Origin: Echinarachnius parma
Taxonomy: Eukaryota; Echinodermata; Echinoidea; Clypeasteroida; Echinarachniidae
Assembly: GCA_037951105.1 (NCBI GenBank)
Contig: JBAMJV010007213.1
Location: 1-64,000, forward strand
Reading direction: 5' to 3'
DNA length: 64,000 bases
Shown: positions 1 to 64,000 of the stretch, one piece after another
Layout of the letters: each line of letters opens with the position of its first letter
Numbering within the stretch: position 1 is the first letter of the stretch
Position numbers and translations under genes: made by a program
The notes under the pieces: model-generated
The model's database searches: none
Told to the model about the DNA's origin: nothing
What the model saw: only the letters and a program-made list of their open reading frames with translations

Positions 1-3000
1 ATGCCCAAATGTGATTGGTTGAAATGCGCAAATGTTCTGACTTACAATCATTGTAGCTCTCTCAGGATCGGGGCACATATCTATCGATTCCTTCATCACT
101 GTCTATTTTGTATGTACAGTTGTCTTAATATCTATGACGGATGTTTTTAAATTGATCTGGGCACTCAGATGGTTGCATTCGAGGTCTACCTCTCTCCCAT
201 AAATTTATTTTACACCACTTTACAATACATTGCCCTGTCACCGATTAGTAGCTATTTCCCGCAAAAATACCAGTTGAGATGTCTCAGATGAGTATACGCC
301 GTAGGTGGGTGGCAAAATCGTTTTTCCCGTCTATTGTATGTCCGGATGATTGACTATAGATTAATCTTTCGCACTATCTTTTCATCATGATCGCCATTAC
401 AACATCAATATCGCCATTTCCAATATGCATTTACCATGTTCCTTATGCTCTGTCCGCTAATACAGGATGCTGATCGCCCGTACCTGCCTAGAGAGACATT
501 CAGAGTTCCCCGTATATCCCGCTGAGTTTCCCTTATTCCTACCATGCTGACCATGGATATTCAACGCACCTGGTCCTATATACAGAACACGTGGATCCGC
601 TACAGCACCACCCTGTCTCCCATGCTGCCTGATAAGTGTGTTAGATCCTTGTACTTGTAAACTAATTTTGTTGTGCAATATTATCTCAACTAACATACAT
701 ACATGCAAATCAACTTGTATAATTATATTACTACATTGTTCAGCATTGAACTATGCGTCTCTGTCCGTATCTAAATTAAAGTATTACAAATAATAATAAT
801 ACTAGACTAATAGATTTGCCACCAAAATATATAACCCATGTGAAGTTGGAATTATTGCTATAATAGTCCCATTATTTTGTGTCACTGTAAACCGTTTATT
901 GAATTATTCGTCGATCATTCGCCTAAAGTTTTTCTACGTGCATTATGTATATAAACATGAACAAGTAGCAATTTCATATCGGAGCCATAAATATTGTTAT
1001 TCATGCTTGCTGCCAGTTACCATGGTTACTGAAATCCGTATAGACTTGATACATAATTACCATGATGACCTCAGTTGAAGGGGTCGTTTCACAATCATAT
1101 TATATTGGTGAATGGGAATATTGTCCGTCCACCCCCCCCCCCCCCCCCCCCCATCCATCGACCCATCCCTGTTACTACATAGAAGGTATTCATGATGGCC
1201 TTGTGTATGTTATAAGTGTGTGTGTGTGTGTGTTGAATGTAACATACAGCGTAAATGCATATTATGCACTGACCAGAACAGTATTACACAAGTCATGATA
1301 TTGTGAAATATTAAACTTGCGATGTTTTTCCATATCATTATGTTTTACATTATTACGGGTTTATGTAACTGTACACATTTATACATCGCAGTTGTATATA
1401 CTAGTTATCATATGATTTATGTGTAAAGTCTTATGTTTTTATTTTACACTGTAGAGTGTTAAAACAGACATCATGCCACTTATATACAATGTTGAATACT
1501 GAACATGATGTGGTATAAACCAGTGCAAAAATAAACAATCATAGCCACTTCTACCTTTTACATTAGTGGCCGTGATTAACCCCTTGACCACGGGAACCGA
1601 GTGGGTTGTGTACAAAGTCAATGGGGATTTCACAAACTCGCAGGGAACGGGTAATTGTGATTCAAAATTATGCACAACATTTACAGGTTGAATGATAAGT
1701 ATACAACATGACAACACTTTACTTCTAACCAACTTTATGTATATCCGATTGGAATAACAGTTTGGGACCAGCTTCTAATATTTATAATAATTTAAAGGGG
1801 TAGTTCAGTTTTGGCATAGAGGGCGCTTTTTTTTTTGTGAGGTAATATAATGTAATATGTAATGTAATATAGTATACAATTTGGAAGAACACTCAATTCT
1901 AATGACAGAATCAACCCTTTTTTTAATCAAAAGAGGTTATAAATTTAACAATTTGTATTTATTGTGGGGCCTTGAATAATTCTTTAATTTTGAACCAGCC
2001 GTTGACAAAAATAAAAAGGTTTTATTTTCAAAATTTACGGAATCTATTTTTTTTAAATAAACGTTGTTGTTGGTCTCTCTATTCAGTCATTATCTTAACA
2101 AATCATCCCATGCACAGTGTTTTTGTTTAAATGGTTGAAACCAATGCGTATTTAGAAAGCGCCCTCTTGTGTAGAGGCGGCTCTTTTTGAATGATAACAG
2201 GCTTTTTACTAAGTTTGTTTTAGAGGAACTACAGCGTCTAAATGGCTTAATTTTCACAATTAGGCTCTCTGTAAGTAATTTTTCCGCAAGAATTTGGCAG
2301 TCATTTCCCATGACATCAATCAATGTTGGGGTAATTAGTAAATATATAATTGTCCTAGGAACGCCCCTTTTAAATCGCCAAAATGTGACGTCATCTAAAG
2401 AACTTCGCTCCGTACACGACGCCTATCTAAATTCTTTAGATGACGTAAGCCGATGTATTGTCAATCACATGTCAATCACGCTGCTGATTTTGGACCCTAA
2501 ATGTGGGCGGGGCGTAATCGGGCTGCTAAGTGAGATTTGGCATCAGAAAATTAGCCTAAAATCACTACTGTGTTTATTTTCAATGTTTTTTTTTTCGGCA
2601 GACCTATTTTACATTTCATCAACTATGGAATAAGTGCCAAAGTACGTTGCATTCTTTAGGTCCTTTGTATACCTTTTGAACATGGAAGAGTTATAACTAT
2701 AATTTGGTATCGTTTGTAATGTTATGTTGCAGGCTTTGGTTACTAAAATTGTGAAATCACATAAACGTACCAACATCGTTTTAAAATTGTTTGTGATGAA
2801 TAATTATTTAAACTAACGACACAATCAATTTTTCTTTTGATAAAAATAGTTGGAACTTGATGTGCCTGGAGGGCGCCTTTTTGTGTTAACAGCTGCTCTT
2901 TGTATTAAAACAGCCCTGTAACTTCAACCGTTTATATGTTCTACTACCATTCAAGCATAACAAACCTATAACTTTTATTTAAACAAATATAAACTGTCAA

Positions 3001-5275
3001 GTTTTAATGAATAGAATGTTGTTTAACCAAAACTGAACTATCCTTAATACCATGACGAGAAGGGGGGGGACAGTGCATTCGTGAATTACTTTGATTGAAC
3101 AGTGATATTGTATGCAGATTAACATGATAGTTTTGCATTGGACACAATGGAAGAACGGGACCATTTTGAAAATGGTCCTGAAATGGGCTTTCCAACCGTT
3201 TATCTATACTTGACATATATATATATATTTTCATTTGTAATGTTCTATATAATTATGAATGTTTTTTTTTATTTGTACGTTTACATGGATTTCAGAAGTA
3301 AATAAAAACAAACACACACAATAATACGATCTAATGTAAAGATATTTACAAACAGCATCAACTTCCGCTATTTACGTTCTGTTCTTGACTAAGATTCTTT
3401 CTGCCACTCACTTTATACGTATATTTGTTTGTATAATTCTGATAATATATGATTTGGGAATATTTTGTTTATTTTCTTATTGCGTGTTTATATGAATGTA
3501 CATATAACATTGTGTACATAATGTGTTATTCTGATTAATGACCAGATGTATAGTATTATTTCATTCGTATCAATAGTTAATTCATATTACTAGTTCATTA
3601 CAATGTCCCTATTCTCATGTTATACTAATTTGGCATGGTTTGTATGTGTCCCAGATGCATACGCGTAACAACTAGTTTAAATTTAACTTGAGTATACATG
3701 TGTTGCTTCTGTTTTTTTATGATACATGGCTCCGCTTTATCTGCATTTTGTTCGTAATAATGGTTTCCCTCATATAACTGTATTTGTATATCATTCCAGG
3801 ATGGTATTTGTACGTGTCTTATATTCCTGCGCTTAATCCATATCCAGTATCTGCCTCTGCTTTATTATTTTGATGTTTAGTTATGTTTATTGCCTTTTTG
3901 TTAAAATACTTTGTATTCTGTTTGATTTTGGGTTTGTTCTATTATGATTGCTAACTATGTATTGTTTGTTTTTATATTGTAATAACGATAAAGGTTTTAA
4001 AACATGATTAATGTTATTACATTGCCAATAATATTCGACTTAACAAATTATATGACACAGTATGTGTTGTATAATATATACATATGATTAGGATTTATCT
4101 CATTACTCACGGAAAATTCACAGCGATTTGGAAAAACCTGCATATACCTCTTGTAATTGTGTACAAATAAATGTTGGATGCATTTTGGTACAGTTAGTTA
4201 GTTAGATGACTAGCTAATTGAAAGGCATTTTCAAAATAGAATATTTATTCACATTATCTCGTAATAATAATATGTGATTGTTAGACACATGTAAGACACA
4301 TGAACAAACTTTGGATGCATTACGGAATCTAGTTATAGCTCTGCTAAAAGGATTTCCAATACTGTACAACACATTCACTTTCTTTCATTAGATCAACTTA
4401 TCTGACGCAAGGAGTTAATGAAGGCGAATGTGTTCATTGCTATTATCGTACAGCATAATTATGGACACGCGTAACTACAACCGCGGCTTCAAATTGATTT
4501 CAAGTCATGTTGATGTCACTGTCTGTAAATACATTTCATGACAAAATATTTGCCGACTTGACTTTGTATATGTACGCCTATAATTATTATATAAACATTT
4601 TGTATAAATGTCTTTGACAGTTATGTATATTATTTTAATAACTTTTCTATGAAAATGTTATATAATATATAAAATTTTCATAGATTTTCATTATGATGCC
4701 TGCCTTACTTATATAGTAATGCATACTCTAATACACTATTGAACTGTAATATGCATTTTATAATATTATCTCATGAAAATGCAATCGTGATTTTAGTAAC
4801 AAAATATTAATGATTTCAAGTGTATACTATGCAATTAATAACGTATACAGTAATTTTTTATATTTTAGTGTTAAACGTTGTAAAAAAAAACACTTTGTGT
4901 TAATGTTTAAATTAACATGTTGTGTAAACACTATTACTGTAACTAGGTATAACAAAGAATTCGTCGTAAATTGTACTATTGTATTTTGTAAAGCTGTAAT
5001 TAAAATAATTTGTTAATCATTGGTCTCGTCATGATATGGACATATGTGAGTATAAAACAAAGTTTATATATTGTTAATCAGAATACATTCAAATGTAATT
5101 CAAAAGCAGAAGGTAAAAAGATTTTGTTTTTATTTCGACACTGTTAAATTTCAAAGTTTTAAAGTACAAATATTGTTAATCATAATCATTCTGATGAAAA
5201 AGGTTTTGATACATAGGATTATTTGAAGAAGCTAAACCACAATGACTTTGTTGGTTGTTTCATTCTGTGTGTGTT
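1..5275. repeat. Segmental duplication copy 1 (paired with 40627-46570)
   Basis: It starts with ATGCCCAAATGTGAT as does 40627. Matching landmarks in the same order: CTCTCTCAGGATCGGGGCAC, GTATACGCCGTA(G/T)GTGGGTGGC, GACCATGGATATTCAACGCA, ACCATGACGAGAA, AATGGTCCTGAAATGGGC, GAAGAAGCTA(A/C)ACCACAATGACT near the end. Insertions differ between the copies. No gene is recognised in it. The match begins at base 1, so the duplication probably extends left of the window. Confidence 0.85.
1793..3043 (+). mobile_element. TTAA-family element with an internal insertion
   Basis: It begins TTTAAAGGGGTAGTTCAG and ends AAAACTGAACTATCCTTAA. About 2220-2655 does not match other copies and contains an inverted repeat around ATGACGTCATCTAAAGAA/TTCTTTAGATGACGTAAG. 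The long open frame over this stretch (2187-2633) looks incidental. Confidence 0.75.
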
Positions 5276-5341
5276 TGTGTGTGTGTGTTTTTTTTTTGGT
5301 GTGTGTGTGTGTGTGCGCGTGTGTGTGTGTGTGTGCGCGCG
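5265..5341 (+). repeat. (GT)n-rich microsatellite
   Basis: TGTGTGTGTG with T and GC interruptions. It marks the right end of segmental copy 1, as TGTGTGTGTG does at about 46557 in copy 2. Confidence 0.9.
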
Positions 5342-5865
5342 TGGGTAATCTCCTTCAAACGGGGACGTAAGTATGACACCGTACATTCAAACCACAGACG
5401 TATCGGAACCGGGGACGGTCCCCTATTTTGTGGACCTAGGGAGAGTGGTGCAAATTACATGACTTGTACTTGCATATTATGGCTATTTTGAAAACTGGGA
5501 ATAATTACTATGCACCAATCTACGTCCCGGGTTGCCTGTGTGGGTTCGTGTATGTATGTGTATGTGTGTTTGTATTGGCCTGAAATGACCCCCCCCCCCC
5601 CCCCCCCCCCCCACATACACACACACACATGTACGCCTATGAATGTATTGTATTGAATATAATGTAGTAGTCATGACTATTTCTATGATTTATTTTAGAT
5701 GATAACTCTTTAAAAAAGAATGTAATGAAGAATACCAATAAAGAACAAAACAATGTAAAAACAATATAAACCATAAGGGGGGAAGCTGTATAAAAATACA
5801 GAAATATGTAATGTGTGCATGCCCCCAACCACCCCCACATGTGTTTCATGTCCTCCATGATTACA

Positions 5866-6249
5866 GGTTTTCCCGCTCAATTTTGCACTTTTTTCAATCG
5901 AATTCATTTAGGGTCATTCAAATTAATGCAATACCGCGTAATCGTTGGTATCGGTCTTCCAAATTCCGAATAAGTGCAAGCGAATTCATGCATACGCAGT
6001 AGTTTTCGTGAATAGACACAGAAGTTAATTTATGGGCACTCAAATTCGCGAATGTGCAGCCAACTGTCAACTGCCCTTTCGCGAATTCGAATGACCATTG
6101 ATGAAAAGGTATGCTCTTTGTGCAAATTAACTTGCCCCTACGTGATTTCGAATGACTCTTTGGTACGGCGATCGCAAATCGCGCGAATTCGTTTGCTGCC
6201 TCCTATTATCAATTGGATTGACACAATCGCAAAATTGAGTGGGAAAACC
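5866..6249. mobile_element. TIR element with GCGAATTCG subterminal repeats
   Basis: 22-bp ends GGTTTTCCCGCTCAATTTTG and CAAAATTGAGTGGGAAAACC. The interior repeats CGAATTC/GCGAATTCG several times in both orientations. Confidence 0.85.
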
Positions 6250-6389
6250 TAATTTTATGACAAGTCTAAACGATGTTCGTGCCGGACCGACCAGAATGAT
6301 GATGCACGGTTAGGTCGGATAAAGGAACATGATACATGTAGTATATAGGAACTCCATTAGATTCATTTTGAATCAACACAAAAGTTATG

Positions 6390-7290
6390 AAATAACACTT
6401 TATGGCTGAATGAGCACAGATTAAAGACAAGGTGGCCCAATTCAAAAGTCACAAGGTATTGCGCGTGTCTGTACATTGTTGTGAATCAGCACATGTGGCG
6501 GAATGCATTGATCATGGATTATGAAGCAATACTGTTCTTTCATTTTGGGGTTTTTTATGGCACATGTTGTAAAATGCATAACATGTAATTGCAATTGTAA
6601 AACAGTGCATTTTTTTTAATTTTCCAATTCTCAATAATTTGTAATGATGATAATACTTTTGCGTATTTTGAAATATGACTATTTTGTCTGTAATGTGTGC
6701 TCACGCAACCATGGATTAATGGTTACCTCTTATTTTTACATATTTTTTCTTAAAGGCATATTTGACTTTTTGTGAGATAATGAAAAACTCAGTATAAAAT
6801 TTGAAAGAGCATAATTTATTTGATCAAAATCTGTTCAGAAACGGCTGAAATATCCATAAACCATCGAATAAATCTGGGGCCCCACACTTATTCGATAATT
6901 TTTGACCAGCCGTTACAAATTCAAACAAATGCTTCCTCTTTTCAAAAAGTTACAAAATAGGCATGTAAATAGTTTTTGATTATCTTATCACTATTTCAAC
7001 AAAACATTACATTCACAATATTTGATTCAAAATGGTTGAAACCGATTAGTGTTTTGAGAGCGCCCTCGTGAGTTTCAACGGCTCTTTTCAATAATAACAG
7101 GATATGTACTAAGTCATTTGTAATTTTGTATTCCTTTCGAGGTATATAACTATAAGTTTGTAATGTAATGATGCAGGTTTTGGTTACTAAAATTCAGTTT
7201 GACCAAAACTGTACTCTCCTTACAAAAACTCAACTATCCCTTTAACTCCCATTGGGACATCTTGAAACGATTCTTGGTTATGAAATTATG
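6390..7290. mobile_element. TIR element related to 31316-32033, with a TTAA element inside
   Basis: CTTTATGGCTGA(A)TGAGCACAG, GCCCAATTCAAAAGTC and TTGCGCGTGTCTGTACATTG match about 31455-31555; TTGGTTATGAAATTATGGGC at the right matches the end of that element. Confidence 0.7.
6754..7243 (+). mobile_element. TTAA-family element, degraded ends
   Basis: Interior landmarks AACGGCTGAAATATC, GGTTGAAACCGATT and GAGCGCCCTC are present; the right end reads AACTCAACTATCCCTTTAA. It sits inside another TIR element (about 6390-7290). Confidence 0.75.
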
Positions 7291-7309
7291 GGCAATTGCT
7301 TAGGCACAC

Positions 7310-7421
7310 GGGCGTCGATCTGTCATTGATACCCATTGATCAGGGTGGAGGGGGGGGGGGGGGGGGGTGATTCATTCATCCACCCCCCTAATGAATGGGT
7401 ATTACGTAAGTATCGACGCCC
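7310..7421. mobile_element. Palindromic MITE, GGGCGTCGAT ends, copy 1
   Basis: The ends GGGCGTCGATC and TATCGACGCCC are inverted, with a G-rich centre. TGCTTAGGC and TGCTTACGC flank it (8 of 9 identical), consistent with a 9-bp target duplication as in Mutator-type elements. Confidence 0.8.
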
Positions 7422-7516
7422 ATGCTTACGCGGTAAGTTGCTTTTTGTGTTCGGTAATACATGTATATTATTACCCACGCCGATGAAATCGGCAGGGGGT
7501 TATGTAAAGGGTTCCG

Positions 7517-7581
7517 TATGTTTGTTTGTTTGTTTGTTTGTTTGTTTTTTTTTTTTTTTTTTTTTTGTTTGTTTGTTTGTG
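7517..7581 (+). repeat. (TTTG)n and poly(T) tract
   Basis: GTTTGTTTGTTTGTTTG, about 20 T, then further TTTG units. Open frames over it are artefacts of the repeat. Confidence 0.9.
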
Positions 7582-8518
7582 TACAAGATAACTAGAGAAC
7601 GGGTGAACGGATTTGCACCAAATTTTCAGGGAATGTTTGGATAGTGACATGGAAGAATCGATTAGATTTTGGTGATGATTGGTTGACCCCTGCAAATTCT
7701 GTGGAACCTTGAAGTTTGAGTATGTATTTATTGGTACGGAAATTGACAACAATTACGGGAGTACGGAATGGCGCTGAAATGTTACGGATTTTGGGAAATC
7801 CGATAATGCACTACCGTCTATGCATTTCTATTTGTGCTCCGTGCGATCGCGATGGCACACACGCACTAATGTACTTATCACACACACACAGTCTCTCTTC
7901 GTCTCTCCCTTCTCACACTAGTCTCTCCTCGTCTCTCCCGTCTCAAATCATTTCAAGAAAACAACGTGGCGCACACGCCATGCCAATAGATGTACTTACA
8001 CATAGTACACACCCGCATGTAATGTGTTGTGCATATTGCAATGCATAAATATTAGGCATATCTATACTACACAGGCAGCTAGTAAAAACACGTGCGAATC
8101 GGCAGATAGCTGTCATGAAAAGATCTAAAATCATATTTATGCAAGAGAAATGGACATAAAAGTTTGCAGAATCAGGAAGATAAGGTATCTGTTATTGTTT
8201 GTAATAGTTTATTTTGTTTGAATTCATGATTTATGTTACATTTATCGCCAATAAATTGGACAGATGTCGGCATTTTCAAGCCCTCCCTGCAGGCATACCC
8301 AGTCAGCATAGTTTACTATGCCTGGAGTTGTGGGGGATTCTGTTCAACGGTTGATCACTATGTTTTTAGGATGCATCGGTAAGCAAAACAGGGTTGAGGC
8401 CGACGAAGGGGTAGAACAGGGCTAATGGGAGGCGTGGGTATGCTGACTTTGTCGGCCTTCTAGTTTTTCTCTATAAACTTACTCGTAAGCCATGCAAATT
8501 AGAAGTCAACCTGTAAAG

Positions 8519-9535
8519 AAACGTAAATATCAACAGCGCCATCTAAGTTTAAAACCTTAAAACGAGAGTATTGTTTTCACTGCAATATAACGATAACAAT
8601 CAGACAGCCTTTATAAACATTAAAAACCACTCCGTGCGTTGGCTAAGCAATGTGGATACTTCGCTTAGTTTGATAAAACTGACTTCTCTATCTGTGGGGC
8701 TTCACATCCTTCGGTTAGGGTTCAACCCGTTCCACATGCGCCATCCAACATCTTTTGCCCACCAATAAAGGGGGTTTCTTAGCACCTATGTTGCCCCCCT
8801 TTTCTCAGGCTCGCAATTTTAAAGGTTTACAAAGTCCCCATTTTAATTCTAAGTAATAACGGTGATAATAAACTGAGAACCAAACGATAATAACTAAGAA
8901 CAACTACATAAATACGATGTAAATACACTTCCTTTATGTGAATTAAACTCATTGCCATCATGCAACACAGTTAGCCCCCTTTTGAGCATGTGGAGTTATA
9001 ACTATTCGTTTGTTAGGTAATGGTGTAGGTTTTGGTTACTGAAATTCAGTTTGACCAAAACTGAACTATCTCTTTAACAATAAATAAAAGTAGATAAGAG
9101 GTAAATTCTATGAAAACTAAACGAAAAATACAGTGTACGTCTTCAACACCTCAGTGAATCTCTTTAATATTTTCTCGTATGTATCGTGCGTGATGAGAAA
9201 ACGTTAAATTCAACAGCGCCATCTAAGTTAAAACTCGAATACTGTTTTCACGTCAGTACGTCATGAATAATCATACAAAGCAATATAATCATTAAAAACC
9301 TCCCACTGTGTTGGCTACGCAATGTGGATACTTCGTTTAATCACTGCAATTGATATACATGATACTGCTATCTGTGGGGACTCATACAGGTTCTACGGGT
9401 AGGGTTCAACCCTTCCACATGCGCCATCCAACTTCTTCTGCCCACCCATAAAGGGGGGCTTCTTAGCATCCTGTAGCCATCTTTTACTCGGTTCGCAATT
9501 TTGAAGGTTTACAAAGTCCCCATTCTAAGTAATGC
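8519..9535. repeat. Tandem direct repeat, two copies 690 bp apart
   Basis: About 8519-8860 and 9207-9535 share TCAACAGCGCCATCTAAGTT, GCAATGTGGATACTTCG, TTCCACATGCGCCATCCAAC and GGTTTACAAAGTCCCC. Between them lies the end of a TTAA-family element (9005-9080). No coding frame is kept. Confidence 0.85.
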
Positions 9536-9644
9536 TGCATATACGTCTCAACAGTATACAACTGTTGATATAAGCTGAGAAAAAACGAATAAACTTATAA
9601 CATGAGCATAAATTACTCCACAATGATCGAACGTATACATAATT

Positions 9645-10040
9645 ACAAAACAAAGTATAAAGCCTGTTATCATTCAAAAAAGCCCCTTACAACTCAAGGC
9701 GCTCTCTAAAACTTCATTGGTTTTAACCATTACTATTAAAAAATTGTGCATGTCATGTTTATTTAAAATAATGATTAAATAGGTCTTAAACGAATGTAGA
9801 AAAACATTTTTTGAAACTTTTGAAAAGGGGTAAGCATTTCATATTTTGGTGGCCCCAGACTTATTCTGAACGGATGTTTATTCATATTTTAGATTGTTCA
9901 GAACCTTATTTGATGAAATAGAATTCATTATGTCATTAAAATTGTATGCTCTTTCAAATTGACACACAGTTTATCATTACCTTACAAGGAAGATATTTCG
10001 TGCAGCGCCCTCTATACCGACACTGAACTACCCTTCAAGT
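9645..10040 (-). mobile_element. TTAA-family element, minus strand, truncated
   Basis: AAGGCGCTCTCTAAAACTTC, TTGGTTTTAACCATT, then GCGCCCTCTATACC and ACTGAACTACCCTTCAA at its right end. Confidence 0.78.
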
Positions 10041-10929
10041 TAACAATTTAATATGAATTCGCTTAGTTTACATGGAACAGAACTTTATTTTTCTTACATT
10101 TCTATTTTGTTTTTTCAAAAGATACTTACGATTGAAGTGTTCGGATATGAAATAATATCTACGGGACCTTTTCAGCCATGTACACAGTATATAAGTGCAA
10201 TTAGTGAGTGAGTATCACTTTGCATGTTCGCTCATTTCTCGCCCAAATAACATCCAATTGACTTGAAATTTTCACACATTACTTTTCTGGACACATCAGA
10301 TCAAAGCAATACACATTGTTGTAACCATTCATCACGTTTTGTAATTGTCAACAAAGTAATTAGATCCATTTAATGTGACGTAGCTGCTGGGGGCACGGGG
10401 GGGGAGGGGGGGGGGGGCAGGGTTGGTGGCTTGCGTCGTGAATAATTTGAATGAAAAAACGAAAGATAAGATGAATTTGTGTTAAACAAAGAAATACATA
10501 TGGTGTGCCTCCATCAGTCCGACTAAGCTAAGCCACTTGCGCCATACTACACTCATCGTATATAGACATATTAATTATCCATGTCAAGCGAACAAAGATT
10601 CGATCAGAACAAAAGTCTTGGGTCTTTTTTTATTTGTGTCCGGTATATCTCGACTTGTGGTCAACAGAGACCGTAACAAAAATGTGAAAGTACCCATATT
10701 GGGATACGAACTATAGCTATAACATAATCAACATCACAAATACATGTAGACTGTGGTTGGTTTGGGGTATTTAGAAATGGCCGCAATACATTAATATAAA
10801 GTTGATATTATTTGCATATTTGTGGCTTTGGTCCCATGTTTTTCGGGTTTTTTTTACACAGGATCATTGCGCAATACGATAACAATTCGACAGTGCTTTT
10901 CTCACGTTTTCCAACACTATACGTATGTA

Positions 10930-11157
10930 CAGTGGCCGAGAGCACGATCATGACCCAGGACCAGCCCTAGTTCCACTGATCTGTAGATATGCTCGTGTAA
11001 TCCTGTACGGTTGAATGCGTGTAGGCGGTAGGTATGCTCTGCTACGTTCTGTTGGTTTATATGTTTTTCTAGCATATTGACATCGATGAGTTAGAGCCAA
11101 TTATGCTAATTACCATGGTAAATGTCGCTGGTCCGTAATCGGGCCCCTGCCCCCGGG
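10930..11157. repeat. Dispersed repeat, inverted copy at 54938-55165
   Basis: GAGAGCACGATCATGACCCA, CTAGTTCCACTGATCT, AATTACCATGGTAAATG and GGTCCGTAATCGGGCCCC match the reverse strand near 55 kb. It interrupts the 10.9-kb duplicated segment. Confidence 0.85.
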
Positions 11158-11475
11158 TCTTTGATATAATTATAAACAAATAATGAACACAAAAACCCGT
11201 GGTGGCAAAGGGAAGCAGGTTAGTTTATGTCTATTGTCATCACGGCAGAATGAACAACGATTCGAGAAAATTTGTTTTGAGATTGGCACGGAATGAAAAT
11301 TCCCAGAGTGTGTCTTGTTTGCATTTAAATGCAGACTTATCGCTCTACGGCCTCTACCTATGCACGTATAAAGAAACGATATAATGTAGTAAAATTACGC
11401 TACAATATCTTTACCATATTTATACCATCGTTCGTTCGAACTGATAACTACATGTTCTTCCAATGACTATGAATC

Positions 11476-11637
11476 CAGTGGCGTAGCAACAGTGAAGGGG
11501 GGGGGGGAGGGGGGGGGGGGCACGTGCCCCCCTCCCAAATAAAAAAAACAAAACAATAGAAAACATAAGGGGATATTTTTTGAAGAAAAACAAAACAAGC
11601 AAATACAAATAAGATGTGCCCCCAGTCAGTCCGACCC
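11476..11637. mobile_element. MITE with CAGTGGCGTAGC end, copy 3, right end lost
   Basis: CAGTGGCGTAGCAACAG, G runs, GTGCCCCCCTCCC, then AGATGTGCCCCCAGTCAGTC. The right TIR is missing where the next element begins. Confidence 0.75.
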
Positions 11638-12096
11638 ACTTTTCACATTGGCGAAAATGCGTGATTTCAATCATGATTTGAGTTTTTTTTCACTCCAATC
11701 ACGGTATTTTTGACGGTGTGAAGACTTATTGGAATCACGAATCGCGGAACTCAAATCATGGTCCAGAGGTGTTTTCAAATCACGATTCACTCAAATCACA
11801 GTGCGAATCGGTAGTGTGAACGGCTTGACCTCCAAAACATGATAATTAGGGAGGCGAAGCTTACGTGACCTTACATGCACTTCCACCAATAAACGGGGCG
11901 CTCTTCGCTTCGAATGCAGTCAGGCAGTGTAGTACTAGTGTTCTCCTTGTTTGATTGACAGGTACGTCTCCAGAAACTGTGATTGTAATCACAGTTTGCG
12001 CGAAGTCTTTTTCGTCGTGGGAAAGCAAGGCAACAGAATCACCGTGATTGTAAACATAACTCCAATCATGATTGCAACTACCAGTGTGAAAACGCT
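11638..12096. mobile_element. TIR element with AATCACG subterminal repeats
   Basis: Inverted TTTTCACATTGG / CCAGTGTGAAAA ends. Many copies of AATCACG/CGTGATT, for example CAAATCACGATTCACTC and CACCGTGATTGTAA. It interrupts the duplicated segment at 10.9-12.3 kb; the copies at 15.3 and 21.45 kb lack it. Confidence 0.72.
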
Positions 12097-13599
12097 CCAA
12101 GACGCTTCCTCCGGGATATTGAAATAATTCACCGTGACTTTCATTTATTTATTTGTGATATTGATGGTTCCATTGTGCCAGACTCTATTCGAGCAATTGA
12201 ATTGTTCTACATGGTAACAGCTATTTGGTGGGTATTTTTAGAAAGCTAACCTTATATTACTTATATTGTATTTACGTAATTTGTATAAGAACCTTACTTT
12301 AAAAGCAGCTAGAACTCGCAGTATTTTTCAGAACTAGAATTGTGATATTTTTTTGAAGTTAAATTGTGTGAAAGAAACTACATAGATGTAATAATTTTGT
12401 TTGGCCATCTATGCCAAAGGAAACTATAATTAAATGGTTAAATACGGTAACATCTCCCTAAAAAGCAACTTGTATAGATAAAGTTCTTCCTGCTTTTAAA
12501 GCAGGAGATATAGCATATCTCAATGATATAGCATACTTCAAAAGCCTGAGTGCTTTATCAATGCCAACTCTTCGCACTTACTTCACGTAGTCAATTATGT
12601 TGTTATGTTTCCAATCATTTTAGGTAGTTTAATTATAGTTAATAGTTTTAGATGATTTTACCGTTCAAGGGCATTTTTGAGTTTTGTTTATTTTATGTCC
12701 AAAAAAGAGAAATTTATCCTGCGTGCAGTTCAGCATAAAAATCCATTTTTATTTACGTATACTTACTACATAATATAATAATAAGTCAATGCTATGGAAA
12801 ATTGGCAGTTAAATAATAATGACACGTATTTTCATTCTTTTTGGGACACAATTTGCTGTACAGCACTGGAACATGGTTAGTTATGCCCTGTCTGAGTCTG
12901 GTCTGTCACCTCACATACCTCACGCAACCCGCCTGGATAGAATCACATCTACTTTGTAAATGGTCATGCCATGGTATGACCATTCACAAGCCAGACATGC
13001 AATTACAACATGGTAAAGGGTGTATACTAAATGCATAGGTATCAGTGCAATGCAGGCTGAACAGTGCAGTATTGTAATGTGTGTATGTGTGGATAGAATA
13101 TCGAATAAAATCCAAACATCGGTAGTTAAACCCGATTAGTCATTGATTGATCATGTGGCAAGTCGTCACCACGTGATCATGTTTGTGATATCCAAGTCCC
13201 ATACATGAAGAATAGTGATATAAGACGAATTACAACAATCTTGCGTATGGAGAAAATCGCCTGACGGACCCCAGTCCGATATAGTAGCGATTTTTAGACG
13301 AATTGCAAAGGTTATTTGCGTTCGTGGAGCACATTCCCATAGTCCCATGGAGACGATGTTTTGAGAAGAATCATATAAACATTCGTTGATAAAATCGTTG
13401 ACTTTCCTCATGGATTCTACTCATATCTGGGCAGAAAATAACCGACTTCTAAAATGTTGCATTTAGTTATTTATTTATAATTTTTTTTTTTTTTTTGGGG
13501 GGGGGAATGCGGTCGTGATGCATAATAAAAACAAAAACAATCTTAAATAATTGACTTTTTCGGTTAAAAATTGAGAAGATGTGTACGTGCAAGTCATTC

Positions 13600-13920
13600 A
13601 CTAGCGTACCCAGGATTTTTCCAAAGGGGGGGGGGGGGGAGGGGGGATCATTTCGTCGGCAACAATTTCCAAAGTTGAGACTACTGGTTAAGAGTCGTGT
13701 AAGCAGGGGGGGGGGGGGTGCCCGTCGCCAACAATTATCGAGGCCGAGGCCGCGACCACTTGTTAAGTAGTGTCCTCGGGGGCCGAGACCGCTGAACCAC
13801 TGGTACAGAGGGGGGGGGGGGGGGGGGGGGGAAGGGGCTTGAAGAACACCCTCCTTCGTGTCAAAAACAGTAACTTGTCCGTCGGGGGGGGGGCGACCTG
13901 GGTACGCCTATGTTGTCATA
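13600..13920. repeat. G-rich element with TAGCGTACCCAGG / CCTGGGTACGCCTA ends
   Basis: Inverted ends at about 13602 and 13913 enclose four long G runs and degenerate repeats containing CAACAATT and GAGGCCGAGGCCG-like stretches. Probably a non-autonomous element. Confidence 0.65.
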
Positions 13921-13935
13921 ATAAGTTTGTATTGT

Positions 13936-14175
13936 TTGGTTCGATTCCCAACCGCGGCACGTGTGTCCTTCAGCAAGACACTTTATACACACTTGCTGGT
14001 CTCAACCCAGGACTTGGTAAATGGGTACCTGGCAGGAATTTATTCCTTGAAATGCTTGGCAGCTCGGCTACAGCCAGGGTAATAATATACTGTACAGTAT
14101 GATGCGCCTCGGAACAGAATTTCTAGATTGATGGCGCAATATAAATACTGGTCTATTATTATTATTATCATTATT
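13936..14175 (+). mobile_element. SINE copy of the same family, 5' truncated
   Basis: It starts at GGTTCGATTCCCAACC (box B), then GTGTCCTTCAGCAAGACAC, AAATGGGTACCTGGCAGG, and ends with ATTATTATTATCATTATT. Confidence 0.8.
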
Positions 14176-14319
14176 GAAAACTGAATTGCCGTTAACAATT
14201 ATATTCAGGATTAAGCTTTGTGTTAAATCTCATTAATAGTGGCAATTAACTGGATTTCAATATACCAGGTGCAACATACATGTACGTATACAATGCTAAA
14301 GCATTGCCATTTACATGAT

Positions 14320-15430
14320 TACCATTGCGCCTTTGCATGCACTTGGCACTCCACTGGAAGCTTGCAAGAAGTCACAAGGCAGTTGTCCAACTCAGGCATG
14401 TATGCTTATGGCATGTTATGTGTTAAAGAAGCTACTCATCACTTACGTGATCCCTCCTTCTTGTCCCCTTTGCTTACAATCATCAGCCTTTGAATATCAT
14501 ATTGGCAGTACTTAATCTTCATAAAATATTAATTTCACCTAATAATGATAGTTTTGACATCAGACTATATTACATAGAAAAAGGCAGACATGCATTTCCT
14601 TTTGCTCGTAAACTTATAGTGACAATAATATTTCCGATTACTATACTTGTGAAATTGGTCCGTCTCGATCATGAATACCTAATTATATCAATTTCAAAGG
14701 TACAATGGGTTGAGCGATCTGCTAAAACATATTACATGTATCTAAACTTGCTGCAAGGCAATTTGATTATGTGCATTTTAATAGGCTACGCCATATAGAC
14801 AAGACAATGTCATATGTAAAACATTACTTTTTGTTTGTACATGTAGCAAGTGTTACTGTATGCTGTATATTACATGTATTTTACACGTGATTGTGCAATA
14901 CGAAACAAATTCGGCAGTGCTTTTCTCACATTTTCCAACACTGCATGATAAGTAAACAGGTCTTTGATATAAAAAATAATGATAACAAAAGCCCATGGTA
15001 GTAAAGGGAAGCAGGTCGGTTCTGTATATTGTCTGCATGGACGAATGAACAACGATTTGAGAACAAAAATTGTTTTGACGTTGACAACGCAGCGTTATAG
15101 ACCCATATACGGAATGAAAATTCCGAAAATTAAGGTGTGTCACGTTTGCGTACATTATGCAGACGTGTCGCTCTACCCAAGGAGGTACTAGCTTTACCTA
15201 TACGCACCATGTAAAAGGAACCGAACCAGTAAATTACTACAAAATCTGGACCATATTGAAGCCATCGTTTGTTCGAACTGATATAACTACTACCAATGAC
15301 TAAATAACGCTTCCTCTGGGATATTAAATAATTCACCGTACCTTCTATTTCAAGACTCTCTTCGAGCAATTGAGTTCATCTACACGTTACAGCTATTTGG
15401 TGGGTATTTTTTAGCCAGTTAACCTTATAT
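14320..15430. repeat. Duplicated segment, copy 2 (pairs with 19685-21600)
   Basis: CACTCCACTGGAAGCTTGCA, TGTCCCCTTTGCTTACAATC, ATCAGCCTTTGAATATCA, GCAGTGCTTTTCTCACATTT occur in the same order as at 19.7-21.6 kb. Confidence 0.85.
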
Positions 15431-16283
15431 TATGATACTGTACGTATGTACCATAGGCGTATCTCAATTAATAACGGATCACCTATATGATGCATAAAAA
15501 CGTTTGTGACTATCTAAGTATTTTAATTTGTATAACTTTCATAATTTTCATAACATAGGTTCAAGCAAAGTTCATAATTGAATCGGTTATTTCAGCCATA
15601 CCCAAAATGAATGTAGATATCATATAAACTGTATTAGCCATATGTCATTGCTGATTGAATTTTGTTTTCATTTTTAAATATTTTGGAAAATAAAAAGGCT
15701 TCAAAATGGCTCAAATTTAAGAATAAACGCATTGAAATATTTAACGCTATGATTTGTATCCTTTTATTTCTGTCAAATCAGTTTTTTGAAAGTGTTGGTA
15801 GGTATATTCCGGTAGATCAAGCATTTGGCAACACTTTCATATCTGTTTGAAAAAGTCTCATTGGGCCAGTTTCAAAATAGATCTGGCGAAAGCTGATGAT
15901 CTCAAATCGATTTCCGGCCGAATTTATCAAAATTTTCGCCAGAGCCTTTTCGTAGGCGAATTTATGCATTTATTTCCGTAAATCTTAAGATTCTCAATCA
16001 GGTATGTGATTTTAGAGACTTAATAAACTTATACAAGTTCTTAAAAACAATTATTTGTTTCATCAAAAAAGTTGTATAAATCTTGGAAAGTTCACCAATA
16101 GCAGTATACTGAAATGCCGTACAGAAATGGAGCTGTTATTTAGACCGCCTCCGTCGGGGATGAATTCCAAGCCCCATTTTGTATATTTTGTGTATGGACA
16201 CTGGATTGTTTCGTCGTATTCAAACATAAAAAACTGACCAGAAATATATAATGTGACTGAAAAGGAGCAATGAAAATAGGATT

Positions 16284-16352
16284 ATAATGGGATTCGAATG
16301 CGAGACCTCCGGATTGCTAGACCGGCGCTCTTACCGACTGAGCTATAGAAAA
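16284..16352 (-). pseudogene. tRNA-like pseudogene (Ala AGC type) in a repeat
   Basis: On the minus strand box A is TAGCTCAGTCGG, followed by TAAGAGC, then an anticodon arm identical to that at 34.7 kb (GGTCTAGCAATCC), and a degenerate box B CATTCGAATCCC. Acceptor and T stems do not pair well. The element around it (about 16225-16545) is bounded by a direct repeat of about 40 bp containing CTGACCAGAAATA. Confidence 0.6.
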
Positions 16353-17897
16353 CCCTAGTTCGGTGTTCGGCCATGAAACCCCTTATTTTGCATTGCTCAT
16401 GCTATTATAAACCTGACATAAACCCTGATGATATAAATCAACTTGGAGATATATGCGAGGGATCGCCGAAGTGATGCAGCTTGATTGTATAATTAATTCA
16501 AACATAAATTATGAAGAAACTGACCAGAAATACATAATGTGATTGAACATCGCCGTGATGTTTAATACGTTTACAACAAATACTTGACTTTATTTTGTGG
16601 ATTTCATGCATATCAGATGTCGAAAAATGTTGTTATCTTTGTATAAACAAAGTTTTAAAAATATTCCAGATTTATTTATTCAGGCTTTCCAGCTATAAAG
16701 TATAATGAATCAACATTTTTAAAGACAAGTCGAATTTCTTACTTGCGTTTCTTTGTGATGAATTTGTCATTCAGTTATGTACCTGATTACTCCTTTTCAT
16801 CATCTTTTGAAAATAATTGATTTAATCAATTAAGCCTTGAAGATAATTTACAATCTTTATTACAGATATGACTAGGATCTGTTAGATATAAACTAAATTT
16901 GACTGAATTATGAGTAAATTTATGAAGAAATGTTTCAATCTATAGCTGACCAACACATTTGTCAAAAACAAAACTTTGTGCCGTTTCAACAGTGTTATTT
17001 CATTTTCATTTTTTATATATTTTTATTGGTATACGTTTCAAACTGATCAGCAGCAGTGCTGAAAGGATCAGGAATATTAATATGTCTCAGTTTAGGTTCA
17101 TAAATGTACGTTAAATATTGTTTTGAAGGTTGTTTATCTAAATTTATTAATATTTCTCAACATTTGATAAGCATTAAGTTACGCAAAAATATCCAAACAA
17201 CTTTTTAATCGGTACGAACCATAAAACTGCTTCTCGAGAGTTATAAAACAGATTTAATGAAGTAAAGTATTGATCTTATGTACTTTTAATGGAATTAACA
17301 AGTCTCTAGAATCACTTCCAATATTAGCCAAAGACAGATTTACGGAAATGAATGCTAGACTATTACGGCGGAATGAATGACAGATTCGGTCACAAAATCA
17401 GTTTTAGATATCATTTCTCCAAGACTATATGAAATCTAGCCTATGAGACTTTATAAAATCGATATTTAGGTAGTGCATACCTTCTTTTACCAGAATGTAA
17501 TAGCCAATACATCCAGAAAACTGATTTATCCAAATTAAAAAGAAACAAATTAAGGCAAAAAATAGTGCATCATTTCACATGATTTTTTTTACACATATTT
17601 AAAAACCTTTTTATTCCCCACAACTAACGAAAAAACACAATCTATCAACAAAAAGAGATAATTAGGCATTTGAATTAAGATATCTACTTTTATTGTGGAA
17701 ATTGATTAAGTAAGTCTTGAATTGTAGTGATTTGTATCGACCCTCTCTGGACGATTGATCAAAAAAGTTCGAAAGCAAAACGAAGGGCGTCTTCGCGGAT
17801 GACGCCATTCGCGTGTGCAAATTATTTTGTCAATATGATAGCGCGCTCAGTCTGATACATGCAGCGGACTATAATGCAACCGGTGTTTCACAAATAC

Positions 17898-18118
17898 ATA
17901 TTTTGTCATTATGACAAATTTGTCATAATGACCATTTTCCGAGTTGGCAATAAAGGGACATTATGGCCGAAATTTGGCTGAATTTGGGCCGAAATTTTGT
18001 TAATTTATGCGAATTTGACCGATATTTGGCAAACTTTTGACCAAATTTTAACCTAAAGGTCCTTTTAATGCCACCATAAAAATTTGTAATTATGACAAAT
18101 TTTCATAATGACAAAATA
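17898..18118. mobile_element. TIR MITE with ATATTTTGTCATTATGACAA ends
   Basis: Inverted ends ATATTTTGTCATTATGA / TCATAATGACAAAATAT, and GGGACATTATGG...CCTTTTAATGCCACC inside. AT-rich, non-coding. Confidence 0.72.
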
Positions 18119-18305
18119 TTTCTGTCCCTCGACTACATAACTGTAGTCTGTACGACAAAGACAGTTGTTTATGTTGTTGTTGTTGTTGTTTAATGGCAAT
18201 CTCTACACTCCCATATCCTTGGTTCTATTTCTACTTCTATGGCGATAGCGTAGAGATTAGAGTTAGCCTAGCCTACATGGCGTATAATATAGCGACGGGG
18301 ACATA

Positions 18306-18308
<3 letters not shown>

Positions 18309-18340
<32 letters not shown>
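18309..18340 (+). repeat. 32-nt poly(G) run
   Basis: Longest of about 18 G or C homopolymer-rich runs of 10 bases or more; it is followed by CACGGGCC, the same G-run-plus-CACG context seen in the CAGTGGCGTAGC MITEs. Confidence 0.9.
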
Positions 18341-18343
<3 letters not shown>

Positions 18344-19460
18344 GGGCCTACCAATATGATTTTTGAAGAAAAAAAACGTAAGTAAAAAGGGCTTGTGTGG
18401 TAAAATCCGAACCTAAGCATCGTTATGCAGAAATATCGGAAGAAATCCAATGGCCGCCCGTGAAATGTATAACTGCCCACCAAACGTTCGCACCTGTCCG
18501 CGCCGCTCTAGCGCTGGGCTGGAGAATGATATCGACAAGCCCGCATACCGGAACACGTGGAGACCACGTATGTTTTTTTGCACGTAGCGTATGCGCGACT
18601 CGGCGTTGGCGGTACGATTAACAGTAAAGATCACGTTATAATTTTACAAATATATCAATAAGTAGGCGGTTTCCTTGCCGAATGTTGATAATCCCATATT
18701 AGTCAAATTATATTCTTTCACATGGTTGGTAAAGAGCGTAAATTAAATTTTTTGTGTGTGGGGCGTTTCCCACTACTGTCATTTACCGTTAAAGGACAAT
18801 GCAACTCAATAATTAAAGTTTATCCTACTTTATGCATCGTAATATGCCTGTTAATTATATCTAACATTACTCCGACTCAGATTTCTGCTTTGGAAGAAGT
18901 ATGTGAAAACTCGATCGGGTTTACCACTATTCATGCGAACACTGGAGGCCGCCATTATTAGGGTTTTGCGGACATACGGTCAGTGACATGCACTAATGCA
19001 TTTCAATAGCAGAATTCAACCATTGTCTGAATACTTGTAGATGCTTTGACGAGTCTGCAAATCAGTGAAAAGCTTTTTGTTCGGCCCGTAGCAGACGCGT
19101 CAGAGTTTGCAAAGCATGTCGGGCAATTACAAGAACATGGCCGCTCCCATCACCTTTTGCCGCCGTAAGAATGAGTGAAATGAGGGTATGTTCACGTAAG
19201 GATTTTATGGGATCCAGGAGGCCAAAATTGCCAAGTTATGTATCAAATCAAATGTCTGTTCACCCTCTAAACGATAATAATAGCCGAAAGCCATAGTTTC
19301 ATTAGAGGGCTTAATTATGAAAATTAGGCCATCTAGACGCTATAGTTCCTTTAACAACTGAAACGAAAATGCTCCATAGTTGTAGATTAGGGTGCGCACT
19401 GAACAAAAAGTCACTTACGTATCCAATGCTCGAGCACATTACCATTGGCATCGTCATTTT

Positions 19461-19655
19461 CAGTGGAGTAGCGACGGGGGGGGGGGGGGGGGGGGGCACG
19501 GGAAGGATCCGTGCCCCCCTCAATAATTTGAAGACAAAAACAATAGAAACATATAAAGGGACATTTTTTGAAAAAAACAAAGAAATATTATACATAAGGT
19601 GTGCCCCCAATAATTTGGCGTACCCCCTAATCAGTCCGACCATGCTACGCCTCTG
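19461..19655. mobile_element. MITE with CAGTGGCGTAGC-type ends and poly(G), copy 1
   Basis: Left CAGTGGAGTAGCGAC then a G run; right CATGCTACGCCTCTG. Inside: GTGCCCCCCTC and AAGGTGTGCCCCC. Confidence 0.85.
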
Positions 19656-19684
19656 GTCATTTACAATATTATCATTGCTCCCTA

Positions 19685-22060
19685 TAGCTTGCATGCACTA
19701 TTATAGGCACTCCACTGGAAGCTTGCAGGCAGACACAAGGCACTTGTCCAAAATCGGGCTTGTATTGTATGGCATGTTAGGTCTTAAAAAAGCTACTTAT
19801 TATTATTAATAATGTTGATCCCTCCTACTTGTCCCCTTTGCTTACAATCATCAGCCTTTGAATATCAAAAGAACAGTACTTACTCTTCATAAAATATTTC
19901 TTTCGCCTAATAATTCGAAGTAATTTTCATTGAAATTGTGTTTGAACAAGTATTGATATGTATGAAAGTTTTGACATCAGACTGTATTACCTGGAAAAAG
20001 GCAAACATGCATTTCCATTAAATGCCTAAGTTTAGTGACTATGTCCGATTACTCAAATACTTGTTGTGAAAATTGTCCGTCTCATGAGTAATTACATTAA
20101 AGTGATCCATGTAAAGTGTCTAACTCCACGAAAATTACTTGGAGCTTCCTCGGTTCTCTTCTGCCGTGTTGTTGAGCTTATGGTAAGAGAAGAATAAAAT
20201 AGGGTTAGATTTTTTCAAATGTCCCTTCAGTATGAAGATAATTATCATTGAAAATCATCATTTCAAAAGCGTTAGCTAACGCTTTTGGTAAAACGTTGCC
20301 GTAGTTGAACACGTCCGGCCGCGGCCGGCGGCGCGCCACGCGATCACGGACTCTGGCCTGTGGAGTAGCCGAAACCTTCGGCAGCACGACGAGTCGTTGC
20401 GCTGAGCGAGCGCAAATTCTGTACCGCCTGTATACACGGGTGCGGATATCGTCAAACGGACGATTATTACTGCAAAATAAAATATGAACTCAATATTCGT
20501 TGTTTTCAGTAGGTAAACAGTGGACGTTTTCTTCCAAACTTTCACAAATCTTCTAATTGTATTTTACAATGATATTGATATAGGATTGAAGTCTCAAATG
20601 TCATTTTGTGCAATATCTGACACTTTACAGGGATCATTTTAATGAGATCAATTTCAAAAGTACATTGTGTGAGCGATCGGCTTTAATCTTTTTCTATCAC
20701 AAAGGTCTTGGATGATTTATGCAAAATATAAATGCATATAACATAAGTATGTCAGTTGTCACGAAGGCTATTTTCATGTTCATATGTATTAATTACCGCT
20801 GTATTTTTCAATTTCAATTTGTTTATATTTTCTTCTTATTATTATTTTATGTATCTTTTTTTGTGGGGGGTGGGGTGACTTTAAAACGTATCATCTAAAC
20901 TTGCTGCAGGGCATTCTGATTACCGGTATGTGCTCTATAATAGGCTACGGCACATAGACAAGACATTGTAATATGTACAATTGTACTTTTTGTTTGTATT
21001 CATGTAGTAAGTTGTCTAATTCATATCACATGTATTTTACACGTGATTGTGCAATACGAAAACAATTCGGCAGTGCTTTTATCACATTTTCCAACACTGC
21101 ATGATACGTAAACAGGTCTTTGATATAAAAAAACAATAATGATAAGAAAAGCCCATGGCGGCAAAGGGAAGCAGGTCGGTTTATGTCTATTGTCTTCATG
21201 GAAGAATGAACAGCGATTTGAGAAAAAAATTGTTTTGACATTGACATGATTGTATAAAGCAGCGTAATAGACCCATGCACGGAATGACAATTCTGAAAAG
21301 ATGCGTCACGTTTGCATTTGTACATGCATACGTGTCGCTCTACCTACCACCTACGCACCATTTATAAGGGACCAATATAGTAAATTACACTTCACATCTG
21401 GATTATATTGATACCATCGTTCTTTCGAACTGATAACTACTACCAATTACTATTACGCTTCCTTATCCGGGATATTGAATAATTCACCGTGCCTTCTGAC
21501 CATAGTATTTCAATTTGATCTTGATCGTTCCGTTGCACCAGACTCTATTCGAGGAATTGAGTTTATCTACACGGTACAGCTATTTGGTGGGTATTTCTTT
21601 AGCATTATAATACTGTAATAATGTACATAATTTGTGTAAGTAATTTACTTCAAAAGCATACGTGCGTTATCAATGCCATCTCTTCAAACTAACTTCACAG
21701 AGTGATTTCAACAAATTTGTTATTTTGTTCTGTTAATTACGTATAGTTAAATTGTTTTTAGTTGATTTCACCGTTAAAGAGCATTAATGTTTGTTTTTTC
21801 TTCTACTTAATGTCCAAATTATGAAATTAATTATGTGTGCAATCACACATAAGAATCCGTACTACGAAATTATGTATACTATATATAAACAAAATCAATA
21901 ATCTAAGCAGAAGAAGAAGAAGAAATGGTTAATTTAGGGGAGAGGGGAATGTGGTCGTGTTGCATACTAAAAACACAAACTCACATAATTTATACATTTT
22001 TGTTCAAAGGTAGACTGTGCAAGTCGGTTCAAAGTTGAGAATATGTGTTCAAGTCTTTTA
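19685..22060. repeat. Duplicated segment, copy 3, upstream of the NLR start exon
   Basis: Matches 14320-15430 and, from about 21034, also 10855-13600. It contains the TTAA element 20096-20641. It ends about 650 bases before the NLR start exon; 22060-22705 shows no clear promoter motif. Confidence 0.8.
20096..20641. mobile_element. TTAA-flanked element with CpG-rich core, empty site known
   Basis: TIRs AGTGATCCATGTAAAGTGTC and GACACTTTACAGGGATCATT are flanked by TTAA. The duplicate at about 14660-14690 runs across this site without insertion. The core 20285-20460 is CpG-rich (GTCCGGCCGCGGCCGGCGGC), in contrast to its surroundings. No transposase. Confidence 0.82.
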
Positions 22061-22705
22061 GTTTGTATATAAGTAAGCATTACTCAATGGCGATTACAAT
22101 TTCCACTGGGATTTAAATACTTCATTGGCGTAAATATTCAAGTTTAAGCATTGTCTGCTATGTCATAAATAATTGCTATAAACGGGATTTTAGATATCAG
22201 GTACATGTATAACATAATACAGCAAGCATATGTGTATACCCATTGACTTGAGTCCAACTTCTAAATTTTGTACAGAATGCTTTGCTCCGAATGTTGAAGT
22301 AATTTTGCAAATCATATTCATGAAATGCACGAAATTGAGCGTGAAAATAATAAGCACTATGACCACTCCTCACAAATTATAACATTTATAGCTCTCTTCT
22401 GCTTCAATGATCGCAAACAGAAGTTACAAGATATATATCCTACAATGATAGCAATAACAAACGTAACTATTTGTTTTGTTGTATATTGAATAGATAATTG
22501 AAATGTCTGAAAATAAATGCATTTCATATTATTTGATTTAACCAAATTTCAAATCATTTCATTCCATTTTATCACATTTCATATCAAATTGCGCATGTCC
22601 AAACTTGACTCTTTACTAAGAAGATTTCATTCAAGCCAATGTCGCATATAATTGATTGTTTTTTGTACTCATGTGGTTTCTTATCTTTTCCTTGCTCATT
22701 TACAG

Positions 22706-22752
22706 GATCTCATAATCGTCCAAAGAAAAATGGCTGAAGCGTTTCCAGAAAG
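22706..22752 (+). CDS. NLR exon 1: start codon exon (coding from 22730)
   Basis: An acceptor-like pyrimidine tract ending TTTACAG precedes 22706, and GTAAC follows 22752. The ATG at 22730 has A at -3 and G at +4. It encodes MAEAFPE plus two bases of the next codon, which the first base of the Death exon completes to AGG (Arg). The frame match with the Death exon is the main support. The 24 bases before the ATG would be 5' UTR; the acceptor at its left edge suggests a further non-coding exon upstream that I cannot locate. An alternative is that transcription starts nearby and the AG is incidental. Confidence 0.8.
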
Positions 22753-25700
22753 GTAACTTTGAACATTGTTATCGCATTAATCCGTTTAATGTCCGCATGA
22801 TCCGTTCTGACCACTTATTTGACCAGATCAATCCGAAGGGTATCATTGCACATTGGCCATGTTCACGCAAAATCGTTTAACATCGTTTAGCAAACAATTT
22901 TTTGTTTGAGATGGAACAATAATCAATTTTCGCATATGTTTGCGAACAAAGAAAGGTTCACGGAAATCGAAAAGGGGGTGTATGTTTTTGTTATGATGAC
23001 TATGTGCGCGGTGAAGATACGAAACGGTACAAGTATTCGCGAAATGCATCAACTTAGCGGGGGTTTTTTTTGTACGCCAATTTGAAGTCGTTTTTCCGCT
23101 AAAAATTATTGCTGATAATGCACTCAAAACGCCGCAAATTGGGGGGGGGGGGGGGGGGGGGGTCATGTTTTTATCTCAAGAACGATCATGTTTCCTACCT
23201 CTGGAAATATGAAATGACACCACCGGGAGATAAAGAGAGTCAAAAAGTATAATAATTTGATTAATCAAAGTGTTAACGCCTGACCCTTACATACACAAAT
23301 AAAGGACTGATTAGCTGGACTGAGTGCCCCGGAATACAAGCTTTGCTTTCAAGGAGCATCTCAACCATTTTTTTTCATTTTCTTGTATTTTATGTATTTT
23401 GATATTTGGTTGAAATAAATGAAATAAATGAAATTACAAAATGACAATCTTCAAAATGTGCCAACATGTAAACTAAGTTATGCTCTCCAAGTATAACTAT
23501 TACAATTTAAAATAATAATTCACATTGTGGTTTGTTTTCTTTACAATAATTATAATTCAAAGCGAAGAAAATACTGTAATAATTGACAGCGCCCTACCAT
23601 GATGATGCATACAAAATGACAAATACTTTGCGACAGGCTGAGGACGTTGCATCTAGGTGATTTTCATTATACACTCTAAGAAAAAAGGGTTCTAAAAAGG
23701 TGCTTATCGGCTCCCAAAGGGTGCCCAACCAGTGGTTCTAGATTCAGCACCTTTTAAAGGTTCGCTTTGGCACCTTATTGGGTAAAGGTACCCGTCGTCA
23801 CCATTTGTTAGTCTTTGTTCTAATCCTCGAGTGTTTTAGTAACGCCATGAATGTTCACAAACTCTACAATTTCTTTGTTTTTGCTGGCTTCTTCACGAAA
23901 AACAGATACATATCCAAGTGAAATGAATTTGCTGTTAAGACTGAACAACAGTGATTAATAAGCATCATTATCCGTTATAAATTGTTCACTACAATATTCG
24001 GCAGTATTGTTAATAGACTATGAATACATCATTAATATTCATGACCGATCATCGATCACAATTTAGTGGAAATCACGATTTTAACTTTATATTCATATTG
24101 TAATTATTTATATCAAAACTAATGATATGATTTCATTGTTGTTGTGAATAATCTTTTATCAAATATATGTCACAAATATATTACATGTATACATATTATT
24201 TACATGATTTAATAGCCAAATTATCTACTGTAGCTATTCAACTTGCTGCAAGTAATAATTATGTATAATATATATACAAAGAAGGCAGGGTTTATAGCTC
24301 GATTCGATTTTTCAACTCGGTGGATAGTTGTTATGATAGGAATAAGATTAGGATTAGCTGGTATAGGAGAAAGATTATGTTTAGTGATCTGGTGATAGGG
24401 AACACCGGTATTGTAATACCTAACTTGGATTAGCAAAGAATAACAGCATGTTCCTACAATTATGCTTTTTCATAACAAGCTGGATTTATTATTTGTAATT
24501 CATTCAAAATGGTGCTAATGGGCTCCATTTTAGCTGGAAATGTGCTAATGAGCACCTTAAAATTATAGGGTGTCCGTGAGCACCATTTGGAAAGGGTGCT
24601 CACGGGCACCAAAAAGGGTGCCGCTTGTGTGGCAAGCTCGGACACCCTTTAAAGGTGCTGAATAGAACCCTTTTTTCTTCTAAAGTGTGTAAAGGATCTA
24701 GTAACTTTGTTGACAATGTTCAAAAAGTGGTAAATGGTTAATAAAATGTGTATTGTTGTAATCTGACATGTCTACTGAGTAATGTGTTAATATGTAAATT
24801 TAAATATGATATTACATGACTAAGTAATGAGCAGACTCATTGCACTGGCTTTGATAATTAAAAATCTCAACACTTCGATAGTAAATATATTTTCAACGAA
24901 ATGGAAATTCGAAAAAACCTGACACCTGTTCCATGCCTCTATTGGTAATACAAATACAAGGTATGACATAACCACCGACGTTCTAATTAAGATGTGTGTA
25001 TTTGGACAATGTTACTAGATCACTTTAACATGTAGTATACAGTTACGGGCGCTTGAAGAAATACTGATGGAAAATAAGGTTCACTATTAATTTGTACATT
25101 CTCAGGGTTTCAGAAGAAGAGATATTAGCGCTTACCCGAGACATACCGCACGACCAGTACCTAGCCATCGGCAAGAGGCTGGGGTTCCATCTGCAGGAAC
25201 TTGAGAACTGGAAGCAGCATGATTACAACCATGACTTCAAGGGAGCCTGCGAACATATGCTGATGGCGTGGAGAAACAAAGAGGAATTCACCACCAAGGA
25301 GAGGCTCCTCACCCTCATCGCAGGATCGACTCCAGGGAAATCATTGACGTCCCCAGAAGGTATTTGACCATTGTTGTACGGATGCCCTCAACATTGCAAA
25401 ATAATTCAGTGTGTATGTGTATGTGAGTTGCCACTAAAAAAACTTGAGTTTTATGCTCTACTCGCTATGTGGACATTGAGATGAAATTTTATTTGGATTT
25501 AAATGTACAAATAATGAACTACAAGTGATCATCTTGGAGGTAAACACGTTTGTTATACATAATATGTTATACAGTCTTGTCTAGTTATGTACTGCTTTAT
25601 ACAAAAGTGTTGGCACATGAACAATATCAAGATTTTACAAATGTGTATGATTTTGTATGTAATGTTTTATTTTCTCGAGCTAGTTAATTTGAATTTTCGC

Positions 25701-28700
25701 TCATAATAACCTAAATGCGCTTGTCATGAAGTTAAATAGGTAACCTAATGTAAGACTTTCCCATACCATTGTAACACATGTATAAAACGCTCAATTTCCA
25801 AATAATGTCTTATTATAAGTATTCTCCCTCTATAAATACATATTATCGTCTAATTACTTAATATCGTCATCAGTTAAAGGGGTAGTTTAGTTTTGGTAGA
25901 GAGGGCGCTGCACATCGCAATTTTTTTGTGAGGTAATGAAAAACTGAGTGTCGAATTTGAGAGAACATGCAATTTTAATGGCAGAATAAACTTTATTTGG
26001 TCAAAATCGACCCAGAAACGGCTGAAATATCAATAAATATATCTGATCTTATAATTATTTGGGGCCCAAATAATTAGATGATTTTTTGAAAAAAATAAAA
26101 AAATGCTTGCACTTGTTCAAAAAAATTTAAAAGCGTTTTTAAAATGGTTGTTGATGATCTCGCTATTTAATCATTATATCAACAAAACATCACATGCATA
26201 ATTTTGGTTGAAAATGGTTGAAACCAATGCCTTTTAAAAAAGCGCCCTCTTGTGTTTTAATGGCTCTTTTTGAATGATAACAGGCGTTTTACTTGGTCGT
26301 TTGTAATTTTGTATACCTTTCGAGCATGGTGGAGTTATAACTATTAGTTTATAATGTTACTGTGCAGGTTTTGGCTACTAAAGTTCAGCCTTTCCAAAAC
26401 TAAACTACCCCTTTAATGCCCAATCTTTATAGGTGTATGCTATGATAATGGCTTTTAAACTTTCAACGAGACGTAAAATACAGTATCAAGTACTCATTTA
26501 GACGACACTTTTTATCGTCCTTATTTTATTGTTGTCAACAACCCCACGCCCAACCTCCGTAGCTATGGACATTGTATCTTAGAAGCATAACGAGTTTATG
26601 TAGAGGACACATCTTTGTCGTTTGTTTCTTTGTAGGCTTCATGTCAAAGCGCTTTTCTGCTAATATGACGGTTCGAGAGTGTCAGCAAAGGCTGGTTGAT
26701 CACTACACAAGAACAGCTCGAATACAACTTCAGCCCGGTAATGCAAGGAGGACAACTGACTTTGAAGATTTGCATACCAAAATAAGCATGCACAAGAAAC
26801 AGTGGACAGACAGAGGTCAGCGTATTTCGAAAGAGGACTTGGTGGGATCCATTGACGATATCTTTGAAACAGAATTTGATGGAAAATTTCCTCCTCGCAT
26901 CGCTCTTTTAGGCGCACCTGGTTTAGGTAAAACCACCTCTCTGGCCAAGCTCGCACATGACTGGGCTGTCGATGAAGATTCGCCGCTGAGACATCGGTTT
27001 ACTCTCTTGTTCTTGTTGAAATTCCGGGAGATGAAGAGGGATTGTTCACTTGGAGAGGCAATCAGAACCAAGCTGTTGCAACAGTTCAAGGGCGTCACCA
27101 AAGAAGAAATTGAAAGCTTCATTATCAACAATGGAGAACGGTGCTGCGTCTTACTGGATGGCTACGACGAGTTCGGTCGTTCCATGCATTCTCCTGACTC
27201 CCCATCGTCTCTCATAGACATGCTGCTAAATGAACAATTCCCCGACTGCCGTGTCCTTGTGTCAACTCGTCCTAATCTGACAAGCCATTTCGAAACGGAT
27301 GAACTATCAAAAGTGTACGCCGTTATGGAGCTAGAGGAGTTCGGGGAAGAGGAGAGAAAACAATATATTGGCAAATTCTTCGTTGCCGAGCCCCCGAAAG
27401 GACGTCGTTTGTTGGATTATATCAAAAATCAGTACAACCTGATTTCTTTGATAAGAATTCCATTCTTCTGCATGGTACTGTGTACCCTCTGGGGAGGTGA
27501 CCGCTTGGTAAATGTTGAAACGGTTAGCAACATGATGGAATGCTTCCTAGAGTATCTCGCAGCACATGCCATAGCAAAGAAAACCTCTCTGACGAGTGCC
27601 GCCAACTACACAACGAAACATCTCAGAGTCGTAGTGGCAGCCATTGGGAAAGTAGCGTATGAGACGTTGTTAGAAGACAGTAATCAGTTGATTATCAACA
27701 AGGAAGAATTCGATGGGTGCCAGCAAGAGTTCCGCATTAGTGTCCATTTAGGTCTGCTGCATACATTTGATAAAGATTCATACAAACCCTTGGCACCTAA
27801 CGTCACTTGCTGTGAGTTTTACCACAAGTTGGCACAGGAGCATTGTGCCGGGGTCTATCTTGCAACTCTCCCACAGCATGAGTTAACTCAAAAGCTTAGT
27901 TTAATCGACAGCAAAGAAAGGGTTATTGAGTTTGAACACGTAATCCGGTTTGCAGCAGAGTCAGCACCACTTTCGTTTAGACCTTTCATCGATATTATCA
28001 CAATGTATAAACCAATTCCATTCGCAACAAATACTTTAATGTTGCACACCCTTGCGTTGGACATCGTTGGCATTTCTGCTACACGTGGTTTAGATGAACA
28101 GTTGGGCTCTAACCCGAGTTACCCCGCCGTTGTAAGACACCAACTTCTGCGACCCTACTTTGGTGACAATATCTCTATCACACAAGCCAGCAAGAGTACG
28201 GTCGTCGGAATCGAAAACCTGCCAAGCGACCTTAAAAACAGGGTGAGGTGGTAATATTTGTATACACTACGGGTAAACAGTAGCGCCGGATATTTAGTGC
28301 AGACACATGTTTACGTGATTTGTATTTATTGTCTTCCTAATTTTGTTGGTCGCATATCTCATGATCAGATGAATCAATTGTCATTAATCTTCACATGATG
28401 ATAGATTATGATCTAACTTAGATATGCGATGCTTTTTAGTGACGTCACATCACTGTGACGTCATCAGGACGCTATTTTGTCAAATTGTAATAATCATCAT
28501 AATAATCTCAGTCATGCATCATCAATTATTTCACTTCAAATTTCTCATCAATATTAATCCGGTCAATCGTTATCTTTTAAGCTCATGCGCATGCGCTTTT
28601 ACGCGCCCGTACGCGTCCGTCAAATGAAACAAAATGTAAACAAATGATAAAAACACTAACCCGAATAATTTACTATATTGTTTCAGACAATTTAAAGCAT

Positions 28701-31700
28701 TTCAAAAATTCCTCGCGTGCGCGTCGGCGCGATCGTTTTTTGCGAGCGTAACACAAATGAACAAACAAATGTCGTTTTTTCACATGGTTTTCAATCGGAT
28801 ATATTCCGTGTTTTATAACGGCATGTATAAACAGTGGTGTTCATTTATTAATTTTGAAATTCACCAGGGATTGATAGTCGTATATATAGACACATAGCTC
28901 TTCCCTCGTTCGCCCCTTGTTAAATACTCTGATAGAAAGCGGTTTGTAATGTCTGGAACTTTTTTGTGGATAAAATAACATGTAGACCCTTGCTGGTCAC
29001 TTGCTTCATTACATTTACAATAGACACATCATCGTGCTGTCGTGTATAAGTCCTTGTGTCAACGGGTCCAAATGTTTCAAGCCAACTCGAAACGGACTAA
29101 CTACCAAAGGTGTACGCCGTTTAATATGGAGCTGGAGGAGTTCGGGGGGAAAGAGTGAAAACAATATATTGGCAAATTCTTCATTGCCGATCCCCCGAAA
29201 GGACGGCGTTGCTGGAATATATCATTACTCAGTACAACCTGATTTCTTTGATAAATATCCCGTTCTTGTGCATGGTATATTGTGCATCCTCTGGGGAGGT
29301 GACCGTTTTGCAAATGTTGAAACGGTTAGCAACATGACGGGGTGAGGTGGTTAGACTTGTATACATTTCAGGTTAACAGTGGCGCCGGACATTTAGTGGA
29401 AAAATTTAGTTTTGGGGGCATTTGAAAAAGAAAACAAAATCAACCTCCAAACTGCCCAAAATGTATTAACATTTTTCATCTCCACTAACGACGCCAAACA
29501 TTTAGGTCATGTTTATATAAAACAATTTGATTGACTGTATTACCAATTTATTTCACACCGTTTAATCATTGGCATTTCAAATACATGTGGTGTAATGTCT
29601 ACGATCACACTTATGTGGCATGTTTATAACAATTTTGTTTATAATACATTAGATTATCATCTTTAGTAAGGGCGTAGCTTTCAATTGTTTGGGGCGGGAG
29701 CGGGGAGGGGTACTATATATTTCTTTATTCTGTACTGTTTTGCTTTTATGTTTTTTTAATCAAGATATTTAGTCAAATTATTGGAAGGATTTAAATATTG
29801 TTCTCCTTCTAATCAAGGATGTATACGAAAGCATACTTTCTTAAATATTCCTCCTTGCTCTAATCACTCATTGCAACGTGAAATTCATAGATTGCCGACA
29901 GACGTTTGATACAGGGTTATCATCAGACAAATCGATTTCGTGTGCTATAACATTATGTCAACAGTCGCGTCCTTTCTTTTTATTGCGAAGTTGACCGGAA
30001 AATGTAATACATATAAAAACACATACCTCTTCCCTCGTTCACTCCTGGTTTTCCATTTTGAAATAATATTATATGTCTGTTCTGCCTGTAACATCTGTGT
30101 TGGTACAAATAATATGCAGGGCATTTACAGGGCACTTGCTACATGTTGATGTAATGTCGTGGCATTGCATACAAAATAGACACACCATCGTGTTGTCATT
30201 TTTTTAGGCAAAGTGGCTTCTAAACACAGTATATCAATGGAAATCAACGTATTATCAACCATTTGTTTTGTGCACTTTGTTCTTTCTAAAAAAAAATCTG
30301 ATTTTAAAATTCGCATGTTTGTTTTGGAAAAATACAAAACGAACTACATCAAAGGCAACTCATAATGCTATGTCTAATCCAGGGGGAGGGGGGGGGGGGG
30401 GGGGGTTCACTCCCAACATGAGTGGCTACGCTCCCGACTACCACCACCCAACAATAATATTCACATCAAAGAAAGGTAACATCTTTAGTATTCCATTCCA
30501 TCAACATGTTCACAAAAATATTTTTCAAGAAAATAAATATATAATTGGAAAACGCATCACCATTCTAAAGCATGCGTTAATGCGGTCTGAATTGCGAAGA
30601 CTTATGTGTGCAGAGCGAACGAATCGCCCGGGAATCTATTGTCTACACACGTACGCGTAAATAGCATTGGCGCACTCGTAAATGGTTGTCCCGTATGGAA
30701 CCAGTAAATAGTAGTGGTTCCGTAAGTGGTGGAAATGAATTGCTTTGTTTATGAATTACACAACCCTTTGAAAAATTTTGGGTATCTGTTTAATATCACA
30801 AAACGGTACCACAACAAATAATAATGTGTTGTTCTTTGCCTGGTCGTCCCCCTTAAGAAAACTTTCAATATAAATTGCATTTTGTTTCATATGTGCGCTC
30901 TGCAAGCTAAACCGTATTATAATAATTATGACTATGTCTGCAAAAGCGGAATAGCGCCATCAGTTGTCTATTACATTATAGTAATTACAGATTGGGAATT
31001 ATATTCAATGGGATATCCATAGCGCAGATTTTCGCAAGTCAAAATTAACGTCATTGAGTTGCATACAACTCTCCGACTTCATTATAAAAGTGAATTATAA
31101 GTATTACATGTTGCTAAAATTATCACGATACTATCTAGGGATTATATTCTTCATGCTTTTAGAAGAGAGAACGGTCGTCTGGGCGTCACCCGTTCTTGTG
31201 TTTATATTATCACATAATTGCATTGTGTCATTGTGTCATTGTGTCATTTTCCTCGCCATATGACAAGGTCAACATTTTCACGGAATAAAACGGATTCATG
31301 ATTTTGGTTTCCATTTAAACCAAACACAAAAAGTAACTACCCCCTAAAAAAACTGCTCATAATTTCATAACCGATAATTGTTTCAAGATGTCACAATATG
31401 TCTTGCCACAATATTGGTCCAATGGTTATGTACATTACGTGTGAAAAGAGATATTAATCACTTTATGGCTGAGTGAGCACAGATTATAGACAAAATGGCC
31501 CAATTCAAAAGTCCCAAGACATTGCGCGTGCCTGTACATTGTTGTGAAACGGCTGAATGCATTAATTATGGTTTATGAAACAAAGGCTGTTTGATATTCA
31601 ATTCATTTTTATTTTTTTTAATGGCACATGTGGTAAAATGCATTCATTGCAATTTTAAAACGTTGCATTTTTAAATGTTTCACTAAATATTCTGTAATGA

Positions 31701-34700
31701 TCATAATACTTTTGCGAATTTTGAAATTTGAAAATTTTCTCTTTAATGTGTGCTCACTCAACCAATAATAATAATAATAATATATTAAATTTATATAGCG
31801 CTTAATACCATGTTTCGAAGCGCATTATTATTACCCTTGGTCATCAGGTACAGGTCAAACCCGCACAATTATCTTGCGCACCGTCTCAACTCCCCGGTTA
31901 CCTCTTATTTTTACACATTGTTTTCCTCACTAACATATCGATATTTGGGCTAGACAAAATCTTGAAATAATTCTTGGTTATGAAATTATGGGCAATTGTT
32001 TAGGGGGGTAGTTACTTGTTGTGTTCGGTTTAGATTACGAAAGGTAACTTAAAGTAAACCCAACACAATATAGAAACGAACTATCATGCAAACAATTGAA
32101 GTTTGAAGTTTGAAGTTTTATGACACAAAACAATACCGTATATAATATGCATCATACAATATATGCATGGACAAATGTTAAAATAATAACTTTCACATTT
32201 TACCACATTTGACGAACAAATAAATCAATAAAAAATTGCTACAATTAATATTGATTTTTCACCTCCCCTAAGACTTCCGACGCTTATAATGTACGTCATT
32301 TTATAATAAACCTTATTCTTTTTGCAATTCGATTTACTATAAACCAATTCGCTGCACATCGCTTTATCATTGGTATTTCGAACACATGTAATGTGATCTC
32401 TACGATCAAACTTCTGTGGCAGGGTTATTACTGGTACAGAATACAGTAGAATATCATCGTCGTCCGGGGCGTAGCTTTTCCCTTTTCAGGGGAGGGAGTG
32501 GGGGCACTATTATATTTCTTAATTTTTGACCGTCTTGCTTTTATATTTTTAAACAAAATATTTTGTCAACTTATTGGGAGGCTTTATCGTTCTCACTTTA
32601 ATCAATTGTAGCAACGTCAAGTTCATAGAAATTGCAAATTGCCGACAGATATTGTTTACAGGATTTTCATGAGACAGATCGATCCTGTGTTTTCCAACGG
32701 CATGTCAACAATGGTGTTAGTTTGTTTAATTGCGAAATTGACCGGGAATTGAAAGACATACATGCAGTGCACACATACCTATTCCCTCGTTCCCTCCCTT
32801 CCTTTCTACTCTGATAGCTCGGTTTGTAATATCTGTAACTTTTGTGTGGATAAAAATAATACATTTGCTGGGCACTTGATTCATTTTTATTTAATGTCGT
32901 GAAATTACATTTAAAATAGACACACCTTCATGTTGTCGCTTAAAAGCTTTTGTAAGGGATACCAATGATACTTCTAAAACACAAAGTACGGTATATCAAT
33001 GGAAATGAACGTTTATTACAATCCATTTGTTTTGTGCACTTTGTTCAGTATAAAATTCACTTTTTTTGTTGTTGTTGAAAATACAAACGAACTACATCAT
33101 AGCTAGCGCCTAGTGTTATGTCTTAGCCAATATGACTGGCTACTACACACCCGCGTCCTTCAAGAGAAAAAAAACACTTTAGAAAACAAATCACAAAAGG
33201 GTACCCAAGGTACACAGGTATTTAATGTTTTCTTTAAAATGGGTGTACACCAAGCAGCATCTAAACCGAACACAAAAAGTAACTTCACCCCTAAACTCAC
33301 GCATCCCAAGTAACAACATTCGCCCGTTGAAATCTATTCCCTGAAATTTACTCTCATAATTATCATAAAGTCGGAAAGTTGTATGCAACTCTATCACTTT
33401 CATTTTTACTTGCGAAAATCTGCGCTATGGATATACCATCATACACAAACACAGTTAATGTTAATTGATCAAGCATTTTGCGCCAATATAGGTTTTTCAA
33501 GGCATTGCGCCATTTAGGGGTGTATAGCACGGGTGGGTAACACTTGTGTATATGAGAGTGACCCGCAGATGTCTTAAGTGCTATATAAAATTATCCAAGC
33601 CAGTTTACTTCCCGCCTTATTTTTGATTTGATTTGTGTAGATTAAAAAAAACCAAAAAACTCCAAATTGCTACAATAAATTGTATTGTTCACCTCCCTTA
33701 ACACTTCCGACGACTACAATATAAATTGGTCATCTTATATAGTCCTAATTATCCTGGCCATGTTGATTTACTAACCAAGATATTACACACCGTTTTATTA
33801 TTGCCATTTCGAATACATGATGTTGTGTGATTTACACGATCATACTTCTGTGGCAGGTTTGTATATAAACTAGAACACAATACAGTAGACTATCATCGTC
33901 AACAGGGGCGTAGCGTTTACGTTTTGTTTCGGGGGGGGGGGGGAGGAGGTGGTGGGGGAATTTTATATTTCTTTATTTTTGACCGTTTTGCTTTTTATAT
34001 ATTTAAAGATATTTGGTCAAATTATTGAGAGGCTTTATCGTTCTCCCTTTAATCATTTGTAGCAACGTTACAATCATATGCATAAGAATGGCGAATTGCC
34101 GACAGACATTTGATGCAAGGTTTTCATGAGACGGATATATTCCGTGTTTTATCGCTTTGTGAATTGCGAAAGTGACCGGGAATTGATAGTCATACGTACA
34201 CACGTACCTCTTTCATCATTCTTCTCTTGTTTTCCTCTCTGATAAATATCGGTCTGTAATGTCTGTTACGTTTAAATTCAAACATAGAGGAAACTGACTA
34301 GAAATATTTAAATGATTGAAAATGAGCAAAGAAAAAAACCCGAGACCTCCGGATTGCTAGACCGGTGCTCAAACCATGAAGCCACGAAGACTTTTGAATT
34401 GCGGGCGTTCCCATGAAACCCTTTTCAATGCTCGATTATTCAGAAGCTATATAAACTGGGCCAATCCCAAGGATAATTAAATCAACTTTTATAGAGAAAG
34501 ACGCAGGATCACGCGAAGTCATACAGCTTTAATTAATAAAAGAAAATTAATTTAATTAATAAAAAAAGCTGTATCAGCTCGCGTGATCCTGCGCCTTTCT
34601 CTATAAAAGTTGATTTAATTATCCTTGGGATTGGCCCAGTTTATATAGCTTCTGACTAATCGAGCATTGAAAAGGGTTTCATGGGAACGCCCGCCATTCA

Positions 34701-37413
34701 AAAGTCTTCGTGGCTTGATGGTTTGAGCACCGGTCTAGCAATCCGGAGGTCTCGGGTTCGATTCCCGGCGAAGCCTATTTTTCTTTGCTCATTTTCAATC
34801 GTCTGTTACGTTTGTGTGGATAAAAATAACATGTATCTAGTAACTTGTTGGGCACTTGCTTCATGTTGATATAATGTCGTGGCATTGCATTTCAAATAGA
34901 CACACCATCGTGTTGTAGTTGTAATGCTTTTATAAGGGATACCAATTATATACTTCTAAAACACAAAGTATATCAATGGAAATGAACGTGTATTATAATC
35001 CATTTGTTTTGTGCACTTTGTTCTGTCTGAAATTCGCCTGTTTGTTGTTGATAATTTAAAAAAAAACGAACTACATCATAGGTATCTCCTAACATGCCTA
35101 ATGCACTCCCAACATGACTGGCTATGCACCCTCGTTCATAAGGTTCATAAGACAAGCAGTTATTAAGGTTACCTTCAAAAGAAAATAAATCACAAAAGGG
35201 TACCTCAGGTGCACAGGTATTCGATGCCTCTCCTTTATAAGGGTGTAAATCGAGCCCAATCTACAGCAGGTACGTAACGGTAATTCGATTCACGCATCAA
35301 TTGTAACAACATACTGCCCGTTGAAATCAATCCCATGAAATTCACTTTCATATCAAGAAGTCGAAAAATAGTATACAACTCAATGACTTCCATTTTGACT
35401 TGCGCAAATCTGCGCCATAGATATCCCATCACACTCAAACACAGTTAATGTTAATTAATTAAGCATTTTGCGCCATTAAAATGTAGGTTCTCAAGGCATT
35501 GCGCCATTTTGGGGTGTCAACTTAAATATAGTTTACTCCATTTAGGGACGCGGGTGGGTAGCACTTATAGGTGTATGAGAGTGACGCGTGGGTGTCTCAA
35601 GTTGCTATATAAAATTATTCAAGCCCGTTTATTTCCCGTCTTTTTCTTTCTTTTATTTGTGTAGATTACATGCATCGATATCAAACATTCTCACCTGCGA
35701 CCCGAGCTATTACAGCTGTTGTGGTCCAGCCTCAGTGAGATGACAGGGCTGCAGGTGATCAGGCTGTTGTACATGACCATCGATGATGAGAGCTGGGTCA
35801 ACCTTGTCGATACGTGCAGGTCCCTCGGCAACATGCGGTATATCTCGTGAGTTTATTGATTTGAGTAAATGGTGTTGTTTTAGTTATTAGAAATATTGTG
35901 CTTATCATTGACCTCACAGCCAGGCCTCTCAACAAAATAATTACTACATTGATGTATGGAGTGGATATATTCATACTGAGTTAAACGTGTTATTCATGCT
36001 AATATATAATCATAATGTGCAATGATATTATTCAAGTGAACAAAACCATGCAAATACTACGTGTTTTAGCCTGGAAATAGTTGAAATATTGATATAACAA
36101 TTACATATATCATAATTATTTACTTGCACCATTTATCGAGTCACAAATGGGTGCAAATTTAAACAGATCATTGTTGTTTGGAACACAACTATGACATGTA
36201 TGAACTGATTGTGTACTCAACATTAACATACTGGCATACTGGCATACTGGCTGCTCAAGGCCATTTGATTCACAACATTTTCTCCAGGAGATATGTATGA
36301 TTTTGCAGAATTCTTATAAGAATAGTTCTGTATTTTATGTACCGAAAGAAGAATATCATTATGTTGGAATTAATAATATCCGTTATTGTGAACCGCATCA
36401 GAATTAATTTTGTCGAGAATACCCGAATTAGTTAACTTATTGTTATATACTAATAACATTTAATGTTCACTGTTCCTTTTTGTAATCAATATGTATGATT
36501 AATTTCTTCTGGAGTTTTTTTTATCATATCGTTTCTGTTAATGTTATTTGTAGGGTTCATGTTGATGTTTAGATCCGCATTCATGCAGTGGGCGAAATCG
36601 AGTAGGACATAATGTAATTACTATAATGTAATAGACAACTGATGGCGCTATTCCGCTTTTGCAGACGTAGTCATACGTAATTATACGGTTCGGATTGCAG
36701 AGCGCATAGAAAATAAGATGTAATAATGTGTCTTGTCCATGTCATAATCAGTATGTATATTATTGTAAAAGACATGTTTTACCACTGGTTAAATGTACAT
36801 GATGCAAATGTTACAGAAAGTTACGAATTATAAATGCTGACTTCCACACGATAACATCTATAGGGAATAATCCTCATGTTTTCAGAAGACCCATTTAGAA
36901 TGACCTGTTCTTGTGTTGATATTATCACAGGGTTAGTTTTATGTATTTTTGTTCGCCACATGGAAAAGTTGATACTTCGATGGAATAAAAATAAGAAAAC
37001 TAAGTTTGTTTCCGTTTAGTTAACGAAAGGTTAACGAGTAATCTCCACGCAAAATAGAAACTAACAACCATGCAGACAATTCAAGTTTGATATTTTGAAG
37101 TTTTATAACACAAAACAATATTGTTTATGCATCATCTAATGTATGCAAGAACAGTTATTACAATAATAACTGTGAATTATTAACAAAACAACGATCTACA
37201 ATAAATTGCCATTTAACAAAATGGTGTCTTACGTGATGTATCAAAGTATATGCTTTGTTTCATCATTCTCTTTCTGTGTTATGTCAACATCTATATCCAT
37301 CCATTCCTTTATTGCCCAGGATATGGGCATGTAATATCCCAAAGGATGGTATCCTACATCGCCACCTGGCAGGGCTTCAGCATCCAGAAGGGGAGATAAT
37401 GGTTAATGTGTAT
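22730..37413 (+). CDS. NLR-type receptor, Death-NACHT-LRR (spliced gene, five firm exons)
   Basis: Spliced model: 22730-22752, 25106-25359, 26636-28242, 35665-35846, 37320-37413. Every junction has GT/AG and matching phase (2, 1, 0, 2, 0), giving 720 codons without a stop. Order of domains: short leader, Death domain (residues about 9-85), NACHT NTPase (about 180-340) with Walker A GAPGLGKTT (185-193) and Walker B LLDGYDEF (265-272), winged-helix/helical region, then ribonuclease-inhibitor-like LRRs. Death-NACHT-LRR is the typical layout of the expanded NLR family of sea urchins; such proteins are cytosolic sensors that oligomerise by NACHT and recruit Death-domain adaptors. The role here is inferred from the family. 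The LRR part is short (about 92 residues) compared with vertebrate NLRs. The 3' end is uncertain: the last firm exon ends at a good GTAAGT donor, and only one weak candidate terminal exon (48099-48188) was found. Confidence 0.88.
22753..25105 (+). other. NLR intron 1 (2.35 kb)
   Basis: Phase-2 intron. It holds a 23-nt poly(G) run (about 23140-23162) and a 1.0-kb TIR element (23671-24690), listed separately. No other exon-like stretch is seen. Confidence 0.7.
23671..24690. mobile_element. 1.0-kb TIR element in NLR intron 1
   Basis: Ends ACACTCTAAGAAAAAAGGGT and ACCCTTTTTTCTTCTAAAGT. Subterminal GGTGCT/AGCACC motifs recur on both sides (for example GGTGCTAATGGGCTCC, GGTGCTCACGGGCACC). No coding capacity. 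CACT-type ends suggest a CACTA-like group, but this is not certain. Confidence 0.85.
25106..25359 (+). CDS. NLR exon 2: Death domain
   Basis: The acceptor TTCTCAG precedes 25106 and the donor GTATTT follows 25359. In frame it reads VSEEEILALTRDIPHDQYL..., then IGKRLGFHLQELENW, MLMAWRNKEEFTTKERLLTL. This fits the Death-domain pattern: L..L...I....Y..LG..LG......I..W, a D-rich turn, then MLxxW and a final L..L helix. It is 84 full codons, a normal length for the fold. Death domains mediate homotypic binding to adaptors and caspases; here it sits directly N-terminal to NACHT, as in echinoderm NLRs. The exon leaves phase 1 and the NACHT exon accepts it (G|GC, Gly). Confidence 0.9.
25360..26635 (+). 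other. NLR intron 2 (1.28 kb)
   Basis: Phase-1 intron between the Death and NACHT exons. Its main content is an intact TTAA-flanked element (25874-26416), listed separately. Confidence 0.75.
25874..26416 (+). mobile_element. TTAA-flanked TIR MITE, best-preserved copy (543 bp)
   Basis: Ends TTAAAGGGGTAGTTTAGTTT and AAACTAAACTACCCCTTTAA, with TTAA at each edge, as for piggyBac-type targets. Landmarks are GAGGGCGCTG, AACGGCTGAAATATC, GGTTGAAACCAATG and GCGCCCTCTTGTG. No coding capacity. Other members lie near 1.8-3.0, 6.8-7.2, 9.0, 9.6-10.0, 42.3-43.1, 48.2 and 62.3-62.7 kb. Confidence 0.9.
26636..28242 (+). CDS. NLR exon 3: NACHT NTPase exon (1607 nt)
   Basis: The acceptor TTTGTAG precedes 26636 and the donor GTGAGG follows 28242. 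Reading past the donor hits a stop within three codons, so splicing is required. The exon encodes a pre-NACHT helical segment (QQRLVDHYTRTARIQL), then RIALLGAPGLGKTT (Walker A), LLFLLKFREM, CVLLDGYDEF (Walker B with the extra acidic residue typical of NACHT), VLVSTRP (sensor 1), LEEFGEEERKQYIGKFF, and FYHKLAQEHCAGVYLATL, which resembles the conserved helical motif before the LRRs in NLRs. All key catalytic residues are intact, with no frameshift over 535 codons, which argues for a functional gene. A single very large NACHT exon is usual for NLRs. A decayed partial copy lies downstream at 29047-29405. Confidence 0.95.
29047..29405 (+). pseudogene. Decayed NACHT exon fragment with internal deletion
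   Basis: 29047-29340 matches 27253-27537 of the NACHT exon, from the VLVSTRP region to NVETVSNM, at roughly 80 percent by eye, with several indels and stops. At 29341 the match jumps to about 28240, the 3' end of the exon including its GTGAGG donor, and runs on into intron 3 (28243-28305 resembles 29342-29405). About 700 bases of exon are therefore missing. It cannot encode a NACHT domain. It shows that part of this gene was duplicated into its own intron. Confidence 0.9.
30437..30856 (-). mobile_element. TTAAAGGG element, copy 4, minus strand
   Basis: ACCACCACCCAACAATAATA at the left and CCTGGTCGTCCCCCTTAAG at the right, with AAAACGGTACCACAAC between. It lies in NLR intron 3. Confidence 0.8.
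31316..32033. mobile_element. TIR element, about 75-bp inverted ends
   Basis: Left TAAACCAAACACAAAAAGTA...CATAATTTCATAACC and right GGTTATGAAATTATGGGCAA...TTGTGTTCGGTTTA are inverted. It holds a SINE fragment at 31765-31908 and lies in NLR intron 3. Confidence 0.82.
31765..31908 (-). mobile_element. SINE 3' fragment, minus strand
   Basis: Plus strand AATAATAATAATAATAAT, then TTACCCTTGGTCATCAGGT and CAACTCCCCGG, the inverse of the SINE tail. It is inserted in the TIR element 31316-32033. Confidence 0.8.
34274..34800. mobile_element. 527-bp palindromic element with tRNA-like ends, 13-bp flanking repeat
   Basis: The two halves are inverted copies meeting near 34541 (AATTAATTTAATTAAT-type centre). 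The same 13 bases, GTCTGTTACGTTT, lie at 34261-34273 and 34801-34813. The related intron units carry this site once with GTGTGGATAAA following (for example near 32835), so it is a target-site duplication. The right arm holds a near-complete tRNA-like sequence pointing outward; the left arm holds the inverse copy with its T arm and acceptor strand deleted. A related single-copy element lies at about 16225-16545. Confidence 0.85.
34704..34775 (+). tRNA. tRNA-like sequence, anticodon position AGC (Ala), within the palindrome
   Basis: It folds as a 72-nt cloverleaf: acceptor GTCTTCG/CGAAGCC (6 of 7 pairs), D stem GCTT/GAGC, anticodon stem CCGGT/TCCGG with a T-T mismatch next to the loop CTAGCAA, variable AGGTC, T stem TCGGG/CCCGG with loop TTCGATT. 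Box B is GGTTCGATTCC and box A TGGCTTGATGG. A T5 run follows at about 34778, as for a pol III terminator. The two mismatches and its position inside a repeat suggest a tRNA-derived repeat head, not a housekeeping tRNA. Confidence 0.55.
35665..35846 (+). CDS. NLR exon 4: leucine-rich repeat exon
   Basis: The acceptor is a long pyrimidine tract ending TTTGTGTAG at 35664; the donor is GTGAGT at 35847. In phase 0, matching the NACHT exon, it encodes 60 codons including LRPELLQLLWSSLSEMTG, LQVIRLLYMTIDDESW and VNLVDTCRSLGNMRYIS. This has the L..L....L..M..L..I.L..M.I pattern of ribonuclease-inhibitor-type LRRs. It is more GC-rich than the surrounding intron, as expected for an exon. LRRs would provide the ligand-sensing or autoinhibitory surface. 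A decayed acceptor of the same kind, TTTGTGTAG|ATT, recurs at about 33643 without the exon behind it. Confidence 0.9.
35847..37319 (+). other. NLR intron 4 (1.47 kb)
   Basis: Phase-2 intron. About 36600-37200 is related to about 30860-32230; the part around 36610-36720 is inverted relative to 30895-31000. No other feature is seen. Confidence 0.6.
37320..37413 (+). CDS. NLR exon 5: second LRR exon
   Basis: The acceptor TTTATTGCCCAG ends at 37319; the donor GTAAGT starts at 37414. One base completes the split codon from exon 4, then 31 codons read IWACNIPKDGILHRHLAG... and LQHPEGEIMVNVY. Joined to exon 4 it gives MRYISIWACNIPKDG, which fits the LRR consensus LxxLxLxxCxI across the junction. 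That continuity is the best support. Unspliced, the frame would run to a stop at 37473, so a shorter C-terminus is possible. Confidence 0.72.
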
Positions 37414-37639
37414 GTAAGTATACGTTCGTATACACGTCGGAAGTACGTGTATTGGAAAGTGATTTCTGTTTAGTATAGATTTCTAAATTATGAATGCATG
37501 TTCTATAATCCCATCCACTCTTTATCTAGGATAAATCAAGAAATTCTTACTTGACAAAAAAATAATCTTAGCATAGTATATTATATAGCGGGACCAAATT
37601 ATTGCATTTTAGTAAAACGACCGTATTTTTAGAATAACT

Positions 37640-39900
37640 ATTACAAATGAAAACAATGAGATCTATTTTGAATGCTATAGGCTACTGAGTGGCTCCAGTT
37701 TAGTTTACATAACAATGAGAAAAGGCGTCAATCTGCCTCTCTCTCTAGGCTCTTTCCATTAGTATTATTCCGATAGAAACCATCTTGTTTTCAGGAGAAT
37801 GTACAAGGACGCACTGTGAACAACTATTATTTACAATATTCGTTATATAACAAATGGGAGTTGATTTTAAAAATAATATAATGCGTTACCGTAAGTTATC
37901 AATATAATAAAAAGATAAACTAGGATTTAATAAGTTGTACTATGATATGAATTTATGCGCAAAAATACTACAACGCTTTGTGCATTCGTGTTACACCCGA
38001 TTAGCGTTGATTAACTCATTATTCCCATTTTGGAAAAATACTTACGCAAATATTGTTCTTTGAAACTCCTCAAAGACTATATGTTCTTGTTTACAGCAAT
38101 GCAATAATTCATACGGGAAATTCTGTATTTTATAAAAAATAAAATGCAAAAAATGACATCAAGATGAATATAATATTGACGTATCATTTGTGAGCGAAGA
38201 TTGTTTCAACTATGTACATCTGGCAGTGTCAGTGTTGTAACGTTAATAGCTCAATTTGTTGTTGGTTGATTGACGGGAAACAACCGTTGATCCATGACTG
38301 GGTGAAATTAACACTTAGCTTGCAGTTGGCACAGGTATTTTAAGTTACGTGCCAATAATAGACTGGATTTTCATCCGTGCGCTTCTTTTTTTTTTTTGGG
38401 GGGGGGGGGCCGGGTTTGGGAGCTTTTAGTGGAGCCAAGCGAGCCCAAGCACCCCCATATGCATGCCAAAGCAGTACGCTATGTTTTAAGTTGCCACAAC
38501 ATCATTTTAATGATGAAGAATGGTGCAGACTTCTATTTAATATCCACATCTTGCTCTAATATTGAACAATGCGACATAATGGGAAGAGGTCATCCATGCC
38601 GCTGGTATAAGCTTTCCCGAATGAACAATGTTTGTACACCAGTGATAGAAGGTTAATTTAATCAAATATAATTTGTAGAAAATAAATATTACAAATGAAA
38701 ATAATGAGATATATTTTGAATACTATACTGATTGGCTCCATTTTAATTTACATACAAAAGAGAAAAGGCGTCAATCTGCCTCTTTCTCTAGGCTCATTCC
38801 ATTAGTACTATTCTGCTGGAAACCATCTTGTTTTCAGTAGAATCTACTAGGACACCATGTGAACAACTGTTATTTGCAATATTCGCTATATAGTACATTG
38901 GAGTTGATTTAACAAAAAAACATCATGCGTTACCGTTATCAATAAGATGTAGGATAACTAGGATTTAATAAGTTGTACTATGATATGAATCATGGGCGTC
39001 GATACTTACGTAATACCCATTCATCAGGGGGGGATGGATGAATGGATCATCCCCCCCTGATCAATGGGTATCAATGACAGATCGACGCCCGTGATATGAA
39101 TGTATACGCGAACATACTTCAACGCTATGTGCATTCGTGTCACACCCGATAAGCGTTGATTCACTCATTATTCTCTTTTTGGAAAAATAACTGAGTAAAT
39201 ATTGTTCTTTGAATTCCTCCTCAAAGATTCATTTACTTGTTCACAGCTACGCAATAATTAGAACGGGATATTCTGCATTCATTTACAAGATAAAAACAAT
39301 TAAATGCAAAAAATAAGTTCAAGATAAATATGTTGACGTATCATTTGCGAGCAAACATTGTTTCAACCATGTACATCTGGCTGGCAGTGTCTGTGTTATA
39401 ACGTTAATAGCTCAATTCGCTGTTTGTTGATGGACGGGAAACAACCGTTCATCCATGACTGGGTGATATGAACACTAGCTTGCATGGCACAGGTCTATTT
39501 AGTGACGTGACAATAATAAACTGGATTTTCATCATTGCGCATTTGTTTGTTTGTTGGGGGAGGGGGGGGGGGGGGGGGGGGGTGGAGCTTTTAGGGGAGC
39601 CAAGCGACCCCAAGCATCCCCATAATTATGTATGCCAAATTAGTACGCTATTTTGTAAGTTGCCATGCACAACATTTTTTTTATGATGCAGAATGGTGCA
39701 GATTTCCATTTCATACACACATCTTGCTCTTATATTGAACAATGCGACATAATGGCAGGAGGTAATCCGTGTCTTTCCCGAATGAACAGTAATTGTTTTT
39801 GTTTTACACCATGTGCTAAAAGGTTATTTCAATCAAATGTAATTAGCGATTTCGAAAAACGGAGCAAACAAATGGTTATGGTAGGTTGTCCAAAATGGGT
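37640..39900. repeat. Tandem duplication, two units of about 1.05 kb
   Basis: 37640-38690 and 38690-39900 share AGAAAAGGCGTCAATCTGCC, GGATTTAATAAGTTGTACTA, TGACGTATCATTTG, GTACATCTGGC, GGAGCCAAGCGA(G/C)CCCAAGCA and GAACAATGCGACATAATGG. Both carry a poly(G) run (about 38398-38409 and 39555-39582). It lies downstream of NLR exon 5. 39900-40626 shows nothing. Confidence 0.85.
38991..39091. mobile_element. Palindromic MITE, GGGCGTCGAT ends, copy 2, exact 10-bp target duplication
   Basis: TGATATGAAT occurs at 38981-38990 and 39092-39101. The tandem-duplicate site at about 37943-37952 has it once and no insertion, so the insertion postdates the duplication. Confidence 0.9.
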
Positions 39901-41592
39901 GGAATGGCCAAAATTATTATTATTATTTTTTTTTTTCAAATTTGGCACCATATCTGTTTGAATGACGTTTGCGTGAATCTGTCCGTTATATGTTTTGTAC
40001 GAGAAATACAATACAAAAAATAATAAACTTGTAGTTGATGTTGGATTACATTTGCTATGTCTCCTTTATGTATAGTATGACATATCTGCAAACGTATCTG
40101 ACATTCTTCAAATGTGTTGTCACAGTAGCATTCCCTGTATATGGGAAACATATACCAGGCAAGCCAAAAACAAAATGTGTCACATTCAAAATACAGAGGG
40201 CTTGAACCATATTGCCCAATTTTGGTTTTGCGTCCATAGTTATAACTGTTTATTTAAAAAAAAAAAAATCTTTACAAACTCTCACAGATTATTCCTACGA
40301 ATCATTCTCTTATATTGAAGCCAATAATTGACCAGGTTTATATTGTTCTTTAATATGTTGTATATTAGGGTTAAACACATGTGCATATAATTTGGCAACA
40401 CCTGTTCCTTTTGGAATTCAGCCCATTTTCTTTTAATACAGCAAGGATGATATTCAATCAAACGCTCAGTCCCACGGCAAATTTGCCCGTATACGCTCAT
40501 ATATATATACAACCATCTGAATGCCGCAGTGTACTCTATACGCAGTACTTATAATAAGGGCCTCGTTGCAAAAAAAATAAATACAATTGATTGTAAGGTA
40601 ATTGTTAGTCAGATCATGTTACTAAATGCCCAAATGTGATCGGTTGAAATGGGCAAATTTTCTGACGTACAATCTATTGTAGCTCTCTCAGGCTCGGGGC
40701 ACAGATCTATCGGCTTCTTCATCACTGTTATATTGTATGTAAAGTTTTCCAAAGATCTGGCTATGGTGGATGTTTTTACATTGATTTGGGCACTCAGATG
40801 GTTAAATTCGAGGTATACCTCTCTTCCAGAAATTCCCCTTAAACCACTTTACAATACATTGTCCTGTCACCGATCAGTAGATGTTTCCGGCAAAAATGCC
40901 AGTTGAGATGTCTCAGATGAGTATACGCCGTATGTGGGTGGCACAATCGTTTTCCCCGCCTATTGTATGTCCCGATGATTGACTAGATTAATCTTTCGCA
41001 CTATCTTTTAATCATGATCACCATTACAACATCAATATCGCCATATCGTATATGCATTTACATGTTCCTTATGTGCTCTGTCTGTTAATACAGAATGTTC
41101 GCCCCGACTTGCACGTGGAATTCAGTGTTCCCCGTATATCCCACTGAGTTTCCCTTCTTCCTACCATGCTGACCATGGATATTCAACGCACCTGGTCCCA
41201 TATAAAGAACACGTGGATTCGCTACAGCGCCACCCTGTCTCCCATGCTGCCTGATAAGTGTATTACATCCTTGTACTTGTAAACTAATTTCGTTGTGCAA
41301 TATTACCTCAAGTAAGATACGTACATGCAAATGAGCATGTGTAATTATATACATTGAACTATGCGTTTTTTGTCGGTATCTAATTTAATTTCAAAATGAC
41401 ACCAAATATGTATATTTTTCAAATTACCTTTATATTTCCAAACAATATTTTCCAACTGTACCATTATTTTTGAGACACACTGTATAATGCCCACCAAAAT
41501 ATCTAACTCATGTGCAATTGGCATTGTTGCTGTAATCGTCCCAGTTGTATCATCGATATTGAACTATTCGACAATCTCTCTTACATGCCTAT

Positions 41593-42019
41593 ATATCGGC
41601 TCCCTAGACCACAGCTTTGAGCATTGGCTAAGGCATGCCCTGCAGGAAAGAACACACTCATCCACAGTGTGAAGACACTGTGTATCATAGTGTGGGCCAC
41701 AATGATAAATTCGAGCGTTTTCACAGTGTGAATGCCAACTCACACTGTGAACACACTGTGATATTGCTGAGGTACACTGTGTGAGCGCACCTTTTTTACA
41801 CACTGTGAACGCAGTCAATTTCATACTGTGACGAAAGTTCACTCACAGTGTGTTCAAAGTGTGAACTGGTTCTCACACTGTGAAAACGCTCGAATTTAAC
41901 TATGTTGACACTGTGGTCCACACTATGAAACACAGTGTCTACACACTGTGGATGAGTTGTTCTTTCCTGCAGGGCGTGCATTAGCCAATGCTTAAAGCGG
42001 TGGTCTAGGGAGCCGATAT
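41593..42019. mobile_element. Foldback element rich in CACACTGTGA palindromes
   Basis: The 427-bp outer arms are inverted (ATATCGGCTCCCTAGACCAC / GTGGTCTAGGGAGCCGATAT). Between them are about 15 copies of CACACTGTG/CACAGTGTG, themselves near-palindromic. Absent from segmental copy 1. No coding capacity. Confidence 0.88.
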
Positions 42020-42296
42020 GAGGAGAAATCAGGGTCTTAGAAGATGACGAACTGCTCTAAAGAGCGGCTTTTTAAAAACTCGTAGGGCGGTATTCTACCA
42101 AATTTACCAACTTAGGCTTGACTTTTTATAACCTTCATAAATTCACACTTAAGTCCACACCCCATATTAGTTCAACCTGCAAACGTGTAACTTGAAGCTG
42201 GCTTAAAGTCATAAACAGGCCTACCAGAATATGAAATGTTAGTCCGGAATACAATTATAAACTTAGTAGGTGGTAAAGTTGACCCTTAGAAAGCAT

Positions 42297-43140
42297 TTAA
42301 AGGGATAGTTGAGTTTTGGTATAGTGGGCGCTAAGCTAAATAATTTTGTTGTGAGATAATGAAAACCCGAGTGTCAAATTTGAACGAGCATACAAATTTT
42401 AATGACAGAATGAACTTTATTTGAACAAGATCGGTTCAGAAACGGCTGAAATATCCATAAACATAACCATTTGTTGTCATTGTGGGGCCCCACACATGTT
42501 TTTTTTTTTTTTTTTTTTTGTTCCCTCTATAGAAAAATGATTTTAACCAAACAGCATAATCACATGTTTTATTTTAAATAATGGTGGAAACTTTATGGAG
42601 TTTGGAGGGCGCCCTCTTGTGTTAACAACTGTTTTGAAAAATGATGTTAACCAAACAGCATAACCACATTTTTTATTTTTAAAAATGGTGGAAACTTTAT
42701 GGAGTACGGTGGGCGCCCTATTGTGTTAACAACTGTTTTCATGACGTGATTATCACGTTAGCCGTGATGACCACCATCGTGGAAATCAATATTATCATTT
42801 TCCTACCTCGATCGACCACATTCTTATCAGTTTCTGACAGTTTTATCACTACTGCCAACAAACTCACGCTGTGTTTACATCAGGGGCTAGCGATAATGCT
42901 ATCCCTGATACAACAAATCTACTGGATGCAGGCTAGAGTGGCCACATCTAAGCACCTCACTTCAGCCCTTTAGCTGAGGATTTGGGCTAACGTGGTTTGG
43001 ACGTAATGAGAAAATTTTAAACACCCTGTTAGTCAACCGTTTACATTTTCTACTACCATACATGCATAATTGAATTATAACTATTTGTTATAGTTAATAA
43101 AATGCTATTTGACCGAAATTGTACTTTTCCTCTAACACCA
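42297..43140 (+). mobile_element. TTAA-family element, composite copy
   Basis: It begins AAAGGGATAGTTGAGTTTTG and keeps AACGGCTGAAATATC, followed by two repeats of GTGGAAACTTTATGGAGT with GGGCGCCCT. It corresponds in position to 1793-3043 in the duplicated segment. Confidence 0.65.
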
Positions 43141-43631
43141 TGACGAGAAAGGGGATAGTGCATTTGCAAATTAACATGACATTTTGTTGCCTGTGACCCC
43201 ATGGAAGAACAGGACCATTTTGGAAATGGTCCTGAAATGGGCATTCCAACTATTTATCTATAATTTACATATTGTTTTATTGTCTCTTCATTTGCAATAT
43301 AATAGTTATAAATGTTTTTGTTTGTATTATTTGTAGTTTTATACGGCTTTAGGAAATACATACAAATAAACAAACACAATGTTCTAATGTAAAGAAATTG
43401 AAAAACAGCATCTTCTTTTTGTTTTGCCACTCAAAGGCTCTCTTCATATATAACTCTGTTCGTATAATTATGATATTACATGTATAACGAGTTATGTATA
43501 TTTTGTTTATTTTCTTACATACTAGTCATGCGTGTTATGAATGTACATACAACCTTGCGTATATTATGTGTTTTTCGAATTAATGACCATATCTGACTCT
43601 GTATAGTAAGCAAATAATTACCGTTGGTGAA

Positions 43632-43757
43632 GGTGATGGGACAAACTATCACGTCCGAGGCGATCTGGATGTAGCTATCTTTCCGAAGCGAAGCTGAGGA
43701 AAGATAGCGTATACATTCAGATCGCCGAGGAAGTGATAGTTTGCCATCGCCTGAAAC
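43632..43757. mobile_element. Short palindromic element
   Basis: Arms GATGGGACAAACTATCAC...GATCTGGATGTAGCTATCTT and the inverse ...AAGATAGC...CATTCAGATCGCC...GTGATAGTTTGCCATC fold into one hairpin. It lies in the insertion unique to segmental copy 2. Confidence 0.78.
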
Positions 43758-43956
43758 CAAAAGGTGATTATTTGCTTTATATTCCTCATCTTCTAGATCT
43801 TATAGATCTAGTACTAGTCTACTGTTACTGTGTTACTAGGTTTGATCTACTTACCAATATGTTATTCCATGACAATTCCATAACAGTTCAACATGCAAAT
43901 TCTTTTCACCCCTGTTCGCACAATTGGTCATAATGTCGATGAAATTGAAAACTTTA

Positions 43957-44444
43957 CGTTGTAGTCCACAAGGAGAGTCCTGGACCTGGTCTATAGACTA
44001 GACTGTCTTGAATCGTGTTCATGCCGGTTTCAGTGACAGGCCGTTTTACATTGGCTTTCCCCTCTTCCTTGAGTTTCCGAAGAACAGTTTTGAACACTCG
44101 ACCAGGTTTCACAAAGTTGGTATCCTTGATAATGTCTATGTCTCGCAAATTCAAAAAATGTCTCTGCAGACCACATACCTCAAAGCTTGTAGAGATTTCT
44201 TACTGTATGACTCACCATTTCGCGATTTCACACCAGCATACAATCTCCCCAACACTTGGTCTAGCGATTTCAAGTCCATGTCAGACAGTTTGTCAAAATG
44301 TATGATTCCCGCATCGCAATAATCTTGGAACACTTTCAGGCTGAACTTAAGTTGTCGCTTTGTATTTTTACTTTCACTCTCCAGTAAAAACGTGTCCATT
44401 TCATCCTCATCCAAAAGCTCAAACCTTATGTTTGTGGCCGCCAT
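43957..44444 (-). pseudogene. Crypton/DUF3504-like recombinase N-terminal fragment, frameshifted
   Basis: From an ATG at 44444 (minus) it reads MAATNIRFELLDEDEMD, KRQLKFSLKVFQDYC, LGRLYAGVKSRNGESYS, SLQALRY, then a stop in a T-rich run near 44151. In the next frame it continues LRDIDIIKDTNFVKPG and VFKTVLRKLKEEGKA. The order 'short reach, L..FY..vR..dG..Y...SL...r', then 'F..a..vL...lk.LkkeGk', is that of the N-terminal part of Crypton-derived proteins (KIAA1958/ZMYM/QRICH1-like, DUF3504). Assignment is from memory of the pattern. The C-terminal catalytic part was not found downstream. Confidence 0.6.
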
Positions 44445-44499
44445 TTTAGTAGAGTACACAGAACGAGCATGCAAACAGTGTATGTACGATACTACAACA

Positions 44500-44598
44500 G
44501 GGGCGTCGATCTGTTCGGAAAACACAATGCAATTGTTCACAAACAATGCTCGCCCCGGCCAATGCATTGTGTTTTCCGAACAGCTGATCGACGCCTCT
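44500..44598. mobile_element. Palindromic element with related GGCGTCGATC ends
   Basis: It begins GGGGCGTCGATCTGTTCGG and ends CTGATCGACGCCTC, with arms containing GGAAAACACAATGCA and its inverse. The ends match the 7.3- and 39.0-kb elements; the interior differs. No clear target duplication. Confidence 0.75.
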
Positions 44599-47500
44599 GA
44601 TGTACAGTGCATAGCGTATGCAGTGTACTACGTATACCGTATGCACAACGAATACAATTAAATTTGTAATTCGCGCGCATAGAGTTATCGCGCCACTTAT
44701 TGGTATTCAATTCAAAGCAACCGCGGAGTGTAGATAGTACTTTTTATCTAGTGAGTGCAACGCACTTTCACCCAAGATATCTACAGAGTGTAACGATGGG
44801 CGAAACTATATTTCATCACGTGATTAACTTTTGACCAATCGTAGAGCAAGATTCTTAGTATGTGGAATATAATATTATTTAATTCGTATTAATGGTCACT
44901 TCATATCACCTGTTTAGTATTTACAATATCCCTCTTCTCGTGGTATGATACTTTGTGCATATTTTGTATACTATATATGTCGAATTTTGCATAGTATGCA
45001 TTACGCTAAATAGCTTTAAATGTAAACTTGAGTATGTGTTGCTTTTGTTTTATTCTGCTTTATTTTAGTTCTCGTAATAATGGTTTATTTGTTATGTAAC
45101 TTTTGGCATGATGAGGATGGTTTTGTATGCATAGTATGTATATTTAAATATATGAATTCGTTTGATACGTTTAAATGATAGTCTCGAGTATGTAGTGCTT
45201 CTGTATTATTCTGCTTTTGATGTTTTTTCTACAATCAATGGTCACTGGTTTGAAACATACATTTTATTATGATTGACGACTTTTGGGTTGTTCTCTGATT
45301 GCTGACTATGTCTTGTTTTGGTATATTGTAATAATGATTAAGGTTTTAGAATATGATTGATGTTATTACATTGCCAAGAACATTCCGCTAAATACGGTTT
45401 ATGATACTTTATGTGTTGTATTTGTGAACATAATTTAACACCGAACACGGAAATTAAGTTCGTAGCGGTTTGGCAAAAAACCTGCATGCAAAATATTCCT
45501 CTTGTACTTGTACGTGTAATAAACAATGTTGGATGCATTTAGGTAGATACTTTATAAATACATTACCAGCTCATTGTAAGGCATTTCCAAAAGAGAATAT
45601 TTATTCACACATCTCTTTATCTGATTTGTAGACACATGTAAGACACAGGGACAAACGTTGGATGCATTAGGGAAACTAGTTATAGCTCTGTTAGAAAGCA
45701 TTTCCAATACTGTATACATTGTACATTGGACAGCACATGAGAAGGCGTAGATAAATTACAATGGCCTTAAAACTGTAAATATTGTATAAAGTATAGTGAA
45801 TGTTCTCTGTCTGTAAATAATGCATGTACATTTCATGACAAAATATATGCCCACTTTACTTTGTATAATGTACGCCTAAATTACTTTTAATTCTCTTGAT
45901 ACTCCTGTATATTTTTAACAAAAACTTTTCTGTGAAAATGCAATGTATGACTCAAGTATAACTTATCATTCTAATATCAAAATATGAATGAATTCAATTG
46001 TATTATATGCAAGAAATAGTGTATGAAGTAAGTATTTATTTCATTTATAATGGTTGTAAATATAAGTGTAAATGTTGATATTAACATGGTGAAAATGTAT
46101 TGGAAATTTGTAATTACCTTTTAAAATGTAATATGCAGTATTGCTTTAGCTACGGTAACTGGGTATAATGAATAATTGTTTGTCGTCAATACCCCTATTG
46201 TAGTTTGTAAAATGAATGTTCTTTCTGAAATAAAGCGAATTAAGCTTTTGTTACTTTTAACTAATCAAAGAGAAATGAAACGGTCGGATTAATGCTGAAA
46301 TAAAATGTGTTAATCATTGGTCTTGTCATGTGCAAAAATGTAATTATATTACATAGTTTAGATATTGTTAACATAATACATTAAAATGTAATTCAAACTC
46401 TAAATTGTATTTGTTGATTTGATTGATTTTCTTTTTTTGACGCTGTTAAATTTCAAGTATAAATAGTGTTAATCACAATCATCCTGATGGAAAAGGTTTT
46501 AATACATGTACACGGATTGTTTGAAGAAGCTACACCACAATGACTCTGATTTATTTTGTGTGTGTGTGTCTGTTGTTATTAGATTGATGACTGCAGAAGG
46601 CGTAATCCATTTTGTTAATAATGGATATAAACGTAAACAAATGAGAACGTAAATAACTTTAAACAATAATTCAGCATTGAATTGTTCTATGTTATGCAAC
46701 AAAAATTAAACCAATATTTCAAACTAGTTTACTTCAAGTCGCTTTATAATATTCCAGAATGACTCTCACATTGCTATCACTCGCACCTACGCACGTACTG
46801 AATACAATGCTAACCGCTGTGACCGTAGTAACCTCATGTAATGGCGAGTAAAAACGGGTTTAGGGTCATCATTTTCCATACGGTCTGAAAGAAGAATAGT
46901 GCATTGACAGATCGCAACGTGACATTCTCGCCGTAAGTACTGTAACTGTGCGAAGACTCCCGAAAAATCAGAACATTCACCCTTCTCGCGTTGCTGGGAC
47001 GGCCTGACTGTTTAGGAGAACGCTGAATTTATGTAAACCCTATGATGCCCAATTTCGTATAGAGTCGACTTTCATAACTATATGTTTGTAGTTATAATAA
47101 AGGAAAAGTCTTGCAATTTGGTATACATGGAAAGAGAGTATGGCGAAGTCCTCTTTAGCTTTTCTATGTAATGTTTACTACACGTTATTTCCGCTACGTG
47201 ATAAGATAGAGATATCGATTTGTATGATACATTTCTTTTTGTAGTTAACAATATCTAAGTGACAATCAAAGCTTCAAGTTAGTCCAAATGATTTAAAGGG
47301 ATAGTCCGGCTTTGGTTTCGATGAGACTTTGAGAAAATTGTGACTGGATGTAGAAAAACTCTGCTCTTGTAGATGGTACAACTTAAATTTAGATTTCCAA
47401 GCCATGAGTAAGGCCTCAAGACAAGCATTCATTTGATACCTTCTTCGTAAACATCAAACATTATTAACCATAGCAGACATATGAGCAGGGTATTTTTTCA

Positions 47501-47907
47501 AATGTTATTGCAACTGAAGTTTAATAAGCCCACACAACTAAGAGCGAAAACAAATGTTATTGACCAATCAAAAAAGTAAATGGGATTTTGTGTGTAATTT
47601 GCCGTTCAATAATATAATATCCGATGGGAACTTTCTGGTACTTCATGATTCGTATTCAAAATGTTACAAATTGAACTGGCCCGCGGGAAGAAACTCGCGA
47701 TAGTGATTTGCCATTGGTTTGTACATGAAACAAGCCGCAGCCGTACTTGTGACATTTTTATCAAGCAGAGTCTTTTGTTATGTTTAAATACTTTAATCTA
47801 TTCAATCATTTGCTTATTTATTGCAGGAAATTATGCGTGTGTTTTACAATATTTTCGTATTTGCTCGAGATGTCTGATTTGTTAATAATTACAATACTGA
47901 TTTGACT

Positions 47908-48010
47908 TTCGGGCTACACTACAAATATTGCCCTCACTAGATTCATATTGCCCTAGTCTTCGACTCGAGCAATATGAATCTAGTTCACGCAATATTTGTC
48001 GTGTCGCCCT
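47908..48010. mobile_element. Short palindromic element
   Basis: GGGCTACACTACAAATATTG and CTAGATTCATATTGC pair with GCAATATGAATCTAG and CAATATTTGTCGTGTCGCCC around a centre CTTCGACTCGAG. Confidence 0.78.
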
Positions 48011-48098
48011 CAAGGCCAGTCAATATTATTTAAATATTTTGCAAGGTTCTGACTGTTTCAATTTTAAAAACATAAGTCGTTTACATACATTCTTCCAG

Positions 48099-48188
48099 GT
48101 GATTCTGCTGAGGTGCAGGTCCTTAACACCATCACACCCCTCTTCTCATGGCTCTTCTTACATACAATATGGGAACTTCAAATGCTAA
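48099..48188 (+). CDS. Possible NLR terminal exon (weak)
   Basis: A pyrimidine-rich acceptor (TTCTTCCAG) ends at 48098. In phase 0, which exon 5 requires, it reads VILLRCRSLTPSHPSS... to a stop at 48186-48188. VILLRCRSL would fit the beginning of an LRR. The next codons are not LRR-like, the intron would be 10.7 kb across much repeat DNA, and a palindromic element lies just upstream, so chance is quite possible. A transcript spanning the junction would decide it. Confidence 0.22.
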   Translation: MILLRCRSLTPSHPSSHGSSYIQYGNFKC

Positions 48189-48876
48189 TTTCCCCCAAAT
48201 ATGGATCAAGTGCAGGGTTATGCTTCACTCAGTTACAATTTTGTTGTTGTGAGGTCAACAAAAAATAGATGTAGAATTTGAGAGAGCACACAATTTTAAA
48301 GAATCTAAGTCGTAATCGGTTCAGAAACAGCTGAAATATCTATACATTTATCCGAGTAAAATAAATGTTAGGCTATTCAATTATTTAAGAATTTCGTTTG
48401 TATCCTACACATTTTTGAAATAAAATATACAAAGAAAGTTTATAAGTTGTTTCCGATGATCTCTGTTGGATGATTTTTTAAACCTAGCAGAACATTCATA
48501 TGTCTTTTAATACAAAACATTCTTGGAGCTTGAAATGTCTGGAGGACAAAGTAGTTATCATGGTAGCAAGGTCCTCGTTATAATGAGGTTCCACTGTACT
48601 AACTTTCTTAAGTTCTGTATGTGTGTCATGGTGTGTGCTTGTGGGTTTATCAAGTCCTTGTGAAACATGCATGATATTTGGGTACATTACAAAGCTGGTA
48701 CTTGTACATTTATATTAACACTTTCCCCTTTTTTCAAAGCTCAATCTTTTTCATTAGTCAAAAGGAAGAAAAAAAAGAAGCTATTTTCGTCCAAATGTAT
48801 ATAAAATAAAGTTTATTCAATATATTCAGAACAAAAAAATATGGCTAATTAAATTAATGCCTGTATACATTTAAAG

Positions 48877-49047
48877 CAGTGGCATAGCGACAGGGGGCAT
48901 GTGGGAGGATGGGGGGGGGGGGGGGCACGTACGTCCAACTGATTTATTTAAAAAAACATACAAAAGTGGAAAACCTTGATGAATACAGCGAGTACGTGTG
49001 TCCCCCAATAATGTGTATGCCCTCAGCAAGACCATCCTATGCCACTG
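48877..49047. mobile_element. MITE with CAGTGGCATAGC ends and poly(G), copy 2
   Basis: CAGTGGCATAGCGACAGGGG at the left and CATCCTATGCCACTG at the right. Confidence 0.85.
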
Positions 49048-49049
49048 AC

Positions 49050-49472
49050 TTAAAGGGAACCACCAGGCAAAGAACAACACATAATTATATGTTTTGGTAC
49101 CATTTTGTGATATCAAATAGATACCCAACATTTTGCAAAGGGTTGTGTAATTCACAAACAAGGCAATTCATTACCACCACTTACGGAACCACTATTATTT
49201 CGTGGTTCCGTATGGGCCAAGCATTTGCGAGTATGCCAATGCTATTCACTTGTACGTTTGGAGACAATAGAATCCCGGACGATTCGTTCCTCTGGACAAA
49301 GTAGTCTTCGTATATCAGACCCATGAACGCATGCTTTAGAATGGTGATGCGTTTTCCAATGTTTTCTTTATTTCTGGAAACATATTTTTGTAAACTTGCT
49401 GATGGAATGAACTAATAAAGATATTACCTTTCATTTATAAGAATATTATTTTTGGGTGGCGGTACCCTTTAA
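49050..49472 (+). mobile_element. TTAAAGGG...ACCAGGCAAAGAAC element, copy 1
   Basis: It begins TTAAAGGGAACCACCAGGC and ends TGGCGGTACCCTTTAA. Landmarks are GTTTTGGTACC, GGAACCACTATTATTTCGTG and GGTGATGCGTTTTCCAA. No transposase. It directly abuts an inverted second copy. Confidence 0.85.
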
Positions 49473-49859
49473 AGGGAACCAACACCCACAAATCATTTTC
49501 TAATAATAATGAAAGAGAATAGTTTTAATAGTCCATTCCACCAAAAAGGTTTCCAGATAAATGCCATCGTCATTTGAAAACTCATCATCATACTGAATTA
49601 TGTGTTCATGGCTATGCTGGAGAAGACTAGTTCTATTGTCTAGGAACTGTCGCCAAACGTACGTGTATATATATAATCTATGCAACTCGCAAACGTTTGG
49701 CGCTTAAAGAACTCAAGGGCCTGTTAAGTTGAGAGTAATTAATTGAATTGTTTTTTAATTACACCAACCTTTGCAAGATGTTGGACATGTGTTTAATATC
49801 AAATAACGGTACTAAAACTATTAAGCCTGTGTTGTTCTTTGCGTGATGGTCCCCCTTAA
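49469..49859 (-). mobile_element. TTAAAGGG element, inverted copy 2
   Basis: It begins TTAAAGGGAACCAACACCCA and ends GATGGTCCCCCTTAAA, opposite in orientation to copy 1 and sharing its TTTAA junction. Confidence 0.82.
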
Positions 49860-50168
49860 ATGGTACAAAATAATATAAATGATACTTCACATATCATACT
49901 GACCTCCTTTCGCAAGCCAAAATTCTTAAGTTGCAAGATAGTTGACATATATATTATTACATTATTTTGGTTAAACACAAAGTGATTCAAACACATTATT
50001 CATGTTGTGATACAACAGGCTGATTTTCTTTGAATTTGGTAAAGGATTTAATAATCCATGATATATTCAGAATAGATATGAAATAAGCCTAAGACTACAA
50101 ATCAACTGTTTTTTTCTTCTCTTGCATAATTTGAATCCTTTATCACTGAATTTTCAAATTTCACTAAC

Positions 50169-50830
50169 TTAAAGGGGACCACCAGGCAAAGAACAACACA
50201 TTATTATATGTTTTGGTACCGTTTTGTGATATCAAATAGATTCCCAACATTTTGCAAAGGGTTGTGTAATTCATAAACAAAGCAATTCATTTCCACCACT
50301 TTAATACGGAACCACTGCTATAATAATAATAATACGAACATTTGTATAGCGCAGCTACTATAAATATATACTCTACTGCGCTTATAAGAAGCTCCTTTTT
50401 AAGTGAACAAAAACAAACGTACAAGAAACAGAAAGTACAACAATCAATCTTATGGAAAGGCCTGCTTAAACAAATGAGTTTTTAACGTAGACTTAAATGT
50501 ATCAATAGATTCAATTTTTCTCAAATAATATTTCCTGGTTCCATACGGGCCAACCATTTGCGAGTGCGCCAATGCTGTTCACGCGCACGTTTGTCAACAA
50601 TAGATTCCCGGGCGATTCGTTCGCTCTGCACACGTTGCAAATCACCGCACACATAGCAGTCTGCATAATTCAGACCGCATGAACACATGCTTTTGAATGG
50701 TGATGCGTTTCCAATTATATATTTTTTTTTTCTGGAAACATATTTTTGTGAAGTTGTTGATGGAATGGAATACTAAAGATGTTGCCTTTCTTTAATAAGA
50801 ATATTATTTTTGGGTGGTGGTACCCTTTAA
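50169..50830 (+). mobile_element. TTAAAGGG element, copy 3, with SINE-like insertion
   Basis: It begins TTAAAGGGGACCACCAGGC and ends GGTGGTACCCTTTAA. About 50318-50530 is extra relative to copy 1 and begins with TAATAATAATAATACGAACA, resembling a SINE tail. Confidence 0.82.
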
Positions 50831-51689
50831 TGAACGAATTGTATCCTTCTGGTTCATAAAATGTTCAACTAATTTTGATAATGCCTGCAAAAGGAGGACA
50901 TTATTTTCAAGCATAATTTACTTGCTAGTTATTATCATTTTGCAAATCAGCATGTTATAAATTCATATATAAATTGTACAATACTGTATGTATTAATTGC
51001 ACCATTGTTTTCTCTGAGTATCAGACATACAAACATAAGAATAAAAGCGATCCATTAATTTCAAGATGTTTTCAAAAGTGAGAGATTTGAGACTTCAATC
51101 ATACACCAATATCATAATGTCATATTCTTCTAAATGATGGCCGGATGATCGATAGTTTCATAAAACGATCACACTGTTTTACCTAAAGAGAAAAGGTAAA
51201 AATTGAAGACAAACTTTTATCACCTACAGCTGAATGACTATTGTACAATAAAAAAGTATTTCTGGAATGCTTTGGATTTATTAACAAAATACATGTATCT
51301 CCATAACTAGGGAGACATTAGAAAAATAAGAAATTCATTTCACTCTTCTGTTACAGAAAGCCAAACAACAAGGTACATGCTAGGAAAATGTGAAAGCACC
51401 ATATTATTTTGGTTGAAATTAAACTCAATGGACCACTGTATTAAAAAATATAATGTATGAATTAGCACAATAATGAAACCATCACTGAATACTTCCATCC
51501 AACAATTGCATAACATGTTGGAATCATTTAACTGATCAGAATTCTGCCTTTGAACTCCATATATTATGTTTATTACAATCTTACTTTTCAACAACAAAAT
51601 AATGAATGAATCATCGCTACTGGAAATCAAACTGTAACGTGCAGCCTCTTTCCCAACGTTTCATTGATTCCCAAACTTCAATAATATAT

Positions 51690-51873
51690 TATACAGTTGT
51701 TAACTGGCGGTGGAGGGAATAGCACGGAATATTACATCCCGAGGGATTTTAAATGCTATTGCGGGAACAGTAAATGAGTCCCGAGACAAAGTCGAGGGAC
51801 TTATTTTCTTCACGAAATAGCATTTGAAATCCCGAGGGTAGGAATATTCCGACAACAAAGTAAACAACTGTTT
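51690..51873. mobile_element. Palindromic element with CCCGAGGG arms
   Basis: GGAATATTACATCCCGAGGG and TTAAATGCTATT pair with AATAGCATTTGAAATCCC and GAGGGTAGGAATATTCC; outer ACAGTTGTT pairs with AACAACTGT. Confidence 0.78.
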
Positions 51874-52444
51874 TATCATCTGACTTTCAAATTGAAATCA
51901 TAATCTGTTTCACTCGCTCACAGAAACACCCGCTTCACATCACATTCACACAACATGCAAAATACAGTCGATCGGCGTACTTAGATTGCTTTTCTCTATG
52001 TTCTCAGCACTAATATCTCAACATATTAAGATCGCTGAATTTCTATCAAAACGATTTGTCGATTGTTTCCTTCGATTATTATTTACCAGGTCACTTTCTG
52101 ATCCACTTGTACTGAAAATCGCTGATTTTCGTTTTTTTGTTTTCTTTCGTTCGCTGCCCGCGAGATGAATGATTTTATACGTGTCACATGCATGTACAAG
52201 TAACACGGTACGATACGCCGTTATGTACACGTAGGTATGTACACGTATGTATACGGTATGTGTACATTTTGTATCGTAAACAATTGCCATGTAATATTGC
52301 CATGTACTATCCAAAAATATAACACGGCAGCGGCATGTACTGTATTTACTAAGTCAGGTTATAAATTTCATTATTAGTCCTTAAACAAAATGTACTTATA
52401 GTAGTTAAATATCCATAAACCAAAGGTTAAACATACCATATTAA

Positions 52445-52720
52445 TAATAATAATAATAACTATATATTTATAATGCCCGCACATTTATCAATTATCATTA
52501 TTACCCCTGGTCATCTGGGCACCGACATTTCAAACCTGCAGAATTATCTTGTGCACTTTCTCAACTCCCCAGGGAGCATACTAGCTGCGAACAACCTTAT
52601 CATCGGCGCATCAGGCAAATATACATGTACACCCGACCAGGGTTCCCCATTTATACTCCTGGGTAGGGAGCAGAGATGAAAATGTCTTGCTGAAGGACAT
52701 AAATGCCCGTGATTCTAGAG
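52445..52720 (-). mobile_element. SINE copy, minus strand
   Basis: It begins with AATAATAATAATAATAA, then TTACCCCTGGTCATCTGG, TCAACTCCCCAGGGAGC, CCATTTATACTCCTGGGTA and GTCTTGCTGAAGGACA. Confidence 0.82.
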
Positions 52721-53298
52721 GGGTAAAATATAAATTTCTCACATGTAATGGTTAACAATTATTTTCAGCAAGTTATTCTCCAATCATATATATATATTCC
52801 CATTGATTATTAGTAACTATAAGTTTGTTCATATCTAACAGGTTGATATCATAAATAAAAAAATGTCCCTTCTCAGTGAAAAAAATACATTGGGGCTCAA
52901 GGCAATTTTTCAAAATGCTAAAAGTGCCCCCGTAAATTTGAATAGAGTTCAATGCAAAACAAATTTTAGAGTGCTATTTTCATGCAGGCCAGTTTGAAAA
53001 ATTGCCCCCCCCTCCCAATTTTTGTTTTTTTTCCCTGGCCTGTTCGTTCTGCCATACATGTCTTCAATACACTTCCTAATATGGGTTGAAAGCTCATCTT
53101 TATTTCCAATTCAAGCATTCTATATTTCAGATGTTTCTTGACAGAATTCAGCAGTTTGTCTTTCTTTTTTCTCGCAGTGGGGCTGTCGCCCAATATGTTT
53201 TTCTACCAAAGAGAAATTAATGTCAACAAGTTTATATATCACAACTTACATAATCTTAAATTTTCCTAAACAGTGAGTTACACAATGGTACCCACACC

Positions 53299-53513
53299 CA
53301 ATAGACCGCTTTTGTAATGTATGCAAATAATATGCGTATGACGTATGACGTATGCGTATGCGTATGACATTGGCAAGATTAACAATAGTAACTAGGTCCG
53401 GCAAGCTCCGGCAAACTTAGCTTGCCGGACCTAGTTACTATTGTTAAGCTTGCCAACGGGGAGTCTTACGTCATACGCATATTATTTGCATACATTACAG
53501 AAGCGGTCTATTG
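53299..53513. mobile_element. 215-bp near-perfect palindrome inside the sulfatase exon array
   Basis: CAATAGACCGCTTTTGTAAT pairs with ATTACAGAAGCGGTCTATTG. The centre contains AACAATAGTAACTAGGTCCG and its inverse. Other array units show the empty site (CCCACAC followed by TGAAG). Confidence 0.88.
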
Positions 53514-54016
53514 TGAAGTTTTGGATAACTCGGTGGATTGCCATATTAATTAATGGTGGCACAGCGTGTTTTTACCAAAATAGAATAATTCTTGAATCAC
53601 AATTTATATTCATACATTTTCCTCTTCAGTGAGATTCACCCATGGTACCCACACATGGCTGTGAAGTTTGGGATAACCTGGGTGATCGCTATATTCATTT
53701 TGCCGCGGTACTGCCATCCAAGTATACTTTTCTCAATTATTTTATACCAAAACATTATGAAAGTTTTTTGTGAATTTTACATCACTATTAATATTATAAA
53801 TGTTCCGTTTCGGTTTAGATTCACCCACGGAACTCAAGCATGACCATGAAACTTGGGGTTACTAACAAATTGCCGTATTTATTTTGCAGTAGCACAGCAT
53901 GTTTTTATCAAAATAAAATAATTCTTGATGAGTTTATATCATAGAATTTATAATATCATAAATGCTCTGCTTCAGTAAGATTCACCCACGGAACCCACGC
54001 TTAACGAATTGCTGTA

Positions 54017-54022
54017 TTTATT
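54017..54022 (-). promoter_or_regulatory. Candidate poly(A) signal AATAAA of the sulfatase
   Basis: AATAAA on the minus strand about 75 bases after the stop codon. It lies inside the first downstream exon fragment, so duplicated exon DNA may have become 3' UTR. The same hexamer recurs in the next fragment (about 53878). Confidence 0.35.
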
Positions 54023-54095
54023 TTGCGGTAGCACAACAGCGGTAGCACAACAAAATAGAATAATTCTTGATAATTTTACATCACTATAAATATCA

Positions 54096-54244
54096 TTAAT
54101 GTTCTGCTTCAGTTAGATTCACCCACGGAACCCACGCATGGCCGTGAAGCTTGGGGTTACTCAGCGGATCAGGGTCTTTATTTCGCGGCGGCACTGCCGT
54201 CTGGCGGTATTCCTCCAATCGCATCATCATCAGCTCGACAATGT
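54096..54244 (-). CDS. Sulfatase terminal coding exon
   Basis: Minus-strand acceptor TTTCCCAATGCAG before 54244. It encodes DIVELMMMRLEEYRQTAV, PPRNKDPDPLSNPKLHG and HAWVPWVNLTEAEH, then TAA at 54098-54096. LEEYxxTAVPPRNxPxDPxSNPKLxGxAWxPW is the usual ARSB-like ending. Four or five fragments of its 3' half repeat downstream to about 53.22 kb. Confidence 0.92.
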
Positions 54245-57200
54245 CTGCATTGGGAAAGAGTAATTAGGAATAAGTGATATATAAATAATGTTTCACAACA
54301 TATTCATACAGATATAGAATTAATCATTTGTCTCTAGAAGTAAAGAATAGAAATGTGTAAGTTTCGGAAGCACGTGCTACAACAGGACTCACACTATTTA
54401 CGATAACAATATGATATATACATGTACATGTACCTTTGTTCCATTCCGTGACGTTGTAGAATTCGCAAGGATCTTCATTGACGTTATACAAGGCTGGCAT
54501 GTTTTCAGGTTCATATTATCACAATATATTAATGAATGGTATGCTTTTTAAAATCTTATTATGAAGTGAAATGACTTAATTTAATCACCACTCATTTATG
54601 TAATCATTATACAACAATATGATACATACCTTCATTCCATTCTGTAATGTTGCAGAATTTGCAAGGGTCTTACTTGATCTTATACACAAATAGTTACTGA
54701 GAAAGGTTATCAAACTTCACTGAAAAATTTGTTGATTTTCTTTCTGATTGTGAATTCACTAATTTAATCCTCTTTATCTAATAGTTTGTAAAAACAGTTT
54801 ACCTTCGTTCCATTCCGCCATGTCGTAGAATTTGGAAGGATGTTCCCTGATGTTATACACACATGGTTGTTGAGAGACAATGTCCCAGTTTGTTGATGCA
54901 TTGTTATGTTTTTCTTTGTTTGGGGCCATCAGATTCAGGGCCCAGGGGCTCGATTACGGACCAGCAACATTTGCCATGGTAATTAGCATCACTGGCTCTA
55001 ACTCATCGATGTCAATATGCTAGAATAACATAAAACTCAAAATAACTTGGCAGAGCACACATACCTCCCTTGTTCATTCAACCGTAAAGGCTTGCACTAG
55101 CATATTTAGAGATCAGTGGAACTAGGTCTGGTCCTGGGTCATGATCATGCTCTCGGCCACAGGTTTCAGGCTACTACTTGTGTTTGATTTGCCTGACTGG
55201 GCCACAATGCAAACAAGTTATTTCCTGACAAAGCATTACAAACCTTCATTCCATTCCGCGATGTTGTAGAATTCGCAAGGGTCTTCTCGGATGTTATAGA
55301 GACACGGTTTCTGAGAGACGCTGTCACAGTTGGTAGACGCGTTGGCGGGTTTTGGAGGACACGATACGACGAAGGAGTTGGGTACGGGACGGTAATCCTC
55401 CGTATCATTGCCTAGCCCTGTATAATTTGAGATCAGGGGTGTGTTTCACAGAGATCCTAAGTTGATCTTAGCACTAAGATGGTCTTAAATATTATGGAAA
55501 GACATTGTGTCTTGAAACAGTTTTGTAAAAGTTATGTTGAAATGCATAAAATGTTGATTTAAATCATATATATTTTCTAATTATCAAATGTCATGAAATT
55601 TGTGTGAAGATCATGAATCTCTTTGATATATGACTTGAATCAACATTTTATGCATTTCAACATAACTTTTACCAAACTGTTTCAAGACACCAGTGGCTTT
55701 CCATAACATTTAAGACCATCTTAGTGCTAAGATCAACTTAGGATCTTTGTGAAATACCCCCAGGGATATGAGGTAGTACCAGGAGAGCATTGGAAATGTA
55801 CCCTTCAAAGATGATTGCCCATATATTTGTGGTTTATTGGTAAGCCTACATTTGAGAGAAAAAATATAATAAGATATATTAAGTGTACAAGGAGAAAGAG
55901 CACATATTTCTCTGTAATTTGAGCCATGTTTGGTTACTTTACCTTCTTTCATAATTTGTTAAATTATCTTTATTAGTAATCACAGATCTCAATATTTTAG
56001 GAATAGCCTTAAATTGGCAACCAATTTTTTACATTTTCAAATCTCATTTCTTCATTCAAATGGACAATCTCAACAACAAATTAATCAATATTTGTCTTTA
56101 AACACAATAACTCCATTTTTTCTACATATTTAAATGCTAAAAGGCAGCAAAGAAGAAAGAGAAGAGAGTTGCCAATTTGATGAGGGAATTAACGATTGAG
56201 CACTCTTATCTTCAGGTGGGTACCAGCCTGACTAATAGCAGTCGTCACGGTCTCCAATGTGCAGCTTGTAATCTTTATTAGTGCGTAGATCACAATAATT
56301 TAGGAAAATCCTTAAATTGGCAATGCACTGTCACATTTTCAAATGAGAATTGAGAATTGGCAACATCACAAAAAAAACCAAAGATTTTTAAAAATTTCAA
56401 ATAACTAATCAATTTCCACCAATTTTGATCCTATTTAAAGAGATAAACAAATTAGGAGTTGCCAATTTGATAAGGGTGCTATGAAATTGTCGTGGATGGG
56501 CGCAGTACTCTTACCTTCAGGTGGGTACCAGCCCGAGTAATGGCCGCCGTCAAAATCTCCAACATGCAGTTTGTAATCCCCGATCCTGATGGCAGAATAG
56601 TTCAAGAACGGTTCGATGTTGTGCAGTATCTCATTTCTCGGGGAGGCAGTACCTCTGAAATGAAAAAAAAAAGAAGAAAAAAGAGGGGTCAATATAAATC
56701 AGGTTTGATGTTGATTCATGACATTAAATGGAGAATCCCCTTCCCAATTGGGCTACCTATGGAACAAAATGTAAAATAAAAACTGAATAATAATATTGCT
56801 GATCTTGGTGGTAGAGAAGGTATAAGAACTAGTTTTAACTGCTGAAATAAAATGTAAAATAATAATTACCTAAACCAGTTGATCTGAACAAAATTAGCAT
56901 GCTTTTTTAGATTGCCAGCACCTACCAAACCATAGTGGGAAACCCGTCACAAACAAAAATCATGTGATACATACCGTACATAGACCGTGACCAGCCCTGA
57001 TCAGGTTAGTATATCTTTTATTTCAAACAAAAATGGAAGATGTTTTGTTTGTGCTCGGCAGAATGTTTTTTTTAATTTTTATTTATGTGTTTATTGATTT
57101 TCAACAATTAAATCGTAAATCAAGGTAATCAATAAACAATCCAAAAAAAAAAATATATAAAAAAATAATAATAATAACAATAATAAAAGCAGCAGCTTAG

Positions 57201-57982
57201 CTCGGCAGAATGTAACATTTCAGCCCCTAAAATGCCCCCAAAAGCCCCTAAAAAAATCATACAAGAGTTCCCTGTAATTTGACAGAGTTCTATATAAAAC
57301 AATGCTTGGACTGTCAATCTGATGTCAGAAAGCAAGAAAAGAAAATCCCCAAAACAAAATAGATTCTTTTCCTTTAACTAATAAAATAATAATAATGATT
57401 ATTTTAGCACTATTCCATGTGAGTATCACTGCACTTTACACTATTATTATCACCTGGTCAACGTATACACACTGCATTCATTCCTGCACACAAAGTTTAC
57501 ATTTTTTCACTCCCTAGGGAGTATTCCAGCCAGCAGTCTCCTGTTAGAGGCACATAGTGTTACTTACAGTGAAATAGCATTCCACGTGTTGTATCCATCC
57601 AAAATCAAATTCCTGAGATTGTTTAGATTGCCACCAGCCAAATCATATGACGTGGGAAGCCGGTCGCACCACATCATGTGAAACATACATGTGAATGTGG
57701 TGTGGCAAGATTGGTAGAGCGTGCGCTTTCCGATCTCGAGATCCCGGGTTCGAACCCAGCGCACTCCGTTTGTCCTTCAGCAAGACAATTAATCCACATT
57801 GCTGCTCTCTACCCAGGAGTATAAATGGGTACTTGGTCGGGTGTTAATTAGCCTTCAGCGCCCGTTGGGCAGCTGGGCTAGTATGCTCCCCAGAGAGTTG
57901 AGATGGTGCGCAAGATAATTGTGCAGGTTTGACCTGTACCTGATGACCAAGGGTAATAATAAAGCACTATATGAATGTAATA

Positions 57983-58018
<36 letters not shown>

Positions 58019-61000
58019 ATGCAGACCCAAGCCCAAGCACCATCTGGAACCAGTCCTGATAAGGTTTTTATCTTTTATTGCAAACTAAATTGTACGATCT
58101 TATTTACTTACAGTAAAATAGCATTCCACGTGTCGTATCCATCCAAAATCAAATTCCTGAGATTTTAAAGATTTGAATTGCCTCCAGCCAAACCATATAT
58201 CGTGGGAAGCCGGTCGCACCCCCGGGGGGGGGGGGGGGGGGGGCACTCATGTGTAATGTAAGACGGGTATGTGCCGCTTAAAAGAACCCCTTTTTCACAC
58301 CCGATCGCAGCTCTAAAGATATCCGATTTTCAAAAATTGCCACTCCATAGACCCCCGGAATGACTTGGCTAGGTAGTTGAGTAGCGCCAAGTCCATTATT
58401 CTTCTTCTAGTTCGGCTCCATAGACCCTGTTGCACCACAAATTATCGTACCTGCACAAATTGTCGTAGGCGACAATTTGTGCAAAATGTTGACACCACAA
58501 ATTGTCGCTTTCTGCACAAATTGTCGTTTGCGACAATTTGTGGAGGCGACGGCGACAATTTGTGCTGGTAGCTGGCACCACAAATTGTCGCCACACATAC
58601 GGTCCTGTTCAAAGCCATGATGACATACATTTTGGATTAAAATGATCATTCTTGACATACGGATATATATATTGTTTTTTAGACTTATGTTTTTTTTTTC
58701 AATGGAAAAAGTTATTTACCATTTCCATCTAGAATTTGTACACCAAACACACAATTTAGTGATTTTGGGGCCGACGCTCACTTACAAACGGTCACTGTGT
58801 GACTTCGGAATAGTATACCCGGTCGTCGCAAATTTGGTCTCAAAAGACTTCAATACAAAAAAAAACCCCCATGAAGTCACGCGGCGATACCTGCGTGCGA
58901 GGCGGAATTATCACGCGAAAGGTCGAGCCCCCCCCCCCCCCCAGGCCTGGTTGAATACAAATTTCTTTTGACATCGAATACAAAAACATAACAATTTTAA
59001 TTATTACAAAGACAGCACGAATAAATAAACCATGTATTCACAAACGTAAATACAAAAAAAGACAAGAAATAAAAAAGGGGACAAATCATTACCCCCCCCC
59101 CCCCCCCAGCTCATAAACACCCATGAAAGGTACCTAGCTAGAAACTGAAGGAAAAGCAGAAATACAACCGAAAATCACATAAAAACGAATATTAACACAT
59201 GCTCACACATGGCTTTTTTTTTTTTTTAAGTTGTCTCGAGGCCAATTTGTAGTGTTCTTTAATGGTCTCGGCCCCAAAACCAAATAGTCTCAGTCTCGGC
59301 CTCGAGATGTGTTGACGGATCTCGGTCTCTGCTTCGTAAAAATCTTCCACTGGTGTCGACACCGAGGCCGGCCTCGAGTCCACCAAAACTGATTATTATT
59401 ATTATCATCATCATCATCTTTGTAGCTTGAAGACAGCGACTGACGACAATTTGTGCAATATACGACAATTTGTGGTGTGAGGTTTTACGTGATTTCACAA
59501 ATTGTCGCCGGGTATGAGGACGGCGAGAGCAACACAAATTGTCGCAAACGACAATTTGTGCAGGAGGCGACAATTTGTGGCGTGAAATTTTGCACAAATT
59601 GTCGCCTACGACAATTTGTGCAGGTACGACAATTTGTGGTGCAACAGACCCCCTGAATGACTTGGCTATGTATTTGAGTAGCGCCAAGTCCATTATTCTT
59701 CTTCCAATTCAGCTCCTTGGACCACCATTTGAGCCTTTTTGAGGGTTTCCGTAGGTCTTTGGCAGCTCAAGTCTATATGTATTTTGTAGTTTTAGTCTGC
59801 TCCTTAGACCCCTTAACTCCCGTTTCAGGGTTTTTGTAGCTCCAAAGACCCTATATTTTGTGCTTGTAGTCAGCTCTTCAGACCCCCATTCAGAGTTCCG
59901 TGAGGCACACCCCGGTCAAAAAAAAATTTGAGTGCCCCCCCCCCCCCCCCCGGGGTCGCACCACATCATGTGAAACATACATGTAGACACAAGCCCAAGC
60001 ACTATCAGGACCAGTCCTGATAAAGTTTTTATCTTTTATTGTAAACTAAATGTGACCGGCTATAGCAAGACCTGGCACTTGTCGGTAATTCATGTTTTGA
60101 AGAAATGGCCATTTTAAGTTCACACAATGTGTGTAAAAGACCTACATGTATGATTGTAAAGTTAAAACATTGTATCTTCGTTAACTATTGACCAATTAGG
60201 TAGAACAAATCATCAAATGAAAGCTTGTCATAAGGCCTTTGTAATGATATGAAAATGTACATTTTGTTTTTTTATCGACAAGTGCCGGGTTTTGCTATAG
60301 CCGGTCACAAATTGTAAGACCTTTTATTTACTTACAGTGAAATAGCATTCCAGGTGTCGTATCCATCCAAATTCAAATTCCTGAGATTTTTGGGGTTGCC
60401 ACCTGCCAGGCCATAAATCGTAGGAAACCAGTCGCAAACATGCATCATGTGGTCGCTGAATCTGCACAAAGATAATTATGGAAATTATGCTCAATAACTC
60501 ACAGATACTTTAAATTAATTTATACAATTACAGTCATCCACACTTACCTTTTTTGTCAGTGGCCCGGCTGGGCCAGTGAAATAATTTCTTCTCCCTTTCT
60601 GGTGGCCCGAGAGAAAAATTTACTAGCCCAAATAAATTTTTGTTATTTCAATATAAACTTTTTACTATTCAAAATATCACTCTTTCCTGATCAAACCTGT
60701 GATTATAGATGAAACATGACATGGAAGAAAACAAGATCTTTCTGTTTTTGTCAATTTCAGGTTGAAAATCTGCTTGCCCAATCGGGCCACCAAAATATGA
60801 CTTTTGTACATATTTGCTGGCCCGAAGTGCAATTTCACTGGCCCTGGGCCAGCGGGCCAGTGTGAGTGTCGACCCCTGCTATATACCATAAATGTGGTTA
60901 TCTCCCTCCCCCCCCCACCCCCCCCCCCCACAAACTGGACAAGTAGAGCCCAGGGGGATGTTGCTCAACCATTAACAATTTATTGTAAAGTTGTGACTAA

Positions 61001-61699
61001 TTGCAAGTTAGAAAAATGTGACTAAAAGTGCAAATCTTTTTGTTTCAAACATGCTTATTTTATTGCAATTAATTAATTGCAACGTTTTTATTGCAAATCT
61101 TCTGCCACAGGGCTTTGGTCTAATGATACAATTAGCTATATGAGAACATCTTCTAAGTAAATTTTGTGGATTTTGACAATGTTACTACACCCCTTTAATG
61201 ATACTATTGATTATAAAAAGGTAAGTGCATTGCTTGAATTTGATCTACCTTCCCGGGCGGCGAATTAGAGGACTGTTTATGAAGGCCGTCCCCCTAACTT
61301 CGCCTTCCCATATTAGGTGTGCTTATGTTATTTGTTTCTATATATTTTCATTCGAGAGCGTTGGTCGCCACTTATCATGAAACATCGATCACAAACATTG
61401 TTACTGTACCTTTAAGGATAATATTGATTAGAAAGATGTATACACAACACATATTTTAATTTACCTTCCAGGGCGAACAATTAGGGGACTGTTTATGAAC
61501 GCCGTCCCCCTAACTCCGCCTTCCCATAAAGTGTGCTTGCACCCTCTCAGGGGCCAGTTACTGGCGTGGTTTCCATCATAACCATGAGTAGGTCCGCCGT
61601 TATCCGTAGTGAAGATGATGACCGAGTTGTCATAGAGACCCGCATCTTTTAGGGTCTGCGTTACATTGCCTACCGAGTCGTCCAAGGCTGATACCATAG
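54096..61699 (-). CDS. Arylsulfatase B-like sulfatase, C-terminal half (five exons; 5' part outside the window)
   Basis: Minus-strand exons in order: 61699-61465, 60461-60336, 56654-56515, 55417-55244, 54244-54096. All junctions have AG/GT and matching phases (1, 2, 2, 1, 1), giving 273 complete codons and a TAA stop. The protein shows FTTDNGG (metal-binding Asp-Asn of sulfatases), LRGCKHTLWEGGVRG (the conserved Lys next to the active site in ARSB), HVCDWFPTIYGLAGG, LDGYDTWNAIS, ASPRNEILHNI, PCLYNIREDPCEFYNIAEWN and LEEYRQTAVPPRNKDPDP. Order and motifs match the ARSB/ARSI/ARSJ group. The enzyme would hydrolyse sulfate esters of glycans, in lysosome or secreted. The C-x-P-S-R formylglycine site belongs to N-terminal exons, which are not in the window, so activity cannot be judged. 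Partial copies flank each exon. Confidence 0.92.
54434..54503 (-). pseudogene. Partial copy 3 of the PCEFYN exon, donor kept
   Basis: Minus strand reads LYNVNEDPCEFYNVTEWNK up to a GTACATG donor, in the same phase as the real exon and with conservative changes. The upstream half of the exon and an acceptor are not recognisable. It is either a relic or an alternative exon. Confidence 0.75.
54630..54716 (-). pseudogene. Partial copy 2 of the PCEFYN exon, with a stop
   Basis: Minus strand matches the NIREDPCEFYNIAEWNE region (DPCKFCNITEWNE), with donor GTATGT, but TAA falls where the Glu codon of RED should be. It cannot be read through. Confidence 0.8.
54803..54925 (-). pseudogene. Partial copy 1 of the PCEFYN exon, open frame
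   Basis: Minus strand reads NASTNWDIVSQQPC, VYNIREHPSKFYD and MAEWNE to a GTAAACTG donor, all in frame. The Cys of SxNCD and DPCE are replaced (Trp, Ser), so disulfides of the family would be lost. The 5' part of the exon is missing. Confidence 0.8.
54938..55165. repeat. Dispersed repeat, inverted partner of 10930-11157
   Basis: GGGGCTCGATTACGGACCAG and TGGGTCATGATCATGCTCTC match the other copy on the opposite strand. It lies between sulfatase exon copy 1 and the real exon at 55244. Confidence 0.85.
55244..55417 (-). CDS. Sulfatase exon PCLYNIREDPCEFYNIAEWNE
   Basis: Minus-strand acceptor AATTATACAG before 55417 and donor GTTTGT after 55244. It reads GNDTEDYRPVPNSFVVSC, PPKPANASTNCDSVSQ, KPCLYNIREDPCEFYN and IAEWNE. 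The PCLxNIxEDPCE block with its cysteines is typical near the C-terminus of ARSB-like enzymes. Two Asn-X-Thr/Ser sites (NDT, NAS) fit a secretory protein. Phase 1 in and out. Three partial copies lie downstream (54803, 54630 and 54434). Confidence 0.92.
55437..55761. mobile_element. 325-bp palindromic MITE in a sulfatase intron
   Basis: Arms GAGATCCTAAGTTGATCTTA, GCACTAAGATGGTCTTAAAT and AATGCATAAAATGTTGATT recur inverted to the right end GATCTTTGTGAAATACCCCC. Confidence 0.88.
56210..56290 (-). pseudogene. Partial copy of the GWYPPE exon with broken donor
   Basis: The plus strand CTTCAGGTGGGTACCAGCC matches the 3' end of the exon at 56515. The donor GT is changed to AT (minus strand GAAG|ATAAGAG), so it cannot splice as the real exon does. 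Similarity fades past about 56290. Confidence 0.8.
56515..56654 (-). CDS. Sulfatase exon ASPRNEILHNI to GWYPPE
   Basis: Minus-strand acceptor TTCATTTCAG before 56654 and donor GTAAGAG after 56515. It encodes GTASPRNEILHNIEPF, SAIRIGDYKLHVGDFDGG and YSGWYPPE (46 codons). SPRxEILHNI and AIRxGDxKL are family hallmarks. Phase 2 in, phase 1 out. A partial copy with a broken donor lies at 56210-56290. Confidence 0.92.
56885..56985 (-). pseudogene. Copy D of the HVCDWFPTI exon, most decayed
   Basis: Plus strand AGATTGCCAGCACCTACCAA, then CCATAGTGGGAAACCCGTC and CATGTGATACATAC, matches the middle and 5' part of the exon at 60336. Its 3' end and donor are gone. The segment after it resembles the intron next to copies B and C (CAGCCCTGAT...ATCTTTTATT). 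Confidence 0.7.
57370..57555 (-). mobile_element. SINE copy, minus strand, diverged
   Basis: Tail-like AATAATAATGATTATTTTAG, ATTATCACCTGGTCAACG and TCACTCCCTAGGGAG follow the order of the other copies. It lies next to sulfatase exon copy C. Confidence 0.6.
57568..57692 (-). pseudogene. Copy C of the HVCDWFPTI exon, open frame, SINE beside it
   Basis: Minus strand reads MMWCDRLPTSYDLAGG, NLNNLRNLILDGYN and TWNAIS to an intact GTAAGT donor. The frame is open, but the acceptor side is displaced by a SINE (about 57691-58017). The conserved HV and W of HVxDWxPTI are changed. Likely non-functional, though the donor and coding likeness are notable. Confidence 0.82.
57691..58017 (+). mobile_element. 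tRNA-derived SINE with (ATT)n tail, nearly full length
   Basis: Box A-like TGGCAAGATTGGTAGAGC and box B-like GGGTTCGAACCC, then GTCCTTCAGCAAGACA, CCCAGGAGTATAAATGGGTA, GATGACCAAGGGTAATAATA and a tail of ATT repeats. ACATG occurs on both sides. Copies elsewhere in the window share the body. Confidence 0.85.
58436..58592. repeat. Left cluster of CGACAATTTGTG motifs
   Basis: About eight copies of the 12-mer CGACAATTTGTG in both orientations within 157 bases, one degenerate. They form several short hairpins. This is the left arm of the nested foldback element. Confidence 0.9.
59444..59640. repeat. Right cluster of CGACAATTTGTG motifs
   Basis: About nine copies of the same 12-mer in both orientations within 197 bases, forming the right arm of the foldback element. 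Clustered subterminal motifs of this type are usual transposase binding sites. Confidence 0.9.
60051..60309. mobile_element. TIR MITE (TGTGACCGGCTATAGCAA ends)
   Basis: 259 bp with inverted ends TGTGACCGGCTATAGC and GCTATAGCCGGTCACA. It sits in the sulfatase intron between copy B and the real exon; the corresponding site near 58090 (AAACTAAATTGTA) is empty. A related copy lies at 62962-63213. Confidence 0.88.
60336..60461 (-). CDS. Sulfatase exon MMHVCDWFPTI to NAIS
   Basis: Minus-strand acceptor TTGTGCAG before 60461 and donor GTAAGT after 60336. With the two bases carried over it reads RFSDHMMHVCDWFPTIYG, LAGGNPKNLRNLNLDGYD and TWNAIS. HVxDWxPTIxGLAGG and LDGYDxWNAIS are highly conserved in ARSB-type sulfatases. 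Phase 2 in, phase 2 out. Three degraded copies follow downstream, near 58.1, 57.6 and 56.9 kb. Confidence 0.93.
61249..61326 (-). pseudogene. Copy of the 3' part of the DNGG exon
   Basis: Plus strand CTTCCCGGGCGGCGAATTAG and GGACTGTTTATGAAGGCCGT match 61465-61542, covering WEGGVRG to RPG. The donor GTAGAT is kept; the 5' part of the exon and an acceptor are absent. Confidence 0.82.
61465..61699 (-). CDS. Sulfatase exon with DNGG and WEGGVRG motifs
   Basis: Minus-strand acceptor CTCTTTGCAG before 61699 and donor GTAAAT after 61465. It encodes MVSALDDSVGNVTQTLKDAG, then SVIIFTTDNGGPTHGYDG, LRGCKHTLWEGGVRG and SPLIVRPG (77 full codons). DN of DNGG ligates the active-site calcium in known sulfatases, and the Lys after LRGC contacts the sulfate. 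Phase 1 in, phase 2 out. Partial copies lie on both sides: 61851-61940 (5' part) and 61249-61326 (3' part). Confidence 0.93.
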
Positions 61700-61850
61700 C
61701 TGCAAAGAGGCAAAAAAAGAAAAAGAAAGAAAAAGAGACAAAAATTTGAATATTTTGTTTTAAGTACATGTAGCAGCTTTTAGATTCTCATAATCTTCAT
61801 ATAACATTTTGTTTGACATAGCTTCTAATTGATTTATCATTTTCTGTTGT

Positions 61851-61940
61851 GGAGATGATGACCACGTTGTCATAGAGACCTGCATCTCTTATAGTCTGTG
61901 TTACGTTGCCTACCGAGTCATCCAAGAGCTGATACCATAG
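61851..61940 (-). pseudogene. Copy of the 5' part of the DNGG exon, frameshifted
   Basis: Matches 61609-61699 with its acceptor (CTTTGCAG|CTATGGTATC). An extra base in the Ser-Ala-Leu region shifts the frame, and the match stops before DNGG. The intron behind it is also duplicated (61765-61830 resembles 61970-62030), so the unit is about 241 bp. Confidence 0.82.
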
Positions 61941-62284
61941 CTGCAAAGAGGCAAAAAAAAGAAAAAAACTAATAACATTTTGGTTGATATAGCTTCTTTT
62001 AGATTCTCATATTTTTCCTCATACAACATATTGATTCTGTATCAGTACTGTAGTTTAAATGCCCTTGACTGCTTTCCGTAGTTTTTTTGTAACAAAATCA
62101 GTTCAATTTCAGAGCTGAAGAAATGCAGATAAAATGAAAATTCATGACCTTCTATGACTCATCAGCTAGTTAAAAAATTTCCCTGACATTCAAAGCCTGG
62201 AAAACAAAAAATGTGAATTCCATGACTTTCCAAGTTTTTAAAGCCATGTGTGAACCCTGTATTCCTGGGCCCCCCGTGTCATGT

Positions 62285-62695
62285 TTTTGAGTCAAATTAC
62301 CCTTTCCTTTCCTTAAAAGACAAGAGGGCGCTCTCTAAAAAAGCATTGGTTTCAACCATTTTCCATACAAGATTAGGCATGTGATGTTTTGTTGAAATAA
62401 TGATTAGATAGTGAACGATATAAAAACCTTTTTTTTTATTTTTGAAAAAGTGTAGGACTAGGCATTTTTTATTAAAAAAAAAAAGAAATTGAATAAATCT
62501 GGACCCAGATTTATTCTGATCGGATATAGTAATTGATATTTCAGCCGTTTCTGAACCTATTTTGATCAAATAACGTTTATTCTGTCTTTAAATTTGTATG
62601 CTCTTTCAAATTTCACATTCAGTTTTCCATTACATCACACATTTTTTTTTTGTGCAGCCCCAGTTATATACCAAAACTGAACTACCCCTTTAACA
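62285..62695 (-). mobile_element. TTAA-family element, minus strand, truncated
   Basis: GAGGGCGCTCTCTAAAAAAG, GGTTTCAACCATTTTCC, GATATTTCAGCCGTTTCTG and the end CTGAACTACCCCTTTAA. Confidence 0.85.
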
Positions 62696-62961
62696 TAACA
62701 GCGAGACTAACAATAGCCATATTTTAATGAGCTGTGCACCAATTTTAGCATCTCGTTTCTGATGAAGAGAGACGCAAAAATGCACCTCTTTTGTTCTCAT
62801 ATCCTGTGTAGATCTGGATTAGCGCCCCAAGCGCAAAGGGGCGGTTGAACATTTTGCAGGCTTTTACTTTGTGTTTTGTTATTTAAACTACACCTACCCA
62901 CACATTTGTTGTTAAATTATATATATATTTTCGGTCAAATTATTACTATCATATTTATGTA

Positions 62962-63213
62962 TGTGACCAGTTAAAGCAAAACCCTGCACTTGTTGGTAAT
63001 TCATGTTTTGAAGTAGTGGGCATTTTAAGTTCGCATAATGTGTGTAAAAGACTTATGATTGTAAAATTGAAACAATCCTATCTTCGCCAATTATTGACCA
63101 ATTTCTTGGAACAAAGCATCAAATGAAAGCTTGTGATGAGAACTTTCTAATGGCATGGCAATCTACATTTTGATTTTTACCAACAAGTGAGGGTTTTGCT
63201 ATAGCTGGTCACA
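62962..63213. mobile_element. TIR MITE, second copy of the TGTGACC family
   Basis: Ends TGTGACCAGTTAAAGC and GCTATAGCTGGTCACA; the interior matches 60051-60309 (GGTAATTCATGTTTTGAAG, AAATGAAAGCTTGT). Confidence 0.88.
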
Positions 63214-63226
63214 TATATATATATTA

Positions 63227-63396
63227 AACAAATATACCATGCACTGAGAGCCTCTAGTTGAAATTATGGATTCCGAGGTGACAGGAAAAGCACTATGTTC
63301 TGAGGGTCGTAGACCCGAAGAACATAGTGCTTTTTCTGTCACCGAGGAATCCATAATTTCACTAGTGGCTCGAAATAGTGCATGATATATTTGTTT
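63227..63396. mobile_element. Palindromic element, 170 bp
   Basis: Arms AATTATGGATTCCGAGGTGA, CAGGAAAAGCACTATGTTCT and their inverses around GAGGGTCGTAGACCC; outer AAACAAATAT...CATGCAC is also inverted. A near-perfect hairpin. Confidence 0.85.
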
Positions 63397-64000
63397 TATA
63401 TCCTTCGCATAATCATAATCATCGCAAAAATTGATTATTTCAATTAAATTAAAGACAAATATAAAGAAAAACAAAACATTGATCATGGAACCATCACTCC
63501 ACTGACTATGTTCTGTTTGTGACACTGACCCCCTTTGCGCAATAGTCCTAGCGCAGAGCGCGTATTGCGCTATCTTTCCATTCATGGTTACGCGCCTTAA
63601 CAACTAATGCGCACCCAAATGCAAAACGCGCGCATCAAAGTGAATAATTAACCTGCTTTTCAGTACACACGTGTAATTGTATGGAGAAAATAGTTATTCG
63701 TACATTACACATACAGCTAGTGCAGTGCACACCGCGGCCGATTGTTAAATGACGAATTATGTCACGACCACAGAAGGACAACGATGCACATTGTGCACCA
63801 TTGTCGTAATTTTTAAATTCGAATACCGCTACGTTATACATGAAATGCATCTCTAGAATATTCTTTGGAACTTATTGATATTCACGGGTGAAAATATGCT
63901 GTGTTTCTTTTTGAATAACTCCTTGAGAAATCTCGTCGAGCATCTTTCGCAAGCTAAAACAAGATCTCTTCTCGCAGGGAAGTTTTATAACACGCATCTC

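Follow-up and report, generated by a model that had tools for sequence, protein, structure and literature searches.

Decayed minisatellite-like tandem duplications, lying mostly across the exon edges of an arylsulfatase B-like gene that appears to be functional and corresponding to the structure known in amphioxus as mirages, are the explanation that we favor (probability of about 0.8) for the exon copies found in the echinoderm Echinarachnius parma. An echinoderm host is also suggested by the mitochondrial code. The gene is located on the minus strand at 54.1-70.8 kb of an 82-kb contig (C7204), the first 64,000 nucleotides of which formed the window analyzed here, and contains 11 coding exons. 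When joined, these exons matched the Sulfatase domain at E 1e-59, and by reading of the sequence all 11 main exons retained splice sites and frame. Several versions of the locus were present in the assembly, on contigs that may be alleles or paralogs; we compared four other contigs (C3884, C12771, C14521 and C12074) and, for exons 9-11, a fifth (C5032). It should be noted that an intact gene was not universal among contigs: an intact copy of exon 6 was missing from C14521, and small indels were present in exon 1 of C12074 and C12771.

Extent and structure of the exon copies

Copies could be identified at 7 of the 11 exons on the window contig and at 8 over all contigs examined. These included exons 2 and 3, which lie outside the window (69.2 and 67.4 kb of the contig), and exon 6, whose copies occurred only on C12074 and C14521. 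No copies of exons 1, 4 or 5 were detected at E 1e-3 on the contigs examined. The features within the window are shown in Table 1. All copies of exons 7-11 named in the preliminary description, from the DNGG exon to the terminal one, were recovered by self-alignment, and their arrangement in exon order beside the parent was confirmed by self-alignment and exon searches.

Table 1. Main exons, exon copies and inserted elements in the window (window coordinates; identity is to the parent exon)
Feature	Position	Strand	Identity
Exon 7 (DNGG exon), intact	61464..61701	-	
Exon 7 5' tandem copy: intron end, acceptor, first ∼100 nt of exon	61840..61966	-	88%
Exon 7 3' tandem copy: last 75 nt of exon, donor, ∼70 bp of intron	61176..61324	-	78.5%
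Exon 8 (HVCDWFPTI), intact	60336..60461	-	
Exon 8 copy 2, with donor	58087..58218	-	82%
Exon 8 copy 3: open frame, no acceptor seen	57560..57692	-	83%
Dispersed repeat after exon 8 copy 3, tRNA-like by eye	57690-57840		
Exon 8 weak copy (start of exon, 56919-56966) and flank (56990-57044) resembling that of copy 2	56919..57044	-	
Exon 9 (GWYPPE), intact	56513..56656	-	
Exon 9 copy: last 66 nt of exon, ∼225 bp of intron	55966..56273	-	67%
Exon 10 (PCEFYN), intact	55244..55416	-	
Exon 10 copy 2: 3' part of exon up to donor	54801..54903	-	
Exon 10 copy 3, stop codons inside	54623..54702	-	
Exon 10 copy 4	54431..54490	-	
Exon 11 (terminal coding exon), intact	54096..54246	-	
Exon 11 array: units of C-terminal coding end and 3' flank, offsets about 137-185 bp	53514..54000	-	
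Palindromic element dividing last exon 11 unit	53299..53513	.	
Outer half of divided last exon 11 unit	53238..53298	-	

The tandem units were ∼140-310 bp long (172-305 bp at exons 2, 3, 7 and 9), and most of them consisted of part of an exon together with the neighboring intron. Offsets within arrays were about 137-305 bp, and the wider spacings at exons 8 and 10 were filled by other, later sequence. Units spanned the exon-intron boundary at exons 2, 7 (both ends), 8, 9 and 10; the arrays of exon 11, in which a stop codon is repeated together with 3' flank, and of exon 3, in which the pair comprises the whole exon, were not boundary-spanning. Scores of 76-293 were obtained for 11 neighboring unit pairs (two of them the pairs of exons 2 and 3 outside the window, with exon 8 left out), compared with shuffle maxima of 32-53. 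Identity between copy and parent was 67-93% and uneven among exons; for exon 10 copies 2-4 it was 79-84% by self-alignment. Other elements sit between and within units, and unit number varied among contigs. A young 196-bp duplication upstream of exon 1 in C12074 was also among those that distinguished contigs. Sequence by exon 8 copy 2 (58016-58090) was also similar to 59978-60051, across a ∼1.7-kb insertion. The weak exon 8 copy at 56919-56966 was 75% identical over 52 columns (tblastn E 0.04), and the 83% identity of exon 8 copy 3 applies to 57560-57680. Copies of exon 11 were located at about 53938-54000, 53789-53866, 53576-53718 and 53238-53297, and the last unit was unsplit in C5032.

Exon preference and other sulfatase loci

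It is close to an even chance that nothing about these duplications is specific to exons. Small tandem duplications would simply fill a quarter to a third of the gene, and the exons among them would be noticed through protein recognition and through a constrained parent that diverges slowly. Consistent with this, arrays occupied 24-36% of the gene region, introns and flanks of the gene were duplicated as well as exons, and some intronic and flank arrays had no matches elsewhere in the sequence examined; circular shifts gave p values of 0.105-0.47 for the exons matched in five contigs. On the other hand, founding units overlapped an exon in 8 of the 10 arrays, whereas 19-30% was expected (P 5e-5 to 1.5e-3, with arrays chosen by hand and repeat masking incomplete), and exon edges were duplicated at three other loci too. 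Thus, with circular shifts non-significant and the founding-unit count significant, an exon preference is not established. The background for duplication density consisted of the flanks, contig C9845 and the three other sulfatase stretches rather than random contigs. The earlier statement that every sulfatase exon has its own copies was too broad, considering the seven affected exons of the window contig, the duplicated non-exonic sequence of the gene and the absence of an excess of exon matches under circular shifts. Two further arrays were not counted as local duplications: a ∼157-bp array in intron 1 (C3884, C12771, C14521 and C12074), which recurred in sulfatase locus L025 and in another intron and was thus treated as a dispersed repeat, and, likewise, the array at 64163-64388 of the window contig.

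The three other sulfatase loci of the genome with exon-edge duplications were L007, L023 and L025. The units of L007 spanned the acceptor, with two units in L007 and three in L008, and unit length was 149-167 bp in L007/L008 and L023/L024. Together with the amphioxus genes published previously, these loci indicate that such an arrangement is not confined to this gene. A search with PF00728 for paired exon matches in another family, insensitive to short copies, yielded four matches but no pair.

A broader proposal, that small tandem amplifications occur preferentially at exon edges throughout the genome and that the decayed copies serve as a store of variants that could be rewritten into a working exon, appears unlikely to us. 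One observation bears on such rewriting. Exon 9 of C12074 contains five nucleotides (four amino acids) that are absent from exon 9 of four other contigs and present in its own decayed copy, from which the stretch differs at one internal site. Gene conversion from copy to exon is the shortest account, the alternative being a retained ancestral state.

Constraint, fate and origin of the copies

We also compared variable sites at codon position 3 with those at positions 1 and 2. The ratio was 85:36 for parents, 53:64 for copies and 21:15 for the exon 3 pair, and parents differed from copies (Fisher p=0.00013). Excluded from this count were exon 3b of C12771, the second fragments of exon 6, an additional fragment of exon 7 in C12074, the weakest copies of exon 8 (four contigs) and several units of exon 11. 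Main exons are strongly constrained and copies weakly, and the copies drift. A position 3 versus 1 and 2 ratio of 1.65 for copies (p=0.005), to which exon 10 copy 2 was the main contributor, suggests that they retain some constraint or homogenization.

That the copies are functional, mutually exclusive exons is improbable as a general explanation, although exon 3 speaks for it. Exons 3a and 3b are 113 nt each, with consensus splice sites and a 59-nt intron separating them in C7204, and showed an excess at codon position 3 (p=0.0009); 3a was intact in all five contigs and 3b in three. Since both could not be included in frame, they probably either replace or exclude one another, and at the sequence level they were the only copies in which two complete, constrained exons with splice sites could not be read jointly in frame. 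The remaining copies were partial and by reading mostly without acceptor or donor; several contained stop codons, frameshifts or inserted elements, and codon constraint was weak. Within the window, partial extent, missing splice sites and stops set the copies apart from mutually exclusive exons. Most copies other than that of exon 3 look dead.

An assembly artefact, in which haplotypes were laid in tandem, could draw on the several versions of the locus in the assembly. However, orthologous copies occurred on three to five contigs, copy-parent identity was 67% at the lowest and unequal between exons, and copies carried stops, frameshifts and inserted elements, which makes this explanation very improbable. 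In five of five contigs, the first parent nucleotide in the exon 9 copy was nt 79 and that in the 3' copy of exon 7 was nt 163; exon 10 copies lay at nt 72, 100-107 and 118 in C7204, C3884 and C12771, and the exon 7 5' copy had a counterpart in four other contigs. Extra exon 10 copies detected numbered 3, 3, 3, 1 and 0 in C7204, C3884, C12771, C5032 and C14521, respectively. In a tree of short sequences, with support values not read, exon 7 5' copies and exon 8 copies were split from all parents regardless of contig. Most of these duplications predate the split of the contigs. Also very improbable is a past tandem duplication of the whole gene, once or twice, followed by thinning out, for which the gene versions on several contigs could be cited. 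The copies follow the order of the gene, each beside its parent exon, and several include intron of their own; neither self-alignments nor exon searches revealed a repeated run of consecutive exons on the window contig. This order, the intron in several units and the orthologous copies, several with identical breakpoints, fit the earlier view of many separate local duplications of exon plus intron rather than whole-gene duplication, and do not fit misassembly of haplotypes. Retrocopies were rejected because several units carry intron.

Tandem exon-edge duplications therefore remain our preferred reading. Units would originate by replication slippage or end-joining repair and change in number by unequal exchange; the copy-number differences among contigs fit slippage and unequal exchange. 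Since a complete exon with its splice sites persists beside each unit, units would be tolerated, with the extra edges skipped as pseudo-exons.

Relation to amphioxus mirages and significance

Intron gain by internal tandem duplication reportedly involves intragenic tandem copies, some of which carry splice signals (PMC4974935 and others). The sulfatase gene shares the intragenic duplication and such signals but shows no sign of a new intron. In the available parts of two reports, amphioxus mirages, the nearest published counterpart encountered, are minisatellite-like tandem duplications of the exon-intron boundary (globins BflGb6 and BflGb9, Adh3, troponin C and PGBD5). They affect either edge of an exon, 5' or 3', with regular splicing reported and unit lengths of 10-160 bp; globin units were 150-160 and 157 bp with 81-100% identity, and two BflGb6 haplotypes had six and three units (PMC3087553, PMC3902484). 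They were proposed there as a source of new introns (PMC3087553). As far as these accounts go, the sulfatase units similarly span the boundary at both kinds of exon edge; their number differs between contigs that may be alleles or paralogs, and that of BflGb6 between haplotypes. Unlike in amphioxus, most exons of one gene are affected, the 3' flank is included and, against the fit, several units are larger (up to about 305 bp) and more decayed (identity down to 67%); the host is an echinoderm, and the present case is known from DNA alone. Tandem exon duplication affects about 10% of animal genes according to a 2002 study cited in PMC9013439. Exon 3a/3b resembles the mutually exclusive exons described in the available part of that source (whole exon, both splice sites and lengths barring joint inclusion), whereas the other sulfatase copies are partial and decayed.

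The gene thus adds a densely affected case to an already described kind of structure, apparently in a phylum other than that of amphioxus. If true, the occurrence of dense and old mirages with orthologous copies in an echinoderm would extend this feature more widely among deuterostomes, and a single gene would display together how exon-edge duplications are born, change in number, possibly undergo conversion and die, with exon 3 as an example of how a duplication of this type may yield a spare exon.

Structure of the sulfatase gene and its exon copies

The window covers bases 1–64000 of C7204, an 81,968-bp contig of the 1.2-Gb genome; the gene is encoded on the minus strand of this contig and runs beyond the window end. 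A Sulfatase domain was found on the joined exons (E 1e-59), the closest solved structure for exons 7–11 was N-acetylgalactosamine-4-sulfatase (human arylsulfatase B; 1fsu, E 5.6e-42), and exon 2 carries the motif CTPTR, the sulfatase active-site cysteine motif. When the C7204 sequence was read by eye, frame and splice sites were intact at all 11 exons.

The preliminary description held that five consecutive exons each sit beside decayed partial copies of themselves, and every copy named there was borne out by self-alignment. Alignment scores for 11 adjacent unit pairs were 76–293, compared with shuffle maxima of 32–53. The aligned part takes in about 70 bp of intron in the exon 7 3' copy and about 225 bp in the exon 9 copy, exon 10 copies 2–3 (and, more weakly, 3–4) align into the intron, and the exon 11 units include 3' flank. 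Therefore, the units are genomic tandem duplications, and retrocopies could be ruled out. Beyond the window, exon 2 (offset 235 bp, 92.5% identity) and exon 3 (offset 172 bp, 88% identity) are also duplicated. Exon 6 copies were present on C12074 and C14521, two other contigs with versions of the gene, and none of the examined contigs yielded a copy of exon 1, 4 or 5 at E 1e-3.

Wider spacing between copies is filled by other sequence. The exon 8 copies are separated by a dispersed repeat, tRNA-like by eye (an Rfam search listed no tRNA at that place), and by a stretch of about 1.7 kb; a 263-bp repeat of this region occurs again at 62961–63216. The last exon 11 unit is interrupted by a palindromic element on C7204 and is unsplit in contig C5032. 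A palindromic, MITE-like element also lies in the intron between exons 9 and 10 (55437–55761), with at least dozens of genomic copies at 93–95% identity.

Coordinates of the sulfatase gene features and of other loci considered
Feature	Location	Strand	Remark
Coding exons 1–6	~70.8–64.5 kb of C7204	minus	
Coding exons 7–11	61.7–54.1 kb of C7204	minus	
Exon 3a/3b pair	C7204 67287–67589 (L009)		two intact 113-nt versions
Dispersed repeat between exon 8 copies	57690–57840		recurs on three other contigs
Acceptor-spanning units before sulfatase exon	L007 1155–1482, L008 996–1482		offsets 163–167 bp
NACHT-domain (NLR-like) gene	window 26563–29345		

Versions of the gene on other contigs

All 11 exons were present on C3884 and C12771, ten on C14521 (without an intact exon 6), exons 1–9 on C12074 and exons 1–2 on C9845; C5032 was read for exons 9–11 only. 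C3884 and C12771 each align collinearly to C7204 for more than 20 kb; identity is 90–95% over most of this length and 80–88% in some stretches. The versions on separate contigs could be either alleles or recent paralogs. Exon 1 of both C12074 and C12771 contains small indels, and some versions may therefore not be functional.

The exon 9 copy begins at parent nt 79 and the exon 7 3' copy at parent nt 163 in all five contigs, and exon 10 copies lie at parent nt 72, 100–107 and 118 in C7204, C3884 and C12771. Judged from such positions, the copies are orthologous between contigs, and an assembly artefact is very unlikely as their source. An exon 2 copy was found on three of six contigs; extra exon 10 copies numbered three each in C7204, C3884 and C12771, one in C5032 and none detected in C14521. 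In trees built from short sequences, with branch support values not considered, copies of exon 7 (5' copy) and exon 8 were separate from all parents irrespective of contig, and copies and parents of exons 2, 3, 9 and 10 were mixed, a pattern that sequence exchange among the units would account for.

Over the final 66 nt of exon 9, nine sites distinguish the C12074 copy from the parents of the four other contigs. The C12074 parent shares five of these copy states, corresponding to four amino acids, and has no private change; the remaining four are unshared, one of them inside the shared stretch. Gene conversion from the copy into the C12074 exon would be the shortest account. Several of the same states occur in exon 9 copies on other contigs, and exon 9 of C5032 has the common parent state. 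It is possible that the C12074 state is ancestral, because this contig is perhaps the sole member of its group at exon 9.

Exons 3a and 3b each have consensus splice sites and are 59 nt apart in C7204; the frame is broken if both are included. Exon 3a is intact in five of five contigs and 3b in three, being truncated in C14521 and split in C12771 by a 6.45-kb insertion (21782–28232) that resembles an LTR retrotransposon in having TG...CA ends and a 5-bp target duplication. The two are likely a candidate spare or mutually exclusive pair.

Constraint and preference for exons

Counts of variable sites (codon position 3 versus positions 1+2) were 85 versus 36 among orthologous main exons without exon 3, 53 versus 64 among copies, and 21 versus 15 in the exon 3 pair; the count omits the weakest exon 8 copies (four contigs), one extra C12074 exon 7 fragment, second exon 6 fragments, C12771 exon 3b and several exon 11 units. 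By this measure, the main exons are under constraint and the copies far less so, their counts still being off parity (p=0.005). Exon 10 copy 2 by itself gave 13 versus 8, and it may have been converted by its parent exon, because the two are 93% identical in C3884.

Tandem families in five contigs numbered 52 in 86.0 kb of gene region, compared with 31 in 219.5 kb elsewhere (the latter including C9845 in full plus 30 kb from other sulfatase loci, with dispersed repeats kept on both sides), and arrays covered 24–36% of the gene region. Circular shifts over these contigs revealed no more exons hit than by chance (p 0.105–0.47) and no excess of exon bases (p 0.095–0.39). When one founding unit per array was counted in C7204, without 64163–64388 (dispersed) and 59443–59606 (within the 1.7-kb insertion), 8 of 10 overlapped an exon versus 19–30% expected (P 5e-5 to 1.5e-3). 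A preference of the duplications for exons is only suggested, because the arrays were picked by hand and masking was incomplete.

Other loci and published mirages

Eleven other sulfatase loci (L001–L008, 2–3.7 kb each; L023–L025, 10 kb each) were compared, some of which look like near-identical pairs. Exon-edge duplications were identified in three of them (L007, L023 and L025), for L007 and L023 from exon edges placed by visual inspection; the tally excludes direct repeats of L002, L004 and L006, and no direct repeats of this kind were found in L001, L003 or L005. The unit comprises the acceptor and 5' exon in L007 (two units, the sequence being read on this locus only) and occurs three times in L008. 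L023 has two exons with edge duplications of 149 and 157 bp, with the same offsets in L024, and L025 has a 114-bp duplication at 94% whose exon has a Sulfatase match.

Within the window, part of an exon of the NACHT gene is repeated 1.8 kb downstream (29050–29340, 85% to 27253–27538), which on this alignment is another local partial exon duplication. At 8519–9528, two direct copies lie 680 bp apart (76%), one with a vault RNA match (8636–8755), and this RNA gene may be locally duplicated. Close to the contig end (L010, 78.1–81.97 kb), nearly identical open frames follow one another at a spacing of about 1.85 kb, which suggests long tandem units with many CA repeats.

In amphioxus, minisatellite-like tandem duplications across exon-intron boundaries are termed mirages. 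A previous instance, Adh3, is mentioned in PMC3087553, and PMC3902484 names PGBD5, Adh and troponin C with mirages. Our literature search, with most subscription journals beyond its scope, recognised no report on mirages outside lancelets. The mitochondrial COX1 of the host genome contains in-frame TGA, has ATA at many positions where Ile would be expected and AAA at one position where Asn would be; these readings match genetic code 9 and point to an echinoderm. The structure of the sulfatase gene described here fits the amphioxus mirage.
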